In this document: positions 1 through 40,792 of the stretch, piece after piece
Position numbering within the stretch: the stretch's first letter is position 1
How the letters are laid out: every line of letters begins with the position of its first letter
Assembly (NCBI GenBank): GCA_016218825.1
Contig: JACRCV010000088.1
Span: forward strand, 1-40,792
Length of the DNA stretch: 40,792 nt
Direction: 5' to 3'
Origin: Deltaproteobacteria bacterium
Lineage (GTDB): Bacteria; Myxococcota; XYA12-FULL-58-9
Program-made: the position numbers and the translations under genes
Notes under the pieces: model-generated
Seen by the model: only the letters and a program-made list of their open reading frames with translations
What the model was told of the DNA's origin: nothing
Databases searched by the model: none

Positions 1-647
1 CCGGCGGGCGGCACGCGGCTCGGGCCGCCGTCGGACCGCGGCCGGGGCGCGCGCTGCAGCTCGGTGAGCGACGTCCGCGCCACCTGGTTGTCCGGATTGA
101 TCTCGAGCACCGCCTGCAGGTAGTTCTCGGCCGCCTCGATGTCGCCTTTGGCGCGAAACAGCGCCGCGGTCTCGAGCATGCTCTTCTCTTCCGGACCGTA
201 GGCCTCGGGCTGCGGTCCGGGAGGGGGCGACGCCGCGGCCATCGGACCGCCGGTGTCGAGGAACTTGTAGGCCTTCAGGTCGCGGATCACCGAGCGCATC
301 ATCTCCGGCGTCACCGTCGTGCCCTTCTTGGCCATCTCGGCGACGATCTGCTGGGTGGTGCGGCTGCCGTCCATCAGCCGGGCACACTCCCACTCGATGT
401 CGTAGATCTGGAACGCGCACAACGCGTCCGGGGCCCGCACCGAGACCGTGCCGCGCTGGCCCGGCTCGACGACGAGGTCACGGCGCAGGAGGGGGCGATC
501 GTGGGTCGCGGCCTGGGCCTGCAGCTTGTTGACCTGGGTGACGTCGGGCACGCCCTTGCCCGCCCAGGCGAGGGCCGGGTTGGTCTGGAGCTGGCTGGTG
601 CCCACCACCACCAGGTCCGGTCCTTTCTTTGGTCGATCCCGATCCAT
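1..647 (-). CDS. PqqD-like winged-helix / TPR protein, 3' end outside window
   Basis: The frame is open from an ATG at 647 to the window edge (215 codons seen), so the C-terminus is missing. Residues about 71-132 (ALCAFQIYDIEWECARLMDG, then TTQQIVAEMA and an IRDLKAYKFL helix) look like the PqqD-like winged-helix fold, which in other proteins binds peptides or acts as an adaptor. A Pro-rich linker (133-150) leads to a TPR-like helix pair (156-190, with NYLQAVLEINPDN). The N-terminal 50 residues are polar and show no signal peptide, so the protein is probably cytoplasmic. The start lies 2 bases after the stop of the two-PilZ gene upstream (650-1315), so the two are surely co-transcribed and perhaps translationally coupled. 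A role in c-di-GMP-linked signalling is inferred from that neighbour only. Confidence 0.7.
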   Translation of the reverse strand, partial: MDRDRPKKGPDLVVVGTSQLQTNPALAWAGKGVPDVTQVNKLQAQAATHDRPLLRRDLVVEPGQRGTVSVRAPDALCAFQIYDIEWECARLMDGSRTTQQIVAEMAKKGTTVTPEMMRSVIRDLKAYKFLDTGGPMAAASPPPGPQPEAYGPEEKSMLETAALFRAKGDIEAAENYLQAVLEINPDNQVARTSLTELQRAPRPRSDGGPSRVPPA

Positions 648-649
648 CC

Positions 650-1315
650 TCACCGCCCGCCGTCAGCGCGCGTTGCCAGCCGGCGCTTCGCCTGTAGGCG
701 TCGAAACTCGGAGATCGCGCTCTTTGCTGCCGCGTCGACGCGGAGAAACATCACCGCGAAGCCGTCGTCCAGTTGGCGCACGACCCGACCCGCACAACAG
801 AGCTGGTCCGCGCCGTCGGCGCCGAACCGAAGCTCCAGCTCGTCGCCGGTCGGCGGCCTGGTCTCGGCTCGAATCGTCGCCCCGGTCGACGACAGCTCGG
901 TCAGCACGCCGGTCTGGGGCGCGTCTCCATGCGCCCACACCGCCACAACCCCGGTGAGCGCCAGGCGCGGCGCGCGGCGCTTCTCATCCATGGTCGCGCC
1001 GTCTTGGAGCAGGTGGTCGCAAAGGGCGCGGACCTTGTCGGCCGCGGCCGGGTCGGCATCGGCGAAGCACAGCGCGCTGCCCTGTGGATCGATGCGCGCC
1101 ACCACGACCGAAAGCTCAACCTCTACGGATTGGTACGAGACTCGGACCCGATGCGCGCTGCCTTCGGCCCAGCCGGTCTGGCCCTCGAGATAGAAGCCGC
1201 CCGAGCCGAGATCGCGGATCCGATACGAACGTGGTTCGGGGCTCTCCAAGTCCGCGAGCGCGACGGCGCCAGATTCCACCCGTGGCGCGGCTCTCGCCCG
1301 GTGCTTGGGTCCCAT
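650..1315 (-). CDS. Two-domain PilZ-type protein
   Basis: A 221-residue soluble protein with two PilZ-like beta-barrels. The first (about 5-105) has a weak arginine-rich start and DLGSGGFYLE in place of the usual DxSxxG motif. The second (about 110-210) has RRAPR, fitting RxxxR, and ELSSTGA, a near match to DxSxxG. PilZ domains bind c-di-GMP through these two motifs; the first copy is degenerate, so perhaps only the second binds. I chose the ATG at 1315 over an upstream frame extension to 1450, because the extension is Arg/Ala-rich, has no domain, and would overlap the promoter seen at 1369-1398. The gene is followed after 2 bases by the PqqD-like/TPR gene. It fits the c-di-GMP theme of this part of the window. 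Confidence 0.75.
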   Translation of the reverse strand: MGPKHRARAAPRVESGAVALADLESPEPRSYRIRDLGSGGFYLEGQTGWAEGSAHRVRVSYQSVEVELSVVVARIDPQGSALCFADADPAAADKVRALCDHLLQDGATMDEKRRAPRLALTGVVAVWAHGDAPQTGVLTELSSTGATIRAETRPPTGDELELRFGADGADQLCCAGRVVRQLDDGFAVMFLRVDAAAKSAISEFRRLQAKRRLATRADGGR

Positions 1316-1368
1316 GGAACGAAACCTCAACCTGCGCGGAAGCCGCGTCGCGGCAATCACGCGCCCCA

Positions 1369-1398
1369 AGTATAGTCCGGCAGCTGTCAGGGGCGCAA
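1369..1398 (-). promoter_or_regulatory. Sigma70-type promoter for the two-PilZ gene
   Basis: On the minus strand TTGCGC (1398-1393) and TATACT (1374-1369) are separated by 18 bases. The -10 box matches consensus at five of six positions. The predicted transcript starts near 1362 and leaves about 47 bases of leader before the ATG at 1315. The 1316-1520 gap also holds a perfect CCGGCC/GGCCGG hairpin at 1484-1497 just after cysK. It has no T-tract and is at best a weak terminator. Confidence 0.45.
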
Positions 1399-1520
1399 AG
1401 AAACGGCCCGCCGAGCAGCGGCGAGCCCCCGCGGCACGCTCGCGCACCACCAGGGCCTCGACGAGAAGCCCGGCATCAACTCGCCGGCCTCGGCCGGGCC
1501 CCGCCCTACCGGCCGCGCGC

Positions 1521-2471
1521 CTAACCCTTGTCGTCGTCCAGATCGGCCCAGAGCTCGTCGAGCATGTAACGCTCGCCGGTGTCGGGCAGGATCGTCAGGA
1601 TCGTGTGCCCCGGGCCGGCGTTCTTCGCTGCCTGGATCGCGGCGCACACCGCGCTGCCACTCGAGATCCCGGCGAAGATGCCCTCTTCTTGCGCCAGGCG
1701 CCGGGTCATCCTGTAGGCCTCGTCGTCGTGCACCGCGAGCCAGCCGTCCATGATCGTGCGGTTCAGGACCTTGCTGCGCTGCCCGTCGCCGATGCCCTGC
1801 TGCTTGTGAACGTCGGCGCGCCCCTGACCTTCGAGGGCCGCGGCGTGCGGCTCGACGCCGAACACCTTGAGCCCGGCGATCGACGCCTTGAGCACCTCGG
1901 CGACCCCGGTGAGGGTGCCGCCGGTGCCGATGGTCGCCACGAAGGTGTCGAACTCGCCCTTGGTGTCGGCCATGATCTCGGCGGCGGTGGTGCGGCGGTG
2001 GATGTCGGGGTTCGCGGCGTTGTCGAACTGCTTCAGGTAGACGTACTTGTGCGGATCGGACTTCTCGAGCTCCTCGCACATCTGCCGCGCCAGGCCGATC
2101 ATCTCTTTCATCGTCGGCTTCAAGGGCGTCACGTGCAGCGTGCCGCCGTATGCCTTGATCAGCTTGCGGCGCTCGACCCCGAACTTCTCCGGCATGCAGA
2201 TGGTGCAGTGGTAGCCCTTGACCGCGCAGATCATCGCCAGCGCGATGCCCATGTTGCCGGTGGTGGCCTCGACGACGCCGCCCCCCGGCGTCAACCGACC
2301 GCTCTTCTCCGCCGCTTCGATCACTCCGAGGGCGGTCCGCGACTTGATGCTGCCGTTGATGTTGACCCCTTCGAACTTGACCCAGATCCGGCAATCGGTG
2401 CCCTTGGGGATCCGCTGCAGCTCGATCACCGGCGTGCGGCCGATGGCCGCGAGGACGTTCTTGAACACCAT
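1521..2471 (-). CDS. cysK: PLP-dependent cysteine synthase family protein (CysK-like)
   Basis: A 316-residue type II PLP enzyme of the O-acetylserine sulfhydrylase family, which joins an activated serine to sulfide to make cysteine. K43 in NINGSIKSR is the expected Schiff-base lysine. TTGNMG (71-76) matches the substrate/asparagine loop, GTGGTLTG (about 185) is the PLP phosphate loop, and GISSGSA lies near the C-terminus. The family usually has SVKDR and SGNTG; the variants here, with ALAMICAVKGY, recall SbnA-type synthases that use O-phosphoserine, so the acceptor or donor could differ. The ATG at 2471 has AGGAG upstream; the frame runs further upstream but without homology. It starts 25 bases after cysC, a natural sulfur-assimilation pair. 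Confidence 0.88.
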   Translation of the reverse strand: MVFKNVLAAIGRTPVIELQRIPKGTDCRIWVKFEGVNINGSIKSRTALGVIEAAEKSGRLTPGGGVVEATTGNMGIALAMICAVKGYHCTICMPEKFGVERRKLIKAYGGTLHVTPLKPTMKEMIGLARQMCEELEKSDPHKYVYLKQFDNAANPDIHRRTTAAEIMADTKGEFDTFVATIGTGGTLTGVAEVLKASIAGLKVFGVEPHAAALEGQGRADVHKQQGIGDGQRSKVLNRTIMDGWLAVHDDEAYRMTRRLAQEEGIFAGISSGSAVCAAIQAAKNAGPGHTILTILPDTGERYMLDELWADLDDDKG

Positions 2472-2496
2472 CGCTCTCACTCCTTGGGGGGCGCCG

Positions 2497-3123
2497 TCAG
2501 CGAGCGCCGCCACCGAGCAGGCCCTGGGCCTCGAGCAGGTTCAGGCATTGGGCGACGCACGCCTTGACGGCGCTGTCGCCGGTCTTCAGCACCAGCTCGG
2601 GCGTCACGGGCGCCTCGTAGGGATCGTCGACGCCGGTGAAGCCTTTGATCAGGCCGGCGCGGGCCTTCTTGTACATGCCCTTCGGGTCGCGCCCTTCGCA
2701 GATCGCGAGCGGCGCGTCGACGAAGATCTCGAAGAACGGCAGCGTCGCCTCCTCGTGGATCTTGCGGACGATGGCGCGATCGGCGGCGTAGGGGCTGATG
2801 AACGCGGTGAGCGCGATGCAGCCCGAATCGGCGAACAGCTTCGCGACCTCGCCGATGCGGCGGATGTTCTCGACCCGATCCGCCGCGGTGAAGCCGAGGT
2901 TCTTGTTGAGGCCGTGACGGATGTTGTCGCCGTCCAAGCGGTACGCCGGCTGGCGGCGCAGCACCAGCGCCTGCTCCAGCGCCGCGGAGACCGTGCTCTT
3001 GCCGCTCCCCGACAAGCCGGTGAACCACAGCGTCGCGCCCTTGACGCCCAGAGACTTCCAGCGTTCGTCGCGTCCGAGGTCGCCCTCGTGCCAGACGATG
3101 TTCGTTGCCTTCTGCTCGGTCAT
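2497..3123 (-). CDS. cysC: Adenylylsulfate kinase
   Basis: A 208-residue APS kinase that phosphorylates adenosine 5'-phosphosulfate at the 3' position to give PAPS, for sulfate activation or sulfation. Visible signatures are the Walker A loop GLSGSGKS (36-43), DGDNIRHGLNKNLGF (64-78) for APS/ATP contacts, the serine in FISPY (S110, the position phosphorylated in the E. coli enzyme) and GVDDPYEAP near the C-terminus. Length is normal for a stand-alone CysC without a fused sulfurylase. The ATG at 3123 is preceded by GGAAGGGA. The frame continues upstream as a shadow inside the PAS gene. It lies 23 bases after the PAS gene and 25 before cysK. No cysD, cysN or cysH is in the window. Confidence 0.93.
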   Translation of the reverse strand: MTEQKATNIVWHEGDLGRDERWKSLGVKGATLWFTGLSGSGKSTVSAALEQALVLRRQPAYRLDGDNIRHGLNKNLGFTAADRVENIRRIGEVAKLFADSGCIALTAFISPYAADRAIVRKIHEEATLPFFEIFVDAPLAICEGRDPKGMYKKARAGLIKGFTGVDDPYEAPVTPELVLKTGDSAVKACVAQCLNLLEAQGLLGGGAR

Positions 3124-3146
3124 GATTCCCTTCCGTTCGTTCGCGC

Positions 3147-3650
3147 TCAGGGGCGACGCAGCTTGTCGCGGCGGCGCAGCTCTTCCAGCTCTTCTTCGCG
3201 CTCCTTGATGATGCGCAGCAGGGTGTCGCGCTCTTTGCCGTGCGCCTCCTGCTCCGCGAGGTAGCGGGTCTTCAGGCGGCGCTCGTCGGTGACGTCGCGG
3301 TGGGTGACGAACACCCCGGTGATCTCGTTCGCTTCGTTGGCGAGCGGGATCGCCGAGAGCTCGAGGACCAGCTCGCGCTCGTTCGGCCCCTTGCCGTGGA
3401 TCTCCTCTTTGCGCACCGGCGCGCCGCGGGTGACGCACTCGAGGGCGATGCAGTGATCCTTGCAGATGTCGAGCGACAGCATCTTGTAGCAGTGGGTGCC
3501 CTTGAGCGTCCGCCGCTGCGCCGGTCGCAGGCCCAACAGCTGCACGAAGCCCTCGTTGAAGTCGATGATGCGCCGTTCGCGATCGACGACGAAGTACGAG
3601 TCGAAGAACACCTTCCCGAGCCGTTCGATGGCTTTCAGGTCATCGGCCAT
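3147..3650 (-). CDS. PAS-domain protein with cysteine cluster and coiled-coil tail
   Basis: A 167-residue protein with one PAS domain (about 8-128: VFFDSYFVVDRERRIIDFNEGF, then ITGVFVTHRDVTDERRLK) and a charged C-terminal coiled coil (about 130-162, KEREEELEELRRR). There is no kinase, GGDEF or HTH domain, so it would act by dimerising with or docking onto another protein. Four cysteines sit in one PAS loop (HCYKMLSLDICKDHCIALEC), an arrangement seen in PAS domains that carry a redox centre or Fe-S cluster; sensing is inference. The ATG at 3650 has GGAGGAG upstream. It lies between the STAS gene and cysC on the same strand, with small gaps on both sides, so it may link redox or sulfur state to that operon. 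Confidence 0.8.
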   Translation of the reverse strand: MADDLKAIERLGKVFFDSYFVVDRERRIIDFNEGFVQLLGLRPAQRRTLKGTHCYKMLSLDICKDHCIALECVTRGAPVRKEEIHGKGPNERELVLELSAIPLANEANEITGVFVTHRDVTDERRLKTRYLAEQEAHGKERDTLLRIIKEREEELEELRRRDKLRRP

Positions 3651-3696
3651 GACGCCGCGCTCCTCCCCCCGAGATCCCCAGCTGCACCGAGTCGTC

Positions 3697-5022
3697 CTAC
3701 TGCTTGTCCATCGCCCGCAAGCGGGCAATCGCCGAGTTGCGGAAGTCTCCACGGGGTAGGTCGGACGCCACGCGCCGGAAGTGGCCGCGCGCCAGCTCGC
3801 TCTTGCCGAGCTGCGAAGCGCAGTCGCCCTCCCAGAAGACCGCGTCGTCGAGGCGCTTGTCGGCGGGGTTGCTCTTCGACATCTCGACGTCGAACGCGGC
3901 GTAGTAAGGCAGCGCCTCGCCGCAGCGGTTCAGGGAGCGATAGGCCTCGGCGAGCAGGAACACCAGGTCGACGTCGAGCACCGCGCCGTCGATGGTCTTG
4001 GTCGCGGCGCTGATCACGTCCTCGGGTCGTCGCGCCTGGACCGCGGCGAGGATCCGCGCCCGCCGCTCGGCCACCGCCTTGGTGCGGCCGTCGGCCACTT
4101 GCTTGGCGAAGAAGGCGCCGAGATCACGCGTCAACAGCCCGTCGCGCTTGAACTGGGCGATGATCTCCTCGGCCTTCGCGAAGCGTCCGGCGCCGATCTG
4201 CTCCTGAAGCTGCGCCAGCCTCCTCGGCGGAATGCCCGATGACCGGGCGAGCATCATCCCGATGATCAGGGCGACGATCCCGACCAGCGCCACGCCGGCG
4301 GCGAGCGCGGCCTTCGGGTGACTGGTGACGATCTTCGCGGTGGAGCGGGCGGTGTCGCGGAAGCGCATCGGCGTGCGGGTGGTCTCGTCCTTCACCTCCT
4401 CGAGAGCGGCAGGCCGTCCGGGCGGCGCCGAGACCGGAGCCGCGGGCGCCGCGGCCACGCCAACGCCGGCGCTTTGGGCGTCGATCGGGCGCGAGAAGTC
4501 GGCGATGAACGCCGCCAGGCGCGGATCGAGGGCCTGGGTGCGGACGCCGCTGCGAAAACCGAAGTAGGTCTCCGGATCGTCGTCGAGGATCATCACCGTG
4601 CTGCAGCGCCTGCACTTCACCTCCGGCAGCTTCACCGGGGTGTTGGCGTCGCCGAGGGGCACCGTCACCTCGGTGTCCCACTCGCACTGCTCGCAGAAGT
4701 ACGGCGCCTGCACCGAGGCCACGGTGGCGCCGGCGCCGAAGTTGGCGACCATGTTGAGCTGCGCGACGACCGACGGCGAGCACTCCATCAGCAGGATCCG
4801 ATCGACGGTCTTGCTCAGGGTCTCGACGGTGTGCACCCAGTCTCGGAGACCGAACGAGCTGATCCGCGACACCGCCTTCATGTTGAGGATCACGTCGCGG
4901 CCCACCGCGGCCTCGATGAGCGCCGCCGGATCGAAGGTCTCGTCGATGGTGCCGTACAACCGAACGTAGGAGATGTGACCGCGCGACAAGCTCTCGATCG
5001 ACAGTGTGCTCTTCTTTGCCAA
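3697..5022 (-). CDS. STAS / zinc-ribbon / transmembrane / helical-repeat protein
   Basis: A 441-residue protein with an unusual domain order. Residues about 8-105 resemble a STAS (anti-sigma-antagonist-like) fold (ISYVRLYGTIDETFD, then DVILNMKAVSRISSFGLRDW). Next come two CxxC knuckles (CEQC about 110, CRRC about 137) that look like a zinc ribbon. A Pro/Ala linker and one transmembrane helix (about 245-268, ALAAGVALVGIVALIIGMML) follow. The C-terminal half is TPR-like (AKAEEIIAQF, ALPYYAAFD, GHFRRVASDLP) and would be periplasmic if the STAS part is cytoplasmic. The start is a TTG at 5022 with GAGGAG upstream, 13 bases after the PilZ-TPR stop; longer starts overlap that gene. No family name fits the whole protein. 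Confidence 0.75.
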   Translation of the reverse strand: MAKKSTLSIESLSRGHISYVRLYGTIDETFDPAALIEAAVGRDVILNMKAVSRISSFGLRDWVHTVETLSKTVDRILLMECSPSVVAQLNMVANFGAGATVASVQAPYFCEQCEWDTEVTVPLGDANTPVKLPEVKCRRCSTVMILDDDPETYFGFRSGVRTQALDPRLAAFIADFSRPIDAQSAGVGVAAAPAAPVSAPPGRPAALEEVKDETTRTPMRFRDTARSTAKIVTSHPKAALAAGVALVGIVALIIGMMLARSSGIPPRRLAQLQEQIGAGRFAKAEEIIAQFKRDGLLTRDLGAFFAKQVADGRTKAVAERRARILAAVQARRPEDVISAATKTIDGAVLDVDLVFLLAEAYRSLNRCGEALPYYAAFDVEMSKSNPADKRLDDAVFWEGDCASQLGKSELARGHFRRVASDLPRGDFRNSAIARLRAMDKQ

Positions 5023-5035
5023 CGCCTTCGACTCC

Positions 5036-5734
5036 TCACGCCTGCTCTTGGCGCACCCGCAGCGCACGATCGAACAGCTGCGCCGCCTTGATGACGTCTC
5101 CTTGTAGATAGACCACCCGCGCCAGCTCTTCAATGGCCTCCGCCGAGTCCGGCATCTGCTCCACCGCCTGCTCCAGGAGAATGGTCGCGGCCTCCAGGTC
5201 GGCGCGCGCCGCGGCCTCTTTGCCCTTGTGCAACAGCTTGTGCGCGTAGCGCATGTCCTTGTGGCGCTGCTCCTGGTCGCGGCCGAGGGCGGCGTGCATC
5301 ACGTCGGGGGTCGGCGGCGCCTCGACCTCGACGACCTCGGCGGCGTCGAGCTCGGGGATCTCGTCGCTCGCGGCGTCGGCGGCACGCAGCGCCATGATCT
5401 CCCTGACCTGGGCGAGGGTCGCCGGCTCCATCGGCGCGAAGCGCAGGCCGCACTGGAACAGGTCCTCGTGGCCCTTGCCGGCCGGGCGCACCCACATCAC
5501 CGTCGACTCGATGCGCGGCGTGTCGAGGCTCTCGCGGGGGACGAGGTGCAAGAAGATCGTCGTGCCGACCTCGAGCGGCACGCCGGTCTGCAGGCACATG
5601 CCGGTCTCGGAGATGTCGATGGTCGTGGCGTCGAGGGCGCAGCCGCTCACCACGTAGAGCACGCGGATCCTGACGTGGTGCCGAGCGGCGGTGCGTCGCT
5701 CGACCTGGAGTATGCCGGCGATCCGCTTCACCAA
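5036..5734 (-). CDS. PilZ-TPR protein
   Basis: A 232-residue cytoplasmic protein. Residues about 12-120 form a PilZ domain with RRTAARHHVRIRV at the start (RxxxR type) and DISETGMCL (DxSxxG), so c-di-GMP binding is plausible. An acidic linker (125-145) leads to TPR-like helices (about 160-228, LLEQAVEQMPDSAEAIEELA and AAQLFDRALRV). The start is TTG at 5734 with AGGA seven bases upstream, or GTG at 5731. It heads the minus-strand run PilZ-TPR, STAS, PAS, cysC, cysK with gaps of 13 to 46 bases. The PilZ part probably reports c-di-GMP to a TPR partner. Confidence 0.8.
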   Translation of the reverse strand: MVKRIAGILQVERRTAARHHVRIRVLYVVSGCALDATTIDISETGMCLQTGVPLEVGTTIFLHLVPRESLDTPRIESTVMWVRPAGKGHEDLFQCGLRFAPMEPATLAQVREIMALRAADAASDEIPELDAAEVVEVEAPPTPDVMHAALGRDQEQRHKDMRYAHKLLHKGKEAAARADLEAATILLEQAVEQMPDSAEAIEELARVVYLQGDVIKAAQLFDRALRVRQEQA

Positions 5735-5794
5735 TGCGCTATCCTTCGCCTCGCTCCCGCCCGGCGCGCGGGTGTGATCTCCCGGCGCCCACGG

Positions 5795-6856
5795 TCACCA
5801 GACCCCCGCGAGCTCGACCCGATCGCGGCCGCCCTGCTTCGCCCGGTACAGGCACTTGTCGGCGTTGCCGTAGAGCTCGTCGGCGTTCTTGGCGTGCTCG
5901 GGGGCCGCGGCCACCCCGGCCGAGACCGTGGTGTGCAGGCCCTCGTTCTTCTGCAGCAAGCGCACGCGCTCCGCCAGCGTCCGCGCCCCGGCCGACTCGG
6001 TCTCCGGCAACAGCACCACGAACTCCTCGCCGCCGACGCGCGCCACCACCTCGGGCTTGCGGGTCGTGCTCCGCAGGATCTCCGCGAACCGCACCAGCAC
6101 CCGGTCGCCGATCACGTGCCCGTGGCGATCGTTGACGTCTTTGAAGTGATCGAGATCGAAGAGCACCAGCGCCGTCGGCCGGGCGTAGCGCAGCGCCCGC
6201 GCGATCTCGCGTTCGAGCTGCTCCTTGAAGTAGCGCCGGTTGAACAAGCCGGTCAGCGGATCGGTGCGCGCCAGCTGCGACACCTGATCGAGGGCCAGCT
6301 GCAGCTCGGAGTTGGCGGTCGACAGCTCCTGAGTGCGCTGCTCGACGACCTCTTCCAGGTGAACGTTGAGATCGCGCAGCTCGCCGAGCACCTGCTCCAG
6401 GCGGGTGTTCTTGTTCTGCAGCTCGACGACCAGCCGCGCCCGATCGCGGGCCAGCGTGGCGCGCTCGAGGCCTTGGCGCACCGTCAGCTTCAGATCCTGC
6501 GGCGAGATCGGCTTCGTCAGGTAGCGATAGATCTCGCCGCGGTTCACCGCCTCGATCAAGTCGGTGACGTCGGGGTAGCCGGTCAACACGATGCGGACGA
6601 TGTCGGGGTTGGTGTCGCGGGCGCGGGTGAGGAACTCGACCCCCTGCATGTTGGGCATGCGCTGGTCGGTGATGATCAGATCGACGTTGTGGGTCTGGAG
6701 CTGGATCAGGCCCTGCAGGCCGTCCGCCGCGGTCACCACGTTGTACTCGGTCTTCAACACCCGGAGCATGAACTCGAGGTTGTCGTTCTCGTCGTCGACC
6801 ACCAGCACGCAGGCCTTGGGGCCGCCGTCGGTGTAGTTGGGTTGGATGCTCGCCAT
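5795..6856 (-). CDS. Response regulator diguanylate cyclase (receiver-GGDEF)
   Basis: A 353-residue cytoplasmic protein that should make c-di-GMP from two GTP when its receiver is phosphorylated. The receiver (about 15-130) has the acidic pair D21/D22, phospho-acceptor D64 in LIITDQRMP and lysine in YLTKP. A coiled-coil linker (about 140-190) joins it to a GGDEF domain. GGEEF is at 275-279, an active-type signature. The allosteric I-site five residues upstream reads RKPE instead of RxxD, so product inhibition may be weakened. The ATG at 6856 follows GGGGACAGC in the gap after the lone receiver gene. It is the last gene of the three-gene operon 8955-5795. Confidence 0.93.
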   Translation of the reverse strand: MASIQPNYTDGGPKACVLVVDDENDNLEFMLRVLKTEYNVVTAADGLQGLIQLQTHNVDLIITDQRMPNMQGVEFLTRARDTNPDIVRIVLTGYPDVTDLIEAVNRGEIYRYLTKPISPQDLKLTVRQGLERATLARDRARLVVELQNKNTRLEQVLGELRDLNVHLEEVVEQRTQELSTANSELQLALDQVSQLARTDPLTGLFNRRYFKEQLEREIARALRYARPTALVLFDLDHFKDVNDRHGHVIGDRVLVRFAEILRSTTRKPEVVARVGGEEFVVLLPETESAGARTLAERVRLLQKNEGLHTTVSAGVAAAPEHAKNADELYGNADKCLYRAKQGGRDRVELAGVW

Positions 6857-6875
6857 GCTGTCCCCTTGTGGTTCG

Positions 6876-7271
6876 CTACTCGAAGCGTTTGGCCGCGGGC
6901 ACCAGCGCCAGCGCCCGCTCGACAACCTCGAGCAGGCGGGCGCCGGTCACCGGCTTTACCAGATAATGGTTGACCCGACAGACGTTGATCGCGCTCAGGA
7001 TCTCGGTGGTATCGGTATAGGCGCTGAGGATGATCTTGACCGCGCTCGGGTGGATCGCGAGCGAGCGCCGCAACAGCTCGGTGCCTGAGACCCGCGGCAT
7101 CCGCTGGTCGGTGATGATCACGTCGACCGCCTGCTTCTTCAGGAGCTCGATGGCCTCGTCACCATCTTGAGCGCGCACCGTGCGGTAGTGGTTGCGGAAG
7201 GTCCGCTCCATGAAGTCGAGGTTGTCGGGGTTGTCGTCGACGACCAGGACAACCCTATCAGTCTGTGTCAC
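6876..7271 (-). CDS. Single-domain response regulator
   Basis: A 131-residue stand-alone receiver. It has DD at 12-13, phospho-acceptor D55 in VIITDQRMP, the conserved Ser/Thr in ILSAYTD and lysine in YLVKP. It has no output domain, so it probably passes phosphate on or docks onto a partner. The GTG start at 7271 sits one base after the stop of the receiver-EAL gene, which fixes the start and shows tight coupling. Its sequence resembles the receivers on either side, which suggests duplication within the operon. The cognate kinase is not in the window. Confidence 0.88.
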   Translation of the reverse strand: MTQTDRVVLVVDDNPDNLDFMERTFRNHYRTVRAQDGDEAIELLKKQAVDVIITDQRMPRVSGTELLRRSLAIHPSAVKIILSAYTDTTEILSAINVCRVNHYLVKPVTGARLLEVVERALALVPAAKRFE

Positions 7272-7272
7272 G

Positions 7273-8955
7273 TCATGCCTCCGCCGGCGGCGCCGGTCGG
7301 CCGAGGAGATACCCTTGCGCCAGCTCGACACCCAGGACGCGCAAGCACTGGAGCTCGTCCTCGGTCTCGACTCCCTCAGCGATCACCTTGGCGTTCATAT
7401 CGTGGGCGAGCTGCAACAACGCTGTCAATAGGGCACGTTTCACGGGGTTGGTCTGGATCGCGGTGATGAGAGAGATGTCCACCTTCAGGTAGTGGGGCCG
7501 CAGCTGCTCGATGCGCTCCAGGCCGGAGTAGCCGGCGCCGACGTCGTCGATCGCCAGCTCGATGCCGAGCTCGGCGTAGGAGCGCAACAGCGGCACCAGC
7601 GTCGCGTTGTTCCGCACGCCGTAGTGCTCCGAGAGCTCGACCACGAGCCTCGAGGTCTCCAACCCCGCGCCCGCCATCGCCGCGGCGAGCCGCTCCGGCC
7701 GCAGGTCGGGGGCGTCGAGGGCCTGGGGCAGGACGTTGACGAACAGCTTGCCCTCCTTGGGCATCCGGGTCGCGAAGTGCAGCGCCTTGGTGCGAAACAC
7801 CCGGTCGAGCTCGACGGAGAGCCCGGTGCGCTCCGCGACCTTCAACAAGAACAGCGGCTGCTCGAACTGGGCGCCGGCCGGGCCGCGGCTCAAGGCCTCG
7901 TAGCCCAGACAGTCGAGGTTGGCGACCACGCGGATCGGCTGAAACACGGTGCGGATGTGGCCCTCGACGATGATCCTCTCCAGCTGGCTGCGACCGGAGA
8001 TGTTGTCGTCGGAGGTCAGCAGGTGGCGGGCGTTGTCGCGCGCCTCGCGCAAGGCGTTCCGCAGCTGGAAGGTGGGCGCGAGGTTCGGGTTGTGGAGCAC
8101 GAAGCCGTGGCCGACGGCGATGCGCGGCCACCAGGTGGTGCTCGGCCGGCGCATGCGCATCACCCGGTTGCCCAGGTCGTCCTGCAGGCGCCGCGCGACC
8201 CCTTCGACGTCGCGGGTGCAGCTCGCCGCCTCTTTGCGCGGCCGCGACAAGAACAGGCAGAAGATCGGGCTCTCGACCTCGTCGACCGCGAGCAGATCGG
8301 CGTCGCGCACCTGGCACCGGCACATCTCCTGGAGGGCGGCGACGAACTGGGCGCGGACGTCGGTGAACACCTCGGGGCCGTAGTCCGCCTGGACGTTCCA
8401 GAGCTCGCTGGCGTCGATGGCGGCGACGCCGAGGCAGCCGTCGCGCTGCAGCCAGGCGCCGACCTCGGCCTCGACCAGGTGCCGGGTCGGCAACGCGATC
8501 GCCTTGTCGAACACCAGCCGGTGGTAGCGATCGTGCTCGGCGTGCAGCCGCTGGCGGAGCTCGGAGAGCTCGACGATGTGGGTGACGACGCGGCGGAACT
8601 CGTCGCTCTTCCAGGGCTTGAGGATGTAAGCGTGGACCTTGCCCTCGTTGATCGCCGCTATCACCCGGTCCTGCGCCGCGTGGCCGGTGATCAGCACCCG
8701 CCCGACCTCGCGATCGTGCGCCGCCACCCGGGTCATGAATTCGAGGCCGTCGATCTCGGGCAGGGTCTGGTCGACGATCACCGCGCAGAAGCGCCGCTCG
8801 CGGACCAGGCGCAGACCCGCCTCGGGCGATGGCGTGGTCACGACCTCGTGGTCGTGACCCAAGAGGCGGTTGCAGAGGTCGAGGATCTCGGGCTCGTCGT
8901 CGACCACCAGTATCGCGGCTTTGCTCTGCTCTGGTGTCGCCGATGCGCTCGCCAC
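7273..8955 (-). CDS. Response regulator with degenerate GGDEF and EAL phosphodiesterase domain
   Basis: A 560-residue protein. The receiver (13-130) has D19/D20, phospho-acceptor D62 and lysine in YILKP. Residues about 145-310 look like a degraded GGDEF domain: ALPTRHLV and DASELWNVQADYG match the fold, but DEVESPIFCLF replaces the catalytic GGDEF. The EAL domain (about 322-555) keeps the expected metal and catalytic residues: EAL (353-355), the asparagine in VNVLP, ELSEH, DDVGAGYSG, KVD, AEGVET and QGY. It should hydrolyse c-di-GMP to pGpG. The GTG start at 8955 has GGAGG seven bases upstream. It is the first gene of the operon and is transcribed divergently from the sigma54 activator. Confidence 0.9.
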   Translation of the reverse strand: MASASATPEQSKAAILVVDDEPEILDLCNRLLGHDHEVVTTPSPEAGLRLVRERRFCAVIVDQTLPEIDGLEFMTRVAAHDREVGRVLITGHAAQDRVIAAINEGKVHAYILKPWKSDEFRRVVTHIVELSELRQRLHAEHDRYHRLVFDKAIALPTRHLVEAEVGAWLQRDGCLGVAAIDASELWNVQADYGPEVFTDVRAQFVAALQEMCRCQVRDADLLAVDEVESPIFCLFLSRPRKEAASCTRDVEGVARRLQDDLGNRVMRMRRPSTTWWPRIAVGHGFVLHNPNLAPTFQLRNALREARDNARHLLTSDDNISGRSQLERIIVEGHIRTVFQPIRVVANLDCLGYEALSRGPAGAQFEQPLFLLKVAERTGLSVELDRVFRTKALHFATRMPKEGKLFVNVLPQALDAPDLRPERLAAAMAGAGLETSRLVVELSEHYGVRNNATLVPLLRSYAELGIELAIDDVGAGYSGLERIEQLRPHYLKVDISLITAIQTNPVKRALLTALLQLAHDMNAKVIAEGVETEDELQCLRVLGVELAQGYLLGRPAPPAEA

Positions 8956-8998
8956 AAAACAACCTCCGACCGTAGCTTGCTACCAAAACTCCGGGGCG

Positions 8999-9027
8999 GC
9001 AATAACAGATAGAAAACCGTGTGGCAA
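8999..9027 (-). promoter_or_regulatory. Possible sigma70 promoter for the c-di-GMP operon
   Basis: On the minus strand TTGCCA (9027-9022) and TATTGC (9004-8999) are spaced by 17 bases, which would start transcription near 8992 and leave a 37-base leader. The -10 box is poor (three of six matches), so this is only a candidate. It lies in the 180-base divergent region shared with the sigma54 activator gene. Confidence 0.25.
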
Positions 9028-9135
9028 CCGAGAGATCCCCGGGGCGGACCCTCGAACGCGCCTGCCGGACCCGACGCTACAGTGGCCCGAACTCGGGCTT
9101 GCATTGCCCCAGGTCTCCCGGCAGAGTTGCACCCC

Positions 9136-10872
9136 ATGGGAACCGGGATGGGAGATCGTCCCTGGGTTCTCGCCGTCGACGACGAGCGCGAGAACCTGGA
9201 CTTGGTCGAGCGCGCGCTGCGCGGGGTCTGCAACGTCACCTGCTTCGATCGCCCGCGCGAGGCGCTGGACGCGATGGACGTGGGCCACTACGACCTCATC
9301 CTCGCCGACCAGAAGATGCCGGATGTCACCGGCGTCACGCTGCTCGAGCGAGCCCGCAGCAGCCAGCCGCGGGCTCGGCGGGTAATCCTCAGTGCTTTTG
9401 CGGACGTACCTGACCTTCTCCTCGCCATCAACCTCGGCCAGATCCACCGCTACATCCAGAAGCCCGTCCGTCCCGAGCAGTTGGTGGCCTGCGTGGAGGC
9501 CCTCACCGCGGGGACCACACGCGAACAGGGAGTGTGCGCTCTGGTGGTGGACGACCCCGCCCAAGCCCGAGACCTCTGCGAGCCGCTGGCCGCGGTCCTC
9601 GGGATGGCGGTGCGTCCGTGTACGGAGCTGGCGCCGGCCGCGAACCTGCGGCTGGCGTTGTTCCTCGACCGCTGTTCACCCCGAGACCTGGAGCCCATTG
9701 CCCGGGGGCTGGGTGGCGCCGACCGCGAGCTGGCGCTGTTCGTCACCGTTCCATCCGGCGCGGTCGAGGATGCGGCCGTGTACCTGAGGGCGGGCGCCGA
9801 CGACGTCATCTGGAGTCCGGTCAGTCCCGAGGAGGTCGCCTTGCGCTTCGGCACCTGGCGGGCCCGGCGCGACGCAGAGATCGAGGCCCGGCGGCTGCGG
9901 GCCGAGCTGCTTCGGGAACAACGCTTCTGCGACATCATCGGCCAGTCGGCGAGCATGCGCGCGGTGTTCGATCTGGTGGAGCGGGTGGGTCCGTCCGACA
10001 GCACGGTGTTGATCGACGGCGAGACCGGCAGCGGCAAGGAGCTCGTGGCTCGCGCCCTCCACGCGGTCAGCATGCGGCGGGAAAACGCCTTCGTGGCGGT
10101 CAACCTCTCTGCGCTGCCGGAGAGCCTGGTGGAGGCCGAGCTCTTCGGGCACGAGGCCGGCGCCTTCACCGGCGCCAGCGGCGTCCGCATCGGCCGCCTG
10201 GAGGCAGCCGACGGCGGGACGCTCTTCCTCGACGAGATCGGCGACCTCCCCATGGCGTTGCAGGTCAAGCTGCTGCGGGTGCTGGAGGACCGGTCCTACG
10301 AGCGCTTGGGCTCGTCTCGCACCCGAAGCGCCACGTTCCGCCTGGTGGGTGCCACGCACCGCGATCTCGATCAGATGGTCGCGGAGGGCACGTTCCGCGA
10401 GGATCTCTACTATCGGCTCAACGTGGTCCAGATAACCCTGCCGCCGCTGCGCGAGCGTCGCGAGGACATCGACCCCCTCGCCGAGTACTTCTTGCGGCGT
10501 TTCTGTGACCGCGCCGGTCTGCGGGAGGTCACGTTGAGCGAGGCGGCGCTCGCCGAGCTGCGCGAGCACGCCTGGCCCGGCAACGTACGCGAGCTGCAGC
10601 ACGTGATCGAGCGTGCCGTGGCGCTCAGCCGCGACGGCGAGACCATCGGCACCGGTTTGGTCCAGCCACGGGCGGCGCGCCGCACCTTCCGACTCATGGT
10701 GAACGATCCGTTGACCCAGGAGCGCGGTCTCGACGAGCTGGTGAACGACGTCGAGAAGATGGTCCTCACCGAGGCCATGCAGCGGTTCGCCGGCAACCAG
10801 ACCGCGGTGGCCCACAAGCTCAAGCTGCCGCGGGGGACCCTCCGCAGCCGCCTCAAGAAACACGGTCTCTGA
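9136..10872 (+). CDS. Sigma54 enhancer-binding protein with tandem receivers (NtrC family)
   Basis: A 578-residue activator of sigma54 RNA polymerase. The first receiver (8-125) has DD at 15-16, D58 in LILADQKMP and lysine in YIQKP. A second receiver-like domain (132-245) has LVVDD but SP where KP is expected, so it is probably non-catalytic. The AAA+ domain (about 264-505) has Walker A GETGSGKE (295-302), GAFTGA (342-347, the sigma54 contact loop), Walker B GTLFLDEIGD (361-370) and REDLYYRLNV. A Fis-type helix-turn-helix is at 550-575. The start is ATG 9136; ATG 9148 is an equally good alternative with GGGA upstream. Its likely targets are the palindromes and -24/-12 promoter immediately downstream at 10909-11033. 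Confidence 0.92.
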   Translation: MGTGMGDRPWVLAVDDERENLDLVERALRGVCNVTCFDRPREALDAMDVGHYDLILADQKMPDVTGVTLLERARSSQPRARRVILSAFADVPDLLLAINLGQIHRYIQKPVRPEQLVACVEALTAGTTREQGVCALVVDDPAQARDLCEPLAAVLGMAVRPCTELAPAANLRLALFLDRCSPRDLEPIARGLGGADRELALFVTVPSGAVEDAAVYLRAGADDVIWSPVSPEEVALRFGTWRARRDAEIEARRLRAELLREQRFCDIIGQSASMRAVFDLVERVGPSDSTVLIDGETGSGKELVARALHAVSMRRENAFVAVNLSALPESLVEAELFGHEAGAFTGASGVRIGRLEAADGGTLFLDEIGDLPMALQVKLLRVLEDRSYERLGSSRTRSATFRLVGATHRDLDQMVAEGTFREDLYYRLNVVQITLPPLRERREDIDPLAEYFLRRFCDRAGLREVTLSEAALAELREHAWPGNVRELQHVIERAVALSRDGETIGTGLVQPRAARRTFRLMVNDPLTQERGLDELVNDVEKMVLTEAMQRFAGNQTAVAHKLKLPRGTLRSRLKKHGL

Positions 10873-10908
10873 GCCCCGACGTCGACGCCCTGGACCCGGC
10901 CCGACACC

Positions 10909-10943
10909 GGCGAGCTTTCGCCCGGGGTGGCGATATTTCGCCA
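10909..10943 (+). promoter_or_regulatory. Tandem palindromes GGCGA-N4-TCGCC, probable activator sites
   Basis: Two inverted repeats with the same half-sites lie side by side: GGCGAGCTTTCGCC (10909-10922) and TGGCGATATTTCGCCA (10928-10943). Their centres are 20 bases apart, about two helical turns, and sit about 108 and 128 bases upstream of the predicted sigma54 start near 11044. This is the usual position and phasing for enhancer sites of an NtrC-type activator, whose gene ends at 10872. Which protein binds is inference. Confidence 0.6.
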
Positions 10944-11017
10944 GTCAACGTGGCCGCGGACCGTCAGTTCGTCCGGCAACTGCCTGAAATCTGGTGACTG
11001 AGGACCCGGCCTCGCGC

Positions 11018-11033
11018 TGGCCCGTATCGTGCA
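11018..11033 (+). promoter_or_regulatory. Sigma54 (-24/-12) promoter
   Basis: TGGCCCGTATCGTGCA matches the consensus TGGCACG-N4-TTGCW at 10 of 12 defined positions. The invariant GG (11019-11020) and GC (11031-11032) have the required 10-base spacing. Transcription should begin near 11044, leaving about 50 bases of leader with GGAGG before the ATG at 11096. It serves the TRAP-type binding lipoprotein and lies between an activator gene and its palindromes on one side and the target on the other. Confidence 0.65.
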
Positions 11034-11095
11034 CATGGTCCCCTGTCGCGCAAAGCAAGCGCCTGAGCTCAATCTGGAACCCGGAGGAGATGCGG

Positions 11096-12505
11096 ATGCG
11101 CAAGTATCACACTCTGCTGGTGGGATGTTTGGCTGCGAGCGCCTGCGGCATGGGCGAGGTGTCGATCGAGGGCGGCGCGCCCACGGAGACCAAGAGCGCG
11201 GTGTCGAGCACCGTCACGATCCCGATGCGCGTCTTCAGCGCCTCGCCGAGCCTGGGTGCCAAGGCGACGAGCGTCAGCGATCCAGCGGATCCGAAATACG
11301 GCGCCCTGATGGTGTTCTTGGAGAAAGTGCAAGCCTACTCCGGCGGCGAGGTCGCGTTCTCGATGGCCAATTGGGCAGCGACGGCGCCGAACACCGTCCT
11401 CAAGCAGGTCGGCGTCAACGGCGATCCGACCGCGACCGGTGTGCCCCGAGACGCGGCGTACGACAACGGCGGCGTGCTGAATAGCGTCTGGGGTTTCGTC
11501 TACAACTCCACGCCCTTCGGCCTGGAGTTCGAAGACATGGTCCGTTTCCTCTATGAGGGTGGGGGCTTGGCCCTCGCCCAGTCGCTCTTGGACGGCCGCG
11601 GCCTGAACGTCAAGATCCTCCCGGTCGTCGGCAGCAACCCCCAGGGCTCGGGGTACTTCAAGGCGCCCATCGGCAAGGTGAAGTGTCACGGCGAGCGCGA
11701 CTGCAAGGAGGTCGAAGGGATCGGGCTGGAGGGTCTGTGCCAGACAGGCTGGATCTTCCGCTATCTGCCGCCGGCGCAGGACGTGGTGGCCAGAGCCTGC
11801 AACCAGTTGGTGGCGGAGGGCGTGATCCCGGCGAAGAACATCAGCTTCGTGGCGTCGATCCCGGGACAAACAGTGCTGCGCTCGGTCCAGCTGGGCACGG
11901 TGACAGCGTTCGAGTTTGCCACGGCCCTCGACGACTACGATCCGCCCACGGCCGGCGCCGGTTTCTTCCCGCCGCTCACCGCGAGCCCGATCCCGTCCAC
12001 GTCCCAGAATCCGGGCCACAAGGGGCTGAGATTCGCCCACTACCCCTCGTGGCACCAGCCGTTCTTCACCGGCTATATCTTGTTGAACAAGAGCGCCGTT
12101 TGGGACGCGCTGACGCCGGAGCAGCAGACTGCCGTCGAGAACGCCGCGCATGACGCGCTCATCGAGAGCTTCGGCGCGAGCGGCAGCGCCCAGTGCGGCG
12201 CGCTCGCCAACATCCTCGACCACAACGACGGCCAGGTGCAGCTCGACCTCAACGGCAACCCGATCCTCGTCGACGGCGAGCCGGTCTCCGCCGACATGGT
12301 GTTGACGCAGTGGCCGAAGGACGCCCTGGTTCGGCTGCAGGCCGCGACTCAAGCCCACCTCGAGGCGCTCAAGGGTGGCGCGATCCCCACCGCCGATCAG
12401 GCCGAATACGCGATCGTCCTCGCCGCCCTGCGTAGCTTCATGGCCGACACCGGTTTCCAGTGGAAGGCGGGAAAGTTCCCGAAGCAGGAGTGTCACCTGA
12501 AGTAG
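11096..12505 (+). CDS. TRAP-type substrate-binding lipoprotein (DctP family, TakP-like)
   Basis: A 469-residue exported binding protein. The signal peptide ends at ASAC (C17), a plausible but not ideal lipobox; residue +2 is Gly, with no inner-membrane-retention Asp. The mature part matches the DctP family branch that includes the alpha-keto-acid-binding TakP and lactate-binding proteins: STPFGLEFEDM with a YEGGGL stretch, WIFRYLPPAQD (the Arg that holds the carboxylate in the family), HYPSWHQP and VWDALTPEQQTAVENAA. It is longer than the usual 330-370 residues, with a Cys-bearing insertion (KVKCHGERDCK). ATG 11096 lies 8 bases after GGAGG; ATG 11090 is too close. It is a paralogue of the protein at 22543-23871. 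No DctQ/DctM permease is nearby. Confidence 0.78.
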   Translation: MRKYHTLLVGCLAASACGMGEVSIEGGAPTETKSAVSSTVTIPMRVFSASPSLGAKATSVSDPADPKYGALMVFLEKVQAYSGGEVAFSMANWAATAPNTVLKQVGVNGDPTATGVPRDAAYDNGGVLNSVWGFVYNSTPFGLEFEDMVRFLYEGGGLALAQSLLDGRGLNVKILPVVGSNPQGSGYFKAPIGKVKCHGERDCKEVEGIGLEGLCQTGWIFRYLPPAQDVVARACNQLVAEGVIPAKNISFVASIPGQTVLRSVQLGTVTAFEFATALDDYDPPTAGAGFFPPLTASPIPSTSQNPGHKGLRFAHYPSWHQPFFTGYILLNKSAVWDALTPEQQTAVENAAHDALIESFGASGSAQCGALANILDHNDGQVQLDLNGNPILVDGEPVSADMVLTQWPKDALVRLQAATQAHLEALKGGAIPTADQAEYAIVLAALRSFMADTGFQWKAGKFPKQECHLK

Positions 12506-12524
12506 CAGCCGACCAGGCATCGAC

Positions 12525-12566
12525 CGCTGACGCTCGCGGCAGGCATCTTGAGCCGGGGCGTCAGCG
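12525..12566. terminator. Stem-loop between convergent genes
   Basis: CGCTGACGC (12525-12533) and GCGTCAGCG (12558-12566) form a perfect 9-base stem, with a further GGC/GCC pairing inside the loop. It sits 20 bases after the stop of the binding-protein gene and about 100 bases beyond the fumarase stop on the other strand, so it could end transcripts from both. There is no T-tract, so intrinsic termination is uncertain. Confidence 0.4.
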
Positions 12567-12576
12567 ACGCCCGCCC

Positions 12577-12600
12577 CCGACACCGACACCGACACCGACC
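12577..12600. repeat. Short tandem repeat (CCGACA)n
   Basis: Hexamer CCGACA repeated about four times in the intergenic gap between convergent genes. It is non-coding in this context and may vary in copy number by slippage. I see no further function. Confidence 0.6.
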
Positions 12601-12664
12601 GCTGACCGTCCGCGACCGCGATCCGGATCCGGCTCTCGAGAGACGTGCGACGCAGCGCGCCGGG

Positions 12665-14272
12665 CTACAGCATCTTGAAGAAGTCGTTCCCCTTGTCGTC
12701 CACGAGGATCACCGCGGGGAAGTCCACCACCTCGATCTCGAAGAACGCCTCCATGCCGAGCTCCGGGTACTCGAGCACCCGAATGCTCTTGACGTGCTCG
12801 CTCGCCAGCAGCGCGGCCACCCCGCCGATGGTCCCGAGATAGAACCCGCCGTGCTTCTTGCAGGCATCGGTCACCGCCTGTGACCGATTGCCCTTGCCGA
12901 TCATGATCATCGAGCCCCCGTGCGACTGGAAGAGATCGACGAACGAGTCCATGCGCGAGGAGCTCGTCGGCCCCAGAGAGCCCGAGGGCATGCCCTTGGG
13001 GGTGCGGGCCGGGCCGGCGTACAGGATCGGATGATCCTTGACGTAGTCGGGCAGCCCGCGGCCGGATTCGAGGCGCTCCTTCGCCTTGGCGTGTGCCATG
13101 TCCCGCGCCACGACCACCTTGCCGCTCAGGGCCAGTCGCGTCTTGACCGCGTGCTTGCTGAGGTCGGCGAGGATCGCCGGCATCGGCCGGTTGAGATCGA
13201 TCTTCACCGCGGCGGCGTGCTCCTGCTGGGCGTTTGCCGGCAGCCAGCGCGCCGGCTGTCGGTCGAGCTTCTCGAGCCAGATCCCCTGATCGTTGATCTT
13301 GGCGCGGGCGTTGCGGTGCGCCGAGCACGAGACGCCCATGCCGATGGGGCACGACGCGCCGTGACGCGGGAGGCGGATCACCCGAACGTCGTGGGCGAAG
13401 TGCTTGCCGCCGAACTGCGCGCCGATCCCCAGCGCCTGCGACGCCCGCCACAGCTGCTCTTCGAGCTCGAGGTCGCGGAAGGCCTGCCCGGTCTCGTTGC
13501 CGCTCTGCGGCAGGGTGTCGAGATAGCCCGCCGCCGCCAGCTTCACGGTCTTGAGACAGGCCTCGGGGCTCGTGCCGCCGATGACCACCGCCATGTGGTT
13601 CGGCGGGCAGGCCGCGGTGCTGAAGCCTTTGGTCTTCTCGACGAGATAGGGCAGCAGGTTCTTCGGGGTGAGGAGGGCCTTGCTCTCCTGGAAGAGGTAC
13701 GTCTTGTTGGAGGAGCCGCCGCCTTTGGCGAGGAACAAGAACTCGTACTCGCGGCCACTGCCCGCGGCGATGTCGATCTGCGGCGGCAGGTTGTTGCCGG
13801 TGTTCTTCTCCTCGTACAAGGTGAGGGCCGCGGTCTGGGAGTGGCGCAAGGCGTCGGTCGCCCACGTCTCCCACACCCCGCGGGTCAACGCCTCGGCGTC
13901 GTCGGCAGCGGTGAGCACGTACTGGCCCTTGCGGGCGATGATCGTGGCGGTGCCGGTATCCTGGCACAGGGGCAGGACCTCCCGGGACGCGACGACCGCG
14001 TTCTTCAACAGCGCCAGCGCCACGAACTTGTCGTTGGCGGTCGCTTCGACATCGTTCAAGATCTCGGCCAGCTGGGCGTTGTGACTCGCGCGTTGGAAGA
14101 AGGCGATGTCATGGAAGGCGCGCCTCGCGAGCAGCGTCAGCGCCTCGTCGTCGACCGCGAGGAACGCCCGTCCACCCAGAGTCTCGGAACGAACGTGCTC
14201 CGCCGTCAGGAGCTCGTACTCGGTGCGGTCGGGCCCCAGCTGCATCGGCGGGTAGTACCTGAACTCTGCCAT
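12665..14272 (-). CDS. fumA: Class I fumarate hydratase, Fe-S dependent
   Basis: A 535-residue homodimer-type fumarase that interconverts fumarate and malate in the TCA cycle. C103 (PLCQDTGTA), C222 (AACPPNHM) and C316 (GVSCSAH) match the three [4Fe-4S] ligands of E. coli FumA with a constant two-residue offset. Both halves (alpha about 1-350, beta about 360-535, with GPTSSSRMD and KGNRSQAV) are fused, as in FumA/FumB. Length is normal. The ATG at 14272 has GGAAGGAC upstream; the frame extends 13 codons further without homology. It is the only minus-strand gene between 9 and 25.7 kb, flanked by binding-protein and TonB-receptor genes. L(+)-tartrate dehydratase is a related activity, but the fused form favours fumarase. 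Confidence 0.95.
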
Positions 14273-14384
14273 GGCCGTCCTTCCCTCGAGGGTGTTGTCG
14301 CGTGCTCGCACGAGGGTTGTAGCACCAATCGCGCGGCGTCAGAAGTCGAGGCTGCCGCCCGCGGCCCTACCGCGAAACAGGGTC

Positions 14385-14413
14385 TTGCAGTCAACTTTCG
14401 ACCCGACTATTCT
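14385..14413 (+). promoter_or_regulatory. Sigma70-type promoter for the TonB-dependent receptor
   Basis: TTGCAG (14385-14390) and TATTCT (14408-14413) are spaced by 17 bases. Transcription would begin near 14420 with a leader of about 95 bases, containing an imperfect G/C hairpin (about 14451-14482) before GAGGAG and the GTG start. No Fur-like box is evident. The rest of the 14273-14515 divergent gap shows nothing else I can name. Confidence 0.45.
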
Positions 14414-14515
14414 CCGCCGCCAGAAGAGACGCCATGGGATGGATTGAACATACGGCCGCCCAGTTTCTTGGGGGGCGGGCCAGCTCGCCGGCGCGACCCG
14501 GGCTGAGGAGACAAA

Positions 14516-16870
14516 GTGCTCTGTTCACAGCGTGATTGGTATCTATATTACATCGGACCCGCGGCCTGTGTCCTGGCCGCGGCAGCTCCGCTTCGCGCCG
14601 AAGAGAACCACGCCGCGCCCGCCGCGGCGGACGTGGCGACCCCGGTGCCCTCCCCGACGCCCGCAGCAGAGCCGGCGCCGGCGCCGAGCGGTGCGGCCGA
14701 CGCACGCGGCGCGGAGGTCCCCGTCGAGCGCCGCGTCGAGCAAGTGGGCGAGGGCTCGGTTCAGTCTCGCCTCCAGGAGGTCTTCCGGCTGCTCAAGGAA
14801 GAGACCGAAGTCAAGGCCAGCATCGCGACCAAGACCGCCCAGAGCATCGACGACGCGCCCGCGATCATCGAGGTGATCTCGGCCCGTCAGATCCAGGACG
14901 CCGGGTTCACCAGCGTCGCCGAGGCCCTCGACACCGTCGTGGGGCTGGCGGTCAACACCGATCACGTCTACTACAACGTCGGCGTCCGGGGCACGAGCGG
15001 CGGCTTGCGCGGCGGCAGCCGGCACATCAAGATCCTGATCAACGGCCAACCCATCGCCTTCCGGCCCGACGCGCAGAACTTCCTCGGCCCGGAGATCATC
15101 CCGCTGCACGCGGTCTCCCGCATCGAGATCTTGCGCGGTCCCGCCTCGGCCCTCTACGGTTTGAACGCGTTCCTCGGGGTCATCAACATCGTCACCAAGG
15201 ACTCGACCGGGGCCCAAGGCGCGGCGGCGCACGAGTACCTCCTGAACCTGAACGGCGGCCGGCTGCACTCGGCCTATGGCGGCGGCGGTGAAGGTGTCGT
15301 GATGGACCGATTCGGTCCTCTCGCGGTGACGGTCGCGGCGCACTGGAATCGCGACGACCGCTCCGGGCTCGGACTCCCCGCGGGCTCACCGAACGCCAGT
15401 GACTACGCGGGCGACGTCAAGAGCGAGAAGGACATCGCGCAGCCGCTGTCGTTGTTTGGCTCCGTGTCCTACGACGCCGGCACGATCGGCACGTTCAGCC
15501 TGACGTCGAACTACCAAGAGCTCGACAGCATGGGCGAGTTCGTGGACGTCGGCGCCTTCAGCCACAAGACCCGCATCAACTTGAACAACTGGTACGCGCG
15601 CCTGAACCACAAGCTGCAGCTGTCGTTCCTGTCCCTGGCGACCTACGGCGCCTACGCGAGCGGCGGCTCCCTCGGCGACGACGTGCTGCAGCCGGTCCTG
15701 GACGGCAACGTGCTGAGCTACCGCGTCAACCGCGACTTCGGCTTCAACGCCGTGGACGCCGGCACCGAGGCGCAGATCAGCCTGTTCGACCGCAGCATGG
15801 TGCTCTTGGGCGTGGAGTACAGCGGCGATCAAGAGCGCATCCGTCAGAACACCTTCGTATCGAACGAGACCGGCGCCCAGACCAACGGGCCGGACTTCGG
15901 CACCAAGCCCTTCACGAACATGGCGGGCTACGTCCAGGGGCTGTGGCAGGAACTGGACTGGCTGCAGCTGTCGGCCAACTTCCGCGCCGATCGCAACAAC
16001 CAGTACGGGACCAACCTCAACTACAGAGGCGGCGCCGTTCTCGCGGTCGGGCCGGCGATTCGCATCAAGCTGCTCTCGGGATCTTCCTACCGCGCGCCGA
16101 CACCGGAGCAGCTCTTCGGCACGCCCATCGCCCCCGGGGACGTCCAGGGCTCGCTGTCGGCGGAGGAGAACCCGACACCGCTCGACCCGCAGTCGGCGAT
16201 GACCCACGAGGCGGCGATCAACTATCGGTTCCGGACGGCGTCCTGGAACTTCCGGGTTCGGGTCAACGGCTACATGACCACGATCAAGAAGCGCATCGAG
16301 TTCCTTCGCGATCGCGGCCAGTTCCGGCCGTTCAACGTCGCCGACTCGCGCACCTTGGGCGGCGAGCTCGGGCTGTATCTGCACCACAAGCGGGTCCTCG
16401 ACATGATGGCGGTGACCTTGTCGACCGGGTTCGCGTACGAGAACACCCAGATCGACCTCGACGAGAGCAGCCTGACGCCGCGCGAGGCCCGGCGCCTCAA
16501 GATCAACGAGCTCTTCCCGCCGTGGATGATCAAGAGCACCCTGCTCGTGGTCGTGCCGTCGCTCTACTTCAAGCTCCAGGCGCAATCGAACGTCTACGCC
16601 GAGCGCCTCGAGTCGCAGATCAACCAGACCTACGACCGGCCGTTCGTCGATTCGCCGCTGCGGTCGATCCCGGTGTCCTACCCGCTCGACGTCGCTATCT
16701 CGACGGCGGGCCTGAGCATCTTCGGCCGCGGCGAGGACAACAAGGAAACGACGGTGCAGCTCTCGCTCAAGGACGTCCTCAACACCCAGTCGCCGGAGCC
16801 GGGCTTCAACGGCATCAACCTGCCGCCCCTGGGTCGCAGAATCTTCCTGACCCTTCGCCAGATCTACTGA
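14516..16870 (+). CDS. TonB-dependent outer membrane receptor
   Basis: A 784-residue outer-membrane receptor that takes up a ligand with energy from TonB-ExbBD. The GTG start at 14516 has GAGGAG five bases upstream. A signal peptide ends near residue 28 (PLRAEEN), then comes a Pro/Ala-rich stretch to about 62. The plug domain (about 100-232) has SIDDAPAIIEVISARQIQ, the LRGPASALYGLNAFLGVINI motif and INGQPI. The rest is a beta-barrel with alternating aromatic strands ending in FLTLRQIY, a typical C-terminal aromatic signal. No clear TonB box is visible. The substrate is unknown. It is followed on the same strand by two binding lipoproteins, which could work with it. Confidence 0.9.
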   Translation: MLCSQRDWYLYYIGPAACVLAAAAPLRAEENHAAPAAADVATPVPSPTPAAEPAPAPSGAADARGAEVPVERRVEQVGEGSVQSRLQEVFRLLKEETEVKASIATKTAQSIDDAPAIIEVISARQIQDAGFTSVAEALDTVVGLAVNTDHVYYNVGVRGTSGGLRGGSRHIKILINGQPIAFRPDAQNFLGPEIIPLHAVSRIEILRGPASALYGLNAFLGVINIVTKDSTGAQGAAAHEYLLNLNGGRLHSAYGGGGEGVVMDRFGPLAVTVAAHWNRDDRSGLGLPAGSPNASDYAGDVKSEKDIAQPLSLFGSVSYDAGTIGTFSLTSNYQELDSMGEFVDVGAFSHKTRINLNNWYARLNHKLQLSFLSLATYGAYASGGSLGDDVLQPVLDGNVLSYRVNRDFGFNAVDAGTEAQISLFDRSMVLLGVEYSGDQERIRQNTFVSNETGAQTNGPDFGTKPFTNMAGYVQGLWQELDWLQLSANFRADRNNQYGTNLNYRGGAVLAVGPAIRIKLLSGSSYRAPTPEQLFGTPIAPGDVQGSLSAEENPTPLDPQSAMTHEAAINYRFRTASWNFRVRVNGYMTTIKKRIEFLRDRGQFRPFNVADSRTLGGELGLYLHHKRVLDMMAVTLSTGFAYENTQIDLDESSLTPREARRLKINELFPPWMIKSTLLVVVPSLYFKLQAQSNVYAERLESQINQTYDRPFVDSPLRSIPVSYPLDVAISTAGLSIFGRGEDNKETTVQLSLKDVLNTQSPEPGFNGINLPPLGRRIFLTLRQIY

Positions 16871-16882
16871 TGGCTGCTGGAG

Positions 16883-16911
16883 TTGCACGAGTATATTCCA
16901 TGTGCTATCAA
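16883..16911 (+). promoter_or_regulatory. Extended -10 promoter for the two binding lipoproteins
   Basis: TTGCAC (16883-16888), 17 bases, then TATCAA (16906-16911) with TG one base before the -10 (TGCTATCAA), an extended -10 arrangement. It would give a leader of about 140 bases for the gene at 17059. An apparent sigma54 site in the same place has the wrong spacing. Confidence 0.4.
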
Positions 16912-16990
16912 CCCGTTGAATCACGAATCACGGTCGCCGTCGTACCTGTTGAAGTCGACTCATCGGCGGACGTGGCCTTGTTCGAGGTTT

Positions 16991-17007
16991 TTCCGGCGCC
17001 GCCGGAA
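16991..17007 (+). promoter_or_regulatory. 17-base palindrome in the leader of the lipoprotein operon
   Basis: TTCCGGCGCCGCCGGAA is a perfect inverted repeat with 8-base arms around one central base. It lies in the predicted leader, 52 bases before the ATG at 17059. It could be an operator or a leader hairpin. It is not a terminator for the plus strand, because the T-run precedes it. Confidence 0.4.
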
Positions 17008-17058
17008 CGAGTGTGAGCTGAAACCTTGTGCCAAAAACAGTCCATGGAGGGACATCCA

Positions 17059-18552
17059 ATGAGGCAAGTCTGTGCGTGGCTCTTCTCTGTACCTGCAGCC
17101 CTGTTCCTGTCGCTGGCGGCCTGCACCAGCGATGATCCAGCCCCCGCCGGTGGCGATCCGGCCGGCGGCGACCCGGGGATCACCTGTAGCGCCAATACGA
17201 CCGACCCCGCGTTGAAGGTGGGCGGCATCTTCACGCTGACGACCGGCCCGAGCGCCAACGTCGAGAAGCTCGGCGCCATCGGGTTCGAGATGTTCATCGA
17301 CGAGGTCAACCGCAACTGCGGCACCGTCGGCACCGAGACCGGCGGCCTCAAGCTCGAGGGCGTCGAGAAGGACGGCAAGGATGACGGCCCCACGGCCGGC
17401 ACGGTCGCCGGGGAGCTCATCACCGAGGGCGTGGTCATGATGATCGGCGCGAGCGGCTCGTTGCCGACCACCGAGGCCGCCAAGCCCGCGGTCGCGGCCG
17501 GCAAGCTCTTCGGGTTGTGGAAGTCCGCCTCCGACCTCCTCCAGGGCTGCACCCAGGCGCAGCTGGACGACGCGGGTGTGACCAAGACCACGACGCCGGT
17601 GTTCGCGGCCAACCAGTGCTGGGACAACGGCCACTACGTGATGGGCAACCAGCTCACCTCCACCGGCTTCGGCAAGACCGCCGCCAAGTGGGTGAAGGCT
17701 GACCCGGTCTACTCCCTCTTGCTCAACGCCGCCGAGGTCTTCCGCAACGACGGCTTTGGCAAGCCCACCGAGGCCGCGTTCGCCGCGGCGTTCCCGACCG
17801 AGGGTGGGCGCACCGTCTCGGCGCGCGTGGTCTACCCGCCGAACGCGACCAAGGATCAGTTCAAGACCCTGATCAAGGACGGCAACCCGACGGCCACGCC
17901 GGCGGTCCCGGCCGTCGTCGTCGGCAACCCGCAGCTCATCGTGGTGACGACCCGCGTCGGCGAGTTCAAGGCGTTCCTCGAGGCCTGGGCCGAGCTCAGC
18001 GCCGACGCCACCTGGACGACGAAGCCCAGCAACTTCGACACCTGCCGCTTCATTGGCGTCGGCACGCTGAGCGACAACTACTCGAGCTTGAGCGCCAACG
18101 CCTTCGCCATCTGGCGGGATCGGGTCGTGGGCACCGAGCCCTACTACAACCCGACCGGCGTCGCCTACGAGAAGTTCTGGACCGCGTACCAGAACTACGA
18201 CCCGAGCGTCACCGAGGCCGACGCGTACTGGGAGAAGCCGGCCACCTACGACACCATGATGGTCTTGACGCTGGCGATGGTGAAGGCCAACAGCACCGAC
18301 TCGAGCGTGATCCGGGACGCGATCCAGGACGTCGCGAATCCCCCGGGGACCGTGGTCTACCCCGGAGAGTTCAAGAAGGCGCGGGCGTTGCTGTTCGCGG
18401 GTGAAGACATCGACTACGAAGGCGGCACCGGTCACGTGGACATCACCGACACCGGGTTCATCCGCTCGAAGGACTTCCGGGTTTGGGCGCCGAACGCCGA
18501 TGGCACGGTGAGCACCAAGGACGTCTTCGAGTCGGCGTATTCGGATCAATAG
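17059..18552 (+). CDS. Type-1 periplasmic-binding lipoprotein (branched-chain amino acid/amide family)
   Basis: A 497-residue exported protein of the LivJ/HAAT class. The lipobox LAAC gives a lipidated Cys at residue 22, followed by Thr at +2 and a Gly/Pro/Asp-rich tether. The mature part opens with VGGIFTLTTGPSANVEKLGA and has ELITEGVVMMIGASGSLPTTE, a typical lobe-one signature, and PYYNPTGVAYEKFWTAYQ near the end. The ATG at 17059 has GGAGGG seven bases upstream. It is followed after 34 bases by a second, larger lipoprotein of the same broad fold. No ABC permease or ATPase is present, so it is an orphan here: either a sensor, a partner of the TonB receptor upstream, or served by a permease elsewhere. 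Confidence 0.78.
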   Translation: MRQVCAWLFSVPAALFLSLAACTSDDPAPAGGDPAGGDPGITCSANTTDPALKVGGIFTLTTGPSANVEKLGAIGFEMFIDEVNRNCGTVGTETGGLKLEGVEKDGKDDGPTAGTVAGELITEGVVMMIGASGSLPTTEAAKPAVAAGKLFGLWKSASDLLQGCTQAQLDDAGVTKTTTPVFAANQCWDNGHYVMGNQLTSTGFGKTAAKWVKADPVYSLLLNAAEVFRNDGFGKPTEAAFAAAFPTEGGRTVSARVVYPPNATKDQFKTLIKDGNPTATPAVPAVVVGNPQLIVVTTRVGEFKAFLEAWAELSADATWTTKPSNFDTCRFIGVGTLSDNYSSLSANAFAIWRDRVVGTEPYYNPTGVAYEKFWTAYQNYDPSVTEADAYWEKPATYDTMMVLTLAMVKANSTDSSVIRDAIQDVANPPGTVVYPGEFKKARALLFAGEDIDYEGGTGHVDITDTGFIRSKDFRVWAPNADGTVSTKDVFESAYSDQ

Positions 18553-18586
18553 GTAGCGCCTCTACGAACAAAGGAAGCCCTGCTCC

Positions 18587-20491
18587 ATGCGCAGATCATG
18601 CTCGAGATTGTTGCTGGTAGGTTTTGCCGGCTTGGTCGTGTTCGGACAGGGCTGTACGAGCAGCGACGACGACAGCGTCGACGCCAGCTTACCGGAGTTC
18701 AAAGGGGAACCCCTCAAGGTGGGGGCCCTGCTGTGCGTGAGTAGCGCATTCGCAGCACGGGCCCCCAACCTCGAGCGGGCCGCGCTCTTGGCCGAGGACT
18801 ACATCAACGGCAGCACGCGCGCGTTTCCGGACGTGCCCGCCGATCAGATCCCTTGCCGGGTGATCAAGAACGCCGGCGAGCAGCATGCCTGCGGCGTGTG
18901 GGTCGGGGCCGACGCCGACGGCGCCGAGATCCGGGGACCGTTGAAGATCGTGGTGGCCGACAGCGAGGATCGGGTCGACCGAGGGGTCGCGGCGGCGCGG
19001 GCGTTGGTGGAGCAGCACGGCGTCAACACCATCGTCGGTCCCTGCAACGCCGAGGTCATGCAGGCGGTCTTCGATGAGGTGACCGGGACCCAGACCGTGC
19101 TGGTTTCTCCCACCGTCACCGCCGACAGCATCTCGATGCTCGGCGACCGCACCGCCGACGACATTGCCGGCGGTCTGTCGGGTTACGTCAACCGCACCAT
19201 CACCCCCGACTACATCCAAGCGCGGATGATGGCCCTGGTGGCCGGCAACCGGGTCAAGCCGGAGCCGATGATCCGTTGGGATGACCAGCTGCCCGACGAC
19301 TGCACCGAGCAACCCTCGAGCTACTGCCGCGCGACCTACAACGATCTCGGGATCTCGGGCGGTTGCATGCCCTCCGCGCACAACGCCCTGCCGGACAAGA
19401 TCTTCTTCCGCTACTCCGAGACCGACTGCGCCAACCAGGCAGACGGCGTCAAGTTCTGCGAAGAGAAAGAGGGCAAGAACTACGAGTGCCAGACCAACCC
19501 GGACAACGGCAAGCAAGTGTGCGCGCAGTGGAAGGAACGCAAGTGGTGCACCAAGGTCGTCAAGCCGCAGACCGCGATGTTGCTGTACCAGGACCGCCCG
19601 TTTGGCCAGGGCTTGCGCAACGTGCTCGTCAACGCCTGGGAGACCCTCTACGGCATGCACGTGCTGTCGTCGTTCGCGTATGACCCGAACGAGCCCAAGA
19701 CCTTCGGCAACGCCATCACCGAGCTGTTCACCAACGGCAGCACCCGCTTCGACGAGCTGAGCGCCGCGGGCAGCATCACCGACACCACGCTGCGCTTCGC
19801 CGACTCCGTGGTCTTCCTGTTGGCGGAGGCGACCGACGGCGCTCTGCTCCTGCAGGAGTGGAGCATCCGCGCCCCGACCCTCCCGGAAGGCACCCGCGAC
19901 GTCTTCTGGGTGGCACCGGATCCGGTCCGCAACTCGCTGCTCGTCAACCAGGTGAGCTTCGACACGGTCAAGAACCTCTTCGTGACCGATCCCGGAACCC
20001 TCGACATCAACAAGACCGCGTTCTTCGACGGCTTGTGGAACAAGCGCTGGAACGTGGCCGCGGGTGACTTCGTCGGCAACGTCTTCGACGCGGTGATCCT
20101 GAGCGCTCTGGCGCAGGAACGCGGCGGCTACTGGCGCATGGCCGCGTCACCGACCACGGCCCTCGGCCCCAACGACAGCGCCTCGGTGAAGGAAGCGATG
20201 CGGGACGTCTCCGCCGGCTGTCGCAAGGTGCAGATGTCCGACACCTGCGTCGACACCGTGACCCCCTTCGGTCCGGACCTGTACGCCGACGCCGTCCGGG
20301 CGGTGCGATCGGGCCAGGCGGTGCGGCAAGGCGGGGTGACGGGCGATCTGTCCTTGAGCCCGGCGGGCGACCGCCTGGCTGACTTCGCCGTGTGGCGCGT
20401 GATTCGCTCCGAAGACACGCCGGACCGGGCGGTCTTCTTCAGACACGGCAGCCTGGTGCCCGGGGCCCAAGGGATCGGTCTCGACTACTAG
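18587..20491 (+). CDS. Large periplasmic-binding-like lipoprotein with Cys-rich insertion
   Basis: A 634-residue lipoprotein (lipobox GQGC, Cys at 23, Thr at +2). The start LKVGALLCVSSAFAARAPN and VEQHGVNTIVGPCNAEVMQAVFDE match the first lobe of type-1 binding proteins, and FVGNVFDAVILSALAQ matches the second. Residues about 225-320 are an insertion with nine or ten cysteines, probably disulfide-bonded, unlike ordinary members of the family, which have about 350-420 residues. The ATG at 18587 has AAGGAAG upstream. It lies 34 bases after the related lipoprotein gene, so the two are an operon. The ligand cannot be told from sequence. Confidence 0.75.
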   Translation: MRRSCSRLLLVGFAGLVVFGQGCTSSDDDSVDASLPEFKGEPLKVGALLCVSSAFAARAPNLERAALLAEDYINGSTRAFPDVPADQIPCRVIKNAGEQHACGVWVGADADGAEIRGPLKIVVADSEDRVDRGVAAARALVEQHGVNTIVGPCNAEVMQAVFDEVTGTQTVLVSPTVTADSISMLGDRTADDIAGGLSGYVNRTITPDYIQARMMALVAGNRVKPEPMIRWDDQLPDDCTEQPSSYCRATYNDLGISGGCMPSAHNALPDKIFFRYSETDCANQADGVKFCEEKEGKNYECQTNPDNGKQVCAQWKERKWCTKVVKPQTAMLLYQDRPFGQGLRNVLVNAWETLYGMHVLSSFAYDPNEPKTFGNAITELFTNGSTRFDELSAAGSITDTTLRFADSVVFLLAEATDGALLLQEWSIRAPTLPEGTRDVFWVAPDPVRNSLLVNQVSFDTVKNLFVTDPGTLDINKTAFFDGLWNKRWNVAAGDFVGNVFDAVILSALAQERGGYWRMAASPTTALGPNDSASVKEAMRDVSAGCRKVQMSDTCVDTVTPFGPDLYADAVRAVRSGQAVRQGGVTGDLSLSPAGDRLADFAVWRVIRSEDTPDRAVFFRHGSLVPGAQGIGLDY

Positions 20492-20571
20492 GTCTCCGCG
20501 TCGTCGATCCAGCCGCGTATGACCATGCCGCGCCGCCGTGGGGTTTCTGCTGCGGGCCGGTCCGGGTCACG

Positions 20572-20599
20572 TTGACCACACCTCGGGACTTGGTAGTAT
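20572..20599 (+). promoter_or_regulatory. Promoter giving a probable leaderless transcript
   Basis: TTGACC (20572-20577), 16 bases, TAGTAT (20594-20599). The -10 box ends eight bases before the ATG at 20608, so transcription would begin at or next to the start codon. No Shine-Dalgarno sequence precedes that ATG, which fits a leaderless mRNA. Confidence 0.45.
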
Positions 20600-20607
20600 C
20601 GGCCGCA

Positions 20608-21897
20608 ATGCCCAGTCACCCGCCGAGACCACTGCGCGCTGCCGATGATTCGAGCGCGCCTCCATCGTCACGACCGTCACCGGTGTCGAGCCAGGTGGAC
20701 CGACCCGGCACCCCGAGCAGACGCGACGCGCTCGCGGCGTCCATCGGCCTCGTTGGGCTGTTGGTCGGCGGCTGTGGCCGCCGCTTGATCGAAGGCCAGA
20801 CAGATGCCGTCACCAGTGCCTCTCCCGACGCGGTCACCGGCGCCAGCCAGGGAGGCGGGCCGCCCACGAATGTGGTCCAATTCGAGGAGGCCGCGCGCCG
20901 CCGCCTCCCGCGCAGCGTCTACGAGTACGTGCGGGGCGGCAAAGACGAGGAGGTCACGCTGCGGCGCAACCGCACCGCCTTCAACGAGCTGCAGCTCAAC
21001 CCGCGCGCCCTCAAGGACGTCCGCGCCATCGACACCACCCTGGAGCTCTTCGACGAGAAGCTGGATCTCCCCATCCTGCTCGCCCCCACCGGCTTCCACA
21101 GCTTCCTGCACAAGGACGCAGAGCTCGAGACCGCTCGCGGCGCCAACTTGAGTCGAACGCCGCTGGTAGTGAGCACCCTCAGCCACAAGAGCGTGCTGGA
21201 GATCGCCGAGGTGGCGAAAGCTCCGCTGTGGTTTCAACTGTACGCCCACGAGGACCGCGGTATCACCCGCGGCCTGGTGGAGCTGGGCGAAAGAGCGGGC
21301 TGCAAGGCCCTGGTCATCACGGTCGACAACCCCAGCCGCGGCACGGGCGCCTTCAAGAAGCGCGGCCTGACCCTGCCGATCCTCGGCAACCTGACCGCGC
21401 TCGGCGTCGACCCCAACAGCGACACCGCCAAGGCCTTCAGGACCGATCGCGCGCTCGATTGGGACGCCGTCGCCAGGATCGCCACCTGGACCAAGCTGCC
21501 CATCCTCCTCAAGGGCATCCTGGCCCCCCAGGACGCCGATCAGGCAGCCAGGTCCGGTTTTGTCGCCGGGGTGATCGTCTCCAACCACGGCGCCCGACAG
21601 GTCGACGCTCGACCGGCGACCGTCGAGGCGCTGCCCCGCGTCGTCGACTCGGTGGCCGGCAGAATTCCCCTGTTGGTCGACGGCGGCGTGCGCTACGGTA
21701 CCGACGTCGTGAAAGCCCTGGCCTTGGGCGCGCGTGCGGTTCTCATTGGCCGACCGTACCTCTGGGGGTTGAGCGTGGCCGGCGCCGACGGCATCGCCAC
21801 CATCGTCGAAACGCTGCGGGACGGCCTGGAGTTGGCGATGATGATGTGCGGCGTTACGAGCCTGCAGCAGCTCAACCGCGACGTGCTGTGGACATGA
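20608..21897 (+). CDS. Tat-exported FMN-dependent alpha-hydroxy-acid dehydrogenase/oxidase
   Basis: A 429-residue flavoenzyme of the glycolate oxidase/lactate dehydrogenase/mandelate dehydrogenase family, which oxidises L-2-hydroxy acids to 2-keto acids. The catalytic core starts near residue 88. Y105, Q210, Y212, D240, K302, H327 and R330 (in SNHGARQVD) match the FMN-binding and catalytic positions, so it should be active. Unlike most family members, it has a long N-terminus with SRRDALAAS (RR at 38-39), a hydrophobic stretch and VGGC (C56), a Tat signal with a lipobox. This predicts folded export with FMN and membrane anchoring. Whether oxygen, a quinone or a cytochrome takes the electrons is unknown. 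A DoxX-like membrane protein follows after 55 bases. Confidence 0.88.
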   Translation: MPSHPPRPLRAADDSSAPPSSRPSPVSSQVDRPGTPSRRDALAASIGLVGLLVGGCGRRLIEGQTDAVTSASPDAVTGASQGGGPPTNVVQFEEAARRRLPRSVYEYVRGGKDEEVTLRRNRTAFNELQLNPRALKDVRAIDTTLELFDEKLDLPILLAPTGFHSFLHKDAELETARGANLSRTPLVVSTLSHKSVLEIAEVAKAPLWFQLYAHEDRGITRGLVELGERAGCKALVITVDNPSRGTGAFKKRGLTLPILGNLTALGVDPNSDTAKAFRTDRALDWDAVARIATWTKLPILLKGILAPQDADQAARSGFVAGVIVSNHGARQVDARPATVEALPRVVDSVAGRIPLLVDGGVRYGTDVVKALALGARAVLIGRPYLWGLSVAGADGIATIVETLRDGLELAMMMCGVTSLQQLNRDVLWT

Positions 21898-21952
21898 CAG
21901 GACGTGCCAACACGAACCTGGACGTTGGAGCTGCCAGACGGGAGGATCCGGC

Positions 21953-22456
21953 ATGACGCAGCCGAGGTTGACCCGCGAGCAAGTGCTATGGGGACTCTTG
22001 CGCCTGAGCATCGGTTGGCTCTGCCTCTGGGCCTTCCTCGACAAGACCCTCGGCTTGGGCTTTCCCACCCAACCGCGATGGGCTTGGCTCAACGGCGGGT
22101 CACCCACCTTCGCGTTCCTCAAGTTTGGCGCCAAGGGGATCCTGGCGCCGGTCGCCAAGTGGTTTCTCCTCAATCCGTTCCTGGACTGGCTCTTCATGCT
22201 CAGCCTCCTCTTCGTCGGCGGCGCGCTCACCCTCGGGGTAGCGGTGCGCATCGGGGGGGCGTTGGGCGCGGGGTTGTTTGTGATGATGTACCTCGTCGGC
22301 TTTACCCCGCCCGACATGAACCCATTCCTCAGCGAGCACGTGATCTATGCGCTCCTTTGCGTCGGCTTCGTCACCACTCGCGCCGGGCATTGGATCGGCC
22401 TCGGGCGTCGCTGGGTAGAGACCCGCTGGGTCAAACGCTACCCAATCCTGGAGTAG
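21953..22456 (+). CDS. DoxX-like four-helix membrane protein
   Basis: A 167-residue inner-membrane protein with four predicted helices (about 11-30, 77-96, 100-120, 128-145). It fits the DoxX/TQO-small-subunit-like superfamily: RLSIGWLCLWAFLDKTLGLGF at the start, and SLLFVGGALTLGVAVRIGG. Members associate with quinone-linked or thiol/sulfur redox systems, but no catalytic residue can be named here. The ATG at 21953 has GGGAGGA upstream. It lies 55 bases after the exported FMN dehydrogenase and 86 before the second TRAP-type binding protein, so it may couple the flavoenzyme to the membrane quinone pool. That is inference. Confidence 0.75.
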   Translation: MTQPRLTREQVLWGLLRLSIGWLCLWAFLDKTLGLGFPTQPRWAWLNGGSPTFAFLKFGAKGILAPVAKWFLLNPFLDWLFMLSLLFVGGALTLGVAVRIGGALGAGLFVMMYLVGFTPPDMNPFLSEHVIYALLCVGFVTTRAGHWIGLGRRWVETRWVKRYPILE

Positions 22457-22542
22457 TTGCGGGGACCCAGACTGGTACTGCATACATCGCGGACCGGAAC
22501 ACCACTATCGTCGGCGCCCTTTGCGCGGCGGGGAGCAAGACT

Positions 22543-23871
22543 GTGAGCAATGACGAGCGAATGCGTGCCGTGGTGAGCGCGGTCACCGTAGCGCTGGTGG
22601 TTGGCGTCGGCTTGGTGCCGGACCGGGCCCGCGCCGTGGACATCTCTTTTCGCAACTTCAGCACCGCAGCCGCGATCGGTCCGCCCGCCGACGGTTTCGC
22701 CGTCAAGCTCGCCGACTTGTCCACGCTGGCCCTCGGGAGCGCCGGCGCCGTGCGGCTCGCCAAGTACAGCCCGACGCCGCCCATTCCCAAGCAGTTCAAG
22801 GACATCGTGGCGGCGGTCGCGGCCGGGGGCCCGCTGGCGGGGGGGAGCGGCTTCGATGCCGCGTATGTCTCCGGCTCGGACCTGAATCCCGTGTGGGGGT
22901 TCATCTACAACTCGGGCGTGCCGTTCGGGCCCACCTTCGACGAGTTCGTGGGGTTTCTCTACGGCAAGGCGACGCCCGGCGGCCAGAGCGGCCTGGAGCT
23001 GCTCCAGGGCATCATCGATCGGAGCGGCGCCAACGTCATCGCGCTGCCCATCGTCGCGAGCAGCCAACAGGGGTCCGGTTACTTCAAGCTCCCGATCGGC
23101 GGCGCCGGGGCGACGCCGGGGATCGGTCTGGTCGGCCTCTGCCAACAGCAGTGGACGCTGCGCTATCTCCCGCCGGCACAGCAGGTCCTCGATCGCGCCT
23201 GCGACAACCTCGTCGCGCGAGGGCAGATAGCGAAGAAGAGCCTCAAGTTCATCCAGGCGCTGGCCGGCGGCGGCTCGCTGGTCAAAGCAGTCGCGGACGG
23301 CCAGATCCAGGGTTTCGAGTTCGCAACCCCGCTCGACGACTACTCCCAGCTCTTCGAGCTGCCCGAGGGGAATCCGGGGACGGTGGGCACCCGGTACCTG
23401 CACGGCCCCGGCTGGCACCAACCGTTCCTGATCACCTATCTGATCATCAACAAGCAGGTGTGGAGCAAGCTGAGCCGTGCGCAGCAGATGCTGGCGATGA
23501 GCGTGAGCCGCGACCACGTCCTTTCCTCGTACGCCGGCAACCTGGCGCAGCAGGGCCTTCGCCTCAGGCAGATCCTGTCCGCGAACCGTGACGACGAGAA
23601 CAAGGCCGGCCGATTGATCCTCGTGGAGTGGCCGGCGACCGACCTCGCTCTGCTCCGCGACGCCACGATCCAGTTCCTCAACGGCCGGGCCGTGGACGCT
23701 TCGCTCCCGGAGCAGGGCCGAAGAGACTACGCCACGATTCTCGAGGCGCTCCGCGTCTACGTCAGCGACAACAACCGCTACTGGCGCACACGCGACGTGC
23801 CCGCCGCGCTGCGCTTCGACGGCTGGACGAGTGGAGACGCCAAGCAGGGCTGGGGCTCGAGCTCGCCGTAG
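22543..23871 (+). CDS. Secreted TRAP-type substrate-binding protein (DctP family, TakP-like)
   Basis: A 442-residue protein with a cleavable signal peptide (cut after ARA, near residue 31). It is a clear paralogue of the lipoprotein at 11096: NPVWGFIYNSGVPFG, SSQQGSGYFKLPIG, TLRYLPPAQQ and GPGWHQPFLITYLIIN line up. The GWHxP and FRYLPP/LRYLPP motifs place both in the keto-acid/lactate-binding branch of DctP proteins. Unlike its paralogue it has no lipobox and lacks the KCHGERDCK insertion. The GTG at 22543 has GGGGAG seven bases upstream; ATG 22561 is an alternative. It sits in the set with the FMN dehydrogenase and porin-like gene; no TRAP permease is present. Confidence 0.78.
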   Translation: MSNDERMRAVVSAVTVALVVGVGLVPDRARAVDISFRNFSTAAAIGPPADGFAVKLADLSTLALGSAGAVRLAKYSPTPPIPKQFKDIVAAVAAGGPLAGGSGFDAAYVSGSDLNPVWGFIYNSGVPFGPTFDEFVGFLYGKATPGGQSGLELLQGIIDRSGANVIALPIVASSQQGSGYFKLPIGGAGATPGIGLVGLCQQQWTLRYLPPAQQVLDRACDNLVARGQIAKKSLKFIQALAGGGSLVKAVADGQIQGFEFATPLDDYSQLFELPEGNPGTVGTRYLHGPGWHQPFLITYLIINKQVWSKLSRAQQMLAMSVSRDHVLSSYAGNLAQQGLRLRQILSANRDDENKAGRLILVEWPATDLALLRDATIQFLNGRAVDASLPEQGRRDYATILEALRVYVSDNNRYWRTRDVPAALRFDGWTSGDAKQGWGSSSP

Positions 23872-23899
23872 ACCGCGCCCGTCCAGGTCTGAGGGTGAC

Positions 23900-25762
23900 A
23901 TGAAGGTTCCGTCGGCCGTTCAACTGATTCTCGTGAGCCTGTGCCTCGGTGGCGCGAGCGCCGCCGCGGCAAAGAACAAGCAGCAAGCGGACCGCGGCAG
24001 CACCACCACGGCGTTCCCGGCCCTCCGCCCGGTTCTACCGGGCACCACCGAGACCGACCTCCCGGGGCTCATCGAAGCCCAGCGCCTGCGAGGCATCGCC
24101 GAGAACGTCCTCGGAGTCGTCGGCGGTGGCGAGGTGCTCGGACACAAACGGCTTCGGAGCCGGTTGGGCGGCACCTACCTCGTCGAGATCTTCGCGTGCG
24201 CCGGCCGCATCCCGTGCATCGTCAAGCGGGTCCAGCCGCTCCGCGGCGCCGGGATCCAACACTTCTTCGTCGGCGAGTTCACCCACGAGGGCGAACAGTA
24301 CTCGTTCAAGATCCAGATGTTGGACCTGCAGACCGGAGAGATGGTCAAGGACGTGAGCTTCGCGCTCGGCGCCGACAAGGTCGAGGACCTCGGCGCCTGG
24401 ACGGACGCCCTGGCACCCTTCTTCGCGTACCACGGCACGATCCGCGTGCTGGCCAATGTCAGCGACTTCCGCTGCACCCTCGACGGCAAGAGCTGTGAGA
24501 TGGATGAAGACGGCGTCATCAGAGCCGTGAAGCCGGGCGAGCACCTGCTCGAGATCACCAAGGAGGGTTACGCTGCGGGCAGCGACGGCGATGAACGGGT
24601 GCAAACGTCGACCCGGAAGGTGGTGCAGGTCGAGGCCGGCAAAGAGACGAAGGTGGTGATCGCGCTGGAGCAAATCCCCAAGCCTGCCGACGCCCCACCC
24701 CCCAAGAAGCCGGACGACAAGGGCCCGAGCGAAACGCCGTCGACCACCGAGGTCAAGTACCTGCGCGAGGCCGGCCTGGTGGCTCAATCGTCCGATCAGA
24801 GCTACTACGTGTCTGCACGCCTGTACGGCTTCCTGCGCTACCGCTGGGCGATGCAGGAGAAGGCGACCGAGATCAACGGTTTCGAGTACCTGTTCTTCGG
24901 GATCCTGCGTGGCACGGTGTTTCATCCCTCGTTCGGCTACACCTTGTATCTCTGGGCGCGTCACACCCTGCCGATCGAGATCCAGCGGCTCTTCGTCGAG
25001 TGGAACTACTTCACCTTCCTGCGCGTACGCTTCGGACAAGCGTTCCTGCCGTACGACTGCGAATGGCTGATCATGGCCCAGCGGCCTTCGTTTCCCGAGC
25101 GCTCCATTGCCGTCAGCTACTTCAGTCCGAAGATCGGCACCGGGCTCTACATCAACGGCAAGTTGTTCGACAAACGCCTGGCGTACGACATCTACACCAT
25201 CAACACCGAGCCCAAGATCAACACCGCCAACCACTCCAACCACCTCAACGCGGTCGCGCGGCTGATGGTGAACGTCTTGGGAGAGAACAACTATGTGATG
25301 ACCGACCTGAACCGCTCCGCGGACCCCAACCTGGCCATTGCCGCCTTCGGCTCGCGGGATCCGGCCTGGGTGCCGCCCAAGGGGTCGAGCATCACCAAGG
25401 ACATGGAGATCTACCGCTACGGCGCCGACCTCGGCTTTCGGTGGTTGGGGTTCTCCATGCTCGCCGTCGCCCACGGCCTCTACAACACTGAGAACAAGAT
25501 CATCGACAGAGGCGTCGTCGCGCAGGGGAGCTTCATGATCCTGCCGCAGCGACTGGAGGTGGTAGGCCGCTTCGCCGGCGTCCAACCGCGGGGTGCGCTC
25601 GGCCTCAAGAAACCGCAGTACGCGACCGCCGGCGGCGGCACGGTCGTCTATGTGGACGGCTTCGAGCTCAGATTCCACCTCATCTACGAGGCGCTCCTAC
25701 ACGTCCGCGGCAAGAACCTCATCGATCACAGCATCATGGCCCAGTGGGTCGCCGGCTTGTGA
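23900..25762 (+). CDS. PEGA-domain / porin-like outer membrane protein
   Basis: A 620-residue exported protein. A signal peptide ends near residue 23. Residues about 45-175 are an unassigned domain with two close cysteines (C100, C106). Residues about 179-256 look like a PEGA domain (GTIRVLANVSDFRCTLDG, KPGEHLLEITKEGY), and 260-285 is a Pro/Lys linker. From about 300 to the end there are amphipathic aromatic strands resembling an OprO/OprP-type porin (RLYGFLRYRW, VEWNYFTFLRVRFGQAFLP, MEIYRYGADLGFRW). The ATG at 23900 has GAGGG upstream, 28 bases after the binding-protein gene, so it closes the operon. It may be the outer-membrane entry pore for the substrate of that operon. Confidence 0.72.
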   Translation: MKVPSAVQLILVSLCLGGASAAAAKNKQQADRGSTTTAFPALRPVLPGTTETDLPGLIEAQRLRGIAENVLGVVGGGEVLGHKRLRSRLGGTYLVEIFACAGRIPCIVKRVQPLRGAGIQHFFVGEFTHEGEQYSFKIQMLDLQTGEMVKDVSFALGADKVEDLGAWTDALAPFFAYHGTIRVLANVSDFRCTLDGKSCEMDEDGVIRAVKPGEHLLEITKEGYAAGSDGDERVQTSTRKVVQVEAGKETKVVIALEQIPKPADAPPPKKPDDKGPSETPSTTEVKYLREAGLVAQSSDQSYYVSARLYGFLRYRWAMQEKATEINGFEYLFFGILRGTVFHPSFGYTLYLWARHTLPIEIQRLFVEWNYFTFLRVRFGQAFLPYDCEWLIMAQRPSFPERSIAVSYFSPKIGTGLYINGKLFDKRLAYDIYTINTEPKINTANHSNHLNAVARLMVNVLGENNYVMTDLNRSADPNLAIAAFGSRDPAWVPPKGSSITKDMEIYRYGADLGFRWLGFSMLAVAHGLYNTENKIIDRGVVAQGSFMILPQRLEVVGRFAGVQPRGALGLKKPQYATAGGGTVVYVDGFELRFHLIYEALLHVRGKNLIDHSIMAQWVAGL

Positions 25763-25791
25763 GCACGCCGAGCGGGTCCCGGTCCTGCCGG

Positions 25792-26154
25792 TCACCCCGC
25801 GCGGGTAAACTTGTCGAACACCATCCCCAGCACCTGGATCGCCTCCGGCGTCATCGCCACGAACTCGAGGCCGGAGAGCGACAAGGTCGGATCCTCGGGG
25901 GTCGGATGGGTCCAGCGCACCTCGGCCTCGAGCACCAGCGGGCTGTGCGCCTCGAGCGGCGGCGGCAGCTCCACCGTGATCGTCAGGCTCCGCGCCCCGC
26001 CGAGCGACACCTTGTGCAACAGCGTCGCGCCGCGCACCCCGACCCCGACGAGCAACCCCAGATCACCCCCGTCGTGCCGGGTCGCCCGCAGCTGCACCGT
26101 CAGCTCGCGCCTGGTCCAATAGCGCTCCCGCGCCGGCAGTCCACCTTTTGCCAT
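25792..26154 (-). CDS. Small PilZ-like protein
   Basis: A 120-residue single-domain protein with a PilZ-like pattern: RERYWTRRELTVQLRA at the start (RxxxR type) and LGLLVGVGVRGATLL in place of the usual DxSxxG, then ELPPPLEAHSPLVLEAEVRW and GLEFVAMTPEA. The second motif is degenerate, so c-di-GMP binding is uncertain. The ATG at 26154 has GAGGAGGAG upstream. It lies 38 bases after the NapA-like gene on the same strand and so may be the last gene of the respiratory operon. It meets the porin-like gene tail to tail across 29 bases. Confidence 0.7.
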   Translation of the reverse strand: MAKGGLPARERYWTRRELTVQLRATRHDGGDLGLLVGVGVRGATLLHKVSLGGARSLTITVELPPPLEAHSPLVLEAEVRWTHPTPEDPTLSLSGLEFVAMTPEAIQVLGMVFDKFTRAG

Positions 26155-26192
26155 GGGATCTCCTCCTCGTTGTCGGGCTCGCGTGACCGAGC

Positions 26193-28235
26193 CTAGTCAC
26201 ACATTCTGAGTAACGCCTTGCCGCCGGCCCGGGGGAACGCCCCGTAGGGCCGATCGGGCCAGGCCGTCTCTTGCAGCATGTACCGCCGCTTGCTACCGCC
26301 CTGCAACGCCGCCGCCGCCGTCGGCGCCGGCCACTGGACGCCGCGCAGGTAGCGCAGCTGGGCGTACGGCGACCGCCCGCCGTCGCGCTCGACCGCGAGC
26401 AAACCGCTCAGGTCGGCCACGCTCCCCTTCGACGCCTGCAGCAGGTCGCGAAACACCGCCTCGGGGTCGTAGCCGTTCGCCCGGCGCGGATACGGAAAGA
26501 GCTTGGCGCCGTCCTTGGCGAGCAGCGTCGCGAGCGCCAGGCCCATGTCGATGAACAGATCCAGCTCCGGCCTGCAGTCCGCGGCCGGCGCCGCGGCGCC
26601 CGCCGCACCCGCGTCCGTGCTCGCCGGCGAAGACCCGAGGCCGTCCGCGACCATCAGCCGGCGCTCGGCGTTCACCAGCACCCCACCCGGCCACTCACCC
26701 CACAGCGCCGCGGGAAAGACGACGTCGGCGTAGTCGAGCTCCGGGCTGTCTTCATAGCCGGCGCTGGCGACGACGAAGGTGGCCGCCGGTGGCGGCCACG
26801 GATGACGAGCGCTCGCCATGCCCGTGACGGCGGTCGCGCCGGTCAGCCACAGGCCCTTCACTTGGGTCTGACCCACCCGCTCCAGAAGGCTCGGCGTCTT
26901 CGGGCCCGGCTTGCAGCCGTCGCCGCCCGCCTCGAGCCCGGCATAGAACGGCAAGCGCCCGTGCTCACCCCCGGCCAGCTGCGCCGCGAAGTCGTCGGCG
27001 CGCGCCCCGATCCACAACGGTCCGGCCCCGACCCGGCCGAGATTACCGGTGAGCAGGTGCAAGTCGAGGATCGCGGTCGCCAACGCCGAGCCCGGCGCTG
27101 CGGCGCACAGGTCGCCGTCGCACCACAACGAGACGACCCCGCCCCGACCGCGCGCCGCGGCCTTCCGCGTCGCCGCCGCCCACTCCGCCGCCACCCGGGT
27201 CGCGAGCGCGACGTCGATGCCGCCCTGCCTTCCAGACTTCGCCGGGCTGTAGCGCTCGTCGAGCGCGGCGACGTACTCCGCAAAGCCTTCGACGTGCGCC
27301 GCCAGCCACGGCTTGGCGATGACGTCCTCGTGCAGGGTGACCATTAGGTAGGCGACGTAGCCCAAGAACCGGGCCGCGCCGCCGTCGGCCTCGAGCCTCA
27401 TGCTCGACGCCGGGTCCACGGCCGCAAACGCCTCGCCGGCCCTGCCGCGCCGAGGCTCCGCCACGAAGGTCGGGATCCCGGTGCGCTTCTTGTGGTCGAG
27501 CGCGCGCCAGAACAACACCGGGTAGGCCTCGGGCGCCGTGGCCCCGAAGACGCACAGGAGATCCGCCTGTTCGACGTCCTCGTAGGTGGCACACGGCGCG
27601 GCGGCGCCGAAGGCCTCGAGGTGCGCGGCGGCGCTCGCCGGCTCGCAGCCGTTCACTTCGACCGCCGTCGAGCCGAGGACCTCGCGCATCAACCGACCCT
27701 TGACGTAGTGGGCCTCGAGCGGCAGCGGCCCACCCGCGAGCATGCCGACGGCGTCGCCGCCGTGCGCCTTGACGATCGCCGCCAGCTTCTCCGACGTCAG
27801 GCGCAGCGCCTCGGCGTAGCTCACCTCTTGCCAAACCTCGGGCCCCTTCTGACCCTTGCTCGCCGCGCCGCGCCCCGAGAGCGGGTCGCTCAGGTCCCGG
27901 CGCACCAGACAGCGGCGCAGCCGCTCGCGGCCACCGCCCGCGAACGCCGACAGGCCCCTGGCGCACAGCGCCCCGCGGTTGACGCTGCTCTGTTGATCCG
28001 GGACGGTGCCGAGGATCGTCAGGCCCTCGGCCCTGAGGTGCAGCGCGCAGCCGACGCCGCAGTGCGGGCAGGAGGCGAGGAGCGCCCGCTCCCCGGGGGC
28101 CAACACCGGCGACGCCGCCCGCGGCGCCGTCGGGTCCGGGATCGCGTCGCGCCGACAACCCGCCAGGCAGCCCGCGAGCGTCAGCCCGGAGGCGCCGGAC
28201 AGCTTGAGGAAGTCACGCCGATCAAGCTCGCGCAT
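26193..28235 (-). CDS. NapA-like molybdopterin oxidoreductase lacking the C-terminal pterin-binding domain
   Basis: A 680-residue exported protein with a Tat signal (DRRDFLKLSG, residues 5-14) and two overlapping lipoboxes (LAGC at C23 and C27). The [4Fe-4S] motif is intact (C56, C59, C63, C91). The core follows periplasmic nitrate reductase: VNGCEPASA keeps a Cys (C197) near the Mo-ligand position, and YEDVEQADLLCVFGATAPEAYPVLF and VSLWCDGD align. The NapA cofactor loop (GQPNAxGG) reads GARADDFAAQ here. The sequence ends at YGAFPRAGGKALLRMCD, exactly where NapA would begin its MopB_CT dinucleotide-binding domain. No frameshift remnant follows, since the PilZ gene starts 38 bases on. It may be an electron-transfer relative without Mo. 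The ATG at 28235 is 23 bases after the cytochrome gene. Confidence 0.82.
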   Translation of the reverse strand: MRELDRRDFLKLSGASGLTLAGCLAGCRRDAIPDPTAPRAASPVLAPGERALLASCPHCGVGCALHLRAEGLTILGTVPDQQSSVNRGALCARGLSAFAGGGRERLRRCLVRRDLSDPLSGRGAASKGQKGPEVWQEVSYAEALRLTSEKLAAIVKAHGGDAVGMLAGGPLPLEAHYVKGRLMREVLGSTAVEVNGCEPASAAAHLEAFGAAAPCATYEDVEQADLLCVFGATAPEAYPVLFWRALDHKKRTGIPTFVAEPRRGRAGEAFAAVDPASSMRLEADGGAARFLGYVAYLMVTLHEDVIAKPWLAAHVEGFAEYVAALDERYSPAKSGRQGGIDVALATRVAAEWAAATRKAAARGRGGVVSLWCDGDLCAAAPGSALATAILDLHLLTGNLGRVGAGPLWIGARADDFAAQLAGGEHGRLPFYAGLEAGGDGCKPGPKTPSLLERVGQTQVKGLWLTGATAVTGMASARHPWPPPAATFVVASAGYEDSPELDYADVVFPAALWGEWPGGVLVNAERRLMVADGLGSSPASTDAGAAGAAAPAADCRPELDLFIDMGLALATLLAKDGAKLFPYPRRANGYDPEAVFRDLLQASKGSVADLSGLLAVERDGGRSPYAQLRYLRGVQWPAPTAAAALQGGSKRRYMLQETAWPDRPYGAFPRAGGKALLRMCD

Positions 28236-28258
28236 CGTTCCCTCCGGGCGACGCCCGC

Positions 28259-30394
28259 TCACGGCGCCGGCTCCGCGCCCTCGGGCGCCCGGTAGCGGCG
28301 AATGTGGGTCACGAGGTCGTTGATCTCACCCGGCGTAAGCCACGCGAACGCCGATCCACCCCGCCCCCAACCCCGCATCGGCGTGCCGGCGTTACCGCGC
28401 ACGATCAGCGCCTGGATGAAGCCGTCGGCGACGACGCGCTGGAAGTCCGGGCTGTCGAACGCCGGACCGACGCCGCCTTGGCCCGTGGCCCCGTGGCACT
28501 CGGCGCAGCGCTTGACGTAGAACTCGGCGCCCCGCGCGCCGTTTCCGAACACCCGCCGGGGCATCGGCGCCTTGGGGTCCTCCGGCCGCGCCGCGCGCAG
28601 GTAGGCGATGACATCGGCCACCTCGGCGCGGCTCAAGGGCGCGATGCCGGCGGCGCCGCCAAACGGCCGCATCGGCCGCAGGCTCCGACCGGCGAGGATG
28701 GTCGCGGCGATGAACCCGTCGCTCGCGGCCGCCAAGAAGCCGGGGCTCGTGAGGCTCGGACCGGTCCCACCCAGGCCGTCCGGCCCGTGACAACCGGCGC
28801 ACAGGGCCTTGAACTTCACCGCGCCCTTCTCGGCGTTGCCGGCGGCGCGATAGGCGGCGAGCTCCGCGACCCCGAGGCTCGCCTCCACCTCCCGCACCGC
28901 GCGCGCCCTGTCCCAACCTCGAACCACCGAGCCCCCGAGCGGCCCGGCGCGAAGCGCCATCAAGACGCTGGCGATGCTCGTGGCCGGCAGGTGCGCGAAC
29001 GCCGGCATCGCGGTGTCGCCGACGCCGCGGACGATCACCTCGTAGAGCTGACGGTCCGACGCGAACGCCGCGAGCTCAGGCGCTACCAGGCTCGGCGCTA
29101 GGTCGGTGCCCGCGGCCTCCGGCCCATGACAGCCGGCGCAGTCGCGAGCCAACACCACCCACCCCGCGGCCGCGGTCGCCTGCGGCTCGAGCGCCTCGAC
29201 CGCCGCGAACGTCGCCGGCTCCGGTCGCAGACTCTCCAGGTAGGTCACGAGCGCGTCGATCTCGTCGGTCTCGAGCCCCCCGGCGTCCCGCGTCCAGCTC
29301 GGCATCGCCCGCCCGCCCCGCCCCGCCCCGATCGAGGCCGAGACGTAGCGCGTCGACGCCACCGCGAGGTAGTCACGGTTGCCGATGGCCGGCACCACGG
29401 TGGCGAGCGCCTCGATGACCTTGCCGGTGCCGTTCTCGGCGTGGCACTGGACGCAGAGCGCGCCGTACAGCCCGGCGCCGAGCGGCCGCCCCTCGGCGAG
29501 GAAGCTCTCGGCGCCCACGAGCCGCGGTCGGGGCTTCAGCTGCACCGGCACCGCCTCGGCCCGGAGAGACAGGATGTAGGTCACGAGCGCGTCGAGCTCC
29601 GCGGCCGGCCGCGCGAACTTCGGCATCTGCGAGCCCGGCGACACCTTGGCCGGATCGAGCAGGTGCTCGCGGTGCCAGGCCTCGCGCGTCGGCGCGCCGG
29701 TGACCAGGCGGAAATCCATCGCCGCCGGCGACTTGGCGCCGGCGTTGTCGAGCTCCGGGCCGACGTTGCCGCCGATGCCGCCCAGGCGGTGGCAGCCGCG
29801 ACAGCCGAGCGCGGTGAACGCCCGCTTGCCATCGAGCCACGCGCTGCCGTCGATCGGCAGCCGCGCCGCCGATCGTTCGCCGTCCGAGATCCGCACGTCG
29901 TCGCCGTGACAGAAGCCACAGCTCGCGCCCACCTGCGGCGCCGCCAGCATCGGGTCGTCCCAGAACCGCACCCGGCCATGAGCGGCGACGCTGGTCGTGG
30001 CCGCGCCCTGGCCCCGATGGCACACGGTGCACCCCATCGCGCGAACGTCGTGGGTGACCGGCGGGTGCTTGCCGAAGAGCGCCGCGTCTCCGGCGCCGCC
30101 CTCGGCGGCCGGCACGATGGCCGGCGCCGCCCCCATCCCGAGGTGGCAGCTGACACAGCGGTCCACGAGGTCGAGCTCCGGCCGCCAGATCTGGCGCAGC
30201 GCCACCGGCGCCGCCGCCTTGCCGGTCGCGCGGGCCTGACGGTTGTACTCGTCCTGGATCGCGCGCCACTCGCTCCGGTGCTCCCGGACCGCGACGAAGA
30301 GCAGCGCCGCAACCAACAACACGATCAGCGCCGCCAGCACCTTGAGGTTGCGGTACAAGAGCGCGGCGACGTCGGTGCGGCGCGTGAAGCCCAT
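28259..30394 (-). CDS. Membrane-anchored octahaem c-type cytochrome
   Basis: A 711-residue protein with an N-terminal membrane helix (about 18-37) and eight CxxCH haem sites at C80, C122, C159, C198, C314, C419, C532 and C630. The first three haems are in a compact region; the later ones sit in successive class-I cytochrome c modules with downstream Met ligands (for example GSQMPKF, DTAMPAF, GTPMRGW). It should sit in the periplasm as an electron wire. The ATG at 30394 lies one base after the stop of the cytochrome b C-terminal gene, and the NapA-like gene follows after 23 bases. The context says it carries electrons between the Rieske/cytochrome b core and the NapA-like protein, or to soluble cytochromes. 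Confidence 0.92.
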   Translation of the reverse strand: MGFTRRTDVAALLYRNLKVLAALIVLLVAALLFVAVREHRSEWRAIQDEYNRQARATGKAAAPVALRQIWRPELDLVDRCVSCHLGMGAAPAIVPAAEGGAGDAALFGKHPPVTHDVRAMGCTVCHRGQGAATTSVAAHGRVRFWDDPMLAAPQVGASCGFCHGDDVRISDGERSAARLPIDGSAWLDGKRAFTALGCRGCHRLGGIGGNVGPELDNAGAKSPAAMDFRLVTGAPTREAWHREHLLDPAKVSPGSQMPKFARPAAELDALVTYILSLRAEAVPVQLKPRPRLVGAESFLAEGRPLGAGLYGALCVQCHAENGTGKVIEALATVVPAIGNRDYLAVASTRYVSASIGAGRGGRAMPSWTRDAGGLETDEIDALVTYLESLRPEPATFAAVEALEPQATAAAGWVVLARDCAGCHGPEAAGTDLAPSLVAPELAAFASDRQLYEVIVRGVGDTAMPAFAHLPATSIASVLMALRAGPLGGSVVRGWDRARAVREVEASLGVAELAAYRAAGNAEKGAVKFKALCAGCHGPDGLGGTGPSLTSPGFLAAASDGFIAATILAGRSLRPMRPFGGAAGIAPLSRAEVADVIAYLRAARPEDPKAPMPRRVFGNGARGAEFYVKRCAECHGATGQGGVGPAFDSPDFQRVVADGFIQALIVRGNAGTPMRGWGRGGSAFAWLTPGEINDLVTHIRRYRAPEGAEPAP

Positions 30395-30395
30395 G

Positions 30396-31142
30396 TCAGT
30401 AGTAGACCCCGTCCACCCACGGCAGGGTCAAAGACCAGCTCGGGCCGCGGAAGAAGATGCCAATCATCGTCAGCGTCACGGCCACGACCACGAACCAGAC
30501 GAAGATCCAAAACGCCAGGCTGCGCGTCGACAGCCACCCCAGCACCCCCCGCTCGCCGCCGATGAGCCCCGGCAACAGCGCCAGGCCGCCGACCGCCAGG
30601 GTGGGTCCGATGATCGGCCAGACCGGCGAGGCGCCCGAGACGTAGAACAACGCCGCGACCGCGATGATCGCCGCCGTGAGCCGCACCAGCTTCTGCCGCC
30701 GGTCGGTCGCCCACAGCGGCGCCCGGGTCAGGTTGACGTTGAAGTACGGCACCACCGCCAGCGCCAGGATGGTCAGGCCCGGCAAGATGATGCCGGAGAC
30801 CAGCGGCGGGTAGTAGTGCAGCAGCTCCTGGAGCCCCAGGAAGTACCACGGCGCCTTCGCGGGGTTCGGGGTGGCGAGCGGGTTCGCGATCTCCTCGAGC
30901 GGCGCGTTGGCGAAGATCGACCAGACGACCAGGCCGAGCGTCAGAGCGACGAGGGCGATCGCCTCCCGCACCACCAGGTGCGGAAAGGTCATCACCATGT
31001 CCTCCTCGAAGACGTCCACCGCCGGACGCGCCTCTTCCTGCACCACCAGGAGCCGGCGCGGCCGCGGGTCGCTCTTGCGCCTGCCGGAACGAGCGTCGCG
31101 GATGTCCTCGCCTTTGACGAGCTCGTAGTCGCGGGGGCTCAC
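30396..31142 (-). CDS. Cytochrome b C-terminal half (subunit IV-like)
   Basis: A 248-residue membrane protein with four predicted helices and a charged N-terminal extension of about 60 residues ([12 protein letters not shown]). It corresponds to the C-terminal half of cytochrome b, as PetD does in b6f. The Qo-site motif, normally PEWY, reads APWY in [18 protein letters not shown]. The first helix starts at [12 protein letters not shown], and the end is [14 protein letters not shown]. The GTG start at 31142 overlaps the stop of the cytochrome b N-terminal gene by four bases (GTGA), which fixes the start. Together they make a split cytochrome b. Confidence 0.88.
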
Positions 31143-31927
31143 GGTGTTGGCTCCCCGTCCACGACCCGCGTCGCCCGACCCGTCGCTTCGGGCGGCAGGT
31201 AGATGCCGCCGTCCTTGCGCACCCGCCACAGGTGCACCGCGAAGAGCCCGGTGAGGACGAGCGGCAGCACCACGCAGTGCAGCACGTAGAAGCGCAGCAG
31301 GGTGTTCTCGTCGATCTGATTGCCGCCGAGCAGCAGGAACGAGATGTCACCACCGACGAGCGGCACCGCGGCGGCGAGGCTCGTGCCGATGGTCACCGCC
31401 CAATACGCCAGCTGGTCCCACGGCAGCAAATAGCCGGTGTAGCTCAGGAACACGGTGGCGACGAGCAGCAGCACCCCCAGCACCCAGTTGAACTCGCGCG
31501 GCGGCCGATAGGCGCCCGCCAAGAACACCCGCGCCATGTGCAAGAACACCGCCGCCACCATCGCGTGCGCCGCCCAGCGATGCACGTTGCGCAGGATGAC
31601 CCCGGCGGTGACGACGAACTCGAGGTCCTTGACGTCGGCGTAGGCGCGCGGCACCGACGGGTGGTAATAGAACATCACCGCGACCCCGGTCACCGTGAGG
31701 ATCACGAACAACGCCGCAGCGAGCCCGCCGAGATAGAAGGTGCGCGTGAAGCGAATGGCCTCGACGCGGACCTTCACCGGATGGACGTGGAGGAAGAGGT
31801 TGGAGAACACCGCCAGGGAGCGATTGCGGTTGGTGTCGGGAAACCCGTGGCGGACGATCGAGCGCCACACCCGTCGTCCGAAGCCCCCAGGCCGCGCCGC
31901 GGTGCTGAAGACCTCGCCGCTCACCAT
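31139..31927 (-). CDS. Cytochrome b N-terminal half (b6-like)
   Basis: A 262-residue membrane protein holding the two b haems of a Rieske/cytochrome b complex. Histidine pairs are H-x13-H (NVHRW to FLHMARVF) and H-x14-H (VLHCVV to AVHLWR); the second spacing is of b6 type. [14 protein letters not shown] is the conserved loop. The Cys that attaches the extra haem c in b6 (in FYCLGG) is missing; the protein reads TFYLGG. The ATG at 31927 overlaps the Rieske stop by one base. With the next gene it forms the quinol-oxidising membrane core. Confidence 0.92.
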
Positions 31928-32415
31928 CACACCCGCAGCACGTCGCCTTGCGGCGCCGGTTTGCGCGTGTCGACCACCAACATCCCGTCCTCGATCCCGA
32001 GCCAGCGCCGATCCAGGGCGCGCGGCGCCGGGCCGCCGAGGACGTTGCCCTGCAGATCGAAGCTGCTGCCGTGACACGGGCAGATGAAGCGCTTCTCGGC
32101 GGCGCGGTGCTGGGTCATGCAGCCGAGGTGGGTGCAGGTGGCGCTCATCGCATAGAACCCGTCGGCGCCGCGGACGATGTAGAGCTTCTGCTTCGGCATC
32201 GCGACGAGGCTGCCGATCGGGATCTCATCGGGCCTGCCGACCACGAACTTGCTCGGCGGCTCGAACAACACGTTCGGGCGCATGAAGCGCACCGCCATCA
32301 CCGCGGTGCCCGCGGCCGCAACACCGGCGGCGGCGGCGGTGAGCACCCCGAGGGCCTTGCGGCGACTGATCTCCACCACCGGGGTGTCGGCCGCTAGATC
32401 GTCCACCAGTCCCAT
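31927..32415 (-). CDS. Rieske [2Fe-2S] protein
   Basis: A 162-residue protein with the two Rieske boxes CTHLGC and CPCHGSSF, giving the Cys and His ligands and the disulfide of high-potential quinol-oxidising Rieske proteins. An N-terminal anchor (about 22-43) is preceded by EISRRKALG, a twin-arginine signal typical of Rieske proteins exported by Tat. Length is normal for b6f/bc-type subunits. The ATG at 32415 lies 18 bases after the flavoprotein stop. It would shuttle electrons from the split cytochrome b to the octahaem cytochrome. Confidence 0.95.
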
Positions 32416-32433
32416 CGACAGCTCCTCTTCGGC

Positions 32434-34356
32434 CTAGAGAGACCGCTCGCACAGCGCGACCATACCGGCTTCCGCGGGGACGTAGAAGCCCTGCATGCTG
32501 ATGCAGCCCACCGGGCAACGGCGGGCGCACAGGCCGCAGCGAATACAGGCGGTCTCGTCCTTGATCAGCGCCGCGCCTACGTCGACGAGGGCGGCGAGCG
32601 GCTCGCCGTCGGCGGTCCGCAGGACGTCCTTGACGTTGTCGGCGCCGCCCACCCGCCTGAGGCTCACCAGATCGATGCACTCGACCGGACAGATGTCGGC
32701 GCAGCCGCCGCACTGGATGCACTCCGAGCCGCTCATCCGCCGCGAGTCGAAGACGGTGTTGACCCAGCAGTGCAGGCAGCGGCTCCCCTCCTGACGCGCG
32801 TCCGCCTGGCGATAGCTGGTCTCGACCTCGGTCCGCCCGGCGCGCCGGATCACCGGGATCGTCGGCGGCAGCGCGCGGTCGAGGTGCTCGTAGTCGCCGG
32901 CCGCGAAGGGGTGGCTGAAGCCGAAGGTGTCGAAGATCTTCAGGGTGACGGGCGCGGGCGCCGACTGCCGTCCGGTCAAATAGGTGTCGATCTGCAGCGC
33001 CGCCTTGCGACCGTCGGCCACCGCCTCGATCACGATCCGCGGCCCGAACGCCACGTCGCCGCCGGCAAAGACCCCCGGCCTCGAGGTGGCGAGGGTCGCC
33101 CTGTCGACCTCAATCGCCTGCTGCGGGGTCGTCGTCAGGCCGTGGCCGTCGCCGAGGAACGACAGGTCCGCGATCTGACCGATCGCGAAGATCACGCTGT
33201 CGCAGGGGATCACCTTCTCGGTCCCGGGGGCGAACACCGGCGCGAAGCGGCCGTCGGCGTCGAACACCCGCACCACGTCGAGGGTCTGGAGGCCGCGCAC
33301 CTTGCCCGCCTCGCCCAACACCGTCTTCGGGCCGCGCCGATGGATCACCGACACCCCCTCGCGTCGCCCCTCCTCGATCTCGTCGATGTCGGCCGGCATC
33401 TCCTCCAGGCTCTCCAGGCACACCATCGTCACCCGGGTGCCGGCGGTGCGCGCCGCCAAGAGCGTCGCGTCCAGCATCAGGTTGTGGTGCGGCTCGTCGG
33501 GTCGCGAGGTGCCGCCAAAACGCCGCGCGGTGCGCGCCACGTCGAAGGCGACGTTGCCACCGCCGACGACCACGACCTCGCGGCCGAGCCGGAGCGGCTT
33601 GTCGAGGTTCTGGGCCACCAGGAAATCGACCGCGGTGACCGCGCCCTCGAGCTCCATCCCCGGCAGCGCCGGGATCTTGGCGCGCCGGCAGCCAGGCGCG
33701 AGGAAGACGGCGCCGAAGTCGCGGGTCAGGTCCGCGAAGCGCAGATCACGGCCGATCTCCACCCCGAGGCGGATCTCGACCCCCAAGTGCGCGATGAACG
33801 CGATCTCGCGATCGATGAGCGACCGCGGCAGGCGGTACTCGGGGATCGCGAGCCGCATCATGCCGCCGGCGACCGGCGCGGCGTCGAACACCACGACCTG
33901 GTGGCCCATCAGCGCCAGATCGTGGGCGCACGTGAGCCCCGCCGGCCCGGCGCCGACGACCGCGACCTTGCCGCCCTGCAGCCGCGGGCGGGGACGCTCG
34001 ACCAAGCGCTCGATGTCGGCGAAGCTCCGGCCGCTCTCGACGCCGTGGCGGTCGCACACGAAGCGCTTCAGCGCCCGGATCGCGATCGGGTTGTCGATGG
34101 CGCCGCGGCGGCACGCGGCCTCGCAGGGGTGGGCGCAGATCCGGCCGCAGATCGACGCGAACGGGTTCGGCCGGCGCGCGAGCGCATAGGCCTCCTCGAA
34201 GTGGCCCTCGGCGATGAGCGCGGCGTAGGCGCCGGCGTTGGTCCCCACCGGACAGGCGGCGCGACACGGCATGTTGGCGTGCAACCAGCGGCTGTTGATG
34301 GGGCGCATCCCCGCGGTCGGATCGGCGTAGCCCAGAGGAACGGCGGCGGCGCTCAC
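32434..34356 (-). CDS. GltD-like flavoprotein with N- and C-terminal Fe-S domains
   Basis: A 640-residue cytoplasmic oxidoreductase. The N-terminus has a GltD/DPYD-type cysteine set (C31, C35, C70, C74, C78, C82) for Fe-S clusters. The FAD site is GAGPAG (135-140), and VVVGGGNVAFD marks the second nucleotide-binding domain. A C-terminal bacterial ferredoxin has two CxxCxxCxxxCP motifs (CIQCGGCADICP, CIRCGLCARRCP). This pattern suits NAD(P)H-to-ferredoxin/quinone electron transfer rather than glutamate synthase, since no GltB is present. The start is uncertain: GTG 34356 lies almost on a GGAGG, and ATG 34308 is an alternative. It heads the Rieske/cytochrome operon, so it may feed or drain electrons at its cytoplasmic face. 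Confidence 0.85.
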   Translation of the reverse strand: MSAAAVPLGYADPTAGMRPINSRWLHANMPCRAACPVGTNAGAYAALIAEGHFEEAYALARRPNPFASICGRICAHPCEAACRRGAIDNPIAIRALKRFVCDRHGVESGRSFADIERLVERPRPRLQGGKVAVVGAGPAGLTCAHDLALMGHQVVVFDAAPVAGGMMRLAIPEYRLPRSLIDREIAFIAHLGVEIRLGVEIGRDLRFADLTRDFGAVFLAPGCRRAKIPALPGMELEGAVTAVDFLVAQNLDKPLRLGREVVVVGGGNVAFDVARTARRFGGTSRPDEPHHNLMLDATLLAARTAGTRVTMVCLESLEEMPADIDEIEEGRREGVSVIHRRGPKTVLGEAGKVRGLQTLDVVRVFDADGRFAPVFAPGTEKVIPCDSVIFAIGQIADLSFLGDGHGLTTTPQQAIEVDRATLATSRPGVFAGGDVAFGPRIVIEAVADGRKAALQIDTYLTGRQSAPAPVTLKIFDTFGFSHPFAAGDYEHLDRALPPTIPVIRRAGRTEVETSYRQADARQEGSRCLHCWVNTVFDSRRMSGSECIQCGGCADICPVECIDLVSLRRVGGADNVKDVLRTADGEPLAALVDVGAALIKDETACIRCGLCARRCPVGCISMQGFYVPAEAGMVALCERSL

Positions 34357-34437
34357 CCTCCGCTGTCTACCCGATCTGACACCAACGCGGAACAGCAAAC
34401 TGGCCGGTGCCGGCGCTCGGGACCGCGGACAAAGGAG

Positions 34438-34466
34438 TTGCATTGACACATGCCACCGGCCATAAT
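34438..34466 (+). promoter_or_regulatory. Sigma70-type promoter for the receiver/HATPase gene
   Basis: TTGCAT (34438-34443), 17 bases, CATAAT (34461-34466); the -10 box matches at five of six positions. The start would be near 34473, with about 60 bases of leader before the ATG at 34536 (AGGA eight bases upstream). It lies in the divergent region with the respiratory operon, for which I see no clear promoter. Confidence 0.5.
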
Positions 34467-34535
34467 AACGGCCGATTTCACGAGGTTGGCTCTCGGATTC
34501 CCCCCGAGGGGATTCGGCTCGCGCGAGGAAATCCA

Positions 34536-35513
34536 ATGCTGGGCGTACAAGTCCTGTTGGTGACATCCGACCCGAAGACACGCCGCCACATGACGCGGGC
34601 GCTCGCCTCCATGGGTTGCCAGGTCCACCAGGCCCAGCTGACGCGGCGCTCGGTCGAGCCGCACCTGCAACGCAACATCGAGATGTTCATCGTCGACGGC
34701 GACGGCAACCGCGCCGAGCTCGACTGGCTGGTCGAGAAGCTCTACCAGTTCCAGACCCAGGCGATCGTCCTCATCGTGTCGCAGGAGTCGGCCAACCAGT
34801 TCATCCTCGATCTGGTCGAGCACAAAGACCTCAACAACATCATCGCGAAGCAAGGCGGGATCTCGACCGGCCGCGAGCTCATCGACGAGCACGAGCTGAT
34901 CGTCACCTGCAACAAGCTGCACCGCAACGACATGTTCGGCATGGACAAGTACCTGTCCACCTGGGGCATCGTCATCCGCCACCGGGAGCTCACGAAGAGC
35001 GAAGAGAAGGAAGACGCGCTCACCGAGCTCGGCGGCTTCCTGGAGAGCATCGACTGCCAGGGCCCGATCACCAGCTCGATCCTCACGGTCGCCGACGAGC
35101 TCTTGATGAACGCGATCTACAACGCGCCGCGCGACGAGAAGGGCAACGCCAAGTACGCCAAGCGCGACCGCCGCGAATCGGTGCAACTCGGCGACCACGA
35201 GCACGTCGACCTGCGCTATGCCTGTGACGGCCGTTACGTCGGCATCAGCGTCTCGGATCGCTTCGGCAGCCTCGATCGCGAGGTCCTGGTGCGCTACTTG
35301 CGCCAGAGCCTGACCGGCGACCGCGCGATGATCGAGTCGAAGGAGGGCGGCGCCGGCGTCGGCCTGCACATGATCGCGCAGTCGGCGACCCAGCTGATCT
35401 TCAACATCCAGGTCGGCAAGCAGACCGAGGTCATCGCGCTGTTCTATGTCCGCAGCGGCGGCCGCAGCTTCCGGGCCTCCGGACGCTCCCTGAACATCTT
35501 CCTGTCCCGGTGA
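34536..35513 (+). CDS. Receiver-like / anti-sigma-type HATPase protein
   Basis: A 325-residue cytoplasmic protein. Residues about 1-125 look like a receiver (VQVLLVTSDPKTRRHMTRAL, FIVDGDGNRAELDWL), but the usual phospho-acceptor and lysine contexts are weak. Residues about 180-315 are a GHKL ATPase of the SpoIIAB/RsbW kind: N-box DELLMNAIYNA, VSDRFGSL and GGAGVGLHMI. There is no histidine phosphotransfer box, so it is not a normal sensor kinase; it more likely binds or phosphorylates a STAS or sigma partner. A STAS protein is encoded at 3697-5022, but a link is only a guess. The chosen ATG has a good ribosome site; the frame extends upstream to 34407 across the promoter. Confidence 0.75.
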   Translation: MLGVQVLLVTSDPKTRRHMTRALASMGCQVHQAQLTRRSVEPHLQRNIEMFIVDGDGNRAELDWLVEKLYQFQTQAIVLIVSQESANQFILDLVEHKDLNNIIAKQGGISTGRELIDEHELIVTCNKLHRNDMFGMDKYLSTWGIVIRHRELTKSEEKEDALTELGGFLESIDCQGPITSSILTVADELLMNAIYNAPRDEKGNAKYAKRDRRESVQLGDHEHVDLRYACDGRYVGISVSDRFGSLDREVLVRYLRQSLTGDRAMIESKEGGAGVGLHMIAQSATQLIFNIQVGKQTEVIALFYVRSGGRSFRASGRSLNIFLSR

Positions 35514-35516
35514 CCC

Positions 35517-36707
35517 TTGAGGACCTGGCGTGAGCGGTGTCTCGCCGCGGCGCTCGCCGCAGCGGCCGTGATGCTGCTGGGCGCTGCCGCCCCCACCCGA
35601 TCCGCGCTCGGTGACGAGTCGGTCGCGGTGCTGCCGCTCTCGAGTCCGGTGCTCTCACCGCCGACCCTGCGGGCCTTGAACGACGTGTTGGTGGTCACCG
35701 TCGATGAGCTGAGCGACCTGGACGTCATCAGCCCCGGCGACGTCGATTCGATCCTCGGGGTCGAGGCGGTGAAAGACGCCCTCGGCTGTGACAACGTCCG
35801 CTGCGCGGCCGATCTGGGGATGGCGCTCGGCTGCCGCTACGTGCTCTCGGGCTCGGTCACCAAGCTCGGCGGCGAGCTGCTCATCACGCTGACGCTGATG
35901 GACGGCCAGGCGGTAAGACCGCAGAGCCGGGCGCAGGCGCGGGTGCCGGACGACGAGGCCCAGTACGAGCACGCCGTGGTGCGCGCGGCGCGCTCCCTGT
36001 TCGGGCTCGAAGACGACGCCGCCAAGGCCGATGCCGACGCCGGCGCGCCGCCCAGCGTCGAGGCGAGCCTGCTCGCGGCGCTCGCAGACGGCCTGAAGCA
36101 GCCGAACGCGTTGGGGACCCTGCTCCCGGTGGACGTGCGCGCCACCCGCAAGGCCTTGCTCGACAGCGTGGTCGCCGATCCGCGGCGCTACGCCGGCGAC
36201 TTCATCCGCGCCCGACTCGGCGACCACCCCGAGGCCGAGCAGGTCGAGGTCCGGTTTCGCCTGGCGCAGGCGAGCTCTCCGGGGCTGAAGCAGCTCCTCG
36301 CCGCGGTGACGCCGATCGTCCTCGCGACCGCGTGGCCCAAAGGCAAGGAGGACGCCACGGTCGCGGTGCGCTTCCTCGACGAGGTCGAGCGCGAGGCCGC
36401 GGGCGTGGGACTGACGATCAGCAGGAGCGGCACGAGCGCCAAGGACGGCTGGCGCCTGACCCAGGAGCTCGTGGTGTTGAACCAGGGCGCGGTGATGGGC
36501 ACGCAGATGCTCGCGACCTCGGTCGGCGGCAACTTCCGCTTGCTGTCGGGCGCCGGGGCCCTCAAGGACGCGTTCGACAACCGCGCCACCGCGGTCCACG
36601 TGGCGCCGGATCGCGCCGCGATCCAAGCGACCGAGCGCCTGGCCAAGGCCGCGGTCACCCGCTTGCTGCAGCGCCTGCTCGCCGAAGCGACCGCGTCGGC
36701 GTCCTGA
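35517..36707 (+). CDS. Secreted protein with TolB-N/CsgG-like domain
   Basis: A 396-residue exported protein. The TTG start at 35517, three bases after the previous stop, gives a proper signal peptide (RERCLAAALAAAAVMLLGAAA); an in-frame ATG at 35571 would cut into it. Residues about 34-140 (VAVLPLSSPVLSP, DLDVISPGDVDSIL, CRYVLSGSVTKLGGELLITL) resemble the TolB N-terminal/CsgG-like nucleotide-independent fold common in outer-membrane-associated proteins. Two cysteines (in GCDNVRCAADLG) may form a disulfide. The C-terminal 200 residues match no family I recognise. It is probably co-transcribed with the receiver/HATPase gene. Confidence 0.68.
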   Translation: MRTWRERCLAAALAAAAVMLLGAAAPTRSALGDESVAVLPLSSPVLSPPTLRALNDVLVVTVDELSDLDVISPGDVDSILGVEAVKDALGCDNVRCAADLGMALGCRYVLSGSVTKLGGELLITLTLMDGQAVRPQSRAQARVPDDEAQYEHAVVRAARSLFGLEDDAAKADADAGAPPSVEASLLAALADGLKQPNALGTLLPVDVRATRKALLDSVVADPRRYAGDFIRARLGDHPEAEQVEVRFRLAQASSPGLKQLLAAVTPIVLATAWPKGKEDATVAVRFLDEVEREAAGVGLTISRSGTSAKDGWRLTQELVVLNQGAVMGTQMLATSVGGNFRLLSGAGALKDAFDNRATAVHVAPDRAAIQATERLAKAAVTRLLQRLLAEATASAS

Positions 36708-36732
36708 CAAACCCGATCCCGACGGCTATCCT
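36704..36732 (+). promoter_or_regulatory. Promoter giving a probable leaderless ferredoxin transcript
   Basis: CTGACA (36704-36709), 17 bases, TATCCT (36727-36732). The -10 box ends six bases before the GTG at 36739, so the transcript should start at or within one base of the start codon. The -35 overlaps the stop codon of the previous gene. No strong Shine-Dalgarno sequence precedes the GTG. Confidence 0.45.
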
Positions 36733-36738
36733 GAAGAC

Positions 36739-37044
36739 GTGCGGGAATCAGATGAAGACGAAAGCGGTCCAAGGTCCGCCGCCGGCGTGCCCGCGATCGA
36801 CCCCGAGCGCTGCAGCGGCTGCGGCCGTTGTCTCGCCGCCTGCCGGGCACAGGCGATCGCGTTCGTGCATCGCGACTGGCGCAAACGGGCGCGACTGACG
36901 AAGGTCGAGCGCTGCACCGGCTGTGGACGCTGCGTCGCCAGCTGCCTGCACGACGCCTTCGCCCCCCGGTTCGCCATGGAGCACGCCGCCGATTGCCAGG
37001 CAGGCGCACTCTCGATAGAGGTGGGGCATGAAGGATCGACTTGA
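36739..37044 (+). CDS. Small 2[4Fe-4S] ferredoxin
   Basis: A 101-residue soluble electron carrier with two cluster motifs, CSGCGRCLAAC and CTGCGRCVASC, joined by a basic segment. The Pro that usually follows the fourth Cys is absent in both (CR and CL). The N-terminus is acidic and the C-terminus (about 75-101) has an extra Cys. The GTG start at 36739 follows a promoter that leaves no leader. Its last 17 bases overlap the S1-domain gene, which means the two are translationally coupled. Partner enzymes cannot be named from sequence. Confidence 0.82.
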   Translation: MRESDEDESGPRSAAGVPAIDPERCSGCGRCLAACRAQAIAFVHRDWRKRARLTKVERCTGCGRCVASCLHDAFAPRFAMEHAADCQAGALSIEVGHEGST

Positions 37045-38482
37045 CGACGAGCAGGACGGCGCTGCAAGCGAAGACTTCGGCGCCATGCTGGAGCAGTATG
37101 GCGCCATCCGCACCCTGAAGCTGTCGGTGGGTGACAAGGTCCGCGGCAAGGTCTTTCAGATCTCGCGCGACACCGTGTTCTGCGAGCTGTCGCCGTCGCA
37201 GGAGGCGGCGATCCCGAAAGAGGACCTGACCGACAAGGACGGCACGCTGACCGTAAAGCTCGGCGACACCGTCGAGGCCTACGTCGTCAACCTCGCGGAC
37301 GGCATCGAGCTGCGCCGCCGCATCGGCCGCGACAAGATCGCCCTCGCGACCCTCGAGGAGGCGCGCGAGTCCGGGATGCCGATCGACGGCGTCGTCACCG
37401 GCGTCAACAAAGGCGGCCTCGAGGTCGCCATCGCCGGCACCCGCGGCTTCTGCCCCATCGGCCAGGCCGACACCACCTACGTCACCGACCCGCAGACCTT
37501 CGTCGGCAAGACCTTGCAGTTCCAGATCCGCGAGATCCGCGAGCACGGTCGCAACATCGTCTTGAGCCGCAAGGCCCTGCTCGAGGCGGCGCAGCGCGAG
37601 CAGGCCGCGAAGCTCTTGACCCGCCTCGCGGTCGGCCAACGCATCGACGGCAAGGTGACCCGGGTCGCCGACTTCGGGTTGTTCGTCGACATCGGCGGCA
37701 TCGAAGGCCTGGTACCGATGTCGCAGCTGTCGTTCGCCCACGTCGAGCGGGCGACCGACATCGCCAACGTCGGCGATCCGGTGACCGTCGAGGTCTTGAA
37801 GATCGAGGCCGATCCGAAGAACCCGCATCGGCCGCGCATCGGCCTGTCGCTCAAGGCCACCCAGGCGGATCCCTTCGTCGCCCACGCCGAAGATCTGCAC
37901 GAGGGCGCGACCCTCGAGGGCAAGATCATGAAGCTCGAGAAGTTCGGCGCCTTCGTCGAGCTGTTCCCCGGGGTTCAAGGGCTGGTGCACATCTCCGAGC
38001 TGTCGCCCAAAAGGGTCCGGCACCCGAGCGACGTCGTGAAGCAGGGGGACGCGGTCTCGGTGCGCGTCTTGGGCTTCGACCCCGCCTTGCGCCGGGTGTC
38101 GTTGAGCATCAAGGCAGTCGGCGCGAGGACCCCGGAGCCGGGCGGCGCCGACCGCGGCGCGTTGGTCACCGGCAAGGTGGACCGGGTCGAGAAGTTCGGG
38201 GTCTTCGTGACCCTCGACACCGGCGCGACCGCTCTGCTGCCGGCCTCCGAGACCGGGACGCCGCCGAACACCGATCTCACCAAGGCGTTTCCGGTGGGCT
38301 CGGAGCACGCGCTGGTGGTGCTGCCCCCCGACGAGCGCGGTCGAGCGCGGGTGTCGAAGAAGGCCCGCGAGCAGGCCGAGGAGCGCAAGCTCGTCGAGAG
38401 CTACAACGCCAGCGAAGGTGGCAGCGGCAAGAGCCTCGGCACCCTCGGCGAGCGCCTCAAGGCCCGCGGCAAGAAGGGCTGA
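37028..38482 (+). CDS. S1-domain RNA-binding protein (ribosomal protein S1-like)
   Basis: A 484-residue cytoplasmic protein with five S1 domains at about 33-100, 115-182, 195-275, 288-362 and 370-435. Domains 3 and 4 are the best conserved (DGKVTRVADFGLFVDIGGIEGLVPMSQLS and EGKIMKLEKFGAFVELFPGVQGLVHISELS shown in part here as two matching stretches). Domains 1 and 2 are the divergent, ribosome-facing type. True S1 usually has six domains and about 550 residues, so this is an S1 paralogue or a short S1 form. The C-terminal tail is basic (GERLKARGKKG). ATG 37028 has GAGGTGGGG upstream and overlaps the ferredoxin gene by 17 bases. Confidence 0.9.
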   Translation: MKDRLDDEQDGAASEDFGAMLEQYGAIRTLKLSVGDKVRGKVFQISRDTVFCELSPSQEAAIPKEDLTDKDGTLTVKLGDTVEAYVVNLADGIELRRRIGRDKIALATLEEARESGMPIDGVVTGVNKGGLEVAIAGTRGFCPIGQADTTYVTDPQTFVGKTLQFQIREIREHGRNIVLSRKALLEAAQREQAAKLLTRLAVGQRIDGKVTRVADFGLFVDIGGIEGLVPMSQLSFAHVERATDIANVGDPVTVEVLKIEADPKNPHRPRIGLSLKATQADPFVAHAEDLHEGATLEGKIMKLEKFGAFVELFPGVQGLVHISELSPKRVRHPSDVVKQGDAVSVRVLGFDPALRRVSLSIKAVGARTPEPGGADRGALVTGKVDRVEKFGVFVTLDTGATALLPASETGTPPNTDLTKAFPVGSEHALVVLPPDERGRARVSKKAREQAEERKLVESYNASEGGSGKSLGTLGERLKARGKKG

Positions 38483-38510
38483 AGCCCGGTCGCGAGGCCG
38501 CCGACCTCGA

Positions 38511-40520
38511 TCAACCGAGGCTGTGGAGCAGCACCGCGGCGGCGTATACCAGCGTCAGGGACGCCAGCCCCACGACCACCAGCATCGGGACCACGAACGA
38601 GGGCGTCAGCAGAGGCACCGCGAGCGACACGTGTGCCCGCCGCAGGCGCCGCACGACCACCGGCACGAGCACACCGGCGCTGAGCAACGCCGGGGTCAAC
38701 AGGAACGCCGACGGCCGCAGCCAGCGACCGCCGTCAACCGCCGCGAGGACACCGGCCGCGAAATCGCCGCTCTCCTTGTAGGCCTCGAGCGCCAGGTCGA
38801 AGGCACGGGTGGCGAGCAACAGTCCGGTGCCGAGCAGGTAGAGCCATGCCGCGTGGGTGGCGGTGTCGCGGTCGTGCGCGGCGGGGCTCGCCGCTGCCGC
38901 CCGCCCGGTCAAGCGGCTCGAGACCGAGCCGTGCGCGGCGTAGATCAGCAGGCCGAAGTTGAGCCAGGCGGCGAAGCGCAGCCACGAGGTCGGCGGCAGG
39001 TAGTAGATCAAGTACAGACACGAGAGCACGCCCAAGATCGGCATGATCTGCGCCCGGAACCACGCGAAGCCCAAAGCGCCCGCCGCGAGCACCACGCCCT
39101 TGCCCCACACCGGCAGCGGCGCGAACCCGATCAGCACCGCGAACAGCACGAACAGCCCGGCCGCCCAGGTCCACCCCCCGGGCACCCGGAAGGGCCGCGG
39201 CCGGTCGGGGTCCCGGACCCGCAGGATCATCAGGCCGACGCACACCAGGATGAACGCGAACAGCGTGCCGATGTTGGTCAGGTCCACCATCTCGTCGACG
39301 CTGGCGATGCCGGCGAAGGTGGCGACGAAGATCCCGGTGAGGATGGTGGCGACGTGCGGAGTGCGGCGCTTCGGGTGGACGCGGCCGATGAAGCTCGGCA
39401 GCAAGCCGTCGCGCGCCATCGAGAACAAGATCCGGGGCTGGCCGAGCTGAAACACCAGCAACACCGCGGTCTGGGCGACGACCGCGCCGAGCGCGACGAT
39501 GCCGACCGCAAAGCCCATCGTCCCGCCGCTCGCCCGCTCGAGCGCCATCGTCAGCGGCTCGGCCTGCTCCGAGGCCAGCGACTGCCGCAGGTCGTCGAAG
39601 GAGATGAGCCCGGTGAACACCAGCGCCACCGCGATGTAGAACACCGTGCAGACGACGAGCGACAGGACGATGCCGCGCGGCAGGTTCTTCTGCGGGTCGC
39701 GGGTCTCCTCGGCGACCGTCGACACCGCGTCGAAGCCGATGTAGGCGAAGAACACGATCGCGGCGCCGGCGCTGATCCCGGCCCAGCCGTTCGGCGCGAA
39801 CGGGGTCCAGTTCTTGGGCTCGACCCAATAGAGCCCGACGACCACGAAGAAGATCAGCACGACGATCTTGATCACCACCATGACCGCGTTGAAGCGCGCG
39901 CTCTCCTTGACGCCCCACACCAGGAGCACGGTGAGCGCCGCGACGATCCCCACCGCGAGGACGTTGAAGATGATCGGCACGCCGAAGAGGTGCGGGGCGC
40001 TCTGCAGCACGGTCTCGCCGGTCGCCGCGTCGATCGCGCGCGCCGCGGTCCGGTAGTCCATCGACGCCCAGTCGGGGACCCGGATCCCGAAGCCGGCGAC
40101 GAAGGTCTTGAAGTAGTTGGCCCACGAGATCGCGACCGCGATGTTGCCGACCGCGTACTCGATGATCAGATCCCAGCCGATGATCCAGGCGGCGAGCTCG
40201 CCCAGCGTCGCGTAGGAGTAGGTGTAGGCCGAGCCCGAGATCGGCACCATCGCCGCGAGCTCGGCGTAGCACAGCGCCGTGAAGCCGCAGACCACCGCGG
40301 TGATCACGAACGACAGGATCAGCGCCGGCCCGGCGCCCGGACGATAGGCGTCCCCGGCCGCGGCGGTGCCGATGGTCGCGAAGATGCCGGCGCCGATGAT
40401 CGCGCCGATCCCGAGCAGCGTCAGCTGCACGACCCCGAGCGAGCGCTCGAGCCGGAACTCCGGCTTCTCGGCGTCGCCGAGGATCTGGTCGAGTGACTTG
40501 GTGACGAAGAGCTGGCGCAT
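38511..40520 (-). CDS. APC-family amino acid permease with C-terminal membrane extension
   Basis: A 669-residue membrane transporter. Residues about 25-480 are a classic APC fold of about 12 helices. They have GIGAIIGAGIFATIGTAA in the first helix (the unwound substrate-binding stretch), SGSAYTYSYATLGE in the third, and FFAYIGFDAVSTVAEETRDPQKNLPRGI, which is typical of cationic amino acid transporters. The remaining 190 residues add about four to five more helices after a polar link (SRLTGRAAAASPAAHDRD), which is longer than usual. The ATG at 40520 has no clear ribosome site; TAAGCT seven bases upstream might be a -10 of a leaderless message, but no -35 is evident. It converges on the S1-domain gene. 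Confidence 0.9.
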   Translation of the reverse strand: MRQLFVTKSLDQILGDAEKPEFRLERSLGVVQLTLLGIGAIIGAGIFATIGTAAAGDAYRPGAGPALILSFVITAVVCGFTALCYAELAAMVPISGSAYTYSYATLGELAAWIIGWDLIIEYAVGNIAVAISWANYFKTFVAGFGIRVPDWASMDYRTAARAIDAATGETVLQSAPHLFGVPIIFNVLAVGIVAALTVLLVWGVKESARFNAVMVVIKIVVLIFFVVVGLYWVEPKNWTPFAPNGWAGISAGAAIVFFAYIGFDAVSTVAEETRDPQKNLPRGIVLSLVVCTVFYIAVALVFTGLISFDDLRQSLASEQAEPLTMALERASGGTMGFAVGIVALGAVVAQTAVLLVFQLGQPRILFSMARDGLLPSFIGRVHPKRRTPHVATILTGIFVATFAGIASVDEMVDLTNIGTLFAFILVCVGLMILRVRDPDRPRPFRVPGGWTWAAGLFVLFAVLIGFAPLPVWGKGVVLAAGALGFAWFRAQIMPILGVLSCLYLIYYLPPTSWLRFAAWLNFGLLIYAAHGSVSSRLTGRAAAASPAAHDRDTATHAAWLYLLGTGLLLATRAFDLALEAYKESGDFAAGVLAAVDGGRWLRPSAFLLTPALLSAGVLVPVVVRRLRRAHVSLAVPLLTPSFVVPMLVVVGLASLTLVYAAAVLLHSLG

Positions 40521-40737
40521 CGCCCGAGCTTAGCGGCAATCGGCGGCGCGATCACGGGCCGAATCGGCGCCACGCGACACGGCGCCATTCCCAAGGCGAT
40601 CGAGTTCTCGGGCTTTGCCGATGTTGCCCGCCCCACCCGGTCGGGCACCGAGCAGCTGGCTTTGCCAGTGCGAGGTGCGGGGGCACGGGGGGACGCAGAG
40701 CCGGCGCGTCACTCCATTGTCGCCCTCGGACCACGTG

Positions 40738-40787
40738 CCGGCGGGCGGTCCCCCCGCCAGGTTGCTGGGGCGCGAAGCGCCCGCCGG
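40738..40787. repeat. 10-base inverted repeat near the window end
   Basis: CCGGCGGGCG (40738-40747) and CGCCCGCCGG (40778-40787) are perfect inverted repeats 30 bases apart. An inner hairpin GGGCGC-GAA-GCGCCC (40768-40782) competes with it. It could be a terminator of a gene beyond the edge. The 40521-40792 stretch otherwise holds no gene I can support; its short frames are Arg/Pro-rich and lack domains. Confidence 0.4.
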
Positions 40788-40792
40788 GAATC

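Follow-up and report, generated by a model that had tools for sequence, protein, structure and literature searches.

A TonB-dependent receptor (TBDR) and the two binding-protein-fold lipoproteins encoded after it, here called L1 and L2, represent a new form of TBDR with accessory lipoproteins, and on balance we favour the view that the three constitute a single outer-membrane ligand-capture unit. The genes lie in a 40,792-nucleotide stretch of DNA from a bacterium of the Myxococcota (the window). To our knowledge, only a handful of lipoproteins that assist TBDRs have a known fold (SusD, BtuG, TbpB and similar), and literature searches directed at such pairings listed no description of a unit of a TBDR and a LIV-type lipoprotein.

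The receptor gene and the two lipoprotein genes

The TBDR gene (14516..16870, + strand) starts with GTG, preceded by GAGGAG, and encodes 784 aa with a Pfam Plug domain (E=4e-18). The protein scored 926 bits against the subfamily model, whose nine rows include it, and it shares 28-32% identity with the other eight. It belongs to a distinct TBDR subfamily whose partners are LIV-type binding lipoproteins.

The reading frame of L1 opens at TTG 17026, with the likely start at ATG 17059, 7 nt after GGAGGG. The resulting protein (17059..18552, + strand, 497 aa) matched Peripla_BP_6 (E=3e-11) and ANF_receptor (E=2e-6) in Pfam. L2 (18587..20491, + strand, 634 aa) starts at ATG 18587 and also matched Peripla_BP_6 (E=7e-12). 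AlphaFold2 models of L1 (pLDDT 82.7, pTM 0.82) and L2 (pLDDT 72.2, pTM 0.74) had the same best Foldseek match, the LivK structure 3td9 (E 3.6e-17 and 4.7e-18, respectively); the next matches of both were LIV-type binding proteins and the ectodomains of class C receptors. Residues 223-298 of L2 form a Cys-containing stretch of low model confidence. The gene order TBDR-L1-L2, with two lipoproteins of binding-protein fold after the receptor, had been proposed in the preliminary description and was confirmed by open reading frames, Pfam and AlphaFold2/Foldseek.

Both N-termini carry signal sequences with a candidate lipid cysteine, from which lipidation is predicted. In L1, Cys22 (17122..17124, + strand; LSLAA^CTSDDPA) lies in the canonical lipobox LAA^C, and the mature protein would begin with CTSDDPA. 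In L2, Cys23 (18653..18655, + strand; VFGQG^CTSSDDD) follows a hydrophobic stretch and would give the mature start CTSSDDD; its box GQG^C is relaxed, so lipidation of L2 is less certain than that of L1.

TBDR and L1 are separated by 188 nt that include a weak terminator-like site (16967-16984; seven such sites were found in the region compared with 3.9 expected), a looser spacing than in most relatives, where the genes overlap or abut. We left the FMN-dependent dehydrogenase gene at 20608 out of the unit, because 116 nt and a promoter-like site (20572-20599; one found compared with 0.4 expected) intervene.

Conserved pairing of receptor and binding protein

A LIV-type gene was located within 500 nt of the TBDR in 33 of 34 named subfamily loci from several phyla, 32 times on the same strand. 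The same scan found such a gene beside 0 of 45 more distant TBDRs, several of which, at the low-scoring end, have flanks that end early and are thus less likely to show a neighbour. The TBDR model (A2) was made from the window and eight relatives picked for an adjacent LIV-type gene; these nine rows were therefore counted apart, and without the two named loci that repeat model rows (L145 and L152) the pairing stood at 31 of 32. Bit-score cut-offs were chosen after the score gap had been seen. The window's TBDR falls into the upper score mode of the subfamily model, with L1 as the next gene. Modules of the subfamily occur in Myxococcota, Pseudomonadota, Bacteroidales and other groups. Among 195 Myxococcota genomes, at least 31 places reached 240 bits or more, a count that may miss subfamily members since at most five candidates were scored per genome. 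At 22 of the Myxococcota places, those outside the model, 17 of the 18 that could be judged had a LIV-type gene on the same strand within about 2.5 kb.

Trees of the receptors and the binding proteins agreed (Mantel r 0.757, 0 of 2000 permutations, n=48). Loci that repeat others (L134, L158 and L139, already present in the phylum survey, and L145 and L152), those that are cut or lack a partner (L155, L135 and L159), L114, L117 and the cut loci were left out of the trees, as were 2 of 50 pairs that were too short. In genomes with several modules, eight of ten modules had the same nearest module from another genome in both trees. In view of these tallies and the congruence of the trees, we reject a chance neighbourhood of TBDR and lipoproteins. 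Conserved adjacency and tree congruence support a functional link, giving strong comparative backing to the earlier suggestion that the lipoproteins work with the receptor.

Two binding proteins per receptor recur across loci, and the second partners differ. In G001, a genome of the same genus as the window, the order is TBDR-Bmp-Peripla_BP_6; neither Bmp nor Peripla_BP_4 was detected in the window's genome. The locus search confirmed no relatives of L2, which outside its own genome gave weak local matches in 12 of 146 genomes (best E 1e-4) and had no match in G001, the other genome of the genus examined.

Signalling genes beside the module

Genes for YfiR were found within 3.5 kb in 14 of 34 subfamily loci, and 19 of the 34 had a match to a local CHASE8-kinase model no more than 6 kb away. 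Both were also found near TBDRs without a lipoprotein (YfiR near 9 of 45, the kinase near 17 of 45) and may therefore belong to TBDRs more generally. Pfam analysis of 139 neighbour genes yielded Response_reg (24), HATPase_c (19), HAMP (17), YfiR (16) and CHASE8 (15), further GGDEF (7), Hpt (5) and MCP (3). None of the 25 families listed, out of 127, was a permease family. This survey was run without six of the 34 loci (L155, L134, L158, L139, L145 and L152); no neighbour gene was obtained from L156, and of 141 such genes two were dropped. Four loci (L130, L144, L146 and L163) have genes for YfiR, a sensor kinase and a receiver-GGDEF protein divergent from the TBDR, with YfiR and the L146 kinase called by local models, and CHASE8 of the other three kinases and GGDEF by Pfam. 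In five genomes of one genus, g45 (L044, L045, L047, L052 and L097), YfiR and the same kinase are encoded divergently to the TBDR (checked by Pfam in L047 only).

The presence of YfiR, a CHASE8 kinase and sometimes GGDEF beside the pair in many relatives favours sensing. A tenable, if minority, explanation, absent from the preliminary description, is that the module is primarily a sensory input. The TBDR would admit a ligand, which a LIV-type lipoprotein on the outer membrane's periplasmic side would bind and report to YfiR and the CHASE8 kinase, with c-di-GMP or a phosphorelay as output and feeding as a secondary role. Genes encoding receiver-GGDEF, receiver-EAL and receiver-sigma54 proteins, located at 5.8-10.9 kb in the window, would fit such an output, but two other genes separate them from the TBDR. 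Moreover, the window's genome had 0 matches to YfiR (PF13689) and CHASE8 (PF17152), and neither was observed next to the module in G004 or G007, which belong to the window's order; the occurrence of both near lipoprotein-free TBDRs also weighs against this explanation. For the window, this explanation would require a different sensor, encoded at an unlinked site.

Stated more broadly, and just as tentatively, the TBDR with a re-purposed LIV-type lipoprotein, or with several lipoproteins of different folds, could be a TonB-dependent outer-membrane chemoreceptor that feeds a YfiR/CHASE8-kinase/GGDEF pathway in many phyla. Kinase-free lineages such as that of the window might use it for uptake or unlinked sensing. 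The proximity of many relatives' TBDR-lipoprotein pair to YfiR and a CHASE8 sensor recalls YfiBNR-like signalling. However, YfiN itself carries GGDEF, whereas the scanned proteins with CHASE8 proved to be histidine kinases, some loci encoding the receiver-GGDEF protein separately, and the window's genome differs by having no YfiR or CHASE8 match.

Membrane location, known systems and the proposed mechanism

L1 and L2 are likely anchored in the outer membrane. As previously noted, neither has Asp at +2, the residue being Thr in both, and the window's genome encodes TonB and LolA. The +2 rule applied there was established for E. coli. Wherever a partner's N-terminus could be read, a Cys followed an N-terminal hydrophobic stretch (33 of 33), a lenient count since the scan seeks just this feature; a stricter lipobox pattern was present in 19 of 33. 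Our tally of positions +2 and +7 was confined to 34 rows from three groups. Asp(+2) was absent from all nine beta/gammaproteobacterial partners and present in L134 and two Bacteroidales partners. For Myxococcus, the available text of PMC3222651 gives Lys(+2) as a mark of the inner membrane and Ala(+7) as one of the matrix, and no mark of the outer membrane. The G108 partner has the inner-membrane mark Lys(+2). The Ala(+7) of L1 agrees with the matrix rule of M. xanthus; we gave this residue no weight, because it is unique among the 17 Myxococcota rows tallied.

The layout had been likened to SusCD, and this comparison holds in part. As in SusCD and BtuB-BtuG of Bacteroidota, a TBDR gene adjoins the gene of a ligand-binding protein with a lipid anchor (predicted here), and the two products probably act jointly at the outer membrane. 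The window's partners, however, have the LIV-type fold, not that of SusD or BtuG. SusC-type TBDRs carry a CarboxypepD_reg-like N-terminal extension, while Pfam gave only Plug for our TBDR, and no SusC-type model was among the 25 of 30 NCBIfam families listed for it. L1 and L2 matched Peripla_BP_6 or ANF_receptor and no SusD family. On these matches we reject membership of SusD or SusC, and the distribution of the module beyond Bacteroidales is a further difference from SusCD.

L1 and L2 might nevertheless sit on the outer face as a surface lid, a convergent analogue of SusD or BtuG, and pass ligand to the TBDR pore; we consider this rather doubtful. The pairing with the TBDR, the absence of Asp(+2) from the window proteins and the several loci with two binding proteins per receptor, comparable to SusC with multiple surface binding proteins, are consistent with a lid. 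The Asp-rich mature starts CTSDD and CTSSDDD resemble the Bacteroidetes surface signal, and eight Bacteroidales partners start with C-E/D-x-L/F-x-E-D. As described in PMC5080379, that signal is an acidic pair at +3/+4 or +4/+5, whose position is critical in Capnocytophaga. The acidic pair of the Bacteroidales partners, at +6/+7, is off this position, the signal has no known action in Myxococcota, and the SusC-type extension and SusD domain went unmatched.

The preliminary description had reported that no ABC permease is present, and had named a linked one in relatives as evidence against its reading. None is linked in the window, and PF02653 (the LIV/BMP/ribose-type permease family), the one permease family covered by the genome search, matched nowhere in the 6.5 Mb assembly (96.5% complete), compared with matches in 12 of 14 control genomes. 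A LIV-type permease model found no match across 65 module loci, which include five repeats and some cut contigs; it matched in all nine control loci, of which eight had supplied the model and only L061 was independent. PF02653 was absent from 4 of 20 module genomes including the window's, two of the other three being incomplete (86% and 70%). On these searches we reject a standard ABC importer with a linked permease. That L1 and L2, which belong with the LIV-type binding proteins by sequence family and by fold, are ordinary ABC substrate-binding lipoproteins with a permease elsewhere and an accidental TBDR neighbour is very improbable, given the lack of PF02653 in the window's and three other module genomes and the cross-phylum pairing and co-evolution with the TBDR.

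The pairing thus recurs in distant groups without a pump, often near signalling genes, which argues that the binding proteins probably serve the receptor. L1 and L2 share fold and sequence family with LIV/HAAT-type ABC importers (LivJ/LivK, PF13458). They differ by the predicted lipid anchor, the TBDR pairing and the lack of a linked LIV-type permease, in a genome without PF02653. In the alignment, two LIV pocket hydroxyl positions are kept in 24 of 30 and 26 of 30 subfamily partners, and one of the two in each of L1 and L2; L1 has Ser at one position, Ala at the other and Ser in the adjacent column. With one hydroxyl each, the class of the ligand can only be guessed at; an amino-acid-like compound or another carboxylate would be a candidate. 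A small ligand has no obvious need for a TBDR.

LpoA is an outer-membrane lipoprotein with a PBP-type fold and TPR repeats that activates a peptidoglycan synthase, and it likewise uses this fold in the outer membrane without an ABC permease. L1 and L2 had no TPR match in Pfam, which excludes them from LpoA. The genome's third Peripla_BP_6 protein (733 aa, contig C98) has a weak TPR match below the cut-off and is a better LpoA-like candidate.

For the ligand-capture unit, we propose that L1 and L2 derive from LIV-type substrate-binding proteins and would serve the TBDR in place of an ABC permease. Lipid-anchored, most likely in the outer membrane, they would form a complex with the receptor and bind a small ligand there, which TonB would drive via the TBDR into the periplasm. 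In the many relatives where the unit adjoins YfiR and a CHASE8 histidine kinase, in some cases with a GGDEF response regulator, ligand entry is probably also read as a signal; with YfiR and CHASE8 absent from the window's genome, uptake or an unlinked sensor remains. Weighing against the unit are the loose spacing of TBDR and L1, the different gene order of G001 and its lack of an L2 match, the single pocket hydroxyl in each of L1 and L2, the partners with Lys(+2) or Asp(+2) and the relaxed lipobox of L2.

The pairing across phyla without an importer would mean that many annotated ABC substrate-binding proteins feed no ABC transporter. The YfiR/CHASE8/GGDEF link offers a testable path from an outer-membrane receptor to c-di-GMP, for instance in Rugamonas rubra and Archangium lansinium. 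If the system is indeed a chemoreceptor, it would be a new type of sensory input in bacteria, with the outer membrane as its starting point.

The receptor and lipoprotein genes

In the window's assembly (6.5 Mb in 121 contigs, 96.5% complete; the window is contig C67), the gene of a TonB-dependent receptor (TBDR; 14516-16870, GTG start) is followed by two genes, L1 (17059-18552) and L2 (18587-20491), whose products are predicted Peripla_BP_6-family lipoproteins. The likely start of L1 is ATG 17059, which has GGAGGG 7 nt before it; the listed TTG 17026 is less likely. Models computed from alignments with relatives gave a two-lobed LIV-type fold for L1 (pLDDT 82.7) and L2 (pLDDT 72.2; residues 223-298 of low confidence), and LivK (3td9) was the best Foldseek match of both. 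The preliminary description, a TBDR followed by two lipoproteins of binding-protein fold, is confirmed by the genes, the family assignment and the models, with the start codon of L1 corrected. The lipobox is canonical in L1 (LAAC) and relaxed in L2 (GQGC); residue +2 is Thr in both, in agreement with the earlier statement that neither carries Asp(+2).

In LIV-binding proteins, Ser79 and Thr102 hold the amino-acid carboxylate. In an alignment of 30 proteins including L1, 24 have Ser at the position equivalent to Ser79, and 26 have Thr or Ser at the one equivalent to Thr102. At these two positions L1 carries Ser and Ala, with Ser in the column next to the Ala, and L2, aligned separately, carries Ala and Thr. 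Our guess from these residues would be an amino-acid-like or other small carboxylate ligand, which suits the subfamily better than L1 and L2.

The window also encodes an FMN-dependent 2-hydroxyacid dehydrogenase (20608-21897, plus strand; PF01070, E 8e-111). Its N-terminal sequence contains a twin-arginine-like motif and a lipobox-like VGGC, and the product is apparently an exported hydroxyacid oxidase. Among the genes of a minus-strand run (26193-34308) are those for a molybdopterin oxidoreductase, in which a TAT signal matched weakly, and for a cytochrome c protein that carries several heme domains.

Recurrence and co-evolution of the pair

Searches of 146 relatives gave matches to L1 in 20 genomes, the window's own included, and to L2 in 13. 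Among 27 stretches fetched around these matches, eight held a relative of the window TBDR at E 1e-57 or below; each of these eight TBDRs had a LIV-type gene as its immediate same-strand neighbour, downstream in seven cases and upstream in one. We ran a profile of nine TBDRs (A2; the window's and eight relatives picked for an adjoining LIV-type gene) over 195 genomes of the window's phylum, taken to be Myxococcota, and obtained 31 places of at least 240 bits, the next scoring 226. Nine of the 31 are the profile's own rows, and four of the other 22 run off the end of a contig (G160, G029, G003 and one half of G179). A LIV-type gene adjoined the TBDR in 16 of the 18 judgeable places (in G001, another binding-protein gene lies between). 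It lay about 2.5 kb downstream in G138, and none was found beside the TBDR fragment on contig C61 of G007, whose upstream side is missing.

With A2 run over contigs of named genomes, the best 80 of at least 557 confirmed relatives comprised 34 TBDRs of at least 430 bits, 45 of at most 235 bits and one fragment between. Within this best 80, a LIV-type gene was present within 500 nt of 33 of the 34 high-scoring TBDRs, whereas none of the 45 low-scoring ones had such a neighbour (Fisher p about 2e-21, ignoring relatedness); without two loci that repeat A2 rows, 31 of 32 were paired. The strand was shared in 32; in the Sorangium locus L153, two LIV-type genes lie opposite to the TBDR. The sole unpaired receptor of the 34, L159:633-2747 from a Mcinerneyibacteriota MAG, has no binding-protein gene in 5 kb downstream and about 0.6 kb covered upstream. 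According to their database titles, the 33 paired loci come from Myxococcota, 'Deltaproteobacteria', Bacteroidales or Bacteroidetes, Oligoflexia, Sericytochromatia and beta-/gammaproteobacteria, the last including Rugamonas, Pseudoduganella, Paucibacter and Venteria.

The window belongs to a group with two binding proteins per receptor, an arrangement that recurs across loci with a varying second partner: Bmp/PnrA-type in G119, G009 and G024, SBP_bac_3 in G004 and Peripla_BP_4 in L157. The window's congener G001 has the order TBDR-Bmp-Peripla_BP_6, and two LIV-type genes occur at one TBDR in G179, G004 and Sorangium. The TBDR of G192 (L099:2678-5212) is neighboured by genes for a methyl-accepting chemotaxis protein and for a protein of family PF04392 (ABC_sub_bind), and in L123 a lower-scoring TBDR likewise has a PF04392 gene beside it.

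The TBDR and the LIV-type gene evolve together. Distance matrices of the receptor and partner trees correlated with r = 0.757 (n=48 pairs), a value reached by 0 of 2000 permutations. Species phylogeny could account for part of this correlation, an objection on which genomes with several receptor-lipoprotein modules are informative: the nearest foreign module was the same in both trees for eight of ten modules (for example G181a-G092, G181b-G162b, and G140b and G140c with G138). The trees disagreed for G162a and for G004c, whose entry is the better-scoring of two LIV-type genes and lies on the other strand.

Importer genes and predicted membrane location

PF02653, which we take to be the permease family serving LIV-type and Bmp-type binding proteins, had no match in the window's genome and was positive in 12 of 14 control genomes. 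It was missing altogether from four of the 20 module genomes, namely the window's, G001 (86% complete), G009 (97%) and G044 (70%). A local LIV-type permease model, built from eight loci fetched for it, gave no match across 808 kb of module loci (65 loci, including five repeats); its control was positive in 9/9 loci, eight of which had supplied the model, only L061 being independent. The earlier claim that no ABC permease is present is upheld, for permeases of LIV type, by both searches. A model from four ATPases had two matches in module loci: judged from sequence, that in L110 is an ABC-F-like protein and that in L045 a peptidase-type exporter. By contrast, L061:9647-14087 (Myxococcota) encodes a LIV-type protein without evident lipobox and has LIV-type permease and ATPase matches, the ordinary ABC arrangement. 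Besides L1 and L2, one Peripla_BP_6 protein was found in the window's genome: a 733-aa LpoA-like candidate on contig C98 (L040:9028-11226), which also has a weak TPR match.

All 33 partners whose N-terminus could be read, from 32 loci (locus L155 is truncated), have a Cys after a hydrophobic stretch, and 19 of these 33 matched a stricter lipobox pattern. The Asp(+2) rule is likeliest to hold in beta/gammaproteobacteria, and an outer-membrane location is predicted for the nine partners from these groups because they carry Gly (7) or Ser (2) at +2. For M. xanthus lipoproteins, one study (PMC3222651) assigns Lys(+2) to the inner membrane and Ala(+7) to the matrix and gives no outer-membrane mark. 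Lys(+2) is absent from L1 and L2, and the window's genome encodes LolA. The partner of G108 carries Lys(+2), and those of L134, L135 and L161 carry Asp(+2). All eight Bacteroidales partners open with an acid-rich C-E/D-x-L/F-x-E-D, whose acids sit off the positions found critical in Capnocytophaga (PMC5080379).

Signalling neighbours and possible function

We consider it somewhat more likely than not that the TBDR and lipoproteins form an outer-membrane capture unit, with no ABC importer as recipient. That the purpose of this unit is sensing is a tentative reading, suggested by the YfiR and CHASE8 kinase genes, sometimes with a receiver-GGDEF gene, that neighbour many subfamily TBDRs. Of the 34 subfamily loci in the best 80 of at least 557, 14 have YfiR within 3.5 kb, 19 have a match to a local model of CHASE8 kinases within 6 kb, and 13 have both. 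Across 27 loci, the commonest Pfam domains of 139 neighbouring genes included Response_reg (24), HATPase_c (19), HAMP (17), YfiR (16), HisKA (15), CHASE8 (15) and GGDEF (7), and no permease family was among the 25 listed of the 127 families. The list also has OmpA (9), DXP synthase (8) and radical SAM (6), which co-occur in the Bacteroidales locus L133. YfiR, sensor kinase and receiver-GGDEF genes are divergent from the TBDR in L130, L144, L146 (kinase assigned by the local model only) and L163, and six Bacteroidales loci (L132, L133, L136, L138, L140 and L161; typed by local models, with Pfam on L133) have the order TBDR-lipoprotein-YfiR-kinase. The window itself has receiver-GGDEF, receiver-EAL and receiver-sigma54-activator genes at 5798-10869 (Pfam), with a receiver-like gene, recognized by its sequence, in the same cluster; two genes, one a fumarase, separate the cluster from the TBDR. 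However, a simple sensing reading is weakened by the lipoprotein-less TBDRs of the best 80, which also have YfiR (9/45) and kinases (17/45) nearby, and by the window's own genome, where YfiR and CHASE8 had no match.

Our literature search, by title and start of abstract and mostly outside subscription papers, found, among the papers listed, no description of a TBDR paired with LIV-type lipoproteins, nor of one paired with YfiR and a CHASE8 kinase. Surface capture for uptake is a somewhat doubtful purpose for the unit. Sensing and surface capture are not mutually exclusive, and our estimates for these two purposes and for the capture unit overlap rather than add up to one.

Follow-up and report, generated by a model that had tools for sequence, protein, structure and literature searches.

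A putative molybdenum-free MopB lipoprotein of NapA/NasA descent encoded with an NAD(P)-linked Rieske/cytochrome b complex

Cofactor-free MopB subunits have so far been associated with a few old and widespread complexes, namely complex I, alternative complex III and Qrc. NuoG/Nqo3 of complex I and ActB of alternative complex III are both listed as lacking Mo/W-bisPGD, ActB being fused to an iron-sulfur subunit and positioned next to ArrA in the tree, and FhcB constitutes a further cofactor-free precedent (PMC10100899). QrcB, which is homologous to bis-PGD catalytic subunits but free of the cofactor, works in the periplasm with a multihaem cytochrome (PMC6303296).

A second group of described systems is found in Kuenenia, where the loci Kustd1480-1485 and Kuste4569-4574 each encode, within one operon, an NAD(P) oxidoreductase, a Rieske protein, a four-helix cytochrome b, a five-helix subunit IV and a hexa- or octahaem c-type cytochrome. 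These complexes are proposed to bifurcate quinol electrons between NAD(P)+ and a high-potential acceptor, and an extra octahaem protein on the positive side, Kuste4574, belongs to the complex (PMC12954380).

A literature search yielded no paper on a truncated NapA in a Rieske/cytochrome b operon. The stretch of DNA analysed here in its entirety (40,792 nucleotides; hereafter the window) carries an operon that ends in a gene of this kind. On balance, its product is best read as a NapA/NasA-type catalytic subunit that has lost Mo-bis-MGD and now serves an NAD(P)-linked Rieske/cytochrome b complex, on its periplasmic side, as a Mo-free [4Fe-4S] Tat lipoprotein; this reading is held with moderate confidence.

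The MopB-like gene and its ancestry

The gene and its downstream boundary are as follows.
26193..28235, minus strand: MopB protein of putative NapA/NasA descent lacking domain IV, 680 amino acids, from Pfam, alignment and motif reading
25792..26154, minus strand: PilZ-like gene (19.9 bits, below cut-off) with its own ribosome-binding site, marking the downstream boundary and not representing domain IV

The MopB gene begins with an ATG at 28235, preceded by the ribosome-binding site GGAGGG, and its stop codon ends at 26193; codon usage and GC3 (0.92) are like those of neighbouring genes. The N-terminus of the protein, MRELDRRDFLKLSGASGLTLAGCLAGC, contains a twin-arginine motif (DRRDFLK) followed by two tandem lipoboxes (TLAGCLAGC), in which C23 and C27 are the candidate lipidation cysteines. 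The [4Fe-4S] ligands C56, C59, C63 and C91 are complete with spacing CX2CX3CX27C, and C197 aligns with the invariant Mo-ligand cysteine of NapA/NasA. Pfam analysis identified PF04879 (39.8 bits) and PF00384, with neither PF01568 nor a Fer4 domain. When aligned, the end of the protein, FPRAGGKALLRMCD, corresponds to the last segment ahead of domain IV in full-length relatives, and the ATG of the PilZ-like gene at 26154 lies exactly 38 bases past the stop. The initial annotation, which had described a Tat signal followed by two lipoboxes, a [4Fe-4S] motif, a cysteine near the Mo-ligand position and a likeness to NapA that runs through the third domain and stops at the boundary with domain IV, was borne out in each of these points. 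If the protein lacks Mo, no role is evident for either Cys197, at the Mo-ligand position, or the penultimate Cys679 (window 28177-28155, minus strand).

The nearest families in searches with phmmer and NCBIfam were formate dehydrogenase, NasA and NapA, with no curated cut-off reached. In the tree the protein falls together with NapA and NasA proteins in a set of 14 rows with support of 99/97; its end branch is very long (3.13 changes per column), so that its exact sister is left open. An AlphaFold2 model built from a 17-row alignment was of moderate confidence (pLDDT 65, pTM 0.73), with residues 635-680 unstructured. Comparison of this model with solved structures gave NapA of D. desulfuricans (2v45) as the best fold match, with an E value of 1.8e-31 and a TM-score of 0.67 by query. 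Fold matches also included Stn/NfnABC proteins, which are Mo-free. The tree placement and the top fold match support the proposed derivation from a nitrate reductase, and the ancestry of the MopB protein thus appears to lie with NapA/NasA.

Domain IV and the cofactor site

PF01568 scored between 85 and 109 bits in all five full-length relatives tested, in the same scan that found none in the MopB protein. In a six-frame profile search of its own genome (96.5% complete), no PF01568 remnant was present in any frame of the contig, and genome-wide the only matches were to ActB (23.8 bits, below cut-off) and chance matches in a PspA-like protein and a PKS. A frameshifted or split domain IV was therefore rejected, PF01568 being absent in this search both from the contig and as a separate gene. 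The earlier statement that no frameshifted MopB_CT remnant follows the stop accordingly holds, and the separate MopB_CT protein that it had considered was not found in the genome beyond the sub-threshold ActB match. FwdB/FwdD represent a case of a split domain IV; an arrangement of this type was not seen in the same six-frame search.

Conservation was assessed against 12 full-length members of the NapA/NasA clade, which share 121 near-invariant columns. The MopB protein keeps 50 of these, while 44 are changed and 27 missing, 22 of the latter in domain IV; the N-terminal Fe-S part retains 8 of its 10. Change or deletion affects the GQPNAxGG loop and the N-KHR segment that follows it, as well as the TNP motif, the SGQ glutamine, and the conserved Asn and His beyond the GSN motif. 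The columns lost are, in L045 numbering, G380, Q381, A384, G386, R389, N406, H409 and R410, together with T452, N453, P454, Q145 and H215. Alignment and column count thus agree with the initial annotation that the GQPNAxGG cofactor loop is lost. The Lys between cluster and pterin (K85 of L045) is replaced by Arg93, a residue that occurs at this position in other molybdoenzymes. Both Cys197 and the preceding Asn195 are kept.

The supply of cofactor in the genome was considered next to these losses. The only other MopB proteins found were ActB and NuoG, the latter of 520 amino acids and also without PF01568 (L051, 7935-9497, plus strand). MobA was not found by Pfam and NCBIfam in the 96.5% complete genome, a MocA beside XdhC scoring highest against the MobA model (45 bits); other NTP_transf_3 matches were read as GlmU, NDP-sugar pyrophosphorylase, RmlA, KdsB and GlgC. 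The best match in a genus-mate, G001 (86% complete), reached 46.7 bits, whereas the family member G002 has one of 113 bits and many other relatives score 80-130 bits. This comparison is a relative one, as just 1 of 14 well-known genomes reached the curated MobA cut-off of 152 bits and not one of the 58 genomes searched did so. MobA has apparently been lost in the genus, represented by this genome and G001. Its loss fits that of all bis-MGD enzymes, to the extent allowed by a genome 96.5% complete. The genome does encode MoaC and MocA, which are explained by its four xanthine-dehydrogenase-family proteins.

Taken together, domain IV is missing without a split copy, the cofactor loops are eroded beside intact Fe-S ligands, and neither MobA nor any other bis-MGD enzyme was found in the genome. 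On these sequence grounds the loss of the pterin cofactor appears well supported, and the MopB protein is very unlikely to be a Mo-bisMGD enzyme.

The Rieske/cytochrome b operon

The MopB gene is the last of an operon in which it follows five genes, listed here in order of transcription with transmembrane (TM) segments counted from hydropathy only.
32434..34308, minus strand: GltD-like FAD/NAD(P) oxidoreductase that has Fer4_20 at its N-terminus and 2x[4Fe-4S] motifs at its C-terminus and probably starts with the ATG at 34308
31927..32415, minus strand: Rieske [2Fe-2S] protein with one TM helix
31139..31927, minus strand: b6-like cytochrome b (PF00033) with approximately 4 TM segments; NCBIfam ExtP, 261 of 290 bits, just under the cut-off
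30396..31142, minus strand: subunit IV-like protein, the C-terminal part of cytochrome b (PF00032), with approximately 5 TM segments
28259..30394, minus strand: octahaem c-type cytochrome with 8 CxxCH motifs and one N-terminal TM helix, the last-but-one gene of the operon

This composition is the same as that of Kustd1480-1485 and Kuste4569-4574: an NAD(P) oxidoreductase, a Rieske protein, a cytochrome b with 4 TM segments, a subunit IV with 5 and a multihaem cytochrome c. For the two cytochrome b genes the nearest matches are ExtP/ExtQ (261 and 54 bits), with both scores below their cut-offs. ExtP and ExtQ belong to the ext operon of Geobacter, which is associated with selenite and tellurite.

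A second GltD-Rieske-cytochrome b-cytochrome c module is present elsewhere in the genome (L155, G000:C79, 3382-13297, minus strand), where it runs directly into nosZ, nosD and a gene for an ABC-transporter ATPase; this copy is apparently tied to nitrous oxide reduction. That it continues into nosZ indicates that such modules carry partner redox proteins at the position occupied here by the MopB gene. By analogy, the MopB protein would thus be encoded where such operons place the partner of the multihaem cytochrome. In L151 and L160 (genomes G083 and G189 of the phylum), a GltD-Rieske-b-c module directly precedes genes whose sequences look cbb3-oxidase-like. The gene arrangements suggest that GltD-Rieske-b-c may be a portable module for quinol oxidation that can be combined with different terminal reductases. 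The nearest orthologues of the cytochrome b (L147, 70%; L148, 68%) lie in the gene order Rieske-b-b-c without GltD and MopB genes. Both genes are therefore accessory, and such complexes can do without the MopB protein.

Elsewhere in the window (20392-21897, plus strand), an FMN-dependent dehydrogenase of the lactate-oxidase type bears an N-terminal RR motif and a lipobox (SRRDALAASIGLVGLLVGGC), which suggests that it may be an exported flavoprotein.

Proposed role and comparison with known systems

The operon context, of which the initial annotation had made no use, is the main clue to the function of the MopB protein. From this context the role of an electron-transfer subunit is plausible, and the protein probably carries electrons or mediates docking instead of catalysing a reaction. 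It would fold in the cytoplasm, where it would be loaded with its [4Fe-4S] cluster, and then be exported by the Tat system, lipidated and anchored at the periplasmic face near the octahaem cytochrome. There it might relay electrons between this cytochrome and a soluble partner, or only shape a docking surface. By extension of the proposal for Kuenenia, the parent complex would bifurcate quinol, with the high-potential electron passing via the Rieske protein and haems c and the low-potential electron to NAD(P). Three findings count against the Mo-free lipoprotein: no orthologue was found that would show the truncated form to be conserved, the closest relatives of the complex (L147 and L148) are without the MopB and GltD genes, and Cys197 is kept though nothing would need it.

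In the main rival explanation, the MopB gene is a decaying nitrate-reductase-like gene: MobA would have been lost in the genus, leaving an orphan subunit to drift, partly deleted and functionless. The protein was found in one genome only. Among 195 genomes of the phylum, a search for close orthologues with E below 1e-22 returned only full-length paralogues. A scan of GTDB contigs with six exact octapeptides, a method that would miss diverged orthologues, returned only full-length NasA/Fdh relatives with 21-29% identity in the best segment. In a scan of plasmids all matches fell below 60% (24-29% among the matches listed), and for synteny with G001 a flanking gene was not found in a usable place. 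The very long branch, the 44 changed and 27 missing near-invariant columns, and the pattern of MobA in the genus-mate and family member are likewise in keeping with decay. However, the frame is intact and stops where one domain gives way to the next, and the gene retains its ribosome-binding site, its codon usage and its spacing within the operon. The four cluster cysteines, the Tat motif and the lipobox are also retained, with losses concentrated at the cofactor site, which argues against neutral decay, since this would not spare such features selectively. Decay is considered unlikely.

A purely structural docking subunit that transfers no electrons, like ActB1 in alternative complex III, has precedents in ActB and FhcB, in which catalysis was lost and the fold retained (PMC10100899). 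The retention here of the four [4Fe-4S] ligands and their surroundings is unlike a scaffold, and a protein without cofactor would not need Tat export, so that this alternative is less probable still than decay.

It is highly improbable that the protein is an active Mo or W enzyme holding an unusual cofactor, either a single pterin or a non-nucleotide pterin, with the aid of Cys197. The conservation of Cys197 and Asn195 would fit such an enzyme, as would the capacity of the genome to make Moco, but the protein lacks domain IV as well as both cofactor loops, and MobA was not found in the genome. To our knowledge, all solved members of the DMSO-reductase family that hold a metal have domain IV, either in the same chain or supplied as a separate subunit.

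Finally, an artefact of assembly or sequencing that deleted domain IV from a single-copy gene in a draft genome of 121 contigs with no second isolate is scarcely credible, as the gene lies inside a contig with no domain IV remnant in any frame and a neighbour with its own ribosome-binding site 38 bases on, and neither the loss of the GQPNAxGG and KHR loops inside the protein nor the missing MobA would be explained; the full-length orthologue that the initial annotation had named as a sign of such an error was not found among the 195 phylum genomes or in the GTDB pattern scan.

More tentatively, the Mo-free lipoprotein may have an undescribed, separate origin, in which a MopB subunit of the NapA/NasA lineage became a cofactor-free [4Fe-4S] lipoprotein of a Rieske/cytochrome b complex in an organism that gave up bis-MGD synthesis and whose remaining MopB proteins (NuoG, ActB and the present one) are all Mo-free; this is possible, although it is held with less confidence than the Mo-free state and location of the protein itself. 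If true, the locus would offer a young example, on the NapA/NasA branch and in a genus that has apparently lost MobA, of the conversion of a catalytic molybdoenzyme into an electron-transfer or scaffold part. A periplasmic partner would also be suggested for the NAD(P)-linked Rieske/cytochrome b complexes, which are poorly understood and whose high-potential acceptor is established in few cases.

The nearest clade and solved fold are those of NapA/NasA, with which the protein shares the Tat signal (of NapA), the [4Fe-4S] motif, domains I-III and the Mo-ligand Cys. It differs in the absence of domain IV and of the GQPNAxGG loop, in the replacement of the relay Lys by Arg93, in the added lipobox and in a genome in which no MobA was found. 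NuoG and ActB, which had been put forward as pterin-less precedents, are retained as such, and the list can be extended by FhcB, QrcB and the Stn/NfnABC proteins. NuoG/Nqo3 is likewise a cofactor-free MopB protein able to keep a [4Fe-4S] cluster, and the NuoG of this genome shares the lack of PF01568. However, NuoG is a cytoplasmic part of complex I with N-terminal [2Fe-2S]/[4Fe-4S] domains, whereas the MopB protein is a predicted Tat lipoprotein; it is not itself a NuoG, as the N-terminal 2Fe-2S and NADH-G Fe-S domains are missing and the genome encodes its own NuoG elsewhere. ActB resembles it as a cofactor-free MopB fold beside a multihaem cytochrome in a quinol-oxidising complex (PMC10100899). 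Identity with ActB was rejected on the lack of a fused Fer4 domain and of act neighbours, the genome having its own ActB elsewhere. The likeness to QrcB lies in a periplasmic, cofactor-free homologue with a multihaem cytochrome as partner. The protein is not a QrcB, with no match to NF041783 at E 0.001, no QrcC/QrcD-like genes in the operon and Rieske and cytochrome b genes as neighbours. In comparison with Kuenenia, the extra protein on the positive side is an HAO-like octahaem cytochrome in the case of Kuste4574, whereas in the present operon a MopB-derived protein would take its place.
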